Below the pieces are notes generated by a model. It ran no database searches, was not told where the DNA came from, and saw nothing but the letters and a program-made list of their open reading frames with translations. From contig CACFTI010000005.1 of assembly GCA_902569115.1 (NCBI GenBank), positions 31,142 to 95,141 on the forward strand: DNA of 64,000 nucleotides, read 5' to 3'. The translations under genes and the position numbers were made by a program. Shown here in pieces: positions 1 through 64,000 of this stretch. The stretch comes from an uncultured Verrucomicrobiota bacterium. Lineage in GTDB: Bacteria; Verrucomicrobiota; Verrucomicrobiia; Opitutales; Seribacteraceae. The first letter of the stretch is position 1. Each line of letters starts with the position of its first letter.

Positions 1-1
1 G

Positions 2-244
2 GTCGTAACCAAGCCGAATAAAGCAGACACAGTTGCCCAGCAGGCACTTACCTTAGGTGCACAGGGATTCGATATGGCTTTCGTCCCTAAATCAGAAGAT
101 GTACTTTGGGCATCACAGCTTGTGGATCACGGCAAGGAAGAGGAAATGAGCTTTACAGCTCCCTCTACTAAAGGTGACTATCCTTATGTCTGCACATTCC
201 CTGGCCATCATATTCTGATGCGTGGCGTAATGAAAGTCCGCTAA
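2..244 (+). CDS. C-terminal fragment of an azurin/plastocyanin-type cupredoxin protein (5' end outside window)
   Basis: Open frame from the window edge ending ...DYPYVCTFPGHHILMRGVMKVR*; C-x4-H-x3-M type 1 copper ligand pattern as in azurin. Confidence 0.85.
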   Translation, partial: VVTKPNKADTVAQQALTLGAQGFDMAFVPKSEDVLWASQLVDHGKEEEMSFTAPSTKGDYPYVCTFPGHHILMRGVMKVR

Positions 245-266
245 AGAACTTTTAGCTTTTTAATGT

Positions 267-304
267 AAATCCTGCCTTGGTAGTACTAGGGCAGGATTTT
301 TTTT
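267..304 (+). terminator. Rho-independent terminator
   Basis: Perfect 10-bp stem AAATCCTGCC (267-276) / GGCAGGATTT (290-299) followed by a T run, just after the stop codon at 244. Confidence 0.85.
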
Positions 305-481
305 GTAACTTTTCAACTATTTACAAGTTATGAATAGAGAATGAATATCGGTTTCCCAGTTATTAAGCCTCATTTACTTGCTCGGTTTGGCAATGTGAAA
401 GAAGAAATTAAGCTTTCAAAATTATTCGTAAGCTTTTTAAATTTAAACATATGTAAGTCTTAGAACTTCCTCAAAACTGTT

Positions 482-2482
482 ATGAAGCACCTTTTTATCT
501 CAATTTTTCTTTTACTCAGTTATCTTAATTTTGCTGCGGTAAGTTTTTTAAGTGCAGAGCCCTCTGATACAAAAAAGAAAACTGAATCGAAGAGAAAGGA
601 AAAGAAAAAGAATCGCGAGGGTAGAGAGGTCAAAAAAGATGAGAATGTTTCCTTTATACAAGTTGAAGGTCTTGCACCCAAAGGTAACTCTCCTCAGATC
701 GAACCGAATAAAAAGTTTCGCATGTCGGTTGATCAGATTAAATCAGCATCCCTTTGGGTCGATCGCACGGTCGGAGGTGCTTTAGTTAAAAACGGGATTA
801 AGCCAAATAAACAAACCGATGATTTTGTTTTTGTAAGAAGGGTCTATCTGGATGTTGCGGGTCGGATCCCAACAGATATGGAGGCAAGAGATTTCCTCAA
901 TGATAAAGACCCTGAAAAACGAAGAAAGCTTATCGACCAACTTCTGATTAGCGATGGCTATCGGTCACATCTTTTTAATTGGATGGCGGATCTTCTCAGG
1001 CATCGTGGAAAATTAAGAAGGAGTAATTTTAATCACTACGAGAGATGGTTGAAGGATCAAATTGCCAAGAATACCCCATGGAATGACATGGTTTATGCGA
1101 TGCTTACCGCAGAAGGCACTTTGGCGAGCTCAGGGCCGACCGGTTACCTCCTAAGAGATCCTGGAATGCCGCTGGATAATCTGTCCAACACATTAAATAT
1201 TTTCCTCAGTGCCAATGTATCCTGTGCCCAGTGCCATGATCATCCTTTGGCGGATTGGACGCAGCGTGAATTTTATGAATTGGCTGCTTTCTTTGGAGCC
1301 ACGGATGTGAGTGACCGGGATCCGCGTAAGGTGGGTAATAAATTAAAGTTACCGGATGGGAGTATAAGTAAGCAGGATGTTGCTTCGGCAGTGGCTCAGA
1401 ACCTGGCCCGTGTTCATACAAAATCAGCTCAGACTTTAAAGTTTCCGGATGATTACGCATACAGCGATGTAGAGCCGGGTAGTCCGGTTGACCCTTTGTT
1501 GTTTATCTGGGATGATGAGGAACTAACTGTGGAGGTTGATCAAACAGACCCAGCTAAATTAAGAGAGAATTTTGCTGAATGGCTTACCCATAAAAAAAAC
1601 CCAAGATTTGCCATCGCTATTGCGAACCGTTTGTGGAAAAGATTTTTTGGTTTGGCAGTACAGGAGCCATTGGAGGACTTAGACGACCTTACCAAAGCTT
1701 CCAATCCTGAATTACTTCAATTACTCGGCAAAGTCATGGTGGCGGCAGATTTTGATTTGCGGGAGTTTCAGCGAGTAATTCTAAATTCCAAAGCCTATCA
1801 GGCAGTCTCAAGCGTAACACCCAGCTCTGGAGATGCCGAAAAGTACCTTTTCCCCGGACCGGTTCTCAGGAGAATGTCTGCCGAGCAAGCGTGGGACTCG
1901 ATTCTTGCTCTTGTTCTAGGCACTTCCCTTGATGATTACAAAGTCGATCGATCAAACAGAGTTACCCGCTATGATTTTCCGTATGAACAAATGAATCCAG
2001 ATGAAGTTCAGGAAAAAGTTCTTTTGATGAAAAAGAATGGATATTTGAAATCAAACCAAAGAATTGTCGAAGCAGACTTTGTGGATGGGAAGCGCCCTGT
2101 CAAAATGAACGATGAATTCCTCCTAAGAGCTTCTGAACTTTCTCAACCTGCACCTGATAATCATTTTCTGAGAATGTTTGGTCAGTCCTCCCGCGATTTG
2201 GTAAATGATTCCAGTGTCGAAGGAAGTATACCCCAGTCACTCATGTTGATGAACGGGGGTGTGCAGAACTTATTGTATAATCGCGATGCCAGGCTTTCTA
2301 AGATGCTTAGAAGATCTGGTGATTTTAAGTCTGCCGTTCAGTTTTTATTCTTAAGTTTTTTCTGTCGACCACCAACTCCTGATGAAATGAATACCATTGA
2401 GCAGGCAATTACCGAAGGAATGAAGAAGGAGGACCTAACCTGGGCACTTTTCAATTCGACTGAATTTCTTTTTGTTCAGTGA
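482..2482 (+). CDS. DUF1549/DUF1553 domain-containing secreted protein (PVC type)
   Basis: 666 aa ORF with N-terminal signal peptide; 'FVFVRRVYLDVAGRIPT' and 'SCAQCHDHPLADWTQREFYELAAFF' signatures; followed by a DUF1501 gene. Confidence 0.88.
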   Translation: MKHLFISIFLLLSYLNFAAVSFLSAEPSDTKKKTESKRKEKKKNREGREVKKDENVSFIQVEGLAPKGNSPQIEPNKKFRMSVDQIKSASLWVDRTVGGALVKNGIKPNKQTDDFVFVRRVYLDVAGRIPTDMEARDFLNDKDPEKRRKLIDQLLISDGYRSHLFNWMADLLRHRGKLRRSNFNHYERWLKDQIAKNTPWNDMVYAMLTAEGTLASSGPTGYLLRDPGMPLDNLSNTLNIFLSANVSCAQCHDHPLADWTQREFYELAAFFGATDVSDRDPRKVGNKLKLPDGSISKQDVASAVAQNLARVHTKSAQTLKFPDDYAYSDVEPGSPVDPLLFIWDDEELTVEVDQTDPAKLRENFAEWLTHKKNPRFAIAIANRLWKRFFGLAVQEPLEDLDDLTKASNPELLQLLGKVMVAADFDLREFQRVILNSKAYQAVSSVTPSSGDAEKYLFPGPVLRRMSAEQAWDSILALVLGTSLDDYKVDRSNRVTRYDFPYEQMNPDEVQEKVLLMKKNGYLKSNQRIVEADFVDGKRPVKMNDEFLLRASELSQPAPDNHFLRMFGQSSRDLVNDSSVEGSIPQSLMLMNGGVQNLLYNRDARLSKMLRRSGDFKSAVQFLFLSFFCRPPTPDEMNTIEQAITEGMKKEDLTWALFNSTEFLFVQ

Positions 2483-2501
2483 ATCAACCAAAGACTACAT
2501 T

Positions 2502-3752
2502 ATGAAACCTTTACATTTTTCCAGAAGACAATTTGTTGAACAATGTGCCCTCGGTGCGTTCGGGCTGACTGTTCTGCCAAATCTCAAAGCTTCCAACTCG
2601 CTCGCTACAGGTGATGGATTTGGAAAGGCTAAAAGAATCATCTTTTTACAGGTCAGGGGAGGGATGAGCCATATTGATACCTTCGACCCAAAGAGTGGGA
2701 AGACCCAGGGACCGGGTAAAGCTATTAAAACAAAAGCGGATTTTCAGGTTACGGAATATCTGCCCAATACCGCAAAAATTGCTGATAAAATCTGTCTAAT
2801 CAGGAGTATGACGGCCAAGATTGGAGTTCACGGTCCTGCCCAGTACTTCATGCGTACTGCCTTTGCCCAGCGTAATACCATTAAACATCCTAATCTTGGA
2901 GCATGGTCTCAGCACTATCTAGGTTCCAGTCATGAGACTCTTCCTTCCTCAGCTTGTATCAATACTTCCCCGAAGGAGGGGAATGGATTCTTCCCGACGG
3001 CATACAGTCCTATTCCCATCCTTGATCCTAATACCGGGCTTCGAAATATTGCCACACGGGGTGGGAGCGAGGCACTGGGAAAAAAATTACAACTCTCCGA
3101 GAAACTGAGTTCCTTTTTTTCTGCACGCTATAAGGATGACAATGTTAAGTCCTATCGGGAATTTTACGATAACACTTTGAGATTACTCAAAAGCAAGGAT
3201 CTTGATTCTTTTGATATTTCAAAAGAAGACAACTCAACCCGCGAAAAATATGGTTTGAACAAATTTGGTCAGGGGTGTTTGTTGGCTCGGCGACTTGTGG
3301 AAACCGGAGTCAGGTTTGTGGAGGTGGCAACTGATGGTTGGGATATGCATAATAACCTGGAAAGTGAAATGGAAGATTTGAGTCCTCCTTTCGATCAGGC
3401 ATACGCTGCCTTGATTTCTGACTTGGACGACAGGGGCTTACTTGACGAAACATTGGTTGTTCTTGCCACAGAGTTTGGTCGTAAGCCTCAATACAATGGA
3501 AATGGACGAGGTCATTATCCTATTTGCTATTCTTCAGTCCTGGCCGGTGGTGGAGTAAAGAAAGGCTATGTCTATGGTTCCAGTGATAAAGACGGAGCAT
3601 TACCTAGTGATCCGGTTACAGTTCCAGATTTTCATGCGACCATCGGATGGGCTGCGGGTCTTCCCCTGAAAGAAAAATTTCAAACATCAAGTGGTCGTCC
3701 CTTTGTAGTCGGAGGAGACAGGGCAAAACCTGTTATGAATGTGTTTGCCTAA
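2502..3752 (+). CDS. DUF1501 domain-containing protein (Tat-like signal)
   Basis: ORF 2472..3752; likely start at 2502 (MKPLHFSRRQFVEQCALGAFGL); 'VRGGMSHIDTFDPKSGK', 'GCLLARRLVETGVRFVEV', 'EFGRKPQYNGNGRGHYP'. Confidence 0.88.
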   Translation: MKPLHFSRRQFVEQCALGAFGLTVLPNLKASNSLATGDGFGKAKRIIFLQVRGGMSHIDTFDPKSGKTQGPGKAIKTKADFQVTEYLPNTAKIADKICLIRSMTAKIGVHGPAQYFMRTAFAQRNTIKHPNLGAWSQHYLGSSHETLPSSACINTSPKEGNGFFPTAYSPIPILDPNTGLRNIATRGGSEALGKKLQLSEKLSSFFSARYKDDNVKSYREFYDNTLRLLKSKDLDSFDISKEDNSTREKYGLNKFGQGCLLARRLVETGVRFVEVATDGWDMHNNLESEMEDLSPPFDQAYAALISDLDDRGLLDETLVVLATEFGRKPQYNGNGRGHYPICYSSVLAGGGVKKGYVYGSSDKDGALPSDPVTVPDFHATIGWAAGLPLKEKFQTSSGRPFVVGGDRAKPVMNVFA

Positions 3753-3779
3753 TCGAGGTTAGTTCGACTTTCCAATGGC

Positions 3780-4463
3780 ATGACGATCAAATTAAAGGGC
3801 GTCGTCTTTGATATGGACGGGGTCATCATTGAAAGTGAACACACTCATTATCAAGCGATTTGCGAGGCCATGGGAGATGTCATGGATCAATCCTATGAAA
3901 CTTTCCTTTGCAAATGCACCGGTGGGGATGAACGCTTTGCTATGGGACGCCTGGCGGAACTGTCCGGGATTGAATATGACGAATCCTTATTTCAGGAATG
4001 GTCGAGAAAGAAGGCTGTAACCTATCGTAGATTGGTCAGTGAAAGTGCAAAGGCTATGCCGGGAGCGGTTGAGCTCGTCTGTTCAGTGGCTGAAAAGTTT
4101 CCTGTGGGACTGGCCACTGGCTCGAGAAGGTCCGATGTGGATGCGGCTTTTGAAGTGTTGGCCGATGGCAGACTTAAAGGAGTTTTTCAATCCATTGTGA
4201 CCAGTGATGATGTTGAGCACCCCAAACCCGATCCATCCACCTATGCAAGGGCAGTCGATGGTCTCGGAGTTCCTCCCCAAAATTGTCTGGCAATCGATGA
4301 TTCTCCGAATGGGGTCTCCTCGGCAAAAAAGGCAGGTATGAAAGTTTTGGGAATCACCGCCATTCATGATATCTCCAGCCTTCAGGAAGCAGAGTGGCAT
4401 CTTCACTCCCTGGAAGAAGTGAACTTAGAAGATCTTATAAACTTGTTTGAAAAACTGAATTAA
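3780..4463 (+). CDS. HAD superfamily hydrolase, beta-phosphoglucomutase-like
   Basis: N-terminal 'GVVFDMDGVIIESE', 'KPDPSTYARAV', 'AIDDSPNGVSSAKKAGM' HAD motifs. Confidence 0.85.
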   Translation: MTIKLKGVVFDMDGVIIESEHTHYQAICEAMGDVMDQSYETFLCKCTGGDERFAMGRLAELSGIEYDESLFQEWSRKKAVTYRRLVSESAKAMPGAVELVCSVAEKFPVGLATGSRRSDVDAAFEVLADGRLKGVFQSIVTSDDVEHPKPDPSTYARAVDGLGVPPQNCLAIDDSPNGVSSAKKAGMKVLGITAIHDISSLQEAEWHLHSLEEVNLEDLINLFEKLN

Positions 4464-4479
4464 ATATAAAACTGAAACC

Positions 4480-5970
4480 ATGAAATTCCTTACTTTACTG
4501 ATTTTCCATCAAGCCTTTCTTTTTATGATTGGTTTGCAGGGCTCTCCTGAAAAAATTCGGCCTAATATTCTTTGGCTGGTTGTGGAAGATCAATCCAAGC
4601 ACTACGGTTTTAACGGAGAAAAATTAGTCCATACTCCGGTACTCGATGAATTGGCGGGAAATGGGGTCCGATTTACCAATGCATCCGTCACTGCTCCCGT
4701 TTGCTCGACTGCCCGTTCAGCATTGATCACCGGCATGTTCCAGACAAGTATTGGGGCTCATCACCATCGTAGCGGGCGTGGTGCAGCTAAGATCAAGATT
4801 CCTAATCATATCAAATTAATCCCTGAATTATTTAAAGACGCTGGTTACTACACATGTTTAGGTTCAAGTGGGCAGGCCGCAGGCACGGCGAGTCAAAAAC
4901 ACAAAAATAGACTGGGGAAATCAGACTATAATTTTGAATGGGATTCCACTATTTTTGATTCAGCCGAATGGTCAGGACGAAAGAAAGGGCAACCTTTCTT
5001 CGCCAAGATATGCCTTAGTGGGGGGAAGGCCCGTTCACAGGCTCGGGCCTCCAAAGAAATTCCTCATGTGGATGCGTCCAAAGTGGTTCTTCCTCCCTAT
5101 TATCCGAAACATCCAGTTGTTCTTGAGGACTGGGCCGCTTATCTGGATACCTTTAGTCTGATGGATTTTCAGGTTGGTCAAATTGTTGATCGTTTAAAAA
5201 AGGAAGGAGAATTTGAAAATACAATTATCTTTTTTATTACCGATCACGGAGTTAGTCATGCACGGGGTAAACAGTTTTGTTATGATGAGGGCATGATGAT
5301 TCCCTTCTTCGTTCATGCTCCAAATCGGGTGAAGGGAGGTACGGTAAGGAAGGACCCCGTTCTTCATATTGATTTGGCAGCTACATCTCTTTATTTCGCT
5401 GGTATTGAGATACCCAAGTATATGGAAGCCCGGACGCTCTTTGGTCCAAATGCGGTCAAACGGAAATTTGCGGTAAGTGCCAGAGACCGCTGCGATGAGA
5501 CCTATGATCGCATCCGGGCAGTTCGATCACTGGAATATAAGTATATTCGAAATGGATACCCTGCACGTCCGCATTTACAGCCGTGTGCTTACAAGGATAA
5601 CAAAGAAATCTATGTAGCTATTCGGGATTGGGGAGAGAAGGGGAAACTCAATCAAGTACAGCAGGAACTTTTGCTTTCTCCCGAGCGGGCCAAAGAAGAA
5701 CTCTATAATTTAAAAAACGACCCATGGGAGTTGAACAATTTGGCAGATGATCCAGAACACTCAAAAACTCTTCAAAAAATGAGAATCACCCTGAACCAAT
5801 GGATTCGTGAAACAGGAGACCACGGTCAGAATGTGGAATCCATGAAAATGTACGACAGCGATATGAAGGTTTACCTGGATGGACTCGCAAACAGGGGAAG
5901 AGGAGATCGTCTTGAGGAAATTAAGTCAAACATTGCCCAGATGAAGAAGTGGTGGAAGGAAGGGAAGTAA
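4480..5970 (+). CDS. Sulfatase (PF00884-like), secreted
   Basis: 'RPNILWLVVEDQSKHYGFNG', 'APVCSTARSALITG', 'NTIIFFITDHG'; signal peptide. Confidence 0.88.
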   Translation: MKFLTLLIFHQAFLFMIGLQGSPEKIRPNILWLVVEDQSKHYGFNGEKLVHTPVLDELAGNGVRFTNASVTAPVCSTARSALITGMFQTSIGAHHHRSGRGAAKIKIPNHIKLIPELFKDAGYYTCLGSSGQAAGTASQKHKNRLGKSDYNFEWDSTIFDSAEWSGRKKGQPFFAKICLSGGKARSQARASKEIPHVDASKVVLPPYYPKHPVVLEDWAAYLDTFSLMDFQVGQIVDRLKKEGEFENTIIFFITDHGVSHARGKQFCYDEGMMIPFFVHAPNRVKGGTVRKDPVLHIDLAATSLYFAGIEIPKYMEARTLFGPNAVKRKFAVSARDRCDETYDRIRAVRSLEYKYIRNGYPARPHLQPCAYKDNKEIYVAIRDWGEKGKLNQVQQELLLSPERAKEELYNLKNDPWELNNLADDPEHSKTLQKMRITLNQWIRETGDHGQNVESMKMYDSDMKVYLDGLANRGRGDRLEEIKSNIAQMKKWWKEGK

Positions 5971-5985
5971 ACCGTTTTAACGACA

Positions 5986-8403
5986 GTGCCATTTCCTTTA
6001 CAGAATAGAGCTTTGAAAAGCGTAATTGGAATAGTTTTGTTATTTTTCAGTTATTTTGTTTCAGCAAAGGAGTCCCATAAACAAATAGAAGATTTCTTAG
6101 TTGTTCATTGCTATGACTGCCATGGAGATGGGGCGAAAAAGGGAGGGCTGGCCATGGATAAGCTGTCTTTCGATTTGGAAGATCCTGCAACCTTTGTGAC
6201 ATGGGAACGAATTTATGATCGTGCGATATCGGGTGAAATGCCCCCCAAGAAAATAGCAGAAAGACCATCAGTCAACGAGTTGGCCGTTTTCTCAAGTCAT
6301 TTAGAGGCACCTTTGATAGATGCACATTTGAAAGATAAAGGAACGGTTCTCCGAAGATTGAACAGGCGGGAGTATGAAAACACTCTGAATGATTTAATGG
6401 GAACAAATTTGAGGCTGGGTTCTCACTTGCCCGAAGATGGGAGATCCCATGAATTTGACAATGTGGGCGAATCCCTGAGCCTCTCAATGGAGCATCTAAA
6501 ACAATATATCCATGCGGCGGGCATGGTATTTGATCAGGTGGTTAAGCAAGTCGATCATCCCTTACAGAGTAAAAATAGAAAGATATTTTTTAGGGAACAG
6601 TCTTTGAAAGCCCATGTGGGTAAGCAGTGGAAGAAATTAGGTGATGGTGGGATTGTTCACTTTTACGGTGGCGGGTATCCCTCGGGTTTGCTGAGGGAAT
6701 CACGGGTAAGCAAAAGTGGGTTGTATCGCTTTCGTATTACTGGCTATTCTTATCAATCCAAAGATCCGATCACCTGTGTGCTGATTACGGAAAGCTACGC
6801 ACCTGGTAGCAAAAAGGAGATCGTCGCCGCCCCCGAGTTTCTTCCTTTCAAACCAACCAACTTCGAAATGAAACTCTGGCTCGATGATGGATATATGATC
6901 AAGTTTGATCCCCAGGGAATTTACCGGATCCCAGGTTTTGAACATCTCGATGTGAATCAATATGAGGGGCGTGGTTTTGCCTTCTTGGGTGCAGAGATTG
7001 AAGGTCCCTTGGAGGAAGGGTATCCACGCCATGGATACGATCTGATTTTTGATGGGGTAGAAAGAAAGGAGCTACCTCCAAATCACCCAAGTAACCGGGA
7101 ATATTCCTGGTACAAGCCAAAGTTTGAACTTATTTGCGAGGATGAAAACAAAACCATTGATCGCTTTTTGGTAAGAATAGGAAGCCTGGCTTTTAGAGAA
7201 AGCGTCGAGCTAAAGGAAATGAATGCTTATCGAGGGTTGTATTTTAGGGAGAGAGCGAAAGGAGAGAGTATTGATGTTTCTCTTAGAACGATATTTTGTG
7301 CCATATTTTCCTCCCCACGCTTTCTTTTTCTTCAGGAAAGGGTGGGTAAGCTTTCCGATCGCCGAATCAAGGACCGTCTTCGTCTGTTTCTGAACAGAAG
7401 TCTCGATCATTCGTTCGAATCAAAAAAAGATCACAAGGGCGCTGATTTACGAGCCTTTACTGAACTACTCATAAAGAGTGAAAAATTTGACCGTTTTATC
7501 AAAGATTTGACTGACAATTGGCTGGATCTCAGGAACATCGATTTTACTTCTCCTGATCGTACCTTATTTCCGGAATTCGATGACTACCTGAAATATTCTA
7601 TGCTGGAAGAGACCCGCTCATTTGTTAGCAGGATGTTTCTTGAGAATTTACCCATCTCCAATTTGGTAAAATCCGACTTTGCCATAATTAACGATCGGCT
7701 TGCTCAGCATTACGGGATAGAGAATGTGACCGGGTCGAAGTTCCGCCCGGTTTCACTTCCGGCAAATTCTCCGCGTGGTGGTTTACTTACGCAGGGGAGT
7801 ATTCTGAAAGTCACTGCAAACGGCACTAACACATCTCCCGTTATGCGGGGCGTTTGGGTGATGGAAAGAATTTTGGGAGAGGTGCCAACCCCTCCGCCCC
7901 CGGGTATTCCCGGTGTGGAGCCTGATATTCGTGGTGCCGAAACATTACGGGATCTTCTTGAAAAGCACCGGTCGATGGAAAGCTGCCAGGGTTGCCATGC
8001 TAAGTTTGATCCTCTCGGTTTTGCCTTGGAATCTTTTAATCCCATTGGCGGATATCGTGAGCATTATCGATCGTTGAGTCAGACTGCCCCGAAGGTTGAA
8101 AGAAAAGTAAGGGCCCAAAATGTTAGATATCGGGTGGGCCCGGAAGTCGATTCCTCAGGTGAATTTTCGAACGGCAGGTCCTTTGCTGATATTCATGATT
8201 TTATGGCGGGTCTCGCGGAAGATGAGGAATTACTCGCTCGTGCCTTCGTTCGAAAATTACTCACTTTTGCGACCGGAAGAGAACTTGGGTTTTCCGACCG
8301 TGAAGAAATTGAACGAATTGTTTCCCAGTGTTCCGGAGGTGGCTATCGTGCAGGAGATCTCTTGCATGAGGCCATATCGTCGAATATCTTTCAATCCAAG
8401 TAA
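5986..8403 (+). CDS. DUF1592/DUF1588/DUF1585/DUF1587-type protein with N-terminal planctomycete cytochrome c domain
   Basis: 'VVHCYDCHGDGAKKGGLAMD', 'LRRLNRREYENTLNDLMG', 'LADNWLDLRNI'-like segment, 'TSPVMRGVWVMERILGEVPTPPPPGIPGVEPD', C-terminal 'FVRKLLTFATGREL'. Confidence 0.88.
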   Translation: MPFPLQNRALKSVIGIVLLFFSYFVSAKESHKQIEDFLVVHCYDCHGDGAKKGGLAMDKLSFDLEDPATFVTWERIYDRAISGEMPPKKIAERPSVNELAVFSSHLEAPLIDAHLKDKGTVLRRLNRREYENTLNDLMGTNLRLGSHLPEDGRSHEFDNVGESLSLSMEHLKQYIHAAGMVFDQVVKQVDHPLQSKNRKIFFREQSLKAHVGKQWKKLGDGGIVHFYGGGYPSGLLRESRVSKSGLYRFRITGYSYQSKDPITCVLITESYAPGSKKEIVAAPEFLPFKPTNFEMKLWLDDGYMIKFDPQGIYRIPGFEHLDVNQYEGRGFAFLGAEIEGPLEEGYPRHGYDLIFDGVERKELPPNHPSNREYSWYKPKFELICEDENKTIDRFLVRIGSLAFRESVELKEMNAYRGLYFRERAKGESIDVSLRTIFCAIFSSPRFLFLQERVGKLSDRRIKDRLRLFLNRSLDHSFESKKDHKGADLRAFTELLIKSEKFDRFIKDLTDNWLDLRNIDFTSPDRTLFPEFDDYLKYSMLEETRSFVSRMFLENLPISNLVKSDFAIINDRLAQHYGIENVTGSKFRPVSLPANSPRGGLLTQGSILKVTANGTNTSPVMRGVWVMERILGEVPTPPPPGIPGVEPDIRGAETLRDLLEKHRSMESCQGCHAKFDPLGFALESFNPIGGYREHYRSLSQTAPKVERKVRAQNVRYRVGPEVDSSGEFSNGRSFADIHDFMAGLAEDEELLARAFVRKLLTFATGRELGFSDREEIERIVSQCSGGGYRAGDLLHEAISSNIFQSK

Positions 8404-8408
8404 TCGCT

Positions 8409-9707
8409 ATGACTCATATTTCAACCAACCGTGCTTTGTCGAGAAGGTCCATTTTGAAGGGAAGTGGAATTGCCCTTGCCCTTCCATTTCTTGATGCGAT
8501 GAGTCCGGTTTTCGGGAAAGCGTCAAATATTTCGAAATCTCCCAAAAGATTTGTGGCAATGAATGCGGCTCTTGGATTTCATGGCCCCAACCTTTTTCCG
8601 GAGAAAGAAGGTAGGGACTATCTAGGCACACCATACCTTAAGATTTTGGAAGATTTTCGTTCGGACTTCACCCTCTTTTCGGGACTATCCCATGCGAACC
8701 AGCAGGGAAGCAGCGGTCATGCCTCGGAAATGACCTGGTTGACCGGAGTGGAAAGGCCCGGCCTCGCCGGGTTTAAGAATACCATTTCCATTGATCAGGT
8801 AATAGCTCGCAAAATGGGTGCTTCCACTCGATTTCCGTCCCTTAATCTTGGAACCGGTGGAGGTGGACAGTCGATTTCATGGGATGCCAATGGAGTTTCC
8901 ATTCCCTGTCAGGCTTCACCTTCTAAAATTTACCGTGAGCTCTTTGTTCAGGGAACAGAAAAAGAAGTAGAGCAGCAGGTGAATAATCTGGACCGTGGAA
9001 AAAGTATTCTCGATGTTGTTCTTGGAGATGCCAAATCATTGCGCTCGAATTTAGGGCACAGGGACAAGGAAAAGCTGGATCAATATTTTAGTTCCGTTCG
9101 TGAATTAGAAATCAGGCTTGAACAAAACAAGGAATGGGCACGAAAACCGAAACCGGATGTAAGTTATGAAGAACCCAAGGATGTGCAGGACCGGTACGAC
9201 CTTCTGTCCAGACAAAGGTTGATGTATGATTTAATGACACTTGCATTAAAGACCGACTCAACCCGCGTAATTACTTTTTCGTTGGGAGCTTTCAATGCAG
9301 TGCCCACCAACATTGATGGAGTTAAAACCGACTGGCATAATCTTTCCCACCATGGAAAGGATGAGAATAAAATTGATGAATTGGAGATCATAGAGAAAGA
9401 GGAATTTTCACTCTTTGCCAAGTTTCTTGGGGATTTGAAAAGCCATCAGGAAAACGGCTCTTCACTTCTCACAAATACAGCCATTCTTTTTGGGTCGAAT
9501 CTTGGCAATGCGTCCTCTCACGACTGGCGAAACTTACCCATCATTTTGGCTGGCGGTGGATACAGGCACGGTTCCTATGTCGCTCATGACTCTCAGGACA
9601 ATACACCATTGAGTAATCTTTTCGTACCGTTGGCTCAGCGTATGGGCGTTTCAATTGATCGATTCGGAAAAAGCACCAAGTCTTCCATCCGTGGACTGGA
9701 AAGTTAA
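8409..9707 (+). CDS. DUF1552 domain-containing protein
   Basis: 'LSRRSILKGSGIALALPFLDAMSP', 'FSGLSHANQQGSSGHASEMTWLTG'; directly follows the DUF1592-type gene, the usual pairing. Confidence 0.88.
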   Translation: MTHISTNRALSRRSILKGSGIALALPFLDAMSPVFGKASNISKSPKRFVAMNAALGFHGPNLFPEKEGRDYLGTPYLKILEDFRSDFTLFSGLSHANQQGSSGHASEMTWLTGVERPGLAGFKNTISIDQVIARKMGASTRFPSLNLGTGGGGQSISWDANGVSIPCQASPSKIYRELFVQGTEKEVEQQVNNLDRGKSILDVVLGDAKSLRSNLGHRDKEKLDQYFSSVRELEIRLEQNKEWARKPKPDVSYEEPKDVQDRYDLLSRQRLMYDLMTLALKTDSTRVITFSLGAFNAVPTNIDGVKTDWHNLSHHGKDENKIDELEIIEKEEFSLFAKFLGDLKSHQENGSSLLTNTAILFGSNLGNASSHDWRNLPIILAGGGYRHGSYVAHDSQDNTPLSNLFVPLAQRMGVSIDRFGKSTKSSIRGLES

Positions 9708-9735
9708 AGTTTGCTAACTTTAGCTTTGTAGTTGC

Positions 9736-9751
9736 CCCTCTAATTAGAGGG
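9736..9751. repeat. 16-bp perfect palindrome CCCTCTAATTAGAGGG upstream of a sulfatase gene
   Basis: Read directly; ends 19 nt before the ATG at 9770. Confidence 0.75.
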
Positions 9752-9769
9752 AATTTAACCTAATTCATA

Positions 9770-11074
9770 ATGAAATTAGTCTCATTTTCCTCCTTATATT
9801 TAATACTGCAAATAGCTGGGCAATTGTTTGGTTCCACGAAGCCCAATATCATTTTTATTATGGTCGATGACATGGGTTACCATGATCTCGGTTGTTATGG
9901 AAGTAAGACGATTAGCACTCCCAATATTGATCGTATGGCGAAGGAGGGTATCCGCTTTACCGATTGTTACTCCGGAGACACCGTTTGCGCATCCGCACGA
10001 AGTACCCTAATGACCGGCTATCACAAGGGACACACCCCGGTTCGCGGGAATTCCGGAGGAATCCCACTTTTCCCGGAAGATATCACCGTGGCTGAAGTCC
10101 TCAAAAAAGCTGGTTATGTGACTGGTGGTTTCGGTAAATGGGGACTGGGTAATCAGGGCAAGGATGGAGCGGCCGAACGGCAAGGATTTGATCTTTTTTA
10201 TGGTTATTACAACCAGTGGCATGCACACACTTATTATACTCATCTTTTTCGAAATAGTAAAAAGGTTGAGTTAAACGGTCGCTATACACATCACGCGATC
10301 TTCGATGAAACCATCAAGTTTATAAAGAATAATAAGGATAAGCCTTTCTTTCTTTATTGCCCGTGGACACCACCCCATGCGGCTTATCAAATTCCTGAGA
10401 ATGAGCCGGCGTGGAAAATGTATAAGGACAAACCCTGGCCTCATGACGCGAGGGTTGCCGCAGCCATGGATACCATGATGGACCGGCATGTTGGAGAGAT
10501 CACTGCACTCCTCAAGAAACTTGGCATAAATAAGAATACCTTGATGTTTTTTACTTCAGATAATGGAGCGGCCAAGCGGTTTGATGGGATCCACAATTCC
10601 TCCGGGGTAATGCAGGGAAAAAAGAGATCATTGAATGAGGGTGGCATAAGGGTCCCGATGGTGGTTCGCTGGCCTGGTAAAATAAAAGCGGGCAGGGTAA
10701 GCAGTCACCCTTGGTATTTTCCTGATGTTATGCCCACCTTTGCCGAGATTAGTGGTGTTTCCACTGAAGTGCCCGAGGATATCGATGGCATTTCCATTCT
10801 TCCCACATTGCTTGATAAGGGAGTGCAAAAGCAGCATGAATATATGTTTTGGCAATACGGGGTAAGGGCAGTGCGTTCAGGCAAATGGAAGGGGATTGGT
10901 AAGGGCGGTCATCTGTACCTTTATGATTTAAGTGAGGATATTGAAGAAAAAAACGATCTGTCCTCCAAGCATCCTGAGATTGCTGCGAGAATGAAGAAAT
11001 ACATCACGATTGGATACCGTGAGCCCCGTAGTCAAAAGGACGATGGTAAATACACGGGGAAAGACAAAAAATAA
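9770..11074 (+). CDS. Sulfatase (arylsulfatase-like), secreted
   Basis: 'KPNIIFIMVDDMGYHDLGCYG', 'TVCASARSTLMTGYHKGHTPVRGN', 'GKWGLG', 'MFFTSDNGA'. Confidence 0.92.
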   Translation: MKLVSFSSLYLILQIAGQLFGSTKPNIIFIMVDDMGYHDLGCYGSKTISTPNIDRMAKEGIRFTDCYSGDTVCASARSTLMTGYHKGHTPVRGNSGGIPLFPEDITVAEVLKKAGYVTGGFGKWGLGNQGKDGAAERQGFDLFYGYYNQWHAHTYYTHLFRNSKKVELNGRYTHHAIFDETIKFIKNNKDKPFFLYCPWTPPHAAYQIPENEPAWKMYKDKPWPHDARVAAAMDTMMDRHVGEITALLKKLGINKNTLMFFTSDNGAAKRFDGIHNSSGVMQGKKRSLNEGGIRVPMVVRWPGKIKAGRVSSHPWYFPDVMPTFAEISGVSTEVPEDIDGISILPTLLDKGVQKQHEYMFWQYGVRAVRSGKWKGIGKGGHLYLYDLSEDIEEKNDLSSKHPEIAARMKKYITIGYREPRSQKDDGKYTGKDKK

Positions 11075-11114
11075 TTCACTCAGAACCTAAGAAAAAGCTT
11101 TAGTGTATTAATTA

Positions 11115-11135
11115 GTATTTTTATCATAAAAATAC
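11115..11135. repeat. 21-bp perfect palindrome GTATTTTTAT-C-ATAAAAATAC abutting the start codon of the next gene
   Basis: Read directly; ATG at 11136 follows without a gap. Confidence 0.8.
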
Positions 11136-14100
11136 ATGAGAAGTGTGTTAGCAATTTCCATTAACCTGCTTTTATGCATAATTTTTGTTTTCTCACTGAA
11201 CGGTCAGAGGGAAATCGGGCATCCTCCCTTCATGAGTCCCCATTTTTCTCCGATTGTAATTTCGCAAGACAAGGTTTTCGTCGCCAATACCCCATCGGAT
11301 ACGATTGATGTTCTCGATAGTAAGTCGGGTCGCGTCCTCAGAAGAATCCCCGTCGGGTTAGATCCGGTCAGTCTGGCCATTCGTCCCGATGGCCGTGAAC
11401 TGTGGGTATCCAATCACATTTCTGATTCGGTCAGTGTGATTGATCTTGATGAGTTGAAACCCACTTTCATGCATGTCATTGCCACCATTCAGGATATCGA
11501 TCCGGAATCCAAGGCGACCCGTTTTGACGAGCCGATGGGGATTGCCTTTGCTGATGAAAAGAAGGCATATGTTGCTTTATCATCGGAGAACAAAATCGCG
11601 GTGGTGAATGTCGCTACCCGAAAAGTGATCAAATTCCTGAAGATTCCTGCTCAGGATCCCCGGGGTATTATGGTTCGTAATGACAGGCTTTATGTCATTC
11701 CTTTCGAGTCGAACAATAAGACCCAGCTTTCGGGCGGGTACAAGATCGATGGCAAACTCGTTACCTTTAATGCCCATGAGCACTCTATTGCCAATAACAA
11801 TATTTTGTCACTTGGGCATGTCACCGATATCGTAAAACATCCCCGCGTGCCCGACCGGGATTTGTTCGTTTTCGATGTCAAAACCGACAAGCTTATCGAG
11901 ACCGTCGATACCCTCGGCACTTTGCTTTACGGAATGACTGTGGACTCCAAGGGTACGGTTTTCGTTGCCCAGACCGATGCCAGAAATGATGTCAACGGCC
12001 GTGCAGGGACCAAAAAGCATGGGCTCAAGGAATTGGGTAACCGGGCTTTTCTAAACCAGGTCACCCGGGTACGCTTCGAGAAGGGGAAGGCTGTAAAACC
12101 TGAGTATTTTAACTTGGAACCCCTTCCACCGGTAGACCCAACGGAAGGTATGGCTTTAGCTACTCCCTTTGCGATCACCCTGAGTGGTGACGATTCGACT
12201 TTATTTGTAACGGCAGCAGGTTCCGACAAGGTTTTCTCCGTGGATGCCAATTCCGGAGAAGTTTTGAGCAGGGTCGGAGTTGAGGCTGTTCCGCGCGGGA
12301 TTACCCTTGAGCAGGACCCTTTGGGTAAGACTGCAAAGGCATGGGTTTTGAATGCGGTCCAAAATTCAGTTTCGGTAGTCGATGTTTCCGACCCTACCGA
12401 TCTCCGCCTGATTCGAACAATTCCGCTTGAAGATCCTACGCACCCTGAATTCAAGGCGGGTCGGATTGCTTTCAATAATGCCGATTTTTCAAGCACCAAG
12501 TCCTTTTCCTGTGCCAGTTGTCATCCTGATGGTCATACGGACCAATTGCTTTGGGTTTTGGAGACACCGATTGTATCAGGAGGCAACCAAATCATGCCCC
12601 GTTCCACCATGCCAGTGAGAGGCTTGCGCGATACGGCTCCATTTCATTGGGATGGTATACCCGGTGATCCTTACGGTGGAACCAATAGTGCCAGTGTCAG
12701 AAAAGCGGTAAAGCCCAATGTTGACTTGCAAGATCCGGTCAGTGCACCCCGTCATTTAGTGGATGGAAGCATGGCAACAACCATGAGGAAATATGGCGAC
12801 AAATCAGTAAACAATGAGGGGAAGGCAGGCTTAATGTCATCGACTGAGAGGGAGACTCTCTCAAGGTTTTTATTAGGCGTGACTTATCCGCCTGCCCAGC
12901 GACGCGCCTATGACAACAAGCTTAGTGCAAAGGCCGAGGAGGGCTTTGAGCTCTTTCACATCCTTGGAGACAACGACCCGACAAAAAATAAGCCAAATGT
13001 TTGCGGGGACTGCCACAGGATGCCTTTTTTGGTCAGTACGAATACACCCGGTTCCGGTATGGAAACTCCCACTTGGCGAGGAGCCTACGACCGTTTTCTG
13101 ATTTTGCCCCAAGGAAGACTTAACATCATTGATTTTCCCTTTTACCGCCGGGTGGCGGAGGAGGGTATTCCTGAGCGTGAAATGTGGCGATTTTCGTGGG
13201 GTGGCAGGAGTCGCTTTGATCCTGTTTGGGAAATGGTACTAGAAGGCTCGACTGGATTTTCCGGTTCCTTGGGCCGACAGGTCACCATCAATTCAACCAA
13301 TACTGAAGATTCCTTATCCAAAGATCTGCTTGATGCTCTCGAACTTTCATCTTCTGAGGGTGCAATCGTGCTGCAAGTGGAAGGCTTGATTTTCGAAGAA
13401 GGTGATGCCCGGTCGATAATCCTTCAGTATGATTCAAGTTTGAATGGGGGGAGTTATTTCGAGACTGCAGGACAGCGAAAGGCTTTTACACGTGATCGGC
13501 TTTTTCAACTGGCGAATGCGAACCAATTTGTCGGAACTTTTACCGGGAGGCATGGTAAGAACGCTGATTTCGAGAACCCGCAGCCTGGCATCTGGGCCGA
13601 AGGTCCGATTGAGAAGCAACGCGGAGCACAGAAGTTTCCAGTCCTGTTCAAACAGAACAAGACCATGGTGGTGAGTGGCCGGCATCTAAAGGAGGGAGCC
13701 TCTGTCATCGTAAACGGAAGAAAGGCGAAGGGTTCGGTAAGATTAAGCGATAATGAACGGGTTGAGATTGAGCTGGCGAATCTTCCGCCCGAGGGAATGC
13801 ATTTTGTTCAGTTACAAAATCGTGATGGCTTGTTCACTAATGACTTTATTTTTCATGTCTCGGACAAGCAGATCAAAATTGAAGACACTGGTCCGGATCT
13901 AAGCGAGGCGATTGCAACGGGGAATTTATCCAGGATTAAGCGTTTGGTTAAATCGGGAGCTGATGTCAATGAAAGAGCAGGGGATGGGGGGACTCCCTTG
14001 AGCACTGCCGCCTTTCATGGCCGCATTGAAATTTTTCGTTTTCTCCTTCAAAAAGGGGCCAGGCCGATGGCCAAGAACAGAGATGGCAATACACCCCTCC

Positions 14101-14390
14101 ATGTCGCTGCATTTATGGGACGCTTCGAGATTGTAAATCTCATACTCTCAAAGGGAGCCAATCTAAATATTCTTAATAACAGAAAAGAGACACCCATAGA
14201 TGTGGTTTCAGGAGAATGGAGTAATGAATTGGCTGGCTTTTATCGCCTTTTGAACGGTTTGACTACGAACAAGGTTGATCTTCAGGAAATTCGTAAGGCC
14301 CGTCCGCGCATGCAAAAACTTCTCAAGGGTGCGTCTAATGCGAAGCTCCCAAAGAAAAACATCCCTCATTCTCAACAAGTTAATCCATAA
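11136..14390 (+). CDS. YVTN-type beta-propeller / heme c / ankyrin-repeat fusion protein, secreted
   Basis: 1084 aa: 'LDSKSGRVLRRIPVGLDPVSLAIRPDGRELWVSNHISDSVSVID' propeller; 'CASCHPDGH' and 'CGDCHRMP' heme motifs; C-terminal ankyrin repeats 'DGGTPLSTAAFHGRIEIFRFLLQKGA', 'DGNTPLHVAAFMGRFEIVNLILSKGANLN'. Confidence 0.85.
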   Translation: MRSVLAISINLLLCIIFVFSLNGQREIGHPPFMSPHFSPIVISQDKVFVANTPSDTIDVLDSKSGRVLRRIPVGLDPVSLAIRPDGRELWVSNHISDSVSVIDLDELKPTFMHVIATIQDIDPESKATRFDEPMGIAFADEKKAYVALSSENKIAVVNVATRKVIKFLKIPAQDPRGIMVRNDRLYVIPFESNNKTQLSGGYKIDGKLVTFNAHEHSIANNNILSLGHVTDIVKHPRVPDRDLFVFDVKTDKLIETVDTLGTLLYGMTVDSKGTVFVAQTDARNDVNGRAGTKKHGLKELGNRAFLNQVTRVRFEKGKAVKPEYFNLEPLPPVDPTEGMALATPFAITLSGDDSTLFVTAAGSDKVFSVDANSGEVLSRVGVEAVPRGITLEQDPLGKTAKAWVLNAVQNSVSVVDVSDPTDLRLIRTIPLEDPTHPEFKAGRIAFNNADFSSTKSFSCASCHPDGHTDQLLWVLETPIVSGGNQIMPRSTMPVRGLRDTAPFHWDGIPGDPYGGTNSASVRKAVKPNVDLQDPVSAPRHLVDGSMATTMRKYGDKSVNNEGKAGLMSSTERETLSRFLLGVTYPPAQRRAYDNKLSAKAEEGFELFHILGDNDPTKNKPNVCGDCHRMPFLVSTNTPGSGMETPTWRGAYDRFLILPQGRLNIIDFPFYRRVAEEGIPEREMWRFSWGGRSRFDPVWEMVLEGSTGFSGSLGRQVTINSTNTEDSLSKDLLDALELSSSEGAIVLQVEGLIFEEGDARSIILQYDSSLNGGSYFETAGQRKAFTRDRLFQLANANQFVGTFTGRHGKNADFENPQPGIWAEGPIEKQRGAQKFPVLFKQNKTMVVSGRHLKEGASVIVNGRKAKGSVRLSDNERVEIELANLPPEGMHFVQLQNRDGLFTNDFIFHVSDKQIKIEDTGPDLSEAIATGNLSRIKRLVKSGADVNERAGDGGTPLSTAAFHGRIEIFRFLLQKGARPMAKNRDGNTPLHVAAFMGRFEIVNLILSKGANLNILNNRKETPIDVVSGEWSNELAGFYRLLNGLTTNKVDLQEIRKARPRMQKLLKGASNAKLPKKNIPHSQQVNP

Positions 14391-14430
14391 CTTTTTGGAA
14401 CTATTCCCTCAGGGTAGTGTTCCCGTAACC

Positions 14431-15954
14431 ATGAAACTCAAATTTACTTTTCTTTTGGTTTATACATTCGTTTTTGCTCACGGTGAGAAAGAAGACCTAC
14501 CCGATTTATGGAATGAATTTCGTGGGCCAAACGGTTCAGGTATTCGCATGGATGCCAAAATTGGGGTTCCTTCCATGCAGGAATTACTTTGGAAGACTCC
14601 ATTACCTTTTGGCTTGTCCTGTCCGGTTTTGTCGGAAGATAAAATCTTTCTCACCGGCTTTAAGGAGGGGCTTCTTCTTACTATCGCTTTGGATCGCATG
14701 ACCGGGGAAATCATCTGGCAAAGAAAGGCTCCGGAAGTAGAAATCGAAAAGTTTCATGCATCCAGTAGTCCGGCGACCCCGACACCTTTTGTGGGGCAGA
14801 ACAGACTGTATGTGTACTTTGGTTCCTACGGACTTTTATGCTATGACCACAATGGAAAGGAACTTTGGAAAAAACCACTTTCCACTCCAAAGAGCCTTTA
14901 TGGGACAGCCTGCTCCCCGATCGTCTATAATGAGATGCTAATTCTTGTCGCAGACGATGATGCAAACCTGCCGGACAGTAAAGTTAGTCGTTCTAAAATC
15001 CTCGCGATAAATAAAAAAGATGGATCAACGATCTGGCAAAGGCACCGTCCATTTCATCGTAGCGGGTGGTCAACTCCAGCAATTTTTGAAAAGATCGGAG
15101 GTGCGGAGCTGGTTGTATTAGGAAACGGTTCCCTTCGTGGATACTCGATGCCCGATGGGCAGGAAAAATGGCAGGTCGATGGATTCTCAAGGGAAACAAT
15201 TGCGAGACCTATGATCGGAAATGGAAAAGTCTACGGCTCCGGTTCAAGACTTGGGGGGTCTGCAGATTTGAATACGGATCCGCTCCCTTTCTGGAAGGCG
15301 GTTATCGGATTTGACCGTAATGGTGACGGACGACTGGAGCGAAAGGAAATGACCGGTCACTTTACCTTCCCTTTTCGTCCACAGCTTCCACCGGGGCATC
15401 TCGGGTATGGGCTCCCCTTACCCAAAGATTCTGAAAAAAAAAGGAAAAGACTGGATGCTATGTTTGGATGGATAGATAAAAACCGGGACGGTTTTTGGGA
15501 TAAAGAAGAGTTTCTTAAAAATCTGACCATTGGAAGAGGAAAACCCTTACTTGTTGCTGTTAAACCGGGAGGTGCGGGTAATGTGACTGATTCTCATATC
15601 CAGTGGGAGTTTAATAAAGGCATCCCGGAAGTTCCGTCTCCCATCCTCTATGATGACCTAATTTACATGGTTTCCAACGGTGGAGTCCTAACCTGTTTGA
15701 ATGCTGGCGTCGGGCAGATGGTCTATCGTAAAAGACTGCCCGGGTTGGGTCAGTATGTCGCCTCGCCGGTGGTTGCAGGCCAGAATCTAATTTTTGTTTC
15801 CGAGGAAGGTTTGCTCTCCGTGGTTAGGGCAGGAAAAGAATTTAAACTCTTGGGCCAGTTAAATGTGAAAGAAAATATTAGAGTCACACCAGCAGTTGGA
15901 AGACAAACTTTATACCTAAGAGGGGACTCCCATCTTTGGGCTTTTGGTAAGTGA
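14431..15954 (+). CDS. PQQ-like beta-propeller repeat protein with EF-hand insert, secreted
   Basis: ORF 14275..15954; probable start at 14431 (MKLKFTFLLVYTFVFAHG). 'WNEFRGPNGSG' PQQ-family opening; EF-hand loops 'DRNGDGRLERKE' and 'DKNRDGFWDKEE'. Confidence 0.83.
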   Translation: MKLKFTFLLVYTFVFAHGEKEDLPDLWNEFRGPNGSGIRMDAKIGVPSMQELLWKTPLPFGLSCPVLSEDKIFLTGFKEGLLLTIALDRMTGEIIWQRKAPEVEIEKFHASSSPATPTPFVGQNRLYVYFGSYGLLCYDHNGKELWKKPLSTPKSLYGTACSPIVYNEMLILVADDDANLPDSKVSRSKILAINKKDGSTIWQRHRPFHRSGWSTPAIFEKIGGAELVVLGNGSLRGYSMPDGQEKWQVDGFSRETIARPMIGNGKVYGSGSRLGGSADLNTDPLPFWKAVIGFDRNGDGRLERKEMTGHFTFPFRPQLPPGHLGYGLPLPKDSEKKRKRLDAMFGWIDKNRDGFWDKEEFLKNLTIGRGKPLLVAVKPGGAGNVTDSHIQWEFNKGIPEVPSPILYDDLIYMVSNGGVLTCLNAGVGQMVYRKRLPGLGQYVASPVVAGQNLIFVSEEGLLSVVRAGKEFKLLGQLNVKENIRVTPAVGRQTLYLRGDSHLWAFGK

Positions 15955-15992
15955 ATAACGGTCGGTATCCATCTGAAATCAATAAGTTTACC

Positions 15993-18900
15993 ATGAAATT
16001 CATCCTTACAAATTTGTGCTCTCTTTTGCTGGTCATCGCGGGTTTTGCCAAGGACAAACATCCGAATGTCGTCACCCTCCTTGTCGACGATCTCGGATAT
16101 CGTGATCTCGGCTGTTACGGGGGGCCTGTTAAGACTCCCATTCTCGACAATTTGGCCACTGGGGGCGTTCGTTTCACCGACTTTCACTCGGGAGCCCCTG
16201 GCTGCTCGCATTCGCGAGCCACCTTCCTTACGGGCCGCCACCACTATCGCACAGGTGTTTACTCCGTCATCACCGAACGGCTTCACAAGATGCATCTGCT
16301 GAAAAGCGAAACGACCATCGCCGAAGTGCTTAAGGAAAACGGCTATGCCACCGCTCACTTTGGGAAGTGGCACCTCGGTATGCCGGTAAACAATCGCGAC
16401 AACCCCACCCCTGCCGAACATGGCTTCGACTACTGGTTCGGCCTCGTTAACGGTCCGGGTCCCAGCCACAAGAACCCAACCCAGTTTCTGCGCAATGGTA
16501 AACGCGTGGGAGAGATGAAAGGTTACTCCTGTCAAATCGTTGTCGATGAGGCTCTCACCTGGCTTAATGAAAAGCGCGACGCCAAGGAACCCTTCTTTCT
16601 CAATCTTTGGTTCAACGAACCCCACGCTCCGATCGCGGCACCCGATGAGATCGTTTCCCAGTATGGTGCGCTCAACGATCAGGCCGCAATCTACAGCGGC
16701 ACCATCGACAACACCGACCGGGCGATTGGACGACTCATTGCAAGACTTGAAAAACTTGGGGAGCTAGAGAACACCATCATCGTCTACGCCTCCGATAACG
16801 GCAGCTACCGACCGGAGCGTAACGGAGAACTTCGCGGCCAGAAAGGATCTCAATTCGAAGGCGGGCATCGAGTCCCCGGCATCTTTTACTGGAAGGGCGG
16901 AATCCCCGGAGGACGTGTTGAGGACAAGCCCGCTGGTGTCGTCGACCTTCTTCCCACGCTCTGTGGATTGATCGGCATCAAGAAACCCGCGAATGTCCAC
17001 CTTGACGGCTCTGACCTCGCACCTCTGCTTACCAAGTCCGGCAAATTCAAGAGGCATCAGCCTCTCTTTTGGATAACAGGTGGAAATATGGTCATCCGAA
17101 TGGGTGATCACACTCTTTTTGCCTCCGGCACTGCGAAATCACCGATCGACTTGAAAGCGGCAAGTCGACTTACCGAGCAAATCAAGCAAGTCCTCGGTGA
17201 TGATCTTGAAAAAGTGTTGGACGGAAGGGATGTTAAGGATCTTCGTAACCGCCTGTTTAATATCGAGAGATTAGCCGATCCCGAGGCCGATCGCCTGAAG
17301 AGACAACTCAGGGAATTGTTCTACTTCAACGAAGCGTGGATCCCTGAACTCAAGAAGAGTGAGCTCGGCCGTGCCCAACAACTCTATGACCTATCGAAGG
17401 ATCTCAGTCAGCAAAACAACATCGTAAAAGACCACCCCAAACTTGTTGCCCGAATGAAAAAGAAAGCCGAGGTCATCTATGCGAGCGTCATGGCCGATGC
17501 TCCAGAATGGCTCACCACTGAAGAATTGGACGCCGCAATTAAGCCCCGAGGAAACGAACCGCAACGATCTGCCATCGGACTACCCGACAACGATATCGCA
17601 AAGCTCCTCGCCCGTATAGATAAGAATGACCTTCCAGACGGCTATCATGGAAGCCGACATCAGCCTTATGTCGATCGCATTATGGCCGGTCTTAAACCCG
17701 AACAGCGTGCCCGTGTCGGCCAACTCTGGAAAGATAAACGTCGGCTCGATTCTGATATACCCAACCCGGGAGCCTCCTTCGTTAGAATTCTTACACATAT
17801 TGCTAAAGAGAATCAAAAGAGTAAACAGTCCAACTTAATGAAGAGTGCTGAGAGTTGGGCTCATTGGCGCGGACCCAGTGCAAACGGAGTCGTTCCTTCG
17901 GCGAAACCACCCACCCACTGGAGCGAGAAAAAAAATATCCGATGGAAAGTGCCAATTGATGGAGCAGGTGCATCTACTCCGATTATTTGGAATGATAAAA
18001 TCTTTCTTTTGTCAGTAATTGATACGGGGAAAGTGGATCCTTCTCTGCCTCGTCCGGAAGATCAGCCCAAGAGAGTCTTTGATATCACTCATCCAAATAC
18101 TGAGTTTAAGTTTCTAGTTCTTTGTCTGGATCGCAAAAATGGTAAAGAGTTATGGAGAAGGGTGGCTACCCGCTTAATTCCACATGAGGGAACTCACCGG
18201 GATAATAACTACGCTTCAGCCTCTCCCACCACAGATGGTAAGTTGCTCTATTGCTGGTTTGGGTCGGCAGGATTGTTCTGTTATGACTTGGAAGGTAATA
18301 AGGTTTGGGAGCGTAACTTAGGTGAGGTCAAGATCGGAGCAAGTCTGGGGGAGGGGTGTTCGCCCGTTTTGTATAAGGACAAATTGGTTATTCTTAGGGA
18401 CAATCGCGGACAGTCGACCATACAGGTTTTGAATGCAAAAAATGGAGCAACCATTTGGAAGAAAAACCGGAACACCCGGAACGGTTGGGCCACACCCGCA
18501 GTTGTTGAACATGAAGGAAAAGTCCAGGTCATCACTACTGCATCCAGACCGGAAGCTGGCAATCGCAAGACTCCCGGTAAAGTGATCAGCTATGACCTTG
18601 AAAATGGAAACATAATCTGGGAATATTCGGGTCTTACGGACAATGCGATCCCGTGCCCGATCGTGGAGAATGGTGTGGCATACTGTATGACGGGTTACTT
18701 AGGTTTTTCCTTAGTCGCGGTGCCGATTTCTGGAAAAGGGGAACAGTCGCAAAACATTTTGTGGAGGAGAGAATTGGGCACCCCTTATGTCCCGTCTCCC
18801 ATATTGTATGATGGACTTCTTTATTTCACCCAGTCCAACCAGGCCATTCTTTCCTGTGTCGATGCAAAAACGGGCAAGGTTCTCATGGAGCGGACCCGTT

Positions 18901-19124
18901 TGCCCGGATTGTCAAATGTCTACGCTTCCCTAGTTGGAGCAGGTAATCATATTTATGTTGTTGGGCGCTACGGTAAGACGGCGGTGCTCAAAAGAACGGG
19001 GAAGTTCGACTTGGTGGCTACGAACACCTTGTCCGATCGCTTTGATGCCTCGCCCGCAGTAGTAGGTGATCAACTTTTCCTGCGTGGACATAAATCTCTC
19101 TACTGTATTGGTAAGCTAAACTGA
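15993..19124 (+). CDS. Sulfatase fused to a C-terminal PQQ-like beta-propeller domain
   Basis: ORF 15951..19124; probable start at 15993 (MKFILTNLCSLLLVIAGFA). N half: 'HPNVVTLLVDDLGYRDLGCYGG', 'GCSHSRATFLTGRHHYRTGVY', 'IVYASDNGSYRP'. C half from about 17850: 'WAHWRGPSANGVVPSAKPPTHWSEKKNIRWKVPIDGAGASTPIIW' ... 'FLRGHKSLYCIGKLN'. Confidence 0.88.
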   Translation: MKFILTNLCSLLLVIAGFAKDKHPNVVTLLVDDLGYRDLGCYGGPVKTPILDNLATGGVRFTDFHSGAPGCSHSRATFLTGRHHYRTGVYSVITERLHKMHLLKSETTIAEVLKENGYATAHFGKWHLGMPVNNRDNPTPAEHGFDYWFGLVNGPGPSHKNPTQFLRNGKRVGEMKGYSCQIVVDEALTWLNEKRDAKEPFFLNLWFNEPHAPIAAPDEIVSQYGALNDQAAIYSGTIDNTDRAIGRLIARLEKLGELENTIIVYASDNGSYRPERNGELRGQKGSQFEGGHRVPGIFYWKGGIPGGRVEDKPAGVVDLLPTLCGLIGIKKPANVHLDGSDLAPLLTKSGKFKRHQPLFWITGGNMVIRMGDHTLFASGTAKSPIDLKAASRLTEQIKQVLGDDLEKVLDGRDVKDLRNRLFNIERLADPEADRLKRQLRELFYFNEAWIPELKKSELGRAQQLYDLSKDLSQQNNIVKDHPKLVARMKKKAEVIYASVMADAPEWLTTEELDAAIKPRGNEPQRSAIGLPDNDIAKLLARIDKNDLPDGYHGSRHQPYVDRIMAGLKPEQRARVGQLWKDKRRLDSDIPNPGASFVRILTHIAKENQKSKQSNLMKSAESWAHWRGPSANGVVPSAKPPTHWSEKKNIRWKVPIDGAGASTPIIWNDKIFLLSVIDTGKVDPSLPRPEDQPKRVFDITHPNTEFKFLVLCLDRKNGKELWRRVATRLIPHEGTHRDNNYASASPTTDGKLLYCWFGSAGLFCYDLEGNKVWERNLGEVKIGASLGEGCSPVLYKDKLVILRDNRGQSTIQVLNAKNGATIWKKNRNTRNGWATPAVVEHEGKVQVITTASRPEAGNRKTPGKVISYDLENGNIIWEYSGLTDNAIPCPIVENGVAYCMTGYLGFSLVAVPISGKGEQSQNILWRRELGTPYVPSPILYDGLLYFTQSNQAILSCVDAKTGKVLMERTRLPGLSNVYASLVGAGNHIYVVGRYGKTAVLKRTGKFDLVATNTLSDRFDASPAVVGDQLFLRGHKSLYCIGKLN

Positions 19125-19309
19125 ATTCTCAAACTGGGGATTTAAGTAAGACTGATGGGGCTTACATCAAATATGAATGACTAATAAATTGCATATTTAT
19201 CCATAAATAAAAGTATACCTGTCGGTTTCTCTCTCAGGTATTTGCGGTTCGTTGATAGAGCCTTCGTTCGCATCCAGTTTACCATCGGTAAAAAACCGGA
19301 TGGATCCAA

Positions 19310-19339
19310 TTATTAACATTTCTTTTTACTTGTTAATAA
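19310..19339. promoter_or_regulatory. Inverted repeat upstream of the chemosensory operon
   Basis: TTATTAACA (19310-19318) / TGTTAATAA (19331-19339), 12-nt spacer, about 60 nt before the hybrid CheA start codon at 19400. Confidence 0.45.
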
Positions 19340-19399
19340 CGAGTTTTAATCTAGTAATACTAATCCCCACTTTTATTACCCCATCATAAATCCCCAATC

Positions 19400-22072
19400 A
19401 TGAATCGAGAAGACGAAGTCTTTAAAAATTTCCTTGTGGAAATGGGTGAAAAGCTGGACGAGTTAGAGGGCGGTTTGGCTGAATTGGAAGAAGGTTTTTC
19501 TCAGGATGTGGTTAATAAGCTATTTCGTGCGGTTCATACTATTAAAGGAGGAGGAGGGTTTTTCGGATTAGTCAAAGTTTCAGAGCTTTCTCACATATTT
19601 GAGGATTTACTCATGAAGGTACGGGAAGGTGATCTTTCATATTCTGAAGAGATGATTGGTCCCTTCTATTCTGCATGTGATGCCCTCAAGGGAATGCATG
19701 AATCCGAAGACTTGGGGAATAGCCTTGATATCACTCAGATTTGTTCAGAATTAAAAGCGGTGGAAGGTAGTGATAAAATACCTGAGTCCACCCTTACCGA
19801 AAAAAGCGACCATGAACCGACGGAAATAGTCTGGGAAAAAGACTCTACAGAGGTCTTGGAACCGGAGGAGCCACAGGCGAGCAATCAGGCAAATCGTAAA
19901 GTGGAGAAGGTAGCCGCTGTTTCAGGAACTAAAGAAGTCAAAGAGGCTTCCCCATCCAAAAAATCGCAAGCAAAACAAATTCCCACTACCGATAATAAGG
20001 GCAGTCAAAATGAGACCATCCGGGTGAAGGTCGATCTCCTTAACAAACTGATGGAGCTTACTGGAGAGATCGTATTGGGCAGAAATCAACTCCTCAGACA
20101 ATTCGCCGATATGGAAGATAAATCCAATATGGTGGCGATGGCCCATATGATTTCCGATCTCCAGCAGCTCGTTTTGCAAACCCGGATGCAACCCATTGGA
20201 GGAACTTTTACCAAATTTAAGCGAATCGTCAGGGATCTTGCGAAACAACTGGATAAGCCAATTGATTTGGTGATCAAGGGTGAGGATACGGAACTGGACC
20301 GGAGTATTATTGAATCTCTTTCCGACCCGCTTACTCATTTGATTCGAAATTGTGCCGATCATGGTTTGGAGGATCCCTCAACCAGAGTTGGTCAGGGAAA
20401 AGATCGTGTAGGTACAGTTTTATTGGAGGCAAAACATGAAGGTGGACAGGTGGTCATCACCGTAGAGGATGATGGAAAAGGTATTGATGCGGAAAAAGTC
20501 AAAGCCAAGGCAATTGCCAATAATGTAATCTCTTCTGCAGAGGCTGAGTCGATGGGGGAGAACGAGGCGGCAAAACTTATCTTTCACCCCGGTTTATCAA
20601 CCGCGGAAGAAGTCACCAGTCTTTCAGGCAGGGGGGTAGGGATGGATGTGGTGAAATCAACTTTTGAAAAGTTGGGCGGTGCCATTGATCTGGAAACAAA
20701 TATTGGTAAGGGCACCAAGGTGATTATTCATCTGCCTACAACTTTGACGATTATGTCATCTCTGATTGTTCGAATTGAGGGAGACCGTTATGCGGTTCCC
20801 CATTCGGAGTTGAAGGAAGTCATTTTGGTAAGGCCCGAGGATGAAATCCAAATTGAAAAGATTCGTGAACGGGATGTCTATCGCTTACGCGGTACTCTTA
20901 TCCCGATTCTTTCAATGGAGGAAATTACCGGAGTTTCCAAAAGGGAAGAGACAAGCAGTGAAACAATTAGCAGAAATGGAGAGGTACTCTTTTTAGTACT
21001 GCACTCCGGTCTTAACCAATTCGGACTTCTGATTGACTCGATTGATCATACCGAGGAGATCGTGGTCAAGCCACTTGCACAGATTCTTAGCCGTCATACC
21101 TTTTATGCTGGCAGTTCGATTTTGGGAGACAGTGATGTGGCTATGGTCTTAAGTGCCAATGGAATTTGCCAGAGTCATAAACTTCATATTCACGATCTTG
21201 AAACGAATATAAAGACCAATAAGTCACTCGCTGAAATGCAGATATTGGACTTACAGGAAAAACAGGACCTGATGGTTTTTCGTTATTCGAAAGGCGAACA
21301 ACTGGCTATTCCCTTATCTTTGGTGTTCAAGGTCGAACAAATTGAAGTCTCCCAGATTCAAAAAATCTCAGATAATCATTTCATCAACTTGGAAGGTAAA
21401 AATATCCTGTTGTTGTACTTGGATAAATATTTGTCTCTCAAACCTTTACCGGATGGATTGGAAACTTTCTATATTATCACTCCAAAAATTAAGGATTTTG
21501 AAGTTGGGATCGTTGCTTCTTCGATCGAAGAATCCGTTCATACCAGATTAAATTTGGATAACCCGCCGATTAATCAGAATGCTATTCTTGGCATAACCAC
21601 TATTCGGGAAAAAATAACTTTCCTGGTGGATTTATTTAGCCTGGCTGAACAGGTATCTCCCGAAAGGTTTAAAAGAATTGATCTTGAAGGAAGGCCTGAA
21701 CAAGATCGTTTGTTGGTAGTCGAAGATACTCCTTTTTTCCGTGATTTGGAGAAAACTTATTTTGAGTCCGTTGGGTTTCGGGTAACACTCGCAAACAACG
21801 GACAGGAGGCCCTCGATTTATTAATGGAAAGACCAAGATATTTCAACCTGGTGGTTTCAGATATCGTCATGCCGGTCATGGATGGTTATGAATTAGTCAA
21901 AAGTATGAAATCCAGTGAGAAGCTCGATCACATCCCTGTGATTGCACTCACCTCCTTTACCGAAGAACAGAGCAGGGAAAAAGCATTGGCAGCAGGTTTT
22001 GATGGCTATGCTATAAAAACGAATAAAGAAAACATCCTGCGGGCTGTTGAACAATTTTTGATAGAGGAGTAG
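19400..22072 (+). CDS. cheA: Hybrid CheA-like histidine kinase with Hpt, two CheW-like domains and a C-terminal receiver
   Basis: 'LFRAVHTIKGGGGFFGL' Hpt; 'VDLLNKLMELTGEIVLGRNQLL' dimerisation; 'HLIRNCADHGLEDPSTR', 'LSGRGVGMDVV' ATPase; CheW-like segments; 'LLVVEDTPFFRDL...VVSDIVMPVMDGYEL' receiver. Confidence 0.93.
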   Translation: MNREDEVFKNFLVEMGEKLDELEGGLAELEEGFSQDVVNKLFRAVHTIKGGGGFFGLVKVSELSHIFEDLLMKVREGDLSYSEEMIGPFYSACDALKGMHESEDLGNSLDITQICSELKAVEGSDKIPESTLTEKSDHEPTEIVWEKDSTEVLEPEEPQASNQANRKVEKVAAVSGTKEVKEASPSKKSQAKQIPTTDNKGSQNETIRVKVDLLNKLMELTGEIVLGRNQLLRQFADMEDKSNMVAMAHMISDLQQLVLQTRMQPIGGTFTKFKRIVRDLAKQLDKPIDLVIKGEDTELDRSIIESLSDPLTHLIRNCADHGLEDPSTRVGQGKDRVGTVLLEAKHEGGQVVITVEDDGKGIDAEKVKAKAIANNVISSAEAESMGENEAAKLIFHPGLSTAEEVTSLSGRGVGMDVVKSTFEKLGGAIDLETNIGKGTKVIIHLPTTLTIMSSLIVRIEGDRYAVPHSELKEVILVRPEDEIQIEKIRERDVYRLRGTLIPILSMEEITGVSKREETSSETISRNGEVLFLVLHSGLNQFGLLIDSIDHTEEIVVKPLAQILSRHTFYAGSSILGDSDVAMVLSANGICQSHKLHIHDLETNIKTNKSLAEMQILDLQEKQDLMVFRYSKGEQLAIPLSLVFKVEQIEVSQIQKISDNHFINLEGKNILLLYLDKYLSLKPLPDGLETFYIITPKIKDFEVGIVASSIEESVHTRLNLDNPPINQNAILGITTIREKITFLVDLFSLAEQVSPERFKRIDLEGRPEQDRLLVVEDTPFFRDLEKTYFESVGFRVTLANNGQEALDLLMERPRYFNLVVSDIVMPVMDGYELVKSMKSSEKLDHIPVIALTSFTEEQSREKALAAGFDGYAIKTNKENILRAVEQFLIEE

Positions 22073-22075
22073 ACG

Positions 22076-22552
22076 ATGTTATATTCCACTTTTTATCTTG
22101 GAAATACCCAAATGGCCGTGCCCATTCCATGCATTTTGGAGATTGGTAGATCCTTCAATTTTCACCCCGTTCGGGGAGCACCGGAAGTGATTGACGGGTT
22201 GATTAATCTGCGAGGTAAAGTAGTCACCATTGTGAACTTGGGCCTTGCTTTCGAAGAATCAAAAATTGCACCTTCAGATGAGTCGAGAATCTTTATTTTT
22301 AAGAATAATTCCGAACTTAAGGAGGTAGCTGATTCGGACTTGGTCACTGAAACCGCCCCCGATAATATTGGCATCCATGTCGATCGTATTTCGGATGTAA
22401 TTCGGGTCGAAAATGAAGAATTGCAGTCGGTGCCGGCCAATATGGTGCATCCATTTTATAAGCATGTGGTCCGGCGTGGTGAGTCTTTCATTATCATTCT
22501 TGAACCTTCTAAGATTTTAAACCTTCACGAAACCCCTGATCTTTTATCATGA
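22076..22552 (+). CDS. cheW: CheW-like coupling protein
   Basis: 'YLGNTQMAVPIPCILEIGR', 'PRGAPEVIDGLINLRGKVVTIVNL'-type CheW pattern (read as HPVRGAPEVIDGLINLRGKVVTIVNL); 3 nt after cheA, 4-nt ATGA overlap with the next gene. Confidence 0.88.
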   Translation: MLYSTFYLGNTQMAVPIPCILEIGRSFNFHPVRGAPEVIDGLINLRGKVVTIVNLGLAFEESKIAPSDESRIFIFKNNSELKEVADSDLVTETAPDNIGIHVDRISDVIRVENEELQSVPANMVHPFYKHVVRRGESFIIILEPSKILNLHETPDLLS

Positions 22553-24711
22553 GCGAGGCAAAAAACATAAAATTCAACATCTACAACCCGATCATTACCT
22601 ACGAACACAGGGCGGCCTACGATATGATTGTAAGTCACCTACAGGAAATTTTCCCGATTTGTAACCAGGGTAAATGTAAGGCTCTCGAAGTTAGCGATGA
22701 TCCTCAGAAACAAAAACAGATCAATGATCTGATGGAAAAAGTGGAATTCTTTTCCAATAGCCTGATTACCATAACCAAAATATTTTTTGATCAGCTTTAT
22801 CGAGCGAAGCAAACTTCTTCCCAGTCAATTTCTCAATCCACAGCGATGATCAAAATTGATATGATCGAAAGGAATCTGCTTGAGCGCACCTGTGACGTTC
22901 GATGGTGGGCACTTGAGAAAGCCTTTTGGGAATGCATTACTCTTTCCACCAATTCCAAGGGCACCGGCAAAGGCAAGAGCGGCACAAGTTCGAATGCCAA
23001 AGCAATTAAGGAAGCGGTTGATTTGGCATGCACAAGGCTCGAAGATATTAGAAATTCATACACTCTATATCGTGATCTGGTGATTACAGATACCAATGGA
23101 ATTATTATTGCCAATTCCAATGCGGAACGCCGATCCCAAGTCATTGGAATGGATGTTTCGGATGAAGAGTGGTTTCAGAAAGCTTTGGAAACAAAGGATG
23201 GTTCTGAATATTTCGTGCAGGATGTTTCCAAATCAAAGATGGAAGATATGGACGCATTAATCTATTCGACCGCTCTTCGAGCCAATGGTGACGAACAGGG
23301 CAATGTGATCGGAGCCATGGGAGTGCTCTTTGATTTTCAAGGTGAATCCCAAATTATACTGAATGATTATTTACCCAAAGATTCCGAAGAACAGACCTTA
23401 GAGGGATGGTTTTCCTTTTTTACCAATAAAGATGGTAAGGTAATCTGTTCAAGTGATGAGAGCTTTGTGCCCAGCGGTCAAATGGCTGATCTACCGAGAA
23501 ATCATCGAAATCTCACTCATGCGGGGGATGTGATCGTTTCTACCGGTTCCGTATGTGGAAATCGTTCTCTGATTGTTTCTCATAAGAGCGAAGGTTTTGA
23601 TGAATACAAAGGGTTGGGGTGGACCAGCCATCTCGTGCTTCCAGAGTCTGCGATGTTCGAAAGATCTGTGACAAATGAAGATTATGGAATTTCTCCGCAG
23701 GAATTGATGAATTCCAAATTAATTCCTGAAAAAAACCAGCAGACCTACAGAGAGATTCAGCGAAATAAGGGGGATATCCAATTAATCTCAATCAACGGTA
23801 TTATTCTGGCAACGGATTTGGGTAAGGCGGGTACGAGTTTTATTCCTATTTTCGACCAGATCACCACCACCGGTAATTCTACCACCGGAAAGATGGAGGA
23901 GCTACTTTCCGAGATGTCGTCCGATATGCTTGAGCAGAATCTCAAAGCCCTCGAAAATTTCAGTAAGCAGGCGATCGATTTAATTGACCGCAATTTGTTC
24001 GAACGTGCCGCTGATGTTCGATGGTGGTCTACCGATCATGCTTTTTGGGAAGCCTTGCAGGAAGGATCCGAAGAAAAGTTTGAGGAGGCTGCTAAGCGTC
24101 TTGGTATCATAAACGCTTCTTACACAATGTACCGGGATCTTGTGATTGCAGATTCGAATGGTCGGATCGTGGCCAACTCCAAGTCTGAAAACCGCGATAA
24201 ATTGAAAAGAATGAATGTATCGGAGCAATCATGGTTCCGGCAGGGCATGCAGATTGCAAGGTCTGTTCAGTTTGGGGTCCAGGATGTCTGTGACAGTGAT
24301 CTCGAAAACGAAGAGACTTCATTAATCTATTGTGGAGGAATTCTCGAGAATGGACAAAGAGAAGGCAAGGTTCTCGGGGTTCTTGGAATTCTTTTCGATT
24401 GGGAAAATTTAGTTCATCCTATTCTTGAGGGTTGTTTACCTAGAATTAAGGGAGAAGTTGTCGATGGAGGTGTTGCCTTTTATGTTAATGAAGAGCAAAG
24501 AGTGATAGCTTCGACAGATTCAGAAAATTTTAAAATCGGACAAGTCGTCAATTTGCCCAGTGAAAACCTTAACTTGGAAGTTGGAGAATCCGCATCAGGT
24601 ATTTTCACGGCCAATGATAAGAAATATATTATCGGCTCATCGCGAACACAGGGATATCGTGAGTACAAAGGTCTTGGCTGGACAGCTCATGTGGTTCGTC
24701 CAATAGACTGA
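22549..24711 (+). CDS. Soluble protein with two homologous Cache-like sensor units, no recognisable MCP signalling domain
   Basis: Internal duplication: 'MIERNLLERTCDVRWWALEKAFWECI...YTLYRDLVITDTNGIIIANSN' versus 'LIDRNLFERAADVRWWSTDHAFWEAL...YTMYRDLVIADSNGRIVANSK'; each unit ends 'YKGLGWTSHLV' / 'YKGLGWTAHVV'. No obvious TM segment. Confidence 0.75.
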   Translation: MSEAKNIKFNIYNPIITYEHRAAYDMIVSHLQEIFPICNQGKCKALEVSDDPQKQKQINDLMEKVEFFSNSLITITKIFFDQLYRAKQTSSQSISQSTAMIKIDMIERNLLERTCDVRWWALEKAFWECITLSTNSKGTGKGKSGTSSNAKAIKEAVDLACTRLEDIRNSYTLYRDLVITDTNGIIIANSNAERRSQVIGMDVSDEEWFQKALETKDGSEYFVQDVSKSKMEDMDALIYSTALRANGDEQGNVIGAMGVLFDFQGESQIILNDYLPKDSEEQTLEGWFSFFTNKDGKVICSSDESFVPSGQMADLPRNHRNLTHAGDVIVSTGSVCGNRSLIVSHKSEGFDEYKGLGWTSHLVLPESAMFERSVTNEDYGISPQELMNSKLIPEKNQQTYREIQRNKGDIQLISINGIILATDLGKAGTSFIPIFDQITTTGNSTTGKMEELLSEMSSDMLEQNLKALENFSKQAIDLIDRNLFERAADVRWWSTDHAFWEALQEGSEEKFEEAAKRLGIINASYTMYRDLVIADSNGRIVANSKSENRDKLKRMNVSEQSWFRQGMQIARSVQFGVQDVCDSDLENEETSLIYCGGILENGQREGKVLGVLGILFDWENLVHPILEGCLPRIKGEVVDGGVAFYVNEEQRVIASTDSENFKIGQVVNLPSENLNLEVGESASGIFTANDKKYIIGSSRTQGYREYKGLGWTAHVVRPID

Positions 24712-24728
24712 AACAAAGTCGTTTCTGT

Positions 24729-26480
24729 ATGAGTAAGCGTGTGCTGATTGCCTCGACTATCGGGGCGGTTGCCAAAAGCCTTGGTGGGCTTTGCGGAAAG
24801 CATGATGCTGCAGTCAGTTATTCAGAGCATGGCAAAACGCTCTATGCACAATTAATCGACGGTAGGCATCAAGTCTTACTCGTGGAAATTAACTTCATTG
24901 AGGGTGAGTATCGCGATTTGATTGCCAAAATTCGCTCTAAAGATCAATTGCGCGACTTATTCATCATTGTCTATGCCCCTGATGAATTAAGTAAATCTGA
25001 ACAGGCACGGATCAACGGGGCCAACGCAATTCTGACCTCTCCGTTTACGGATATCAAAATCCTAACCCTATTTAAGCGTGCCTTTTTTCTTCCGAAACAA
25101 TGCCTTTTTGTGAGTCCTTCCTCGCATGAAGAATTCTCGTTGGCTCTGGTGAAGATGGGTTATGATTTTAAGCAAGTGAATGATGCCAATTCTGTCTTGG
25201 AGGACGATTCACCTCAGGTTCCGGACTTTCTGATCGTTGATTTCAGTTTGCCCGACATGAGCGGGACTGAATTTGTGCAAAAGCTGAAGGATAATGATCG
25301 GTTGAAAAATGTTCCCCAAATCATTGCATATGAGGGCAGGGGAGCTGGCGAGATCGAAGAGATCTTAAAGGCTGGAATCGAAGATGTGATCCTTTCCCCC
25401 TTTGCCTCTGCCCAAAATATTAAACAGATTCAGGATAAGTTCCCTTTGCCACCCAAAGGAAGAAGGCTGCGTGCCCTAGTAGTGGACGATAGCCCTACCA
25501 TTCGAGATTTAATTGCCAGCATGTTCAAGGAACTTGATTATCAGGTCGAGACTGCGGAGAATGGTTTTGAGGGATACAAGGCAGTTCAGAGAAACAAGCC
25601 GGACATTATTACATCTGATTATGATATGCCTGTTCTCAATGGATGGGAGTTTTGTACCGAAGTGCGTGATCATGAGGATTACAAAGATATTCCGATCATA
25701 ATGATTACCACGCGGGCTACGGATCTGGATCTTAAAAAGGGAGAGATTCTCGGCGTATCTGCTTATTTGGCCAAGCCCTTTGCCAAAGACACATTGAAAT
25801 CTGCTGTTGAAACTGCGATTTCAAACGCACGTACCAAAAAAGAGCAGGAGACCATCGCCAAGTTTGTCGCTGCGGATACCTTAAATGCGGTAAGCAGTAT
25901 GGTGGATGAGCAACAGGATGCCGGGATGGGGGAATCCAAGCACATCACGGTTCTGTTTTCTGATATCTGTGCTTTTTCATCAAAGTGTGAAAGATTTTCT
26001 GCTCGAAAAATCATCAACCTTCTCAATACCTATTTTGATCTAATGGTGGAGGTGCTATCGCAGAACAATGCGATTATCGACAAGTTTATTGGTGATGCCA
26101 TTGTCGCCCGTTTTGATTCCGGAGATCCCGCCACGGATGCTTTAAATGCTGTCCGGGGAGCATGGGGTATGTGTCGAGAACTTGAACGCTTCAACTTGGA
26201 TTCTTTTGAGGAAGTGCAAAGCCGAATAGGAATTAACAGTGGAGAAGTAATCCTCGGAAATCTTGGTTGCCAAAAACATAGGCTGGAATACGCAATGATC
26301 GGGGATAATGTTAATATCGGTCAGCGACTTGAAAGCAGTGCCCCAAAGCAAGGCGTCATGATTTCGGAATCCACATACGAGCTGGTTAAAGATCACATTC
26401 TAGTTGGTGAAAGACAGGAGATCGAAGTGAAGGGCAAAAGTGAAAAAGTTGCCGCCTATGTCTTGGAAGGCTTGGTTTAG
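24729..26480 (+). CDS. Multi-receiver protein with C-terminal class III adenylate/guanylate cyclase domain
   Basis: Receiver 'LRALVVDDSPTIRDL...IITSDYDMPVLNGWEF...YLAKPF'; cyclase 'TVLFSDICAFSSKCE', 'IIDKFIGDAIVARFD', 'LEYAMIGDNVNIGQRLESSA'. Confidence 0.92.
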   Translation: MSKRVLIASTIGAVAKSLGGLCGKHDAAVSYSEHGKTLYAQLIDGRHQVLLVEINFIEGEYRDLIAKIRSKDQLRDLFIIVYAPDELSKSEQARINGANAILTSPFTDIKILTLFKRAFFLPKQCLFVSPSSHEEFSLALVKMGYDFKQVNDANSVLEDDSPQVPDFLIVDFSLPDMSGTEFVQKLKDNDRLKNVPQIIAYEGRGAGEIEEILKAGIEDVILSPFASAQNIKQIQDKFPLPPKGRRLRALVVDDSPTIRDLIASMFKELDYQVETAENGFEGYKAVQRNKPDIITSDYDMPVLNGWEFCTEVRDHEDYKDIPIIMITTRATDLDLKKGEILGVSAYLAKPFAKDTLKSAVETAISNARTKKEQETIAKFVAADTLNAVSSMVDEQQDAGMGESKHITVLFSDICAFSSKCERFSARKIINLLNTYFDLMVEVLSQNNAIIDKFIGDAIVARFDSGDPATDALNAVRGAWGMCRELERFNLDSFEEVQSRIGINSGEVILGNLGCQKHRLEYAMIGDNVNIGQRLESSAPKQGVMISESTYELVKDHILVGERQEIEVKGKSEKVAAYVLEGLV

Positions 26481-26501
26481 AAAAATTAGTTTAATTGTTT
26501 C

Positions 26502-28514
26502 TTACCCGTGTGCGTCGGGTTTTTGGACAACTGTATCCGCATCAAACCATGGAGTGACGACTTGCATGTCCTGATTGCTTCCGAGGCAATAGACCAAGTC
26601 TTCCGGTTCAAAGATTATATCAGCAATCCTGTGGACCAGTAAGGAATCTTTCCGACGAACAGCAAGAATGGATATGCCCGTGGACTCAGCAAGATCAAGA
26701 TTTCTAGGTGACTGACCAGCCACTCGACTCCTTGCGGTAACGATTAATTTTTCCACTTTTAAGTCCTTGAGTCCGGCATGGGCTTCCAATGGGAGTGGGC
26801 TCGAAGAATATTCGCGGTCGGAGTGCATGGTCTCTTCCCGTGCCTGATCCACCTCTCGAATAATCAGATTTCTTGGGATTTGCAGTTGGTTTAAAACTAG
26901 TGAAAGAATTTCCAGTCCGCCTTCCACTTCGGATGCGACAATATTGACGGGTAATTCCTGAGATAGTTTCTCAGATCCACGCATGTATTGAGTACGGACG
27001 AAAACAGGTGCCTTAACCTTCATGCGTGCAATGGTGGATATGACCCGTTCTATTGCCTGATTATCATTGATCATGATTACAATGGCACGGCAGGATTCCA
27101 CATGGGCATGACCCAGGGCTTCCTCACTGGTGGCATCGGCGTAATAAACAGGGTCTCCCAATTTACGCCCCAGTTCCACATTGTCGGAGTTCATCTCGAG
27201 GGCAACTGCTTCGATCTTTAGGCGACTCAGGCTGTTAGTTAACAGTCTTCCAGCGAGTCCATATCCGATGACGACAACATGATCGCTGTGACCCACAGTT
27301 CGATCTTCCAGTTCCTCGGCACTTCTCGCCCGCAGTAGTTTGGCCAGTGGGTCAAGTGCCCGTTCTCCCGCTGTAAAGTGGGGTGCTTTGTATACCAGTA
27401 GTGGAGTGAGGAACATGCTGAGAATGCCTGCATTTAGAAGGGTTCCAATTTCAGATTCAATAACCACGCCTTCCTGGATGGCGAGTTGTAGAATGATGAA
27501 ACCAAATTCCCCAAACTGAGCCAGTCCAACGCCGGCAAGCCAAGCTGCACGGGGAGGGAAGCGCATGAACGAGGCAGCCAAAATGGCAATCAGTCCTTTC
27601 CCCCCGATGAATGCCAGAAGCAGTAGGCCGACTTCCATTGGCTTTTCTGCAAGTAACTGGAAATCAAAAAACATACCCAGAGAAACAAAGAAGAAACTGA
27701 CAAACACATCACGCAATGGGAGGATGTCACCCATGGCCCGGTGACGAAAATCTGTATCCGCCACGATCATCCCCGCAAGAAAAGCACCCAAGGCGAGAGA
27801 AAGACCAGTAAGGGAGGTGAGATAGGCAGTGCCAATACAGAGGCATAGCACGGTGAGGATGAAGACTTCATTGCTTCGGCTGGCATCAACCCAACGAAAG
27901 AGATATGGGATGACCTTCCGGGAGGTTGCGAAGAGTAAGACTACGACGAGAGCTGCTTTACCAAGAGCAAACATGATAGCCTGCCAGGTTTCCGGCTTGT
28001 CCAGTCCATTGGCCAGAAGGGGGACAATAAGAACCATTGGTACGATACAAAGGTCCTGGAAAATCAGTGTGCCCACAATAAACCTGCCGTGTGGTGCATC
28101 CAGTTCTCCTCTCTCACCTAGGGTTCTGAGCACTAGAGCAGTACTGGAGAGGGCAAAGACAAAGCCATAGACAATGGCTTCGGGGATACTGAGATCCATG
28201 CTCAGGCATATAAGGGAAGTGACCAGAGTGGTGACACCCACCTGTAAGAGTCCTCCGAGGGCGACCTGGCGGAAAATATTTTTCAGCCGGGATAAGGAAA
28301 ATTCCAGACCAATCGTAAAAAGAAGAAAAATGACTCCTACTTCAGCAATGACTTCAATCGCTTCAGGATCGTGAGCCAGAGACAGGGCCTTAGGTCCTAC
28401 AAGTGCGCCGGATAGAACGAGACCGGCAACGACCGGAAGTTTCAAACGACCCAAAAGTAGGGTCACAATCACACTGACCGTGGCGATTACCGTAATTTCT
28501 TCCAGTAGATGCAT
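26502..28514 (-). CDS. Monovalent cation:proton antiporter (CPA2/KefB type) with TrkA-N domain
   Basis: Multi-TM N-terminus 'LLGRLKLPVVAGLVLSGALVGP', 'EVGVIFLLFTIGLEFSL'; C-terminal 'HVVVIGYGLAGRLL' NAD-binding fold and a TrkA-C-like region. Confidence 0.9.
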   Translation of the reverse strand: MHLLEEITVIATVSVIVTLLLGRLKLPVVAGLVLSGALVGPKALSLAHDPEAIEVIAEVGVIFLLFTIGLEFSLSRLKNIFRQVALGGLLQVGVTTLVTSLICLSMDLSIPEAIVYGFVFALSSTALVLRTLGERGELDAPHGRFIVGTLIFQDLCIVPMVLIVPLLANGLDKPETWQAIMFALGKAALVVVLLFATSRKVIPYLFRWVDASRSNEVFILTVLCLCIGTAYLTSLTGLSLALGAFLAGMIVADTDFRHRAMGDILPLRDVFVSFFFVSLGMFFDFQLLAEKPMEVGLLLLAFIGGKGLIAILAASFMRFPPRAAWLAGVGLAQFGEFGFIILQLAIQEGVVIESEIGTLLNAGILSMFLTPLLVYKAPHFTAGERALDPLAKLLRARSAEELEDRTVGHSDHVVVIGYGLAGRLLTNSLSRLKIEAVALEMNSDNVELGRKLGDPVYYADATSEEALGHAHVESCRAIVIMINDNQAIERVISTIARMKVKAPVFVRTQYMRGSEKLSQELPVNIVASEVEGGLEILSLVLNQLQIPRNLIIREVDQAREETMHSDREYSSSPLPLEAHAGLKDLKVEKLIVTARSRVAGQSPRNLDLAESTGISILAVRRKDSLLVHRIADIIFEPEDLVYCLGSNQDMQVVTPWFDADTVVQKPDAHG

Positions 28515-28649
28515 AAGGGAACGGAACCTAATCTCCGTTTATCTTAAGTACAATCGGAAAGCTTTTAATTTCCTGTAAAGTACTGGGAAATATGATCAAC
28601 CTAAGGCCAATCATGAAAAAGATACTTTGTGATTTACGATTTAAAACTC

Positions 28650-30854
28650 TTAGAAACGTAAGATACCGCCCAGTTTGACCGCTGTACCAAGTCCTTGAAG
28701 TGTGAGTCCTGTTCTTTCATCAAGATAAGTCTGATTGACCACAAAATAAAATCTGGCTCCCGGTTTGTATTCCCATTGAAGTCTGCTGTTTATTCCGAGT
28801 GATTTACTGAAATTGTCATATTGCAGGAGGTTGTTGATCGACAAGTCTGGGTTGAAGTTAATTCTGGAGGTTCCGGTAATTACATTTAGTTCTGTTTTGG
28901 GTGCATGATCCCAGTTTAAAATCGTGGATGTGTAGCCAACTCCGATCATAAATTCTTTCATGGGGAGATAGTCAAAAGCAGCTTCATATCTTTGTCCGGG
29001 AGCAAGAAAACCATCGTTATACAAGTATGAAAGCCTGCTCACTACTTTTCGTTTGGAATGAGAGTTGAAGAAAAACCTATGATAAAACCCCTCGTATTCT
29101 CCTGCGGGGAGCGAGGTGTCAAAAATGGTAAAGGTTGCAGTGGGGCGATCCAGTTTATAGGTAATCTCATAACCGAGATTGTCTCCCGATTCTATAATGA
29201 ATTCAATGGGGGTGATTGTATTTGTTATATCTGAAAGCGTGTTTCCAGTGTCAGTGTATATCTCCAGGTCATAATCATGTATACTTACATTAAGCCACTC
29301 CACATCTTCATGCCTTGGAAGATAGGATGCTGCAAAACGGTATTTTCTGTAATCGTCCCGCATTACATAACCTAGCGGAGGATTAAAGTTTTCAGGGACT
29401 TCAGAATATGCTCCTACCAGAGTAAGTTCACGACCTTTAAAAATGGTTTCTGCACCGTAGGAAATCTTTGTTTCCGAATCGGTTTGGGCTTCGTTCGCGG
29501 TTCCAAGAGCCCATACCTTGGTTCCCAATGATTTGTCACCCATGAACTCACCATTTATGAATTGATAATCCGTACCCATACTGTAGCCGTCCCTATTGGA
29601 ACGAGGATCTCCAAAAGTTGAGAGTAACCCGATGGTGGATCCATTTTCGAGATTTTTACGGACTCTTCCGACAAACACATTTCGTTCTCCTTCCGGTGAG
29701 TCAATTAACACATCCATAAGTCCGAAATTGTAATTTTTTTGGTTGCTCGTAAATTTAGCTGCAAAGTGTATGGGTACGATTTGTCCTCTTTCACTTAAGC
29801 CAATCTTGCGACTGTAGTAAGGACTCAGCCCATCGGATGGGAAATGAAACATTCCTGCGTCTTCCAGAAAGAAATCTCTTTTTTCAGGAAAGGATTGATT
29901 GAATCGGGTAAAATTGAATTGTCGGACATCGGCTTCGACATCTGCAAAGTCAGTATTAATACTTAGGTATGCGGTGGTCTTGGCATTGATTCTGTAACGC
30001 AAATCAAGCCCGCCATCAGCTTTGAATTCATCATTTCCCGTGGTTGGGTCATCCGTGTAGGTTCCAGTTACGAAAGGAAGTACATCCAAGCCAAGGCCCT
30101 GTTTCAGGTTTTTCAGTCCGGTAATAGTGCCAGCCTGTGCAGGGTTGGCTGGATCTACTCCTGATCGGGCATTTGCCCAATCCTGAACTTCTCCATTTTT
30201 TTTGAGTACTCTTCTTAAATTGATACCCCAAGTTGATGCATCTTCGTCAAATGAAATCGATTTAAATGGAATCATAATTTCCGCACCCCATCCCCAATTA
30301 TGAATACCACACTTGGCATCCCAGATTGTATCCCAATCCATGTTTTGCATTCTTCCCTGATCGCCAATGAGTAAGTCAGCTTTTAGACTATTGGGTGTAA
30401 CGATGAAGGCATAAGCATTTCTCTCGTCACGAAAAGTATCCAGGATTACAAGTGCATGATCGTCATTCCCGGCATCCGCTAAATTTCCAGCATTGGCGGT
30501 GATGTCAGCAGGGTTGTCTTGAAAACACCAGATTCCGATGTAGAGATTTTCTTTGTCGTAAATAATCCGGAATTCCGTTGATTGCGTACCTGAAGCATTA
30601 TCCTCGGGGAAGGTTTTAAGCAAATCACCAGCGGGCATAGCTCGATGCCAAACTTCATCATTCAGGTTACCGTCAATGATTGGTCCTTCATCCACATAGA
30701 CAGCTTGAAAAGTAGGCTTTCCTATATACAAGCCCCTACTTTGAACTGCTATTTCACTGGGTTTTGTTACAGATGATTTAACCTCACCTAAGATTGAAAT
30801 CCAACTAATACAAAGAAAGATTAATTTGAGATTGATCGTGTAAGAACAAGGCAA
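28650..30854 (-). CDS. DUF5916-type protein with N-terminal carbohydrate-binding family 9-like domain and probable C-terminal beta-barrel
   Basis: 'VDEGPIIDGNLNDEVWHRA', 'TEFRIIYDKENLYIGIWCFQDNP', 'FNQSFPEKRDFFLEDAGMF'; ends in aromatic residue (ILRF*). Confidence 0.82.
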   Translation of the reverse strand: MPCSYTINLKLIFLCISWISILGEVKSSVTKPSEIAVQSRGLYIGKPTFQAVYVDEGPIIDGNLNDEVWHRAMPAGDLLKTFPEDNASGTQSTEFRIIYDKENLYIGIWCFQDNPADITANAGNLADAGNDDHALVILDTFRDERNAYAFIVTPNSLKADLLIGDQGRMQNMDWDTIWDAKCGIHNWGWGAEIMIPFKSISFDEDASTWGINLRRVLKKNGEVQDWANARSGVDPANPAQAGTITGLKNLKQGLGLDVLPFVTGTYTDDPTTGNDEFKADGGLDLRYRINAKTTAYLSINTDFADVEADVRQFNFTRFNQSFPEKRDFFLEDAGMFHFPSDGLSPYYSRKIGLSERGQIVPIHFAAKFTSNQKNYNFGLMDVLIDSPEGERNVFVGRVRKNLENGSTIGLLSTFGDPRSNRDGYSMGTDYQFINGEFMGDKSLGTKVWALGTANEAQTDSETKISYGAETIFKGRELTLVGAYSEVPENFNPPLGYVMRDDYRKYRFAASYLPRHEDVEWLNVSIHDYDLEIYTDTGNTLSDITNTITPIEFIIESGDNLGYEITYKLDRPTATFTIFDTSLPAGEYEGFYHRFFFNSHSKRKVVSRLSYLYNDGFLAPGQRYEAAFDYLPMKEFMIGVGYTSTILNWDHAPKTELNVITGTSRINFNPDLSINNLLQYDNFSKSLGINSRLQWEYKPGARFYFVVNQTYLDERTGLTLQGLGTAVKLGGILRF

Positions 30855-30997
30855 AAGAAAATGAGCTGAGATGAATCTTATTTTGGACTATTGTTAACTT
30901 AAGCTATACCTTTACTTAATTACAAGAATTAATTCAAATTATATCTCCATTATCCTAATTAATGCTAGATGGTAAGATTTATGATGAAGTCTTGGTC

Positions 30998-32290
30998 TTA
31001 CTCGGGTAGTTGTTTGTCTTTGGTTTCGGGTGCCCAAATTAAGGCAACGATTCCAAGAATATATACGCAGGCCATCAGACTGGTTCCCTCGCGGAAGCTG
31101 AGGGTGGTGGACAAATAGGCCAGAAGAATGGGGGCGGGGGCGGCAAGGTATCGTACCGTGTTGTAGCAGAAACCGACTCCGGTACCGCGCAACCGGGTAG
31201 GGAAGAGCTCCGGAAAGTAAATGGAATAGCCGGCAAAAAGTGATAGCTGTGCGAAACCCATCATCGGAAGCATCCAGTAGGCATCGCTTGCAGAATTCAG
31301 GTTGTTGAATACAAAAATGGTGGCCACCATGGAAAGAATTAAAAATACCAAAAATGCCATGCGCCGGCTAATCAGGGCCGCCACGAAGGTAAAAGCACTC
31401 ATCCCAAGAAACGCACCAATATCAAAAAGGATGGTTCCCCGACCGCGTACTTGATCAATGACCTCCTGTTTCTCACCCTTTAAAGCCTCAGAGACAAGTT
31501 CCGGGGAAAAGAATCCGATTCCCCAAAGTCCGATCATTCCGGAAACTCCCAGCAGAAGGCCAATGATAGCATTTTTTCGCCAAGTCGGATGTCCAAACAT
31601 TTCAGCCATCGATCCACTTTTTGCATTTTTTTCAGATTTCTTTTTTTCGTTTCTAAGGTTTAACCAGGCCGTGGGTTCTTTGAGCAGTAGGACCATCGGT
31701 ACCACCAAAACGGCCGGGATAATCCCGAAGAAGAAGAGGGATCGCCATCCCTCGTACCCAAATAATCCATCGGGTGAGCCGGGAGGTACAAAAAGGGAAA
31801 TGCCGGAGCCCATCATGTTCCCAACCGTGGCCAGAGCCTGCAGGGCACCCAGGGCGGGTGCACGCAGCCGGGATGGAACCGATTCCGCAACCAATGTGGT
31901 GGCTGCTCCAAACATACCACCCACTCCCAGTCCAACCAAGAAACGGTAGACCATAAAATCAAAGATTCCCTGAGAAAAACCGGAGAGTCCGGTGAATACA
32001 GAATATAAGAGTAGGGTGGCAGCCATTGTTTTTACCCGCCCCCATCTGTCGGAGAGAATCCCAAAGATAATACCACCGGTTGCCCAGCCGAGAATCATCC
32101 AGGTGGTTGCCGTCATCAGACCGCTCTTGATTGCCTCAGAAGTGGCACCAGGTCCGAGCAGGGACGCGATTGCTGATTCGCGGGAGAGGGCAAACAGTCG
32201 TTGGTCCATGCAGTCGAACAGCCACCCGAGGGAGGCGATGATCACCACGATCCAGTGATAGGCGGTAATGGGCTCTTTTGCCTCCTTCAT
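30998..32290 (-). CDS. MFS transporter (sugar/acid symporter-like)
   Basis: 'GWLFDCMDQRLFAL', 'GGIIFGILSDRWGRVKTM', 'RFLVGLGVGGMFGAATTLVAESVPSRLR', 'LFPTRLRGTGVGFCYN'. Confidence 0.9.
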   Translation of the reverse strand: MKEAKEPITAYHWIVVIIASLGWLFDCMDQRLFALSRESAIASLLGPGATSEAIKSGLMTATTWMILGWATGGIIFGILSDRWGRVKTMAATLLLYSVFTGLSGFSQGIFDFMVYRFLVGLGVGGMFGAATTLVAESVPSRLRAPALGALQALATVGNMMGSGISLFVPPGSPDGLFGYEGWRSLFFFGIIPAVLVVPMVLLLKEPTAWLNLRNEKKKSEKNAKSGSMAEMFGHPTWRKNAIIGLLLGVSGMIGLWGIGFFSPELVSEALKGEKQEVIDQVRGRGTILFDIGAFLGMSAFTFVAALISRRMAFLVFLILSMVATIFVFNNLNSASDAYWMLPMMGFAQLSLFAGYSIYFPELFPTRLRGTGVGFCYNTVRYLAAPAPILLAYLSTTLSFREGTSLMACVYILGIVALIWAPETKDKQLPE

Positions 32291-32306
32291 TTTAAAAAAT
32301 GCGTGA

Positions 32307-33290
32307 TTAAGAACACATCCTAACGGCTAACCTGACTGCGGATTTCAAACTGCTGGGGTCGGCTTTTCCCTGCCAGGCAATATCAAGAGCGGTTCCATGA
32401 TCCACCGAAGTACGGATAATGGGAAGTCCGAGGGTTACATTCACAGCTTCCTCAAAAGCAAGGGCTTTCACGGGAATGAGACCCTGATCATGATACATGC
32501 ATATATAGGCATCAATTGACTTCCGAATACTTGGGGTAAAGGCAGTATCGGGGGGGAGGGGACCAAGTAGTTCCATGCCCTCGATTCTGGCTTTTTCAAT
32601 CGCAGGAATGATGAGCTTTTCTTCTTCTAGATTTCCAAATAATCCGTTTTCACCCCCATGTGGGTTAAGTCCGCAAACCGCGAGTCTTGGCTCACGCCCG
32701 AGCAGTTTTTGATGAGCCTGTCTGGTCAATGAGATGACATCGTAAATCCTGTCGACGGAGAGAAGGGCAGGGACTTCGGAGTATCCGCAATGCACGGTCA
32801 CCAGGCTGCAACTGATTTCATCGGAGAAAAATGCCATGCAGAACTTCTCCGTGCTGGTTAGTTCAGCGAAGATCTCAGTATGCCCGGGCTGGCTTACCCC
32901 TCCTGCCTGTAAGGCTTCCTTATTTGCCGGGCAGGTAACCACTGCATCTACTTTGTTCCTCAAACAGGCATCGATCGCTGAGGTCACATAGCCATAAGTC
33001 GCACGGCCGGTATTCGCATCAGCAGTACCGGGGTTCAGTTCATCTAAATTCATCAGACCCAGATCAAAAATACCATTCTTTGAGGTATCTTCGATTTGAT
33101 TCTCTGAAACCTTAATTATATCAAATGCTTTATTTGTTTTCTCTGCACACGATTGAAGCACAGAGGAATCACCGAACACAATGGGAGAGCATAGATCGGA
33201 AATTTTAGGGTCATTTAACAGGTCGAGGCAAATCTCGGGACCAATCCCCGCGGGATCACCCATGGTAATGGCTATGCGTGGCTTGGGCAT
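32307..33290 (-). CDS. pdxA: 4-hydroxythreonine-4-phosphate dehydrogenase PdxA or PdxA2-like catabolic paralog
   Basis: 'IAITMGDPAGIGPEI', 'GHTEIFAELT', 'CGLNPHGGENGLFG', 'MYHDQGLIPVKALAFEEAVNVTLGLPIIRTSVDHGTALDIAW'. Confidence 0.92.
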   Translation of the reverse strand: MPKPRIAITMGDPAGIGPEICLDLLNDPKISDLCSPIVFGDSSVLQSCAEKTNKAFDIIKVSENQIEDTSKNGIFDLGLMNLDELNPGTADANTGRATYGYVTSAIDACLRNKVDAVVTCPANKEALQAGGVSQPGHTEIFAELTSTEKFCMAFFSDEISCSLVTVHCGYSEVPALLSVDRIYDVISLTRQAHQKLLGREPRLAVCGLNPHGGENGLFGNLEEEKLIIPAIEKARIEGMELLGPLPPDTAFTPSIRKSIDAYICMYHDQGLIPVKALAFEEAVNVTLGLPIIRTSVDHGTALDIAWQGKADPSSLKSAVRLAVRMCS

Positions 33291-33670
33291 TACAGTTTTA
33301 AGGGTTCACCCTGCCGGCCATAATCATCTTCGTGTCTGATCTGGTCCTCTGCTTTCCATTCGCCAAAGCTGACGACCAACATCTTGAAAATTTTATCTTC
33401 TGCCCAAAACCGATGTTTTTGCCCTGGGTTGATCATAAATTCCTCATGAGCTTTGGGATAAAAAAGCTGCCCATCAATTTCCAAAACACCTCCATCATCC
33501 AGAAAGTGAAAAAGCTCGTGCCTGATCGCATGGGAGTGCAGGCTTGCCCGTTCTCCGGGTTTGACTTCGGTAAGATCAACTGAACATTTTTGATTGCGGG
33601 CAACCATATAAATATCTCCCCATGGTCTCACGGAATGTACAGTGGCTTGACCTGCTCTCGGATCGTTCAT
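33290..33670 (-). CDS. Cupin, mannose-6-phosphate isomerase type II C-terminal-like
   Basis: 'VRPWGDIYMVARNQKCSVDLTEVKPGERASLHSHAIRHELFHFLDDG'; TAATG stop/start overlap with pdxA. Confidence 0.8.
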   Translation of the reverse strand: MNDPRAGQATVHSVRPWGDIYMVARNQKCSVDLTEVKPGERASLHSHAIRHELFHFLDDGGVLEIDGQLFYPKAHEEFMINPGQKHRFWAEDKIFKMLVVSFGEWKAEDQIRHEDDYGRQGEPLKL

Positions 33671-33730
33671 TGAAGATCCATCATTTATTGGTTATTCCTC
33701 GAGGGCAAGCTTAGGGTAGATGACGGAGGA

Positions 33731-34633
33731 TTAAAATTTCCGGATCGAGAAATGGTTCATCCAAATTTGATCCTGTCGGTTCAACTTCTTTTTTTCCTTG
33801 GCTAAACTGCGATAAATACCCCATTTCGGGCGTACAAATTCAAATCCATCCCGCCAGGTTTGCACATTCTTTAATTCTTTTTTGATATTCAATGTATTAT
33901 CGAGGGAACGAATGGAAAAAAGAATGGATCCGCTTTTTGCATAGTTAGTCTTGCATTCACAAATTAACCATTTGCCTTTGCAGTTTTCCCAGTCAGCAAG
34001 AAAGACTCTCCCCTCATCAACCTCAGACCACCACTGGAGTTGTAGTTGAGGCTTCCCGTGATCTGTAACCCCAGAAAAGGTTAAAACCGGATCATCAATA
34101 TTCTTTGATCCTACGGCTTTCAATTGAAAGAAATGACAGAACTCTTTGTTAATTTGAAAGGACTTCTCGATCTTAAGGTACCATTTGACTTGATGAGTTT
34201 CTGATGAAATGGCTTTCATCGGTTCGGGTGAACGCTGGTAGCCTTTAATTTCAATTCTTTGCCTTTCCCTACCTGTGGGCCATAATTTATCCCGATCACC
34301 GTCGATGTCTTTTCGGAGGGAAAAGGCGAAAGCACTTCCCAATTCTTTATCTTTTACCAATTTTATATGTTGGAACTTAGAACCGCTGCGCGTGTCGATA
34401 TGCTTGGGTGATTCAATTGAGTATTTACCAAAGCTTGCCTTGATCTGTTCGACAGCAGTTAGCTTAGACTCCAGACTTGCATGTAGTTCAACAGTCTTGG
34501 AAGCATGAGTGATTTGGGGCAGAACCAAGCCGCAAAGTAGCCAAAAAAACGGGCAAACAAAAACGCCGCACTTCTGCGGCGTTCTTGGGCTTTTGAAACA
34601 CAAACTAAACTGAAACAAACTGACTGATGTCAT
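33731..34633 (-). CDS. Secreted polysaccharide-lyase-like (heparin lyase I-like fold?) protein; start uncertain
   Basis: 'LWPTGRERQRIEIKGYQRSPEPMKAISSETHQVKWYLKIEKSFQINKEFCHFFQLK' pattern; a terminator-like hairpin lies inside the predicted 5' end. Confidence 0.5.
   Translation of the reverse strand: MTSVSLFQFSLCFKSPRTPQKCGVFVCPFFWLLCGLVLPQITHASKTVELHASLESKLTAVEQIKASFGKYSIESPKHIDTRSGSKFQHIKLVKDKELGSAFAFSLRKDIDGDRDKLWPTGRERQRIEIKGYQRSPEPMKAISSETHQVKWYLKIEKSFQINKEFCHFFQLKAVGSKNIDDPVLTFSGVTDHGKPQLQLQWWSEVDEGRVFLADWENCKGKWLICECKTNYAKSGSILFSIRSLDNTLNIKKELKNVQTWRDGFEFVRPKWGIYRSLAKEKKKLNRQDQIWMNHFSIRKF
34562..34583 (-). terminator. Terminator-like hairpin (minus strand) overlapping the 5' end of ORF 33731..34633
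   Basis: Perfect 9-bp stem AACGCCGCA/TGCGGCGTT with a 4-nt loop; minus-strand transcript continues into a T run. Located downstream of the sulfatase gene ending at 34750. Confidence 0.6.
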
Positions 34634-34749
34634 TGGTTGAGACGGAAGGTTTCTACAAAACGTTCAAAAGAAATGCATTTTTTTTAATATTTTTTTTCAT
34701 TTCTCCTTAGCTTTGTTGATTATCAGTGGTTTATGAAATAAATATTTTT

Positions 34750-36192
34750 TTATTTTTTAATATTTTTTGAATAGTCCCGACCTGACCAACTATCCAAAAC
34801 GGATTTTTGCCATTTTTCGAGGGCAGATTTCATCATATTCACTCTTTTGTTTTGTTTTTTGAGAAGATCATCCGATTCCATCGGGTCTGTTTCCAAGTTA
34901 TATAATTCAAAGCGGGTTTCCTTTGGTGTTTGAATTCGGTGAAGTTTCCAGGGCCATGCATTCCACGCGGCATGTCCAATGAGATTCTTTTGATCGAATG
35001 ATTCGAATTCATTTACATTTTTAAGAATTCTTTCGGGATGCGGATTTGGCTTACCTGCGGTCTTTGCATCTAGGAGGGCTTTAATGATTCTATCGTTCCA
35101 TGTCGATTGGCCGTTTCTGAATCCATGCCAGAATCCAATGGCTGCCCGTTTATTCTTTTTTCCGGAAATAATCGGCATCATATCCGTGCCATCCAGTGGA
35201 GGATTACCTTTTCCTCTCTTGAGTCCGGCTATACCAAGAAGAGTGGGATAAAGATCAGATGAGACGCAGGGGGTATCAATTTCTTTTGGTGAAAACCTGG
35301 CAGGCCATTCAAGAATTGCGGGAATTCTTAGCCCACCTTCATAAATGCTCCCTTTTTTAGCTCTGCCACCCGAGGTTTTCTGGTCAAGCCCTCCATTATC
35401 ACTCGAATAGAAAAGCAGGGTGTTTTGTTCGATATTCAGTGATCTTAATTTTTCGCGTAGCCTTCCAATCTGTTGGTCGAGCAGGGTGATTTCGCGAAGG
35501 TATCCTTTCATTCCCAATCTTTGTTCGTTGTACAATGTGGAAGCATTGGGAATGCCTTGAGGGATTTCAAGATGGGGACCATGGGGAGAAGGGAACCAAG
35601 TTACGATGAAGATGGGCTTTCCCTTGCCGTTTTGTTTTTCAAGAAAATCCAGGGTGGCATCCATCGTGATGACTGTTCCTGCTCCTTTGATTTGTTCGTA
35701 CTCACCGTTTCGGCTTAAGTAGGGGTCGTTGTCAAAAAAGTTGAGACCAGATAGCCATTCATCGAAACCGGCACCACCGGGAGAAGTTGGACTGTCTGGT
35801 TGGACGGACCCAATATGCCACTTGCCAAAGTGTCCAGTGACATAACCGGCTTCTTTTAACTTTTCGGCAATGGTGGATTCCTGGGGTCTGAGGTAGTGCC
35901 CATGATTGGGGACATTGACCCGAAAGGGATGCCTGCCGGTCAATACACTTGCACGGCTGGGTGAGCAGACCGGAGCGCTGGAATAAAAGCGGTTGAATAC
36001 AACTCCTGCTTTTGCCATCGCATCCAGATTGGGGGTTTGAACGAAGGGATGACCGGTATATCCACAGTCCCCGTAGCCATGATCATCAGACATCACCAGG
36101 ATGATATGGGGAAGGGAGTTTTTGTCCGCTGAGCATACTATTCCCCAGATAAGGGAAAGAATGAAAAGTAATCTTAGAATTAATGCAGGCAT
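34750..36192 (-). CDS. Sulfatase, secreted
   Basis: 'PHIILVMSDDHGYGDCGYTGHP', 'APVCSPSRASVLTGRHPFRVNV', 'LFYSSDNGG'. Confidence 0.93.
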   Translation of the reverse strand: MPALILRLLFILSLIWGIVCSADKNSLPHIILVMSDDHGYGDCGYTGHPFVQTPNLDAMAKAGVVFNRFYSSAPVCSPSRASVLTGRHPFRVNVPNHGHYLRPQESTIAEKLKEAGYVTGHFGKWHIGSVQPDSPTSPGGAGFDEWLSGLNFFDNDPYLSRNGEYEQIKGAGTVITMDATLDFLEKQNGKGKPIFIVTWFPSPHGPHLEIPQGIPNASTLYNEQRLGMKGYLREITLLDQQIGRLREKLRSLNIEQNTLLFYSSDNGGLDQKTSGGRAKKGSIYEGGLRIPAILEWPARFSPKEIDTPCVSSDLYPTLLGIAGLKRGKGNPPLDGTDMMPIISGKKNKRAAIGFWHGFRNGQSTWNDRIIKALLDAKTAGKPNPHPERILKNVNEFESFDQKNLIGHAAWNAWPWKLHRIQTPKETRFELYNLETDPMESDDLLKKQNKRVNMMKSALEKWQKSVLDSWSGRDYSKNIKK

Positions 36193-36229
36193 GGCCTAGA
36201 GGCTAGCCTCGAAGAAGACGGTGATGCAA

Positions 36230-37990
36230 TCAGAAATCGGCAGGCTGGGATCTTATCCAATCCACTAAGATTGCGATCTCCTCATCCTTAAGTTTACCAT
36301 CCCTCCCGTAGCAGGGCATCCGGTCATTTTTCTTTCCGTAGAAACGCTTGTCCTCTGGATTTTCAATGAAGGCAATCAACCACTCGCGTGATCCATAGCC
36401 GGTCAGATCGGGAGCGGAACCTTCATCCTCGGAATCAATGTCATGGCATTCAATGCAGGCCCTGCCATCCTCAAATTTCAGATCATCGTTATAATAAAGC
36501 GAAAGAAGTTCTTCCCGGGTGTCCTCATCCAACTTTTCTTCGTAAGGTAATTCTGCACCGTCTGCGAGAAGCTTGGCTATTTCAGGGAGAAGCTTCTTTT
36601 CCTCCTCCGTATACTTGGCCAGTACCTTACGGGCCATCGTCCCATCCTTGAACTTGGTGCCTCCAAAGTATTTCTCGGATACATAATGATCATAGTCGAG
36701 TAATTCGGTGATCCATTCAACGCTGGCGAAACCGGCAAGGTCGGCGGCAGATTGCGGCTCATCAACCGGGAACCCGCGGCCGTCATGTCCGTTGTAGCGG
36801 TGGCAGCTTGCACAATGGGCGGCGAACAGCCGACGCCCCTGGTTTTGTGGATCCTTTCGTAGGAGAGTAACCGCACCCGCTGGAGGAATACCTTCCGAGT
36901 CGGCAATTTTAATCACCCGCTCCGCCTGCCAGTTTGCCTCTTCAATGGCCGCACCATGCTTAAGGTTTGCCTGATCTTCAGAGATGGCCATCCCCGTGAG
37001 AGCCGCGGACCCGGCAATCAAAACCCACCAGAAACCGACATTAAACTGGTGTCCGCCTTTACTCTTCCCGATGAAGGGCGTGAGAAACATCCAAAGGCCC
37101 AGAAAAGCAGGAATGATGACGGCCCCCCAGAATGCTGGGACATATTTCAATAATTGAAAAAGAAAAAGAAAATACCATTCGGGACGGGCAGGAAATTCGT
37201 TGGATGGATCCGCAGGCGGTCCGAGAGGCGCTCCCCGAAAATAAATAGTCAGAGCCACCACAGCCAGGAGAACCGCGAGGCAGGCGATTGCATCCTTTAG
37301 TACCTGATCTGGCCAAAAGTAGGAATCACGCTTGGGTCTGGGTTCCTTTACATGGATACCGTGCTTGCGGAACAGATAGATATGAGCCACCACCAAGGCT
37401 ACTAATGATGCCGGCAATACGCCTGCATGCAGGGCAAAGAAACGAGTGAGGGTATGATGTCCGTACTCCGATCCACCCACCACAATTTTCTGCAGGGCGG
37501 GCCCGATAAGGGGAACTTCCGCCATCAGGTTGGTTGCCACGGCTGTGGCCCAGTATCCTTTCTGGTCCCATGGTAGCAGATAGCCAGTAAGTGAAAGGGC
37601 CAAGGTTACGCCCATCATCAGTACTCCGAACCAAAAATTCAGTTCCCTTGGTGCCTTGTATGCTCCGTCGATTACCACCTGCATCAGATGTAAAACCAGC
37701 AGAACAATCATCGCCTGAGCCATGTAGTGATGTACGCCTCGTAGGAACCAACCGCCCGCCACATGGTACTGTAGGAAATATACGCTTTCCCATGCCGTTT
37801 GGGCACTGGGTGCGTAAAACATCCAAAGTAGGGTGCCGGTCACCACCTGGGTGAAAAAGACAAAGGTGAGGCAACTGCCCCAAACATATCTCCAGCGTGC
37901 ACCACCGGGTACTTTCTCATAAAGTGCCTCTTTAACCAATCCTCGGATACCCGAGCGGTCATCGATCCAGTCCATTAATCCTTTGATCAT
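36230..37990 (-). CDS. Cytochrome b (b6/bc1 type) with C-terminal heme c extension
   Basis: 'GGWFLRGVHHYMAQAMIVLLVLHL', 'TGYLLPWDQKGYWATAVATNL', 'PARPEWYFLFLFQLLKY'; C-terminal 'CASCHRYNG' and 'CIECHDID'. Confidence 0.92.
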   Translation of the reverse strand: MIKGLMDWIDDRSGIRGLVKEALYEKVPGGARWRYVWGSCLTFVFFTQVVTGTLLWMFYAPSAQTAWESVYFLQYHVAGGWFLRGVHHYMAQAMIVLLVLHLMQVVIDGAYKAPRELNFWFGVLMMGVTLALSLTGYLLPWDQKGYWATAVATNLMAEVPLIGPALQKIVVGGSEYGHHTLTRFFALHAGVLPASLVALVVAHIYLFRKHGIHVKEPRPKRDSYFWPDQVLKDAIACLAVLLAVVALTIYFRGAPLGPPADPSNEFPARPEWYFLFLFQLLKYVPAFWGAVIIPAFLGLWMFLTPFIGKSKGGHQFNVGFWWVLIAGSAALTGMAISEDQANLKHGAAIEEANWQAERVIKIADSEGIPPAGAVTLLRKDPQNQGRRLFAAHCASCHRYNGHDGRGFPVDEPQSAADLAGFASVEWITELLDYDHYVSEKYFGGTKFKDGTMARKVLAKYTEEEKKLLPEIAKLLADGAELPYEEKLDEDTREELLSLYYNDDLKFEDGRACIECHDIDSEDEGSAPDLTGYGSREWLIAFIENPEDKRFYGKKNDRMPCYGRDGKLKDEEIAILVDWIRSQPADF

Positions 37991-38538
37991 ACCGGTACTT
38001 TCTCCGCAATATTAGGCACGAATTGTTGGAAGCGAATCCAGACCACCCCGTCTTCCACCTTGGTATCCATGGTGTCCATACCCCGTGGGCTGGGGCTATT
38101 ATCGGTGGTCACCGATCCATCCAGTCCGAAGGTACTGTTGTGGCAGGGGCAGAAATAATCATTGGAATTCTTTCGGTAATCAATGGCACAGCCCAAGTGT
38201 GGACATTTCAGATTGTAGGCAGTCACCTTCTCTCCATTTCTAGCGAGATAAACGGCACCTGCGGGGATGTTGGTGTAGGTGGTCCATGCGTCCTTCACTT
38301 TTTCCAATACGACCTCAAACTTGGTGGGCGTACCATCTTCCGGCAAGGTAGCGAGGTTGGTGACTTTTGTCCAGGGAACCTCAGCGTTTCCAGTCTCTTT
38401 GGTCGCTGGATCCAGAACGCTGGGAATTCCCGAAGCTAGTGGAAATAACGCACAGGCAGTGGAAGCGGCAATCGTAGAGGTCACTATAAACTTTCTACGA
38501 TCCTCCTTGGATTCTTCTTTTTTTGGGCTGTCTGACAT
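37987..38538 (-). CDS. Rieske 2Fe-2S protein (cytochrome bc-type complex)
   Basis: 'CPHLGCAIDYRKNSNDYFCPCHNSTFGLDG' cluster-binding motifs; N-terminal anchor; 4-nt overlap with the cytochrome b gene. Confidence 0.92.
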   Translation of the reverse strand: MSDSPKKEESKEDRRKFIVTSTIAASTACALFPLASGIPSVLDPATKETGNAEVPWTKVTNLATLPEDGTPTKFEVVLEKVKDAWTTYTNIPAGAVYLARNGEKVTAYNLKCPHLGCAIDYRKNSNDYFCPCHNSTFGLDGSVTTDNSPSPRGMDTMDTKVEDGVVWIRFQQFVPNIAEKVPV

Positions 38539-38670
38539 AACTAATAAAGAAATTAAATTATATTCACTTTATTCTCCATCAACAAAGTGAGCGAGTAGGA
38601 AATGGAAATATAGGGATGCTTTAAGGAAGATTATAACTGGGACAATACTAACAGGAAATATAATATTTTC

Positions 38671-40044
38671 CTAATTAGTTTGACTAAATTCAAGTCGCTT
38701 GAGCCCTTTTTGGATAGATTTATTTTGGTGGAGGAGTTTCCAAATCAACTGGGTGGAGTAGTTTTCAAACATCAGGAGAACCAGCCCTTTGTCAATTCCA
38801 AGATAACTTTTTCCAATCCAGGGTAGATCACCGTTTGCTTTGGTGAGATAGCTGTAGGCATCATAAAGACCATACTTTCCAACCAATCCTGAGATTTGGT
38901 ACATGTGGTTGAGTGCATCGATCGATTCCTTTGGTGTGAAGGGTAGAAAGGAGAGGGCGCCGTACGGGGCAACGGTTCCGTCTTCAAGAAGTTTGTGCCC
39001 GACTCCGATCGGATGAGAGCCATACAAACCGCTGTAACCAGTCGATGGGCTTATGCAGGCACTCATACCCCAAGAGTTGGGACCCAAGCCCTTGATACGA
39101 TGAGCATTATCAATTGCGTATTGACGGGCGGCCAATCCAGCGTGTCGGGAATTATCAAACCAATCACGACCCAGCTTGTCGCGCAGATTTCGAAAGTCGA
39201 TAAATGCGTGCGTCCATTGGTAAGTAAACGCAGCACCCGTTCCGCAGAAGATGAACTCCTCCCCTTTGTAACTGCCCTTGTAGGTCTTCATGGCATAGTA
39301 TGAATCTGCTCCTGTTGAAAATTCCTTCCTGGGTGCACCGGCAGCGAGAATATAGAGAAAGATGTGTTCACTGTAGGCGGACCATCCGCCGAACATACCT
39401 TCTTCATTGATACCATGCGGAAATTTCTTCGGAAGATTTTCCGGATAACAGGCGAGGTAGGGATGTTTGGTCACCGGGTTGGTAAACCATTTCCAGTTCA
39501 TGGCCTCATATAATTCATAAGTAAGTTTTTCGATTTCTCCACCAAAGTACTCAGCCGCGGCCAGAGCTCCGAGTAACATAGTCCCGGCTGATGCATTGCT
39601 AAGTTCGATATTATGCGAGTCTTTCCAACCCCGTTTACCGGTGTCGGGATCAATGAAATGATACCAGAATCCATTGATTCGTTTTAAATCTCTCAGGGTT
39701 TTCAGGGTGATGATGATTCTCTTTTCACCCTCTTCACGGGAGATCCACTCACGCTCCACGCCAATAATAATCGCAGCGAAATAAAATCCCTGATGCTCAA
39801 TTGGAATGGGGCTGTATTGATTAAATCCCACATAGTCCCCATTGGACATGCCATAGGTCGGGCTCTTGGGATCATCGTTCCATTCTTCCCAAAAGAAATC
39901 AAAACAGCCTTTTAGTTCCCTCTCCATCAGGGGAGTTAATTTCTTTGGCGTTTGTTGAACAGGGTAAAGGGTGGTCTGCTCCCCTAAAACCAGAGCACCT
40001 TGAAGCAGTAAAATTGCTGTAAAAAACAAATATTTCACAGGCAT
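38671..40044 (-). CDS. Glucoamylase-family (PF10091/GH144-like) secreted glycoside hydrolase
   Basis: 'GPNSWGMSACISPSTGYSGLYGSHPIGVG', 'DGTVAPYGALSFLPFTPKESIDALNHMY'. Confidence 0.8.
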   Translation of the reverse strand: MPVKYLFFTAILLLQGALVLGEQTTLYPVQQTPKKLTPLMERELKGCFDFFWEEWNDDPKSPTYGMSNGDYVGFNQYSPIPIEHQGFYFAAIIIGVEREWISREEGEKRIIITLKTLRDLKRINGFWYHFIDPDTGKRGWKDSHNIELSNASAGTMLLGALAAAEYFGGEIEKLTYELYEAMNWKWFTNPVTKHPYLACYPENLPKKFPHGINEEGMFGGWSAYSEHIFLYILAAGAPRKEFSTGADSYYAMKTYKGSYKGEEFIFCGTGAAFTYQWTHAFIDFRNLRDKLGRDWFDNSRHAGLAARQYAIDNAHRIKGLGPNSWGMSACISPSTGYSGLYGSHPIGVGHKLLEDGTVAPYGALSFLPFTPKESIDALNHMYQISGLVGKYGLYDAYSYLTKANGDLPWIGKSYLGIDKGLVLLMFENYSTQLIWKLLHQNKSIQKGLKRLEFSQTN

Positions 40045-40077
40045 GACTATGCCTGCTTTTTTGGTGGATGAGAAGTT

Positions 40078-41490
40078 CTAAGCGATCAGTTTTTTGATGG
40101 CGTGGTGGGGTTCCACCCCGGTCAGGCGAAAGTCAAGTCCCTGAAAACGGAAGGAAAGGCGGGTGTGATCAATGCCCATGAGTTCCAGAATGGTGGCCTG
40201 TAAATCATGAACATGCACCGGATCCTCGGTTACATGAAAGCCCAGTTCATCGGTCTTACCCACGGTGATGCCCGGTTTGGTTCCTCCTCCGGCCATCCAC
40301 ATGGTGAAGGCCTGTGGGTGGTGATCGCGCCCGCCACTGCGGTTGAGGGCCGCACTTGCTTCAACCATGGGGGTACGTCCAAATTCTCCACCCCAAACAA
40401 CCAGGGTATCTTCGAGCATGCCCAGTCTTTTAAGATCCTGAACGAGAGCCGCACTGGCCTGATCCACTGCTTTTGCCTGATTTTTTACATTTCCTTCCAC
40501 ATTGCTGTGTGCATCCCATCCGCTGTGGTAAAGTTGAATAAAGCGGGTACCCCGCTCGGCAAGGCGCCGTGCAAGGAGGCAATTACTGGCGAAATCGGAT
40601 TTCCCTTTTTTGACGCCATAAAGATCCAGTGTCTCCTGACTTTCCTTGGAGAAATCCATCAATTCCGGTGCCCGTGCCTGCATGCGGTAAGCCATTTCAT
40701 AGGCTTCGATACGGGCATTGATTTCGGGATCTCCCATTTTTCCATGAGTTCCACGATTCAGTTTATTTAAAAGATCGAGGGTTTGACGCTGAGCGGTGCG
40801 GTCGATTCCCTTGGGGTTGGCAACATGGAGAATCGGTTCGGCACCTTCCCGAAAGGGCACCCCCTGATGCTCGGATGGCAGGAACCCGGAGCCCCACATC
40901 GCAGAACCACCGCTTAGGTTGCCTCCACTTCTCATGACCACAAATCCGGGTAGGTCATCGGCTTCGCTTCCGATTCCGTAACTGAGCCAGGAGCCCATGC
41001 TTGCCCGGCCAGGTATGCCACTTCCGGTAGTCATGAACAACTGGGCGGGGGCATGGTTGAAATGATCAGTGTGCATCGATTTGACGATGGTCAGGTCGTC
41101 TGCGATTTTAGATAGATAGGGAAGACGGTCAGAAAATTCCGCACCGGACTGGCCGTGCTTGGCAAATGGAAAGCGTGGTCCGAGAACCGCAGCATCGGGT
41201 TGAATAAACGCATATCTTTGTCCTTTAATTACGGACGGGGGAATGGGTTTACCTTCGATTTCCTGAAGTTTGGGCTTGTTATCAAAAAGTTCCAGCTGAC
41301 TGGGTGCACCTCCCATAAACAAATAAATGACCCTCTTGGCCTTAACCGGGAAACGCATGAAGTCAGGCTTGCCGGTAGCTCCAAAGGTTTCGTTGGCAAG
41401 CAGGGAGGCGAGGGCGATCTTGCCCACTCCAATTCCACAGTCCTGGAAAAAATGGCGGCGGGTGCGATGAAGTAATGGATGTGTGATCAT
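40078..41490 (-). CDS. DUF1501 domain-containing protein
   Basis: 'RRHFFQDCGIGVGKIALASLLA', 'YLFMGGAPSQLELFDNKPKLQE', 'GGEFGRTPMVE', 'GRDHHPQAFTMWMAGGG'. Confidence 0.92.
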   Translation of the reverse strand: MITHPLLHRTRRHFFQDCGIGVGKIALASLLANETFGATGKPDFMRFPVKAKRVIYLFMGGAPSQLELFDNKPKLQEIEGKPIPPSVIKGQRYAFIQPDAAVLGPRFPFAKHGQSGAEFSDRLPYLSKIADDLTIVKSMHTDHFNHAPAQLFMTTGSGIPGRASMGSWLSYGIGSEADDLPGFVVMRSGGNLSGGSAMWGSGFLPSEHQGVPFREGAEPILHVANPKGIDRTAQRQTLDLLNKLNRGTHGKMGDPEINARIEAYEMAYRMQARAPELMDFSKESQETLDLYGVKKGKSDFASNCLLARRLAERGTRFIQLYHSGWDAHSNVEGNVKNQAKAVDQASAALVQDLKRLGMLEDTLVVWGGEFGRTPMVEASAALNRSGGRDHHPQAFTMWMAGGGTKPGITVGKTDELGFHVTEDPVHVHDLQATILELMGIDHTRLSFRFQGLDFRLTGVEPHHAIKKLIA

Positions 41491-44400
41491 GGTTTGGTAA
41501 TGGCTTCGTCTAAGTTCATAATGGCCCGGGCGAGGAGAACCTTACCGGCAAGCTCCGGGCTGGCCTTGAAGTCTTCGGCAATTTCGGAAGGTTTGATCTC
41601 TCCCTTTTCCAGACGTTGGATTTGCTGTTCGTAATAAGCTCGCAGGGCATCCGTTTCGGTTTGTTTTGGGGGCCGGGTAAGGAACCGGCGGAACAGAGAT
41701 TCTACGGGATCATCCTTCTTCTGGTGGACTTCGTGTCCGGCTGCGCGGGCAAGTTCAAGGTACATTTCATCATTCAGGAGCGTGAGTGCCTGAAGGGGGG
41801 TATTGCTCCGGTCACGCTTGGCCAGACAGTTCTCACCTGAAGTTCCGTCAAATGTCATGAATCCGGCAAAGGGTGCGGTGCGTTTGATAAAAGTATAGAT
41901 CGAGCGGCGGTAACGGTCTTCCCCCTTGGAAGCGTTCCAGCTCTTGTTACCGAAGGCATGAGCTAAAACAGTAAGCGGTTGCGGAGGATAAACGCCTGGT
42001 CCATACATCTTGCCGGATAACTTTCCACTCGCTTTGAGCATGTGGTCACGAATTAATTCACCGGATAGTCGAAAGCGTGGTCCCCGGGCAAGCAGGCGGT
42101 TCTGCGGATCTTTTTCAAGAAGGGAGGGAGAAGCCTTGGAATCCTGTCGGTAAGTGGAACTGGTAACGATCAATCGATGCAACTTTTTGAGGGACATTCC
42201 CTGTTTTCTAAATTCCGTAGCCAGCCAATCGAGAAGTTCCGGGTGATCGGGAGCCGGTGCCTGGGTGCCGAAATCACCGTTTGTGCGAATCAATCCATAC
42301 CCAAATAAGGAACGCCATGCCCGGTTGACCACGACCCGGTCACCTATGGGGTTATCCATGCTGACCACCCACTTGGCAAATTCAAGTCGGTTGGTTGGTT
42401 CCTTTCGGTCTTGTAATTCAAAAATTTCGGGAATACCCGAAGCTACTTCATGCTTGGTGTTGGTGTACTCGCCCCGGTGTCTTAGATGGGTGGGGCGGGG
42501 ATTATCCTTTGGTCGTTCAAGCATCACCAGGGTATGATTGGGGCGGGGCATACGGTTACGCAGTTGAGTAATTGGATTTGGTTTCTTGGCAGGCTTTCCC
42601 TGGGGAAGTCCAAGGGTACCCCATGGTCCGTCTCCATATGTTCCAACCATTACCACAGCTTGTGCATTAGGAAGTGCCTGGGTATGCCACTCTTTGGCCT
42701 GCGGGTTAGTAAGTTGGGAAACAAATTTCCAGCTTTGATCGGATAAAATATGCTGAATTTTTCCATTTTTGGATTTCAGCGAAAGTTGAGCGATCAGTCC
42801 GGCAGGACCACCCCCGTTGGCCGCTTTGGCAGTGAGGAAGTTTACACCTTTACGAAAATGTTTCTTTATCGGACTGGTTACTGGTTTGCTCCATAAATCA
42901 GTTGAGCCAATGGAGTTTCCATTGAGGAAGAACTCCACATTATCGTCGCAGGTAAAAAAGATTTCGGCCGACTGGGGAAGTTCCTTTAATTCGAATTGCC
43001 TCGAGAAATAAAGAGTTTCCTGCGGTCGGTTCCCTTTTGCATTCCAGATCCATCGGGTGTTCGTTTGGACGGTTGCAGGTTGGGAAGGGACGGGTCTTTC
43101 CAGGTATACTTTTTCGAGATAAATGGAACGCAGTACAGACAGGTCATGCTGTTTAGCGGTTTCCTTGAGGCTGAGGATATGTTCTGCTTCGACCCCGATC
43201 TTGGAGACCCTGGGCTGATTTGTACTGGATGTTGCAGAGATACGAAAACGACCCAGGCTTGCCACGAAGTGTCTTTCAAAAAGTAATTCGATGGAGAAAG
43301 GCGTGTTTGCAGGTATTGGATCAGCGAGCGGTAAGATCAGGTGATGATCCTGTCCGATTCCTGAACTCCAACCAGATGATCCAACATCATCGATCACCTT
43401 GTCGGCACCATTTCCACTTGTTGCAGTAGGTTTAGCAAATTTGATTTTCGAGCCATTTGATTTTTTGAGGTCAACTTCGCTCAGAAAAAATGTACCCTTT
43501 CTGCCCTCGTAGTAGCATCGGCCTGGGCCCTGTCCCGGTAGGCGGTCATCGGTTAATGCTTCAAGACGTAGAGCAGTGATAGGTTGGTCACTCGTGAAAT
43601 TCAGATCGAATACATCCCGTTTGGTCACATCACCTGAAGAATAGATGGAGTTGTCATCCATGACTTCGAGCTTGGGGAGATTGCTCTTCATGGCAGTTGG
43701 GCGAAGTGTTTTCCATGGCGTTGCTTTTATTGATTCCGATTTATGCCACTTCGTAAATGCATTCTCAAATTCGGGGTAGTTTTTTTGAAGCTCGGTGATT
43801 TTTTGTGCGATCTGCTTTTCAAGATCGGCTTTAACTTTTATTTGTTCGTCCGAATAAAGCAGCAGGTCGGGTTCTTCGACATTGTCCAGCAGGCTCATTA
43901 AACCGAAATACTCATCGTGAGTGATGGGATCATATTTATGAGTGTGACATTGGGCACAACCGGTGGTCAGTCCCATCCAGACCGTGCCGGTGGTGGCCAC
44001 CCGGTCGACTGCTGCATAGAAACGAAACTCGAGGGGGTCGATCCCTCCTTCCTCATTTAATTGGGTATTACGATGGAACCCGGTGGCAATCTTTTGATCC
44101 TGTGTTGCATTGGGCAGCATATCCCCGGCGAGCTGTTCGATGGTAAACTGGTCGTAGGGCATATCCTTATTGAGAGCACGGATCACCCAGTCGCGATAGG
44201 GCCAAATATTACGAGGACGATCTTTCTCGTAACCATTGCTGTCGGCATAGCGGGCAAGGTCCAGCCATTCTCGTCCCCATTTCTCGCCGTAATGCTCTGA
44301 TTGGAGTAATTGATCGACCAGTCTTTCGTAGGCATCCGGACGGTTGTCGAAAACAAATGCATCGGCTTGTTCCGGTGTGGGGGGAAGGCCGATAAGGTCG

Positions 44401-44924
44401 AGGTAGAGTCTTCTCACCAAAGAATAACGATCGGCTTCCTCGGATGGAGTTAAGCCATTCTTTGTAAGATTATCGGAGATAAAGGCATCGATCGGGTTGC
44501 GAACCCATCCTTTTTTTCCTGCGGGTACTTTGGGAGAGGCAGGTTTTACAAATGCCCAGTGCTTATCATATTTGGCTCCTTCCTTAATCCATTGGTCGAG
44601 TAATTCTTTTTCCTGCTGGGTAAGGCTGGAATGGGATTCGGGCGGTGGCATGATTTCATCCGGGTCGTCGGAGTGGATACGGTAGTGAAATTCACTGTCT
44701 TCGATTTCTCCCGGAACGATTACATCATTTCTCAGAGCATCCTCACGAACATCCAAACGCAGCTTCGCTTTTCTTCCTTCCTCGTCAGGGCCGTGGCATG
44801 CATAGCATTTACTTGCGAGCAGAGGACGAACCTCACGATTGAAGTCAATCTTGCCCAACAAGGGACTAAAAGTAAAAAGTAGCAGTAAAAGCGATTGTGC
44901 TCTATTCATGATATAAGCGGGCAT
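41487..44924 (-). CDS. PSCyt1/DUF1549/DUF1553 domain-containing protein
   Basis: 'LASKCYACHGPDEEGRKAKLRLDVRE', 'LVRRLYLDLIGLPPTPEQADAF', 'VVNRAWRSLFGYGLIRTNGDFGTQ', 'QALTLLNDEMYLELARAAG'; 4-nt overlap with the DUF1501 gene. Confidence 0.93.
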   Translation of the reverse strand: MPAYIMNRAQSLLLLLFTFSPLLGKIDFNREVRPLLASKCYACHGPDEEGRKAKLRLDVREDALRNDVIVPGEIEDSEFHYRIHSDDPDEIMPPPESHSSLTQQEKELLDQWIKEGAKYDKHWAFVKPASPKVPAGKKGWVRNPIDAFISDNLTKNGLTPSEEADRYSLVRRLYLDLIGLPPTPEQADAFVFDNRPDAYERLVDQLLQSEHYGEKWGREWLDLARYADSNGYEKDRPRNIWPYRDWVIRALNKDMPYDQFTIEQLAGDMLPNATQDQKIATGFHRNTQLNEEGGIDPLEFRFYAAVDRVATTGTVWMGLTTGCAQCHTHKYDPITHDEYFGLMSLLDNVEEPDLLLYSDEQIKVKADLEKQIAQKITELQKNYPEFENAFTKWHKSESIKATPWKTLRPTAMKSNLPKLEVMDDNSIYSSGDVTKRDVFDLNFTSDQPITALRLEALTDDRLPGQGPGRCYYEGRKGTFFLSEVDLKKSNGSKIKFAKPTATSGNGADKVIDDVGSSGWSSGIGQDHHLILPLADPIPANTPFSIELLFERHFVASLGRFRISATSSTNQPRVSKIGVEAEHILSLKETAKQHDLSVLRSIYLEKVYLERPVPSQPATVQTNTRWIWNAKGNRPQETLYFSRQFELKELPQSAEIFFTCDDNVEFFLNGNSIGSTDLWSKPVTSPIKKHFRKGVNFLTAKAANGGGPAGLIAQLSLKSKNGKIQHILSDQSWKFVSQLTNPQAKEWHTQALPNAQAVVMVGTYGDGPWGTLGLPQGKPAKKPNPITQLRNRMPRPNHTLVMLERPKDNPRPTHLRHRGEYTNTKHEVASGIPEIFELQDRKEPTNRLEFAKWVVSMDNPIGDRVVVNRAWRSLFGYGLIRTNGDFGTQAPAPDHPELLDWLATEFRKQGMSLKKLHRLIVTSSTYRQDSKASPSLLEKDPQNRLLARGPRFRLSGELIRDHMLKASGKLSGKMYGPGVYPPQPLTVLAHAFGNKSWNASKGEDRYRRSIYTFIKRTAPFAGFMTFDGTSGENCLAKRDRSNTPLQALTLLNDEMYLELARAAGHEVHQKKDDPVESLFRRFLTRPPKQTETDALRAYYEQQIQRLEKGEIKPSEIAEDFKASPELAGKVLLARAIMNLDEAITKP

Positions 44925-45011
44925 ACATGCATGTGAGGATTAGATAATGAGAGGGAAGTAATTGATGCACATGGTAGTTTTACAATTTAAACAAATTATA
45001 ACACTACAATA

Positions 45012-45065
45012 CCCTAATTGATTGGATGATGGTTGCAAATTTTATTACAATTTGACCAATTAGGG
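45012..45065. promoter_or_regulatory. Nested inverted repeats immediately upstream of the AraC-type regulator
   Basis: Outer CCCTAATTG (45012-45020)/CAATTAGGG (45057-45065); inner CAAATT (45036-45041)/AATTTG (45049-45054); ATG at 45068. Confidence 0.55.
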
Positions 45066-45067
45066 AG

Positions 45068-45808
45068 ATGAATGTTCCTTCCCTTAGTGAAAGATTTGGT
45101 GCCCCCATTAGTGCAAATCCCTTGTTTGAGTTATTCAATTCTTTAGCAGATGCCTATTTTTTTGTTAAAAATAAGGAAAGTAAGTTTTTATATTTAAACC
45201 AAGCGTGCAAATTGATCTGTGGGGTAAAGACCGATGAAGAATATTATTTGAAAAATGATCACGATTTTTTCCCTTCTGCGATGGCAGCAGCTTACATTGA
45301 AGAAGATCTTAAAGTAATGAGGGAAGGTTCCCTACTTAACAGATTATGGATGGTTCATAATGTCAGTTATCGTTTACCTCAGTGGTTTGTTTCGAGTAAA
45401 GTACAGGTTCTATCCTTAAAACAAGAAGTTCTCGGCATCGCAGGAGTGATGTATCCAATGAATAGTTCTCACCTTCAAGATAAGTATTTTCAGGAACTTA
45501 AACCTGTCATTGCCTTTGTTGAAGAGAACTACATGGAGGATATAAAAATGGATAAGTTGGCAACTTTGATAAACTGTTCAAGAACTCAGTTTAATCGCCG
45601 ATTTCAGGCACTACTTCATATGACGCCAACTGAATTCTTAATGGCCCTTCGCGTCCAGGCAGCCCGAAGGTTATTAGCCACAACCCAGAAGGATATAGCG
45701 GAAATTGCCTATGAATCCGGGTTTTGTGATCAAAGTCATTTGACGAGAAGGTTTCGTATACTAACTGGTGAAACCCCCGCTTCCTATCGAAAGAAAATTT
45801 TCAAATGA
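45068..45808 (+). CDS. AraC-family transcriptional regulator with N-terminal PAS-like domain
   Basis: C-terminal HTH 'MDKLATLINCSRTQFNRRFQALLHMTPTEFLMALRVQAARRLLATTQKDIAEIAYESGFCDQSHLTRRFRILTGETPASYRKK'; PAS-like N-terminus. Confidence 0.9.
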   Translation: MNVPSLSERFGAPISANPLFELFNSLADAYFFVKNKESKFLYLNQACKLICGVKTDEEYYLKNDHDFFPSAMAAAYIEEDLKVMREGSLLNRLWMVHNVSYRLPQWFVSSKVQVLSLKQEVLGIAGVMYPMNSSHLQDKYFQELKPVIAFVEENYMEDIKMDKLATLINCSRTQFNRRFQALLHMTPTEFLMALRVQAARRLLATTQKDIAEIAYESGFCDQSHLTRRFRILTGETPASYRKKIFK

Positions 45809-45887
45809 ATTCTCTCATCAATTTCTTACAGTTTGCCATTGATCCTGAATACAAATCCGAAGCAGATGATACAAAATGTTGATAAAG

Positions 45888-47465
45888 TCAATTTAACCTC
45901 TTGAACTCTTCAACCTGATCATTCCAAAGATTTTTCAGTTTTTCTTTTAGCTTTGGTTTTTGATTCACGAGGTTTTTGGACTCTGCCCGGTCCGTTTTCA
46001 AATTGTATAATTCCCAGGATTCGTTTTTTGCGGAGACCAGTTTAAAATCTCCCTTGCGCACAGCACGGTGTCCATCATGAAACCACCAGAGGTGATCGCG
46101 TTGAATGGTTACATCGGATGCAAATGTAGGTACTAAGCTTTTGCCGGGAGCGGTGGGAATTTTTTGATTTTTCCAACTTGATGGTTTGGGAATACCTGCC
46201 ATTTTAAGAACGGTGGGCACGATATCGATGACATGGGCGGGTGTGTGGCGGAGTGCTCCTTTTGCTTTTATACCTTTCGGCCAGTGCGCAATCAATGGAG
46301 TGCTGATTCCGCCTTCGTGCACCCAGGTTTTGTGCCGGCGAAAAGGGGTATTTCCGGCACTGGAAAACCCAGGCCCGAGGCAGAGGTATGATTTTGAACT
46401 TCCGAGTGGTGCCTGTGGATCATGCCCTCCGCTACGAATCATAATTTCCGCACTGGCTCCATTATCTGAGGCAAAAAGGATCAGGGTGTTTTCAAAGGCT
46501 TTCATTTTCTTGAGCTGTTTGATCACCCGGCCGATTTCCCGATCCACGATGTCAATCATGGCGGCATGAATCGCCATCTTGGTTGCCTGGAATTCTTTTT
46601 GTTTCCCCGATAGTTGATCCCAGGGAATGGGTCGGTCGATTTCTCCCGGGCCCAGTTTTTTGATAGCATCCGGAAATACATAGGGAGGCCCCACTTTGGG
46701 TTCCAAGTTGGAAAGGGTGGTATTGATCAAGCCGATCTTTTTCTGCCTTGCGAATCTTTGCTCTCTAACCTTATCCCAGCCTCGAAGATAGCGTTCCTTA
46801 TATTTCTGAATTACATCTTGTGGTGCATGGAGGGGGAAGTGAGGAGCAATAAAAGCGAGGTAATGAAAGAAGGGCTTGCCTGTATGATCTTTTTGATGGT
46901 TTGCGAGGCATTCAATCGCATGGTTTGCAGTGGCGGTGGTGGAATAGTAGTTTTCAGTTGCCTGCTCCGCATTGAATGGAATGTCATTGAGCTGGTTCCC
47001 TTTGGCAGAGAAGAAATCTCCCTGATTATTAACCCTCCAGGACTGATGAAAGCCGTTGGCTAGGACCTTCCCATCGATGTGCCATTTTCCGCTGTGGTAG
47101 TTCTGATAACCATCCTGTTTTAAATATTCGGTCACTAAAGGGGCCCATGCGGGCCGCACGCTTCTTCCGCCCCCTCCTTTGATACCGGGTAATTTATCCC
47201 GGCGAACCTGCTGGGCATAGTAGCCGGTAAGAATGGAGGCGCGGGTGGGCCAGCAGCGTCCAGTGTTATAAAATTGAGAAAACCTCAACCCATTCTCTGC
47301 CAATCCATCGAGGTTGGGCGTATCAATTTCTCCGCCATAGCATCCGAGGTCAGAATAGCCCATGTCATCAACCAGAATGACCAAGAAGTTCGGCTTCTCC
47401 GTTTTGGCTTGGGCTAGAATTACAAAAAGCGAAAGGAAGAAGATGTGAAATCGGGTCTTATTCAT
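45888..47465 (-). CDS. Sulfatase (arylsulfatase-like), secreted
   Basis: 'KPNFLVILVDDMGYSDLGCYGGEIDTPNLD', 'GRCWPTRASILTGYY', 'LILFASDNGAS'. Confidence 0.94.
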   Translation of the reverse strand: MNKTRFHIFFLSLFVILAQAKTEKPNFLVILVDDMGYSDLGCYGGEIDTPNLDGLAENGLRFSQFYNTGRCWPTRASILTGYYAQQVRRDKLPGIKGGGGRSVRPAWAPLVTEYLKQDGYQNYHSGKWHIDGKVLANGFHQSWRVNNQGDFFSAKGNQLNDIPFNAEQATENYYSTTATANHAIECLANHQKDHTGKPFFHYLAFIAPHFPLHAPQDVIQKYKERYLRGWDKVREQRFARQKKIGLINTTLSNLEPKVGPPYVFPDAIKKLGPGEIDRPIPWDQLSGKQKEFQATKMAIHAAMIDIVDREIGRVIKQLKKMKAFENTLILFASDNGASAEIMIRSGGHDPQAPLGSSKSYLCLGPGFSSAGNTPFRRHKTWVHEGGISTPLIAHWPKGIKAKGALRHTPAHVIDIVPTVLKMAGIPKPSSWKNQKIPTAPGKSLVPTFASDVTIQRDHLWWFHDGHRAVRKGDFKLVSAKNESWELYNLKTDRAESKNLVNQKPKLKEKLKNLWNDQVEEFKRLN

Positions 47466-47468
47466 TTT

Positions 47469-50400
47469 TTAGTTGGGGGTGTTATTGGTTGGAGGGAGGC
47501 AGTCAAAAGTAACACCACCCTGATGTCGTTTGCCGGACATGATTTTCTTGGCCAAATTTACCACCTGATCCTGATGTTTAATCACGCTTAAATCTCTTAT
47601 TTTTGTGGTTTGAGGAGAAGAGAGTATCAAACTTACCGAATCCATAAGGATGGGAATCTTGTAAACCAGTCTAACCTCTTGATTGGGATTTAAATTCTCA
47701 AGCCGGATGGTCTTATCAGGAAGGAGAATGCCGTTATGTTTCATTTTCATCCGAAGCAACGGAGTCTTTTCTATTACCATGAAATTTACTTCAATCAAAC
47801 TGCCTGGACGGGTGGTTTCGATGGTGGTAATTTCGCTACCTGAATCTGGAATTGAAAGAGTTTCTTTTTGGTTGAGTACACTGATATCAACATGCGAATG
47901 AAAGGGAACCGTATAAACTGTGCCCTCGAACGAGCCGTCCTGATTGATACTTTTGATTAGGCCGGTGTGCCTGTCAGTGGTTCCCAAACTGGCAATATCA
48001 TATGATTTGTTTTTTCCTTTCCAGGGCCTGATTTCTCTGATCCCTCCGGCCAATCCCTGTCGGGGTTTGTCGTGCTCCGAAATCATGGTGTGCAGGGCAG
48101 TCTCCTGTGCTTGATTAAATCCCTTGTCGAGATTGGAAGGCCACCACATGACATGCAGGGTGGATACTCCGTGGTTTCTCAAATACAGGAGTTGCTTAAG
48201 GGCATGATCCGGGCTGCCGTTTAATGAGGCATATTCACCAATCAGCATATTATCGAACCCGGAACTGTATGCCCCTTGTCCAATGTTATTTTCCCGGTCA
48301 TAGTAGGTGCCATACCTTGAGAAACCAAATCCTGCACCTGTGGTCAAAAGCCAGTCAATGGGGGAGATTCTTTTTTGTCCCTCCGAAATCCCTACGATTG
48401 ATTTGAATACATAACTATCAGGGATTTGATGAGACTTGATCATTTCGGGAGGAAATCCAGCTAACAAGCATTCCCTGTAACTTGTTCCCACTCGTCTCGA
48501 GACTACAATCCGGTTGTATTCGACCCATTCCCTGAAAAAACGGTTTTCAAAATCATAGTCATCCCACTCACCGCGAAAGAGATCGCGGGGAGCATCGAAA
48601 AAATCAGCCGTAAACTGGGTTCCCATAATCTTGTTTATCTGGATTAGATTTCCGTAGAGTGATTTCAGGTAATGGTAAAAGCCTTGGAGGCTTTCTGGGT
48701 TATAATCTCCGATCGAATTGTTTCCGGATACGATTTCATTTTCGTGGTTGGGTTCCACTGCAATGGTCATTTCTGGATTTCTCCGATAGGCTGGTGCCAG
48801 TTTTCGGTAAAAGGCGCGCTGAGCAAAGGTGTAAAGTTTGTTGAGGGCCTCGTTTTCGAAGTTCTGGCTTCCGTAGTCGAATAATTTTCTTCCAAAATAG
48901 CCTCCTCCCTTGGTATCGTTTTTACGGTCCAAGAGTAAATAAATTGGCAGCCCTGATTCGGGATCTACTTTTGCAGAGATGGGCTCCATTTTTCTAATGT
49001 GCCACCGATGAGTGAACGCGGCTGTCCACACGGTTGGCTTGCCTTCTTCATATTCCTGGACTGATTTCCTCCACGCGGGACCGCTCAATGCTTTTTCCCA
49101 ATCAATGTTTGATGTCCATTCTTCATAGGTTCGCGATTCGATTTCGCCTTTTTTGAGAAGCGGGGACCAGTACTGTGCACTACCGAGATAATTGTAGAGT
49201 CCATTGCGAACATATTTACCATCAGGGAACTCTCCCCAGGTTGCACGATCCCCATTGTGTTCATCCTGTGGATAGAACCAAAAGATATTTTCCATTCTGC
49301 CGATGTTCTGCGAGCTGGTTTTTCTCTCTTGGTGAATGAGATGGAGGGTGGACAGGGTCTCTTCGGATTTACCGGCATTGAATTCACGGTCCGGGTAAAC
49401 TGAATCAAAAACCTTTAGTTTTTTATTACCAACAGGGAAGGAGATTTTCTTTTGCGGAGAAAGGACAGGGTGGATTATTTGCCTGCCTAATTCGTGTATT
49501 AACAGCTGATTGGAATTTTTGGTAAGGAGTGAATATTCGCCAGCTTTTCCGGTTACAGCCTTTTTCTTCAAAAGCTTACCTAAAACAGAATATACGAAGA
49601 CTAAAGGATTTGCCTCTTTAGCATATTTCGAAGTGAGGGCAATTTCATCGCCAGGTGACTTGGGCAAGAAGTCACCCACAGCGAGATCATAGGGTGGATT
49701 GATTTCCCCCGGGATTTGAATTTTCCCTTTAGTACCACCTGATTGATTGAATAAATGAATGATGCGAGTGAGTTTTGAAGATAACGGCCAGGTGGCAATG
49801 AAGGGACGACCTCTTCCATCGGTACCTGTCTCGATTCCTACGCCCCCACGAATATTTGGTGGATAAGCAAGAAACTGGGTTTCACATATCTGGTAAGGTG
49901 AAAGAATTCGAATCACAGTGTGATTATCTGGATGGGGACCTTCTCCAGCTACAATACGAGGGCCAAGAGGAACGGGGGGCACAACGCCTGACTGATTACA
50001 TAATCGTTTGGTCTCTGCATCGAGGTCAAGATACTGATAGACTGCTTGAGTTATACTTAACGAGTTTTCATCCTGATATCTTACCGTCTCGGTTGATGAA
50101 ACTTGCGGCTTTAGATCTTTTAATCCGATCCCGAAATTATCCACCTGATTAATTTTTTCGCCGAGTGCGGCATATAATTTTAATTCCCGAGTTGTTTCAA
50201 TCAGTCTCAGGTTTTTGATATTAAAAGTTTTTTTATCCTGTTCTCCAAGATCCATGCGCAGGGCATCTATCTTTTTACCTATGAGTTGACCGCCATCACT
50301 TAAGGGAAAAACAAACCACTTCCACTCCTCTGATGGTTGTAGATCGGTTCTTGTTGGTTTGGTTTTCTTGCCAGTTCGGCAGTAAAAAACGAAATCCCCA

Positions 50401-50693
50401 AAGTCCTCGGGAGCCTTATATTCAAAAGCAATTACATAGGATAAATTCGGTTGATATGATTCTTTCAAAGATTGGAACCATATATATGGATCGTTTCCGG
50501 TGGTCTGAATTTCATAAATGCCCCCGGGTAATTCTGACAGGTTAAGATCATTCTTCTGGTTTGATAAAAGCAGTTCAATGTGAGGAAAAGTTTCCAACTT
50601 GAATGGAATGTGCTCTTTTTCCTCTGAGGAAAGAGAGAGCATGGTTACTAGAAAAAAGCAAAGTAAGCTGACTGAAATGGATGAAAATCTCAT
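47469..50693 (-). CDS. Large secreted glycoside-hydrolase-like protein of uncertain family
   Basis: 1074 aa with signal peptide; TIM-barrel-like 'MTIAVEPNHENEIVSGNNSIGDYNPESLQGFYHYLKSLYGNLIQINKIMGT', FG-GAP-like N-terminal part; next to a sulfatase. Confidence 0.5.
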   Translation of the reverse strand: MRFSSISVSLLCFFLVTMLSLSSEEKEHIPFKLETFPHIELLLSNQKNDLNLSELPGGIYEIQTTGNDPYIWFQSLKESYQPNLSYVIAFEYKAPEDFGDFVFYCRTGKKTKPTRTDLQPSEEWKWFVFPLSDGGQLIGKKIDALRMDLGEQDKKTFNIKNLRLIETTRELKLYAALGEKINQVDNFGIGLKDLKPQVSSTETVRYQDENSLSITQAVYQYLDLDAETKRLCNQSGVVPPVPLGPRIVAGEGPHPDNHTVIRILSPYQICETQFLAYPPNIRGGVGIETGTDGRGRPFIATWPLSSKLTRIIHLFNQSGGTKGKIQIPGEINPPYDLAVGDFLPKSPGDEIALTSKYAKEANPLVFVYSVLGKLLKKKAVTGKAGEYSLLTKNSNQLLIHELGRQIIHPVLSPQKKISFPVGNKKLKVFDSVYPDREFNAGKSEETLSTLHLIHQERKTSSQNIGRMENIFWFYPQDEHNGDRATWGEFPDGKYVRNGLYNYLGSAQYWSPLLKKGEIESRTYEEWTSNIDWEKALSGPAWRKSVQEYEEGKPTVWTAAFTHRWHIRKMEPISAKVDPESGLPIYLLLDRKNDTKGGGYFGRKLFDYGSQNFENEALNKLYTFAQRAFYRKLAPAYRRNPEMTIAVEPNHENEIVSGNNSIGDYNPESLQGFYHYLKSLYGNLIQINKIMGTQFTADFFDAPRDLFRGEWDDYDFENRFFREWVEYNRIVVSRRVGTSYRECLLAGFPPEMIKSHQIPDSYVFKSIVGISEGQKRISPIDWLLTTGAGFGFSRYGTYYDRENNIGQGAYSSGFDNMLIGEYASLNGSPDHALKQLLYLRNHGVSTLHVMWWPSNLDKGFNQAQETALHTMISEHDKPRQGLAGGIREIRPWKGKNKSYDIASLGTTDRHTGLIKSINQDGSFEGTVYTVPFHSHVDISVLNQKETLSIPDSGSEITTIETTRPGSLIEVNFMVIEKTPLLRMKMKHNGILLPDKTIRLENLNPNQEVRLVYKIPILMDSVSLILSSPQTTKIRDLSVIKHQDQVVNLAKKIMSGKRHQGGVTFDCLPPTNNTPN

Positions 50694-50762
50694 GAATGTA
50701 TGAAAGTCCTTAAGACCCGAATTCTTACTTATTTAAAATAAGCTTCCTGGAATTTAGGGGGC

Positions 50763-52103
50763 TTAATCTTGGCCAGCCTCTTGAGAACTTAGTCTTGGCA
50801 AGACTTCGGCTTTGATTCTTTTGGTTATATTTTTCGTGACTACTTTACGAAATCCTTCGTTGCTGATTGAGCTGGCCCATTGAATCGCTGCCTCCGGATC
50901 CTTACGAACCAAGCCATGGGCAAATCCATTAAGGGCAAAATCTCTCTCTGGTCCGTCTTCCATCGCGTTCAATTCGCTGGCGGTGATATTGGGGTCATGT
51001 CCATTGACTCCCCCAGCAAGTCTGGCGTATGCGGATGAAAGGGCGGAACGCTTGGCTTTGGTGGAGTCCAAGGAGTTGGCAAACTCGACTGCCTCCAGGG
51101 GATTTTTATCGAAAATACCACTTTCGATTACTCTTTGAGCAGTGCCTGCCTGTAATTCGGGTTCCTTGTATCCGGATACCCACTGTTTCAAGGTTTCCTT
51201 GTCTCTTCCCTTAATGACCCGTTCGGTGAATTCACGCATTAAGGATTCTGCCTTCCATTTGTCTTTGGCAAGAAAGTGATCGATCAGGTCATTGGCACTG
51301 TCTAGTTGTGTATTCCCAATCCTGCCATCGGAGTTTCTGAGCACTTCATCAATCATCCCGCTGGAGAATTGATCCATAAGGGGGATTTCACGGGAGTTTG
51401 TTTTTTGCAGGTAATTTTGAACCTCAGGTGATCTGAGATTGAGATCAGCATAATAATCAAACATTTCCTGAGGCGTTTTCTTTGCCCATCCTCTAAGGAT
51501 TTTGGCGAAGGCTGGATCGCCTTCCCTGAGCAATTCCTCTGCTACCGCCTGACCTCCAACTTCTCCAACCCTCGTCCAGAATCGATCCTGAAAATTCTTT
51601 GATTGGGGCAATTTTTTATCCTCATAGGCAAGGGCGAGGGCATCCCTGGCTTCTTTCCAGTTTTCCAAGCTAAGGGAATTGAGGAATTCCTTGGGTGATT
51701 GGTCTCCCTTCAAAAAAATATCGAGTTCTTTTTTCCATTGAGGTTCAGATCCTGGATCATCCTCAGAGGTATAATTAATTTCTGTGGTGAGTACTTCCTG
51801 TGGTTCCTTCGAAGTCAATGCCTCAGCCTGAGGCACTATGCTTGAGTGGCCGATTCGATTATTCTCAGTCGGTAGCTTGGGGGATTTCGAACTGACTTTC
51901 GTTTCTGCAGATAGATCGGCGATTAGTTGCTCAGTTTGCTCAACGAATTCACTTTGGGAGGCAGTGAAAGTTTTCTCGTCATTCGAACTGGAAAAGAAGT
52001 AAATCAAAGGAATGCTAAGTGCCATGACTCCTCCCAACGCCAACTTTATCCAATTTGTCTTCACAGATAAAAAGTAAGAATCCATTTCCTGCGGGTCAAA
52101 CAT
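50763..52103 (-). CDS. Hypothetical membrane-anchored protein with DPxxAxxWA/F-type helical repeats
   Basis: TM near N-terminus 'LALGGVMALSIPLIYFF'; repeated 'NPLEAVEFANSL', 'DPEAAIQWASSI'. Confidence 0.6.
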   Translation of the reverse strand: MFDPQEMDSYFLSVKTNWIKLALGGVMALSIPLIYFFSSSNDEKTFTASQSEFVEQTEQLIADLSAETKVSSKSPKLPTENNRIGHSSIVPQAEALTSKEPQEVLTTEINYTSEDDPGSEPQWKKELDIFLKGDQSPKEFLNSLSLENWKEARDALALAYEDKKLPQSKNFQDRFWTRVGEVGGQAVAEELLREGDPAFAKILRGWAKKTPQEMFDYYADLNLRSPEVQNYLQKTNSREIPLMDQFSSGMIDEVLRNSDGRIGNTQLDSANDLIDHFLAKDKWKAESLMREFTERVIKGRDKETLKQWVSGYKEPELQAGTAQRVIESGIFDKNPLEAVEFANSLDSTKAKRSALSSAYARLAGGVNGHDPNITASELNAMEDGPERDFALNGFAHGLVRKDPEAAIQWASSISNEGFRKVVTKNITKRIKAEVLPRLSSQEAGQD

Positions 52104-52266
52104 GAGATCTCATCTGTTGAAATTTAATTTTACAGGTTCAGTTAAGCTTAGACCCACAGCTTTACCCAATTTTGAATTCAAATGATGAAAGCTATTTTCT
52201 GTTTATAAAAGGAGGGGAGTTTTTTTAGATGTCGATTAATTCATCGATTAGGTTGAAGGTTTAGTA

Positions 52267-53268
52267 ATGAATGTTTTCTTACTGTTTTTTGTTGGTCTAG
52301 TTTCCATTTCTCAATTGGGAGCGCGAGAGCTTACCAAGTTCAGGCTGATGACTTTTAATATTCTTCAGGGTGGTGGGAATGCCAAGAATGTTGGCTTTGG
52401 AAATGAATTGTTTGGCGGTTCAAGGATAGATGAAATTGCATCTGCAATCAAATTAGCAGAGGCAGATGTTGTTGGCATTCAGGAAGATTGTTCGAGTAAG
52501 TCCAATGTGATTCTTAATGAACTTGGCGATGGATGGTATCGAGCAGGCAAAGTTTACTCAAAGTTTCCTGCAAAGCTAATACACTCAAATAAAGATCGTT
52601 CCTTGGAGGTCGTTGATGTGAAACTGGCAGGGTCACGAGTCGTTCGAATAGTAAACTGTCACTGGTGGCCCAATAATTACGGGCCCTTTCTTGCCCAGGA
52701 AAAACTGAGGGCCGATCCACAGGTGGACCTGAATATTTTAGCCAAGATTGTTGAGGAAAAAGGAGCCCGACGTGGCGGAACCCGCGGATACAAGGCAACC
52801 ATTGAACCGTTGGAGGAAGCAATAGACGAAAAAAAGGCAATCTTTCTGGTCGGTGATTTTAATGAACCGTCCAATCTCGACTGGACGGAGCATTATGCCG
52901 AGAAAGGTCCTGATCGATGGGTTGATAATCCAACGGGTACTCCATTACGGTTACCGGTACGATGGCCCGGTTCTGTTTTATTGAAAAATATCGGCATGAT
53001 TGATTCCTTCAGGCAAGTTCATACCGATGAAGTCAAAAAGCCGGGCAATACATGGACCCCGCCATATCCGGAACGAACTCCGGGTAGGAGACCCTACGGG
53101 GATCAGGTATTGGATCGAATTGACCGGATTTACCACCAAGGAAATAATGTGCAGGTACTTTCCGCCGAGGTGGTCGGTGAAAAGGGTGACACTTCAGATA
53201 TCGTAATTCAGGGAAGGTGGCCGTCTGACCACCGTGCCGTGGTCATCGAATATAAGTGGAAGAACTAG
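52267..53268 (+). CDS. Endonuclease/exonuclease/phosphatase family protein, secreted
   Basis: 'FRLMTFNILQGG', 'ADVVGIQED', 'IFLVGDFNEPSNLDW', 'RWPSDHRAVVIEYKW'. Confidence 0.88.
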   Translation: MNVFLLFFVGLVSISQLGARELTKFRLMTFNILQGGGNAKNVGFGNELFGGSRIDEIASAIKLAEADVVGIQEDCSSKSNVILNELGDGWYRAGKVYSKFPAKLIHSNKDRSLEVVDVKLAGSRVVRIVNCHWWPNNYGPFLAQEKLRADPQVDLNILAKIVEEKGARRGGTRGYKATIEPLEEAIDEKKAIFLVGDFNEPSNLDWTEHYAEKGPDRWVDNPTGTPLRLPVRWPGSVLLKNIGMIDSFRQVHTDEVKKPGNTWTPPYPERTPGRRPYGDQVLDRIDRIYHQGNNVQVLSAEVVGEKGDTSDIVIQGRWPSDHRAVVIEYKWKN

Positions 53269-53306
53269 AATCTGATTCGAAACTGCTTTTCTATGGAGAA
53301 TTTGTC

Positions 53307-54806
53307 CTACAGATCTTTTTCGGTTGCCGGAAATCTTTTGCGGGCAGAACTGTCAATCGGTTTGCCTGAACGACGGCTCCACCATTCAGGGGCACGTTCA
53401 GGGTCGTAGGATGGGTTGGGGACGGGAATGCGGGCTAGAACTTCATTTCGCCAACCCGAAAGCTTTTTCTTAAGGTCCGCAACCTTTCCTTTTCTCTCGT
53501 CGGCTAAATTGTTGGATTCACTGAGATCCTGAGAGATATGATATAATTCGATATCTCCGGTTCCGTCCAGGTATTCGATTAATTTCCAATCGCGTTCGCG
53601 AATGGCACCGGCAGGACGGTCATGGTGGTAGTGGGGGTAATGCCAATGGATTGCTTTGCGGTTCAGTTTGGCTTTTGGATTTTGCAACAAAGGAAGAATG
53701 TTTAGTCCATCAATGGTTTGGTTCTCTGGAAGCGTACCGCCTGCAGCCTCCACAAAGGTCGGATAAAAATCATAAGAAATGGTGGGCTCGGAGCTGATTG
53801 TTCCTGGTTTGATCATCTTTGGATATTTAACAATGAGGGGAACACGAATGCCACCTTCGTGGAGGGATCCTTTTTCGCCCTTGAGGGGAGCAAGGTCACT
53901 CACAACATCATCGGCTTGCTCATTATAGTCGTAGCGTTTATTCAATCCACCGTTGTCTGAAGTGAACACAATCATGGTATTGTCTGAAAGTCCTTGTGAT
54001 TCGACTTCTTTGACAATTTGTCCTACCTGATGATCGACTTCCTCGACCAAACCGGCGTACACCGGGTGGGGGAGGGAACGATTTTTCTCTTTGGCCCGCT
54101 TGCGGTATTTTTCAACCAGTTCTGATTTGCTGGCGAGCGGGATGTGTACGGCGTAGGGGGAAAGCATGAGAAAGAAGGGCTTGTTCTTGTTTTCACGAAT
54201 GAATGATTCGCAAAGTTCCGATTCGTAATCGGTACGAAACTGACCGGGAGCAGGCTTTGCAATTTTCGGATTGGTCGCCTTGAAGCGACCGGGTAAATGA
54301 GGACCATTGATTTCAGCTGCAAAGTCGTATCCCTGCTTATCCGGACCGAATTGATCGCCCCGGCCCAAGTGCCATTTACCCACATAGCCCGTGGTATATC
54401 CGGCTTGCTTCATAGATTCGGCAACCGTGACCACATCGAGGGGCAGAGCCATGGTGGTTTGAGGATTGATTACCCGTTCAAAGGGACGCCAGTGACCGGG
54501 AATGTGTGCGGTGATTCCGATGCGTGCCTGGTTCTGTCCTGATTGCACGGCACAGCGGGTAGGCGAGCATACCGCTCCAGCGGCATAAAAATCAGTAAAG
54601 CGCATTCCGTCCTTTGCAAGTTGGTCGATATGGGGAGTGTCGATGAAGTCGTTTCCATAGCAACCAACATCGCCCCAACCCATATCGTCAATGAATATAA
54701 AGATGATGTTGGGATTTGTTGCCCCATTTACATCACCAGATATAAATATTAGATATTTAAGTAAAAAAAACGCAAATACAGTGAGTTTATGTGTTCTATG
54801 TTTCAT
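53307..54806 (-). CDS. Sulfatase, secreted
   Basis: 'NPNIIFIFIDDMGWGDVGCYGN', 'GAVCSPTRCAVQSGQNQARIGI', 'IVFTSDNGGL'. Confidence 0.94.
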   Translation of the reverse strand: MKHRTHKLTVFAFFLLKYLIFISGDVNGATNPNIIFIFIDDMGWGDVGCYGNDFIDTPHIDQLAKDGMRFTDFYAAGAVCSPTRCAVQSGQNQARIGITAHIPGHWRPFERVINPQTTMALPLDVVTVAESMKQAGYTTGYVGKWHLGRGDQFGPDKQGYDFAAEINGPHLPGRFKATNPKIAKPAPGQFRTDYESELCESFIRENKNKPFFLMLSPYAVHIPLASKSELVEKYRKRAKEKNRSLPHPVYAGLVEEVDHQVGQIVKEVESQGLSDNTMIVFTSDNGGLNKRYDYNEQADDVVSDLAPLKGEKGSLHEGGIRVPLIVKYPKMIKPGTISSEPTISYDFYPTFVEAAGGTLPENQTIDGLNILPLLQNPKAKLNRKAIHWHYPHYHHDRPAGAIRERDWKLIEYLDGTGDIELYHISQDLSESNNLADERKGKVADLKKKLSGWRNEVLARIPVPNPSYDPERAPEWWSRRSGKPIDSSARKRFPATEKDL

Positions 54807-54901
54807 TAATGAAAAAGAACTAAATTTTCACTGCTATTATTTTTAAAATCAATCCAATTAGTTTGTGCAGATTGACTGAAAAAATTTTAATTATTCTAGA
54901 G

Positions 54902-56176
54902 TTATAGTGACTGGAAACAACTAGTCTTGTTTTTACTTGAACTTAAATTTTCTTTAATATTCTGCACCAAGAATTCCGCATCTTCAGCTACACTCAAAAA
55001 CCTGCCCGAGCCCCATGTATGAAGCCAGTTAAGACCAAGAAAATAAAGTCCTTGCTCATCGGAGACGCCTCTTTGGTGAATTGGTCTTCCAGTTGAATCT
55101 AAACAGTCGATTTTTAACCATGAGTAATCAGTTTTAAAACCTGTGCACCACAGGATTGATGTAATGTTTTCTTTCTTGATATTAAGAAATTCAATTTCTT
55201 CTTCAGGTAACCACTTTTTTTCAAATAGAGGTTTCTGTGGTGCATCAATGTTTTTTTTATCGATGTATTCATCAATCATTTTACAGATTTTGAGGTAGCT
55301 TTCGTCGGCTCGATCTAAGTTTTTATTCAGGTCCTTTTTAAATTGAATTAGATTTTCGTTCATGTTGCAAACGGACCCGTAAAGTTTTAGTCCTTTTAAT
55401 GCAAATTCTCTAAGATCAATTTCATGTCCTCCGTTTCTTCCTGAAAGATAATGGTTTGTTTTGGATTCAGTTAATTTCGGATTCGGTTGTTCCCCAATAG
55501 TTTTTGAATATTCACCAATTTCAAAGAGCCAATCGGTGGCATCCCTTCCGCGATAAATCCGTGGGCTCCGAGGTGCCGTTCCAACGCATAGCCTGACTTC
55601 TCTCCCTGCAATCCAAAGGTCTTCCATCATTTGTACCCCTGATTGACCCGTTCCGACCACCAAGCAAACTCCGTCAGGAATATCAGAAGGGCGCTTATAG
55701 GATTTGGAACTAATTTGAAAAACATCGGGATTCAGATTTTGAGCAAATTCAGGTTTGGTTTGTAGATCGTAAGAACCGGTTGCCAATATTACGGAATCGG
55801 CAATCCACTCTGATTCTGAAGTCTTAACAAAAAATTTACCGTCTTTATCGCGATCTACTTTTTCAACACTGGCACCTTCGTGAATAGGAGGTTTAAACGA
55901 GTTGGCAAAGTCCTCCAAGTAATTGACGATTTCATCCTTGACCATGTACCCGTTAGGATCATCACCGTTGTAATGCCAATCTGGCATACGGCACTGCCAA
56001 TTTGGCGTGACTAGACAGAAGCTATCCCAGCGGTCATTTTTCCAGGAGTGAAAACGCTGAGATCGTTCGAGCACAACATGTTCAATTTTTGATTTAGTGA
56101 GGTAGTAAGAAGCACAAAGGCCGGCCTGACCACCCCCGACAATAACTACCGGGATTGATCTTTTTAGAACAGACAT
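54902..56176 (-). CDS. nitH: Flavin-dependent oxidoreductase, MSMEG_0569-like (Nit1C NitH)
   Basis: 'VVIVGGGQAGLCASYYLTKSKIEHVVLERS' FAD fold; 'CLVVGTGQSGVQMMEDLWIAGREV' second Rossmann; last gene of the nitrilase cluster. Confidence 0.87.
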   Translation of the reverse strand: MSVLKRSIPVVIVGGGQAGLCASYYLTKSKIEHVVLERSQRFHSWKNDRWDSFCLVTPNWQCRMPDWHYNGDDPNGYMVKDEIVNYLEDFANSFKPPIHEGASVEKVDRDKDGKFFVKTSESEWIADSVILATGSYDLQTKPEFAQNLNPDVFQISSKSYKRPSDIPDGVCLVVGTGQSGVQMMEDLWIAGREVRLCVGTAPRSPRIYRGRDATDWLFEIGEYSKTIGEQPNPKLTESKTNHYLSGRNGGHEIDLREFALKGLKLYGSVCNMNENLIQFKKDLNKNLDRADESYLKICKMIDEYIDKKNIDAPQKPLFEKKWLPEEEIEFLNIKKENITSILWCTGFKTDYSWLKIDCLDSTGRPIHQRGVSDEQGLYFLGLNWLHTWGSGRFLSVAEDAEFLVQNIKENLSSSKNKTSCFQSL

Positions 56177-56177
56177 T

Positions 56178-56456
56178 TTACTCTAGCGAAAGACAAGTTA
56201 TCATATCTTCCGAATTATAGGATTTAGATTTTTCAATAATGCTGTGTAGCTGGTTCTCAGCAGAGGTGCATCGGAATCCATATTTTTGTAAAACCTTTTT
56301 GGAAGCTAAATTTAAAGCAGTACTTGAGAGTTCGACAAAGTCATGCACGCTGTAAAGTTCCCCTTGTTTGAGGTAGTTGTTGATGACAGTAGACGGTGAG
56401 TAACATGCATCTACTTTCCCATCAGGCCACTTAACTTTAAAGATAACTTCTGGCAT
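56178..56456 (-). CDS. nitG: MSMEG_0570-like small protein (Nit1C NitG)
   Basis: ORF 56178..56501; probable start at 56456 (MPEVIFKVKWPDGKVDACYSPSTVINNYL); conserved position between nitF and nitH. Confidence 0.8.
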   Translation of the reverse strand: MPEVIFKVKWPDGKVDACYSPSTVINNYLKQGELYSVHDFVELSSTALNLASKKVLQKYGFRCTSAENQLHSIIEKSKSYNSEDMITCLSLE

Positions 56457-56464
56457 ATTATAAT

Positions 56465-57412
56465 TTAGAGTCCAAGATAAGGATTTGTAGAGTGATCCCA
56501 AACTAGATGGCGATTATCATTTTCAACTAAGTTCACAGAAGTTCCCTCAGTGATTCGTCCAACCTTGCGAGCGTCAATTGAACGATTTTGGAACGCAGAC
56601 AAAACTTCAGATAAATTCTTTTCATCTACGGAAAGTAAGAATCCAAAGCTGGGGAATGCAGTCATCCATTTTTCAAGGTTGTCATCAGGGCATTTAAGGG
56701 CAAGAGGATCTATATCGATTCCAACTCCTGAAGATTCCGCCAACATGATGGAAGTGCCGATAATGCCACCCTGACTGATGTCCTTACCTGATGAAATTAA
56801 TTTTTTTTCTGCCAGTGCGGGAAGGATTTCATTGTCTTTTTGTAGCCGTTTAGGATTAACACCAAAAAAAGATGCAAAATTTTTACTTTCGCCGACATAT
56901 GATCCTCTTTGGTCACTTATCACGACAAGTATCTGTCCAGGCGAAGCATCGAAACTTGTAATCAATACATCAGCCCTTCCTAGAATAGTAGCAGCTAATT
57001 GCGGACGATCGGTTTTAAGGTTCGTATGTCCGCCAACTATGGGAATGTTGTAAGTTTCAGAAGCCTCACGCATACCACTAAGGATTTTTTCAGCATAAAC
57101 CTTATCAGGTGCCCAAATGGCATTTGTCATAGCAAGACCTCTTCCACCCATTGCGATTATATCTGAGAGGTTAACCATTACCGAGCACCACCCTGCAAAC
57201 CATGGCTCTGACTCTACAAATTCGTTCATAAATCCTTCCATTGCGATTAATTTCCAGCTATTCCCATCCGGGATAGCAGCAGCATCATCACCAGGAAAAC
57301 CAAAACTTTTTTTGGACAAACCCAGTTGGGAACAGGAAAAACTAATTGGGAGTTTTCCAGTTATATCTGGATTTTGGGCATATGATGATGCAAGGGAAGA
57401 AATGCAATTCAT
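56465..57412 (-). CDS. nitF: AIR synthase-like protein, sll0787 family (Nit1C NitF)
   Basis: ORF 56465..57442; probable start at 57412 with ATGA overlap of nitE stop. 'FGFPGDDAAAIPDG', 'WCSVMVNLSDIIAMGGRGLAMTNAIW', 'DISQGGIIGTSIMLAESSGVGIDID'. Confidence 0.87.
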   Translation of the reverse strand: MNCISSLASSYAQNPDITGKLPISFSCSQLGLSKKSFGFPGDDAAAIPDGNSWKLIAMEGFMNEFVESEPWFAGWCSVMVNLSDIIAMGGRGLAMTNAIWAPDKVYAEKILSGMREASETYNIPIVGGHTNLKTDRPQLAATILGRADVLITSFDASPGQILVVISDQRGSYVGESKNFASFFGVNPKRLQKDNEILPALAEKKLISSGKDISQGGIIGTSIMLAESSGVGIDIDPLALKCPDDNLEKWMTAFPSFGFLLSVDEKNLSEVLSAFQNRSIDARKVGRITEGTSVNLVENDNRHLVWDHSTNPYLGL

Positions 57413-57954
57413 GCAGCCTTTCTTTTGCTTAAGGTGATCCAACCCCTTTTTGGATCAGAAACGGAGTCAAAAGCGGATAAGTTCGCTTCCATTTTCATGT
57501 GATTTTTACCATGAATTTTCAAACTTTCTAACTGCTTCCAATTTAATTTTTTAAAGAGTGGAACATTTCTAAGCTGAACATGAGCCAGAAAAAGATTGCA
57601 ACCATGCTTAATTGCAGTACCGACGGCAAATCTTATGAGTTCCGGTCCGATTTTGCCAACTCTTCGGTATTTGGGTGCTACGGACAGTCGCGATCCCCAC
57701 CAAACGCCCAATTCAGGTTGGTGAATTCGAACGGTTCCAACTACTTCATCCTCTTCTGCTGCGAGCGTCGAAACAGCAACGATCGTAATCATGTCACGAT
57801 CAATCTCATCGCGATCATTTCCGTCAAATATTCCTTGTTCATTTACAAATGTATCATGTCGAAGTTGATTCGATCCTGCGACTTCCCAAGGACGGTATGC
57901 TTGCCGAATAATAAATTCAGGACATATGTAGAATTTGGGTTTTTCAATCAGCAT
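57409..57954 (-). CDS. nitE: GNAT N-acetyltransferase, MSMEG_0567 N-terminal-like (Nit1C NitE)
   Basis: 'VVGTVRIHQPELGVWWGSRLSVAPKYRRVGKIGPELIRFAVGTAIKHGCNLFLAHVQLRNVPLFKKLNW'; operon context. Confidence 0.88.
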   Translation of the reverse strand: MLIEKPKFYICPEFIIRQAYRPWEVAGSNQLRHDTFVNEQGIFDGNDRDEIDRDMITIVAVSTLAAEEDEVVGTVRIHQPELGVWWGSRLSVAPKYRRVGKIGPELIRFAVGTAIKHGCNLFLAHVQLRNVPLFKKLNWKQLESLKIHGKNHMKMEANLSAFDSVSDPKRGWITLSKRKAA

Positions 57955-59072
57955 GCCAAGGGTTCCCTGGGAATCATTTTTTTTATTCTTTCAAACGCGG
58001 AAAGGGCAGAGCAAGCACCACACCTTCCACATCCAGCCTTGATTTTGTCAGCTCCCATCCCGGATGCCTGAATCATTTCAGCAAGAGGTTCTAGTATCGA
58101 GCGCATAAATGTTGGTGATGGTGGAGAATGGCTTTCAAGCGGCGTACCTGTAACTGGAACAAAAGGAACAACAAAAGGATATACCCCAATAGAAGTGAGC
58201 TTCGCACAAACCTCGATAATTTCTTCGGCTGTGTCACCAAGCCCTGCGAGTATGTAAGTGGAAACTTGACCCCATCCAAAAACCTCAACAGCAATATTAA
58301 AACTTTCAAAATATTTTTCCAATGGAACTTGAGATTTTCCCGGCATTATCTTTTTTCTCAAGTCAGGGTTTACTACTTCAATGTGCATCCCCAAGCTGTC
58401 GATCCCAGCTTCTTTCATTCTCAAATGCCAATGATTATCTGTAGGTGGTTCGCATTGAGCCTGTATTGGAAGGTCAACCGCTGACCGAATTTCGTGGGCA
58501 CAGTCGGATAGTATTCTTGCTCCACGGTCTTTACCTGGTGGAGTTCCTGTTGTCATAACCATATGCTTCACTCCGTCCAAAAGATATGCCGCTCGAGCAA
58601 CTTCAGCCAACTGTTGGGGAGATTTCTGGGCAATTGTTCTCCCAGCTGCGAGGCTTTGGCCAATAGCACAAAACTTGCAGGTTTTGTGTCTCGATTTGTA
58701 TCGTATACAAGTCTGTAAAACGGTTGTGGCTAAAACATCCTTGGAGTGCAATTGTGCAATGTGCCCGTATGGGATACCCTCAGCGGTGGACAAATCAAGA
58801 AATTTAGCTTTAGGCGGAAATTGAACTTTGAAAAAAAACCTTCCTTCCTTGTAGATATTTGCGAAACCTTTCTCATCAGGAGCATCTGCGACAAATGGTG
58901 ACTGAAAAGCAGTTGCTGTGTGAACAGGGACCATAACGGTAAGACCGTCAATTGATAAGGCCTTATGATCAGTTGGGCCAGCTCCCCCTCTTCTGCTTTC
59001 AGCACCCGCGGAAGGGTTCATTAGTCGAATACCGTAGGTTTGTAAATCAGTGATAACTTCAGCCGCTAGCAT
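57948..59072 (-). CDS. nitD: Radical SAM protein, MSMEG_0568 family (Nit1C NitD)
   Basis: '[43 protein letters not shown]', '[19 protein letters not shown]', C-terminal '[12 protein letters not shown]'; overlaps nitC by 14 nt and nitE by 7 nt. Confidence 0.9.
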
Positions 59073-60033
59073 GAGTAAATGAATTATAGCTGTTCTTTTT
59101 TTCCCCTATTTCGTTTTGCACTAGCCTTCTAGTTTCAGCAGGGGTCAAATTGTGATTCAAAGACAGAATTTCTGGTCTTGCATAATGTCCTACTGAATCG
59201 AGCATTCTTTTACGCTTGGTAATAAGATTAAAATCGAGGTCTGCATAAAGTATACCCTCCTTTTCAGTAAGGGGAGGAGCTAAGTGTCGCCCTTCCGGAG
59301 ATATGATGCAGGTCATGCAACCATCTTTGATTGCTTTTTGCATGGTAACATCCGGGCAAATTTTCTCGATTTGTTCATCCTTTAGCCAACCGGTCGCGTT
59401 CACTACAAAGCAGCCAGATTCAAGAGCATGATGTCTCATCGACACTTCAATCTGTTCAGAAAAAATAGGCCCAACCATGCTTCCCGGAAATTGTGCAGCG
59501 TGTATTTCTTCGTGCTGAGTCATTAATGAATAACGTGCTAGAGGATTATAATGTTCCCAGCATGCTAGTCCTCCGACACGGCCGCAGTGGGTATCGACTA
59601 CTTTCAGTCCAGAACCATCGCCTTGACCCCATATCATCCTTTCATGATAGGAAGGAGTGATTTTTCTTCTTTTCAGCAATAGTGTTCCGTCTGCATCAAA
59701 AAAAAGCTGAGTATTGAAGAGAGACCCGTGATCTCGCTCATTGATTCCAACTACTGCGACTATATTTAGCTCTTTGCATTTGTCAGAAATCATTTGCGTT
59801 TCGTCTGATGGTACACGAACGGCATTTTCATAAAGGCACAAATGCTCTTTGCCCTGTTTTACTGGAGGCGAAATAAAAGAAAAGTAGGGATAATAGGGTA
59901 TGAATGTTTCCGGAAAGACAATGAAATCAGCACCGTTACGACTTGCTTCTTCCATCGCATCCAAGACTATTAGGATGGTCGAAGCACGGCTTTCCAAACT
60001 GGGAGCAAGTTGAACTGCTGCCGCTTTGATCAT
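59059..60033 (-). CDS. nitC: Nit1-type nitrilase (Nit1C NitC, sll0784-like)
   Basis: Putative triad regions: Glu '[19 protein letters not shown]', Lys '[26 protein letters not shown]', Cys '[20 protein letters not shown]'. Confidence 0.94.
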
Positions 60034-60097
60034 TGAATGTGTGAATGTTGCTCAGTAAAATTTTACCGGAAGCAAATTTTTTCACATTGAATCATCT

Positions 60098-60580
60098 TTA
60101 CACAGTCCAAGTGTCAACAATGAAAGCGTTGTCTCTAGCATGAATAAGACTGAGATCCAGAACATCCTGTGGAGCAATTGGGATAATTCCCGGTAAAATA
60201 GAAGCCTCTCCATGACCATACAGTGCTTGCAACGCGAAACGGCAGCAATAAACCTTCCCGCCTTCACCCATAAATTTCTTTAGGTTTTCTGCAAAATTTT
60301 GGTGACCAGGAAAAGCGGCGTCGCCCAGTGTTGGAAATCCTCTTTGTAGTCCTAGGGTGACGCCCGGACCATAAAGAAGGATAGATGTTTCAAAACCTTT
60401 ACGGTTTAAGCGTATTGCATTAAGCATGTTTACAAGTCCTATAGAGCCTTCGAAGGCAACGGTGTGAAATTTTACGAGAGCTTTTTGTCCAGGCTCTGCC
60501 TGAACATCCTCAAATACTTTTTCCTCATAATCTACGAAGCAATCTCCGTCTTTGTGTTTTTCTATGGTAATTTTTGGCAT
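60098..60580 (-). CDS. nitB: MSMEG_0572/Sll0783 family nitrogen-starvation response protein (Nit1C NitB)
   Basis: '[59 protein letters not shown]...[19 protein letters not shown]'; first gene of the cluster. Confidence 0.88.
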
Positions 60581-60619
60581 CTTGAAAGTTTGGTTAAGAT
60601 TGTGAATTTCAGTTATTTT

Positions 60620-60635
60620 TGCATTTCACATGCCA
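60620..60635 (-). promoter_or_regulatory. Candidate sigma-54 (-24/-12) promoter for the nitrilase operon
   Basis: Minus strand TGGCATG-TGAA-ATGCA; GG and GC at the standard spacing of TGGCAYR-N4-TTGCW, one core mismatch; about 40 nt upstream of the nitB ATG. Confidence 0.6.
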
Positions 60636-60840
60636 AACAAAAAAGAATAGAAAGATTGTGCTCTTATTTGGATAAGATTTTAGATCAGCTTATGATATTA
60701 ATATTATAAACTCATCATCTATTAATTACTACATGACAAAAATTTAACGATCTCTATTTAGTTGCGATTCGATTTAAGAGCACGGTGAGAATCAACTAAA
60801 ATCCAAATAGAAGATCAGGAACAATTTAAAATAATATGAG

Positions 60841-62334
60841 TTACCATTTCATTTCTTTGGTAGGAAAAAGTGCGTTTTCCTCTTTAAGTTGTCTTTTCAT
60901 TAGGCCAATCATTTCATTGATTTTCTTTGAGTTTTCTGGGGCCAGGTTTTTGGTTTCGTAGGGATCGTTTTTCAAATTGTATAATTCATATTTGGGTAAC
61001 GGTTGTTTACTCTTCCTTTTACCTGCACTCGTTAGGTATCGATAGATGAGCTTCCAGTCTCCCTTCCGGTATGAAGTGAAATAGGAGCTACGGTGGCTAT
61101 GTGGGAAATGACACATGAAGTGATCAGGTCTTTCCTGGTTACTCTTTCCTGATAGTTGAGGAAGCAGGCTTATGCCATCGACTGGATGCTTCGCTGGTGA
61201 GCTCGAGTTGGAAGCGTCCACGATGGTGGAGTATATATCCATGACTGTTCCGATCTGCTCGTGATGAAGATGATTACGGGCGATCTTAAACGGGTTTGCT
61301 TTTCCTGCCTTGGCCCAGCCGGCAATAAAGGGAACTCTCATGCCACCTTCGTAGCAGGTTCCCTTTTTCCCGCGAAGGGGAGCGGAACTGAAATAACCAT
61401 AAGTGTCACCCAGCGGTCCGTCCGATCCATTATCGCCGACGAAGAGGATCAGGGTGTTTTCGGCCACACCTTTATCTGTAACATGATCCATAAGGTCACC
61501 AAGTGATTTATCGATTCCCTCGATCAGAGTGGCAAATGACTTCGCGGACCTTGGCTTTTTCGATTTTTCGTAATTTTTGATAAACCGCGGATCGGACTGG
61601 AAAGGACTGTGCACAGCATAATGAGACATGTACAAAAAGAAGGGCTTTTCCTTTTGGATCGACCGGGTGACGGCATCCTTGGCCTCCAAGGTGATCGCTT
61701 CGGATAGGAAGGTGTCCGTCTTATGATATTTCTCCAATCCTGGAACAGCCCTTCTTTTTCTTTTTGGATCGAGGTTGCCATAGCCGTCTTCCCCAAAATA
61801 GCTACCGGGAGCACCAAAGGAACAGCCGGCAATATTGATATCGAATCCCAATCTGGTGGGGTCCTCTCCCTCATGGTCAATCGGTGCGAAATGAGCTTTT
61901 CCGGCAAAAATAGTATGATAACCATTTGACCGCAGAATGGAGGGGAGGGTGATGTCCTTCGAAGTGAGTCCTTCCCATTTCCAGTCCTCCGGGCCGGCAT
62001 TTTTACTTTCCGGACTGATGAATTGAGTGACGCGGTGCCTTGCGGAATTTTGCCCTGTCATTAGGGATGCCCGGGTGGGTGAGCACACAGACTGGGCATA
62101 GAACTGAGAAAAGCGTACTCCCTGCTCGGCCAGCCGTTCCATGTTGGGAGTACGGTACCAGTCGTTGAGCGCATGGCGTTCCGGCTTGCCGTTTTTGTCG
62201 GCAAGCATGGGCACGGAGGTGTCCATCAGACCCATATCATCCACCAGAAATAGGATGATGTTGGGCTTTTGTTTGGAAGATAAATTTAGAAAAAGAAGGA
62301 AACCACCGAGACAAAGAAAAAAAGACTTCTTCAT
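60841..62334 (-). CDS. Sulfatase, secreted
   Basis: 'KPNIILFLVDDMGLMDTSVP', 'QSVCSPTRASLMTGQNSARHRVTQFI', 'LILFVGDNGSDGP'. Confidence 0.94.
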   Translation of the reverse strand: MKKSFFLCLGGFLLFLNLSSKQKPNIILFLVDDMGLMDTSVPMLADKNGKPERHALNDWYRTPNMERLAEQGVRFSQFYAQSVCSPTRASLMTGQNSARHRVTQFISPESKNAGPEDWKWEGLTSKDITLPSILRSNGYHTIFAGKAHFAPIDHEGEDPTRLGFDINIAGCSFGAPGSYFGEDGYGNLDPKRKRRAVPGLEKYHKTDTFLSEAITLEAKDAVTRSIQKEKPFFLYMSHYAVHSPFQSDPRFIKNYEKSKKPRSAKSFATLIEGIDKSLGDLMDHVTDKGVAENTLILFVGDNGSDGPLGDTYGYFSSAPLRGKKGTCYEGGMRVPFIAGWAKAGKANPFKIARNHLHHEQIGTVMDIYSTIVDASNSSSPAKHPVDGISLLPQLSGKSNQERPDHFMCHFPHSHRSSYFTSYRKGDWKLIYRYLTSAGKRKSKQPLPKYELYNLKNDPYETKNLAPENSKKINEMIGLMKRQLKEENALFPTKEMKW

Positions 62335-62344
62335 GGTCGGCTTC

Positions 62345-63700
62345 TTATTCCCACTTGGTCAGTACATTACGTTCCTTAACCGGCCACCACTTGCCAATCT
62401 TTGCGGCAAGTCTCGCCACCACTTCAGGATTGTCTTTGGCCAGGTTCTTTTCTTCCTTAGGATCTTTAAGCAAGTTGAACAACTGTGGTCGCTTTTCTTC
62501 GCGTGGATGTGTCGACTTGTAACGGTTAACCTCCCCGTCATAGGTGAGCAAAAGTTTCCATTTTCCCTCAATGGTCCAACGGAAGAGGAGGGAGTTCTCC
62601 GGGTTTTCGACATCTGCAATGTCATGGGCAAAGGTTTCCCCAAAGATTCCCTTTCTTTTGATGGGCTTTTCTGTCTTTAAATTCTCGAGAAGATTTAACC
62701 CGGGCAACCCTTTGGGAGTGCGGGCACCGGTGGCAGCCAGGACAGTGGGAAACAAATCAATAGAGGAGACCACATCCTTACGTTTACCATTCTTTAACCC
62801 TCCGTTGGGCCAGGAGAACATGATAGGCGTACGAATGCCTCCCTCGTAAGGGGTTTGCTTGGAGCGTGGAGCATATCCGCCTCTTTCAGGATTTTGGATC
62901 CATCCATTGTCAGTGACATAGACGATGATGGTATCATCCCGGAGATTACGCTTTTCCAAGAGATCAATGAGTTGGCCACAGGTTTCATCAAACCAGGTGC
63001 ACATAGCATAATACTTGGCGATGGAAAGGGGAAGGCCAAGCTCTTGGTATGGTTTGAGCAATCTTTCAGGTGGGTTATGCGGGGTGTGGGGGAGAAATAC
63101 GCCGTACCATAAAAAGAAGGGCTTATTTTCTTTCATCGAATGGTCCACGAAATCTTCAATGGGTTTTAATCCATCCCGGCCGATTTTAAGTCCATCATCT
63201 CCATGTCGTCCGCCTGGTTGGGGGAAACCACGGGTCATCCCATGAGTGAATCCGCCATGCTTAAAATTTCCTTCCCACCATTTTCCGCTCTGGTGGCTGA
63301 GGTATCCTTGTTCACCTAGTAAATTGGGTAAGGTTTCAAATCGATCCAAATAGGAAATAAGCTGGGCTCTCTTTTGTTTGTAGTTTTCACCGTCCTTTGG
63401 AGGGTAGTTTTTAGGTGATGGATCATTTCCGGTGACACCGTGCTTATGAGCATACCGGCCATTGGCTAAAGTAACAAGTGAAGGTCTGCACAAAGCAGTG
63501 GGTACATACCCGCGTTCAAAGAGCACACTCTCCTTCGACAGTTTATCGAGGCGGGGCGTCTTGATCTGTGGATGTCCCATAAAGCCGTAATCGGTCCATG
63601 CCTGATCATCAGAAATAATGTACAGTACATTGGGAGACTTTTTAGCAGATAAAGCGGAGGCTCCACCAAATATAAGAAGTAGGCTGATAATTTTTTTCAT
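62345..63700 (-). CDS. Sulfatase, secreted, with CRPSL active-site variant
   Basis: 'SPNVLYIISDDQAWTDYGFMGHPQIKTPRLD', 'TALCRPSLVTLANGRYAHKHGVTGNDPSP', 'IVYVTDNGWIQNPE'. Confidence 0.92.
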   Translation of the reverse strand: MKKIISLLLIFGGASALSAKKSPNVLYIISDDQAWTDYGFMGHPQIKTPRLDKLSKESVLFERGYVPTALCRPSLVTLANGRYAHKHGVTGNDPSPKNYPPKDGENYKQKRAQLISYLDRFETLPNLLGEQGYLSHQSGKWWEGNFKHGGFTHGMTRGFPQPGGRHGDDGLKIGRDGLKPIEDFVDHSMKENKPFFLWYGVFLPHTPHNPPERLLKPYQELGLPLSIAKYYAMCTWFDETCGQLIDLLEKRNLRDDTIIVYVTDNGWIQNPERGGYAPRSKQTPYEGGIRTPIMFSWPNGGLKNGKRKDVVSSIDLFPTVLAATGARTPKGLPGLNLLENLKTEKPIKRKGIFGETFAHDIADVENPENSLLFRWTIEGKWKLLLTYDGEVNRYKSTHPREEKRPQLFNLLKDPKEEKNLAKDNPEVVARLAAKIGKWWPVKERNVLTKWE

Positions 63701-63736
63701 AAATAAAGGGCTGAATAAAGGAGGTTTATTTAAAAT

Positions 63737-64000
63737 TTAGCGAAAGAGCTCGTGGTCAGATTTACCACCGGCAATCAGATATGCCATTAGATCAAGAATG
63801 TCTTCTTTGTCCATTGTATTGATGAGACCGGGAGGCATCATTGAAATGGAGGATGGTTCAATCGAAGTTAAGTTCTCGGCTTTTACTTTGGTAACGGTAC
63901 TGGGTTTCATCATATCCGTATTTACCCAGTACTCATTATTTCTCATATTCATGATTCTTCCGTTGAGTTGGGTACCGTCGATCAGGCTAAAGACGCTCGA
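63737..64000 (-). CDS. C-terminal fragment of a PVC-type heme c-binding protein (5' end outside window)
   Basis: Open to the window edge: 'SSVFSLIDGTQLNGRIMNMRNNEYWVNTDMMKPSTVTKVKAENLTSIEPSSISMMPPGLINTMDKEDILDLMAYLIAGGKSDHELFR*'. Confidence 0.65.
   Translation of the reverse strand, partial: SSVFSLIDGTQLNGRIMNMRNNEYWVNTDMMKPSTVTKVKAENLTSIEPSSISMMPPGLINTMDKEDILDLMAYLIAGGKSDHELFR

Follow-up and report, generated by a model that had tools for sequence, protein, structure and literature searches.

A 64,000-nucleotide stretch of DNA from a marine Opitutales bacterium (the window) carries on its plus strand four linked open reading frames, which encode a hybrid CheA kinase, CheW, a sensor and a receiver-linked cyclase. 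Together, these genes probably specify a chemosensory-type pathway that is self-contained and horizontally mobile and has a second-messenger output from the receiver-cyclase. This reading is based on the gene content, the conservation of the unit, the ancestry and predicted fold of the receptor, the intact catalytic and phospho-acceptor residues, and the lack of matches to CheB, CheR and MCPs in the Opitutales carrier genomes searched.

Gene content and the CheA/CheW core

The initial annotation described four adjacent genes on the same strand, and the ORF coordinates bear this out, giving a gap of 3 nt, a 4-nt ATGA overlap and a gap of 17 nt:

19400..22072, + strand: hybrid CheA kinase, 890 aa; Pfam Hpt, H-kinase_dim, HATPase_c, CheW (twice) and Response_reg
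22076..22552, + strand: CheW coupling protein, 158 aa; Pfam CheW
22549..24711, + strand: tandem hairpin-dCache receptor, 720 aa, soluble; Pfam dCache_1 (twice)
24729..26480, + strand: REC-REC-REC-class III nucleotidyl cyclase, 583 aa; Pfam Response_reg (two stretches) and Guanylate_cyc

The four-gene operon is under strong purifying selection. As measured by pN/pS, constraint is strong on the sensor tip, the N-terminal hairpin of the sensor, REC3 and the cyclase, and weaker on REC1 and REC2. Promoter and terminator scans gave no excess over shuffled sequences.

The kinase had been described as a hybrid CheA with two CheW-like segments, accompanied by a separate CheW, and the Pfam matches agree:

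19418..19660, + strand: CheA Hpt (P1) domain (Pfam), with phospho-acceptor His46; AVHTIKGGGG invariant in four orthologues
20324..20743, + strand: CheA HATPase (P4) domain (Pfam)
20762..21175, + strand: CheA first CheW-like (P5) domain (Pfam)
21290..21652, + strand: CheA second CheW-like domain (domain match G000:C5:52431-52793)
21713..22042, + strand: CheA C-terminal receiver (Pfam), with phospho-acceptor Asp821

Residues H46, N317, D821 and K873 and the G-boxes of CheA are invariant in the four orthologues. All elements of a chemosensory core are present, including the Hpt histidine, the dimerisation, ATPase and P5/CheW-like domains, and CheW itself.

The sensor and its relation to chemoreceptors

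The sensor has no transmembrane segment. The AF2 model shows a helical hairpin followed by a dCache domain, twice over, and Foldseek gives a dCache fold; the dCache assignment combines a match to PF02743 with a double-PAS-like fold:

22600..22908, + strand: N-terminal helical hairpin (residues 18-120), AF2 helices 18-48 and 52-120; nearly invariant
22984..23658, + strand: dCache domain 1 (Pfam, AF2, Foldseek)
23728..24027, + strand: second helical hairpin (residues 394-493), AF2 helices 394-423 and 432-493; degenerate MCP tip and helix leading into dCache 2
23755..23862, + strand: MCP-tip core (residues 403-438), IQRNKGDIQLISINGIILATDLGKAGTSFIPIFDQI
24070..24708, + strand: dCache domain 2 (Pfam, AF2, Foldseek)

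The sensor had been labelled "non-MCP". This holds insofar as it has no match to PF00015 (MCPsignal), even at E = 5. However, it does contain a degenerate MCP hairpin tip, which aligned by hhalign, tip only, to homologues that pass the MCPsignal cut-off with E = 2e-5. Few parts of the operon are as conserved as the tip core (pN/pS 0.008-0.02), whose N416 is invariant across 26 aligned homologues. The N-terminal region is similarly constrained (pN/pS about 0.01). We considered the N-terminal hairpin as a second homologue of the MCP tip, and rejected this after a negative profile-profile alignment (hhalign), in which no sequence relation between the two was detected. The idea that the sensor might be a "single-chain dimer" has the predicted helices as its sole basis.

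Direct homologues of the sensor are found among soluble MCP-like proteins that consist of a single hairpin and dCache unit. While the sensor is a tandem with a degenerate tip, these are single units, and some have an intact MCP tip that scores above the Pfam cut-off. One relative is encoded in a classical che locus, with cheR on one side and a receiver gene on the other, and tandem-dCache relatives in Methylococcales and Aliarcobacter bear a C-terminal CheW domain. In another Verrucomicrobiota lineage (G1009), a 48%-identical sensor lies beside a CheA-REC and a CheW without a cyclase; thus, the sensor, CheA and CheW make up the core. At the sequence level, these comparisons indicate that the sensor is a diverged chemoreceptor with a degenerate MCP tip and not an unrelated sensor, and we propose that it was derived from short cytoplasmic chemoreceptors. 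Plasmids yielded only distant MCP-like relatives of the sensor, several of them annotated as methyl-accepting chemotaxis proteins, and plasmid carriage of the operon was rejected. Redox or metal sensing by C38 and C43 was also considered, as the pair is conserved in the four-gene orthologues, but was dropped because the G1009 relative has Ser in place of C43.

The receptor tip lacks the Glu and Arg of the trimer-of-dimers contacts (in Tsr numbering, E385 is replaced by Leu and R388 by Asp), an observation that counts against our best explanation. With these contact residues lost and no MCPsignal match, the sensor could be a separate soluble dCache protein, acting for example as an allosteric component or scaffold, that does not dock on CheA/CheW. 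The strong conservation of the tip core, the fusion of CheW to the tandem-dCache relatives and the linkage of the sensor to CheA and CheW in G1009 all argue against this, and we regard it as very improbable.

Receivers, cyclase and inheritance of the operon

The class III cyclase was initially described as linked to three receivers and co-encoded with the kinase. It is indeed the only co-encoded output of the operon, and three receiver domains are present, but only one of them, REC3, keeps a phosphorylation site:

24729..25079, + strand: REC1, pseudo-receiver; Glu53 replaces Asp, Ser104 replaces Lys
25092..25442, + strand: REC2, pseudo-receiver; acidic pocket lost, Asp171 not conserved
25470..25823, + strand: REC3, canonical receiver; D253, D254, D297, T327 and K349 invariant
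25932..26468, + strand: class III cyclase domain; metal Asp 412 and 456, Lys452, Asn529 and Arg533 invariant

REC3 has the acidic pair, phospho-Asp, Thr/Ser and Lys of a receiver, a set that is incomplete in REC1 and REC2. Judged by these residues, REC3 is the sole phosphorylatable receiver of the three. REC1 is only 36-38% identical to more distant orthologues, and its AF2 secondary structure is receiver-like. The AF2 model of the cyclase protein is otherwise poor (pLDDT 61) and is interpretable only for the N-terminal receiver-like domains.

An inactive cyclase domain had been named as evidence that would speak against the pathway; instead, the active-site residues are conserved. The nearest solved cyclase domain is that of CyaB from Pseudomonas aeruginosa. 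With its catalytic residues intact and an ATP-specifying Lys in place, the enzyme is predicted to be an adenylate cyclase, presumably using ATP. The second purine position is Ala522 in all orthologues, where Thr or Asp would be expected for an adenylate cyclase. This position is also small, with Gly, in the related class III domain of Synechocystis Cya2 and its E488K variant (2W01, 6FHT). Wild-type Cya2 has a Glu and makes cGMP, whereas its E488K variant makes cAMP (PMC5995499); Lys452 of the operon cyclase matches the variant and not the wild-type Glu.

A search for the same four-gene set, suggested with the initial annotation, found the identical order in four loci of methanotrophic Gammaproteobacteria and in six or more further loci of Opitutales, at 57-95% identity. 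All four genes are present in order in L044-L049 (Opitutales) and L052-L053 (Gammaproteobacteria); in L050-L051 (Gammaproteobacteria), the contig end cuts off the 5' end of cheA and the order is otherwise kept. The gene trees are concordant, distance correlations are r = 0.88-0.98, and the flanks differ between the window and the other Opitutales and gammaproteobacterial lineages. Exact order at this range of identity, with differing flanks, argues that the operon is a single co-inherited module that has spread horizontally. Since the flanks vary, the genomic neighbourhood was ruled out as a functional clue; the antiporter gene that lies downstream of the operon in the window does not adjoin it even in L047, a near relative.

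CheA bears its own receiver, and phosphate might therefore not reach the cyclase. In that case, the cyclase would be co-transcribed but not controlled by CheA, whose main targets would be its own receiver or other regulators, while REC3 would answer to another kinase. The intact receiver of the hybrid CheA and the cyclase-free locus in G1009 are consistent with such an arrangement. However, all complete four-gene loci, from two phyla, have kept the cyclase alongside the kinase, its divergence correlates with that of CheA, and REC3 is one of the best-conserved regions of the cyclase protein. We consider this uncoupling quite unlikely.

Motility, the proposed pathway and known systems

The initial observation that no flagellar genes are nearby holds for the locus only; at the genome level, FlhA is encoded in all six Opitutales genomes that carry the operon, and flagellar clusters with FliM and MotA/MotB are found in G018, G470 and G471, with part of a cluster in G037. 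The pathway therefore need not be separate from motility. A further check had been for MCP, cheB or cheR genes elsewhere. Neither the MCP signalling domain (PF00015) nor CheB was found in the six Opitutales carriers, nor CheR in the four searched, and the operon holds the sole CheW-domain proteins in six Opitutales genomes. Where completeness is known, it is 70-95% for these genomes, and che genes could therefore conceivably have been missed. These flagellated bacteria seem to have no chemosensory system other than the operon.

The operon might then be a flagellar chemotaxis pathway, in which CheA acts on FliM through an unlinked CheY-like protein and the cyclase is secondary or couples cAMP to flagellar expression. 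This would fit the flagellar genes of the carriers, for which the operon supplies the only CheA and CheW, and the CheY-binding-like motif FSQDELDRM kept at the N-terminus of FliM in G018. However, no receiver gene was present in the screened stretches of the flagellar cluster and its flanks, a clear CheY-binding motif is apparently missing from FliM of G470 and G471, FlhA was not found in the operon carrier G473, and the operon encodes a cyclase rather than CheY as its output. We consider this explanation unlikely.

In the receiver-cyclase pathway that we favor, the soluble receptor, with its two hairpins each joined to a dCache domain, would use its degenerate MCP tip to bind both CheW and the P5-like domains of the kinase. 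An intracellular ligand on the dCache domains would alter autophosphorylation of CheA at His46, from which phosphate would pass to Asp297 of REC3 and also to the CheA receiver, acting as a sink or intramolecular brake. Phosphorylated REC3 would alter how the class III domain dimerises or the geometry of its linker, and the cAMP output to a physiological target would change as a result. The pathway would operate without methylation-based adaptation.

The closest working analogue is the Wsp system of Pseudomonas, a non-motility pathway in which WspE, a receiver-bearing CheA homologue, phosphorylates the receiver-cyclase WspR to produce a second messenger (PMC8552884). Both systems combine a CheA-REC with a REC-cyclase. 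Wsp, however, has a methylated MCP (WspA), CheR (WspC) and CheB (WspF) homologues and a GGDEF output (WspR), whereas the operon combines a soluble degenerate receptor and a single CheW with a class III cyclase, and contains no WspA-type MCP, CheR, CheB or GGDEF gene. The Pil-Chp system of Pseudomonas aeruginosa is likewise a Che-type system tied to cAMP, but its effect on CyaB is indirect and it includes PilJ, PilK and ChpB, while the operon's cyclase bears its own receiver and is co-encoded with the kinase.

The view of the operon as an undescribed signalling system must be narrowed, as REC-mononucleotidyl cyclase regulators in chemosensory clusters are already known, having been reported for CheR-TPR clusters among the ACF (alternative cellular function) pathways (PMC3447774). 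As in the ACF clusters, a multidomain response regulator, cyclase outputs included, is encoded with che genes, and the REC-REC-REC-cyclase is such a protein by the definition of that study (PMC3447774). The difference lies in CheR, a core enzyme of all families in that paper (PMC3447774), and CheB, neither of which was found in the operon carriers searched (four and six genomes, respectively). Receptors for methanol and formaldehyde taxis have been described in Methylobacterium (PMC10613068); a connection of the operon with these was weighed and set aside.

A bolder version, which we offer tentatively and with considerable doubt, is a minimal, adaptation-free cytoplasmic pathway in which one polypeptide supplies both halves of a chemoreceptor "dimer", CheA directly phosphorylates the receiver-cyclase to control cAMP, and the whole has replaced MCP-CheR-CheB chemotaxis in flagellated Opitutales. 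If the proposed pathway is correct, the CheA/CheW machine can run without canonical receptors or methylation-based adaptation, and a cytoplasmic receptor would drive cAMP synthesis with four proteins in total. Such a system would be a very small target for reconstitution, with which to ask which features of the receptor tip are required for control of CheA. A further question is how swimming is controlled in flagellated bacteria without MCP, CheR and CheB.

Conservation and distribution of the operon

The four open reading frames and the spacing recognized in the initial annotation were confirmed on the + strand (3-nt gap, 4-nt overlap and 17-nt gap). By Pfam, the first gene encodes Hpt, H-kinase_dim and HATPase_c domains, two CheW-like domains and a receiver; the second is CheW, the third has two dCache_1 stretches, and the fourth combines receivers with a class III cyclase domain. 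The window corresponds to C5:31142-95141 of its source assembly, which is 2.38 Mb and 70% complete. Among the genes on either side, at 482–19124 and 30998–63700, are some for PSCyt/PSD-domain proteins, transporters, a sulfatase-like protein and a protein with ankyrin repeats; none is evidently linked to the operon.

The same set recurs beyond the window in identical order, at six loci in Opitutales (L044–L049, two of which are contigs of genomes also counted below as carriers) and at four in the methanotroph lineage of the Gammaproteobacteria (L050–L053; in two of them, L050 and L051, cheA is truncated 5′ by a contig end). The four proteins are 57–95% identical to those of the window, with the sensor at 83–92% within Opitutales and 66–68% across phyla. 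Spacing remains short, with 3–5 nt between the first two genes, 13–42 nt between the last two, and the middle pair overlapping by 4 nt (12 nt in one locus). The gene trees contain the same three clades, with pairwise distances correlated at r = 0.88–0.98. The neighbouring genes vary by lineage and are shared with the window only in a near relative, L047. A close (>80%) match was present in 4 of 132 sampled genomes of the window's order and in none of another four genomes belonging to the window's genus. In the gammaproteobacterial order, 4 of 311 genomes had a full-length orthologue. This patchy distribution, together with the cross-phylum identity, points to a self-contained module probably moved by horizontal transfer. 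Misbinning is an unlikely source of the gammaproteobacterial copies, since the operon occurs in four separate genomes within that order.

Ancestry of the sensor and its association with CheA and CheW

With a maximum 19-residue hydropathy of 1.39, the sensor shows no transmembrane-like segment. In the AF2 model (mean pLDDT 80, pTM 0.75), helices 18–48 and 52–120 are followed by a dCache domain, helices 394–423 and 432–493, and a second dCache domain; Foldseek matched the model to the dCache ligand-binding domains of Tlp3, DctB and PctA. Single-hairpin, single-dCache relatives align to the second half of the sensor and have a normal MCP tip at the aligned place (e.g., INAQIEAARAGESGKSFAIV), scoring above the Pfam MCPsignal cut-off, where the window sensor reads INGIILATDLGKAGTSFIPI. 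A profile comparison restricted to the tip related the sensor to these proteins at E = 2e-5, Asn416 is invariant in 26 of 26 aligned homologues, and few parts of the operon are under tighter constraint than the tip and the N-terminal hairpin (pN/pS about 0.01–0.02). The relatives' normal tips, the profile match, the invariant Asn416 and the strong constraint all indicate, at the sequence level, that the sensor is descended from short soluble chemoreceptors, its tip remodelled rather than lost. The initial designation "non-MCP" needs qualifying, as the sensor bears a degenerate MCP tip. No sequence relation between the N-terminal hairpin and the tip was detectable; judging by the predicted fold, the two hairpins of each chain may take the place of the four helices bundled in an MCP dimer.

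Three independent associations appear to tie the sensor to CheA and CheW. The first is the operon itself; the second is found in tandem-dCache relatives from Methylococcales and Aliarcobacter that carry a C-terminal CheW domain; and the third is a cluster in G1009, a genome of the same phylum from another family and genus, in which a 48%-identical sensor adjoins CheA-REC and CheW.

L145:8363-10987, L149:9166-11766 and L054:7315-9900: soluble tandem-dCache proteins with C-terminal CheW, away from che genes (receptor–coupling-protein fusions)
L154:5659-11654: sensor–CheA(REC)–CheW cluster, cyclase absent (G1009)

The G1009 genome has 22 MCP-domain matches. Another single-unit relative has cheR on one side and a receiver gene on the other, within a classical che locus whose remaining genes include CheA, CheB, CheW and an MCP.

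Flagella and missing chemosensory genes

In each of six Opitutales carrier genomes (G000, G121, G037, G018, G470 and G471), CheW-domain matches were limited to three, all inside the operon. The MCP, cheB and cheR genes whose presence elsewhere would have spoken against an MCP-less pathway did not appear in these genomes: MCP signalling domains and CheB were found in none of the six genomes, and CheR in none of the four searched, with positive controls as expected each time. Despite completeness of 70–95% where the figure is known, accidental loss from the assemblies is unlikely, because six genomes agree. Additional CheW, CheB and MCP genes are present in two carriers from the Gammaproteobacteria, G472 and G473.

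The initial annotation saw no flagellar genes near the operon and had set motility aside. FlhA is present in all six Opitutales carriers (in the window's genome it is closer to flagellar FlhA than to SctV of type III secretion, the submitted stretch falling just below the curated cut-off), and flagellar clusters were read in four carriers in which no MCP, CheB or CheR was found.

L155, L157, L159 and L160–L167: flagellar clusters (G018, G037, G471 and G470)

These observations reopen the question of contact with motility. With the window's two receivers as queries, the flanks that were screened around these clusters gave no receiver gene; the CheY-binding-like motif of FliM is kept in G018 and is unclear in G470 and G471. 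FlhA was not found in the incomplete G473 genome, which speaks against a fixed tie between the module and flagella.

Output and relation to known systems

REC3 of the cyclase protein has D253, D254, D297, T327 and K349 in all orthologues, whereas REC1 and REC2 lack the phosphorylation site and diverge fast (compared with the more distant orthologues they are 36–50% identical, and REC3 79–80%). The cyclase retains both metal Asp residues, the Asn-Arg pair and Lys452. The second purine position is Ala, where Cya2 has Gly. Because Lys452 matches the Lys that confers adenylate cyclase activity on Cya2 when it replaces Glu (PMC5995499), the product is probably cAMP. Proteins that bind cNMP are encoded in each of the eight carrier genomes searched, and those read in G000 (the window's genome), G018 and G473 include MscS-type channels; these proteins are candidate cAMP effectors.

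L053:1388-2935 (−): MscS-type channel with C-terminal cyclic-nucleotide-binding domain, divergently upstream of the operon (G473)
L135 and L123: channels of the same type, unlinked to the operon (G000 and G018)

In G000, a 373-aa protein (L141:610-1731) joins a receiver to an N-terminal cNMP-binding domain and possibly links cyclic nucleotides with two-component signalling.

Like Wsp, the operon pairs a CheA bearing its own receiver with a receiver-cyclase (PMC8552884), but the absence of MCP, CheR, CheB and GGDEF sets it apart from that system. Judged by its response regulator, the operon falls in the ACF group, for which regulators of the REC-mononucleotidyl cyclase type are already on record (PMC3447774); the same study treats CheR as a core enzyme in every chemosensory family, in contrast to the four Opitutales carriers searched, where CheR was not found. 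No published description of the four-gene set was found in the literature searched, which includes few subscription papers. Support is good for the architecture and for the absence of the usual partners, and in the proposed mechanism CheA would act on the cyclase. The operon is real and conserved, a variant of the chemosensory pathway that is apparently undescribed.
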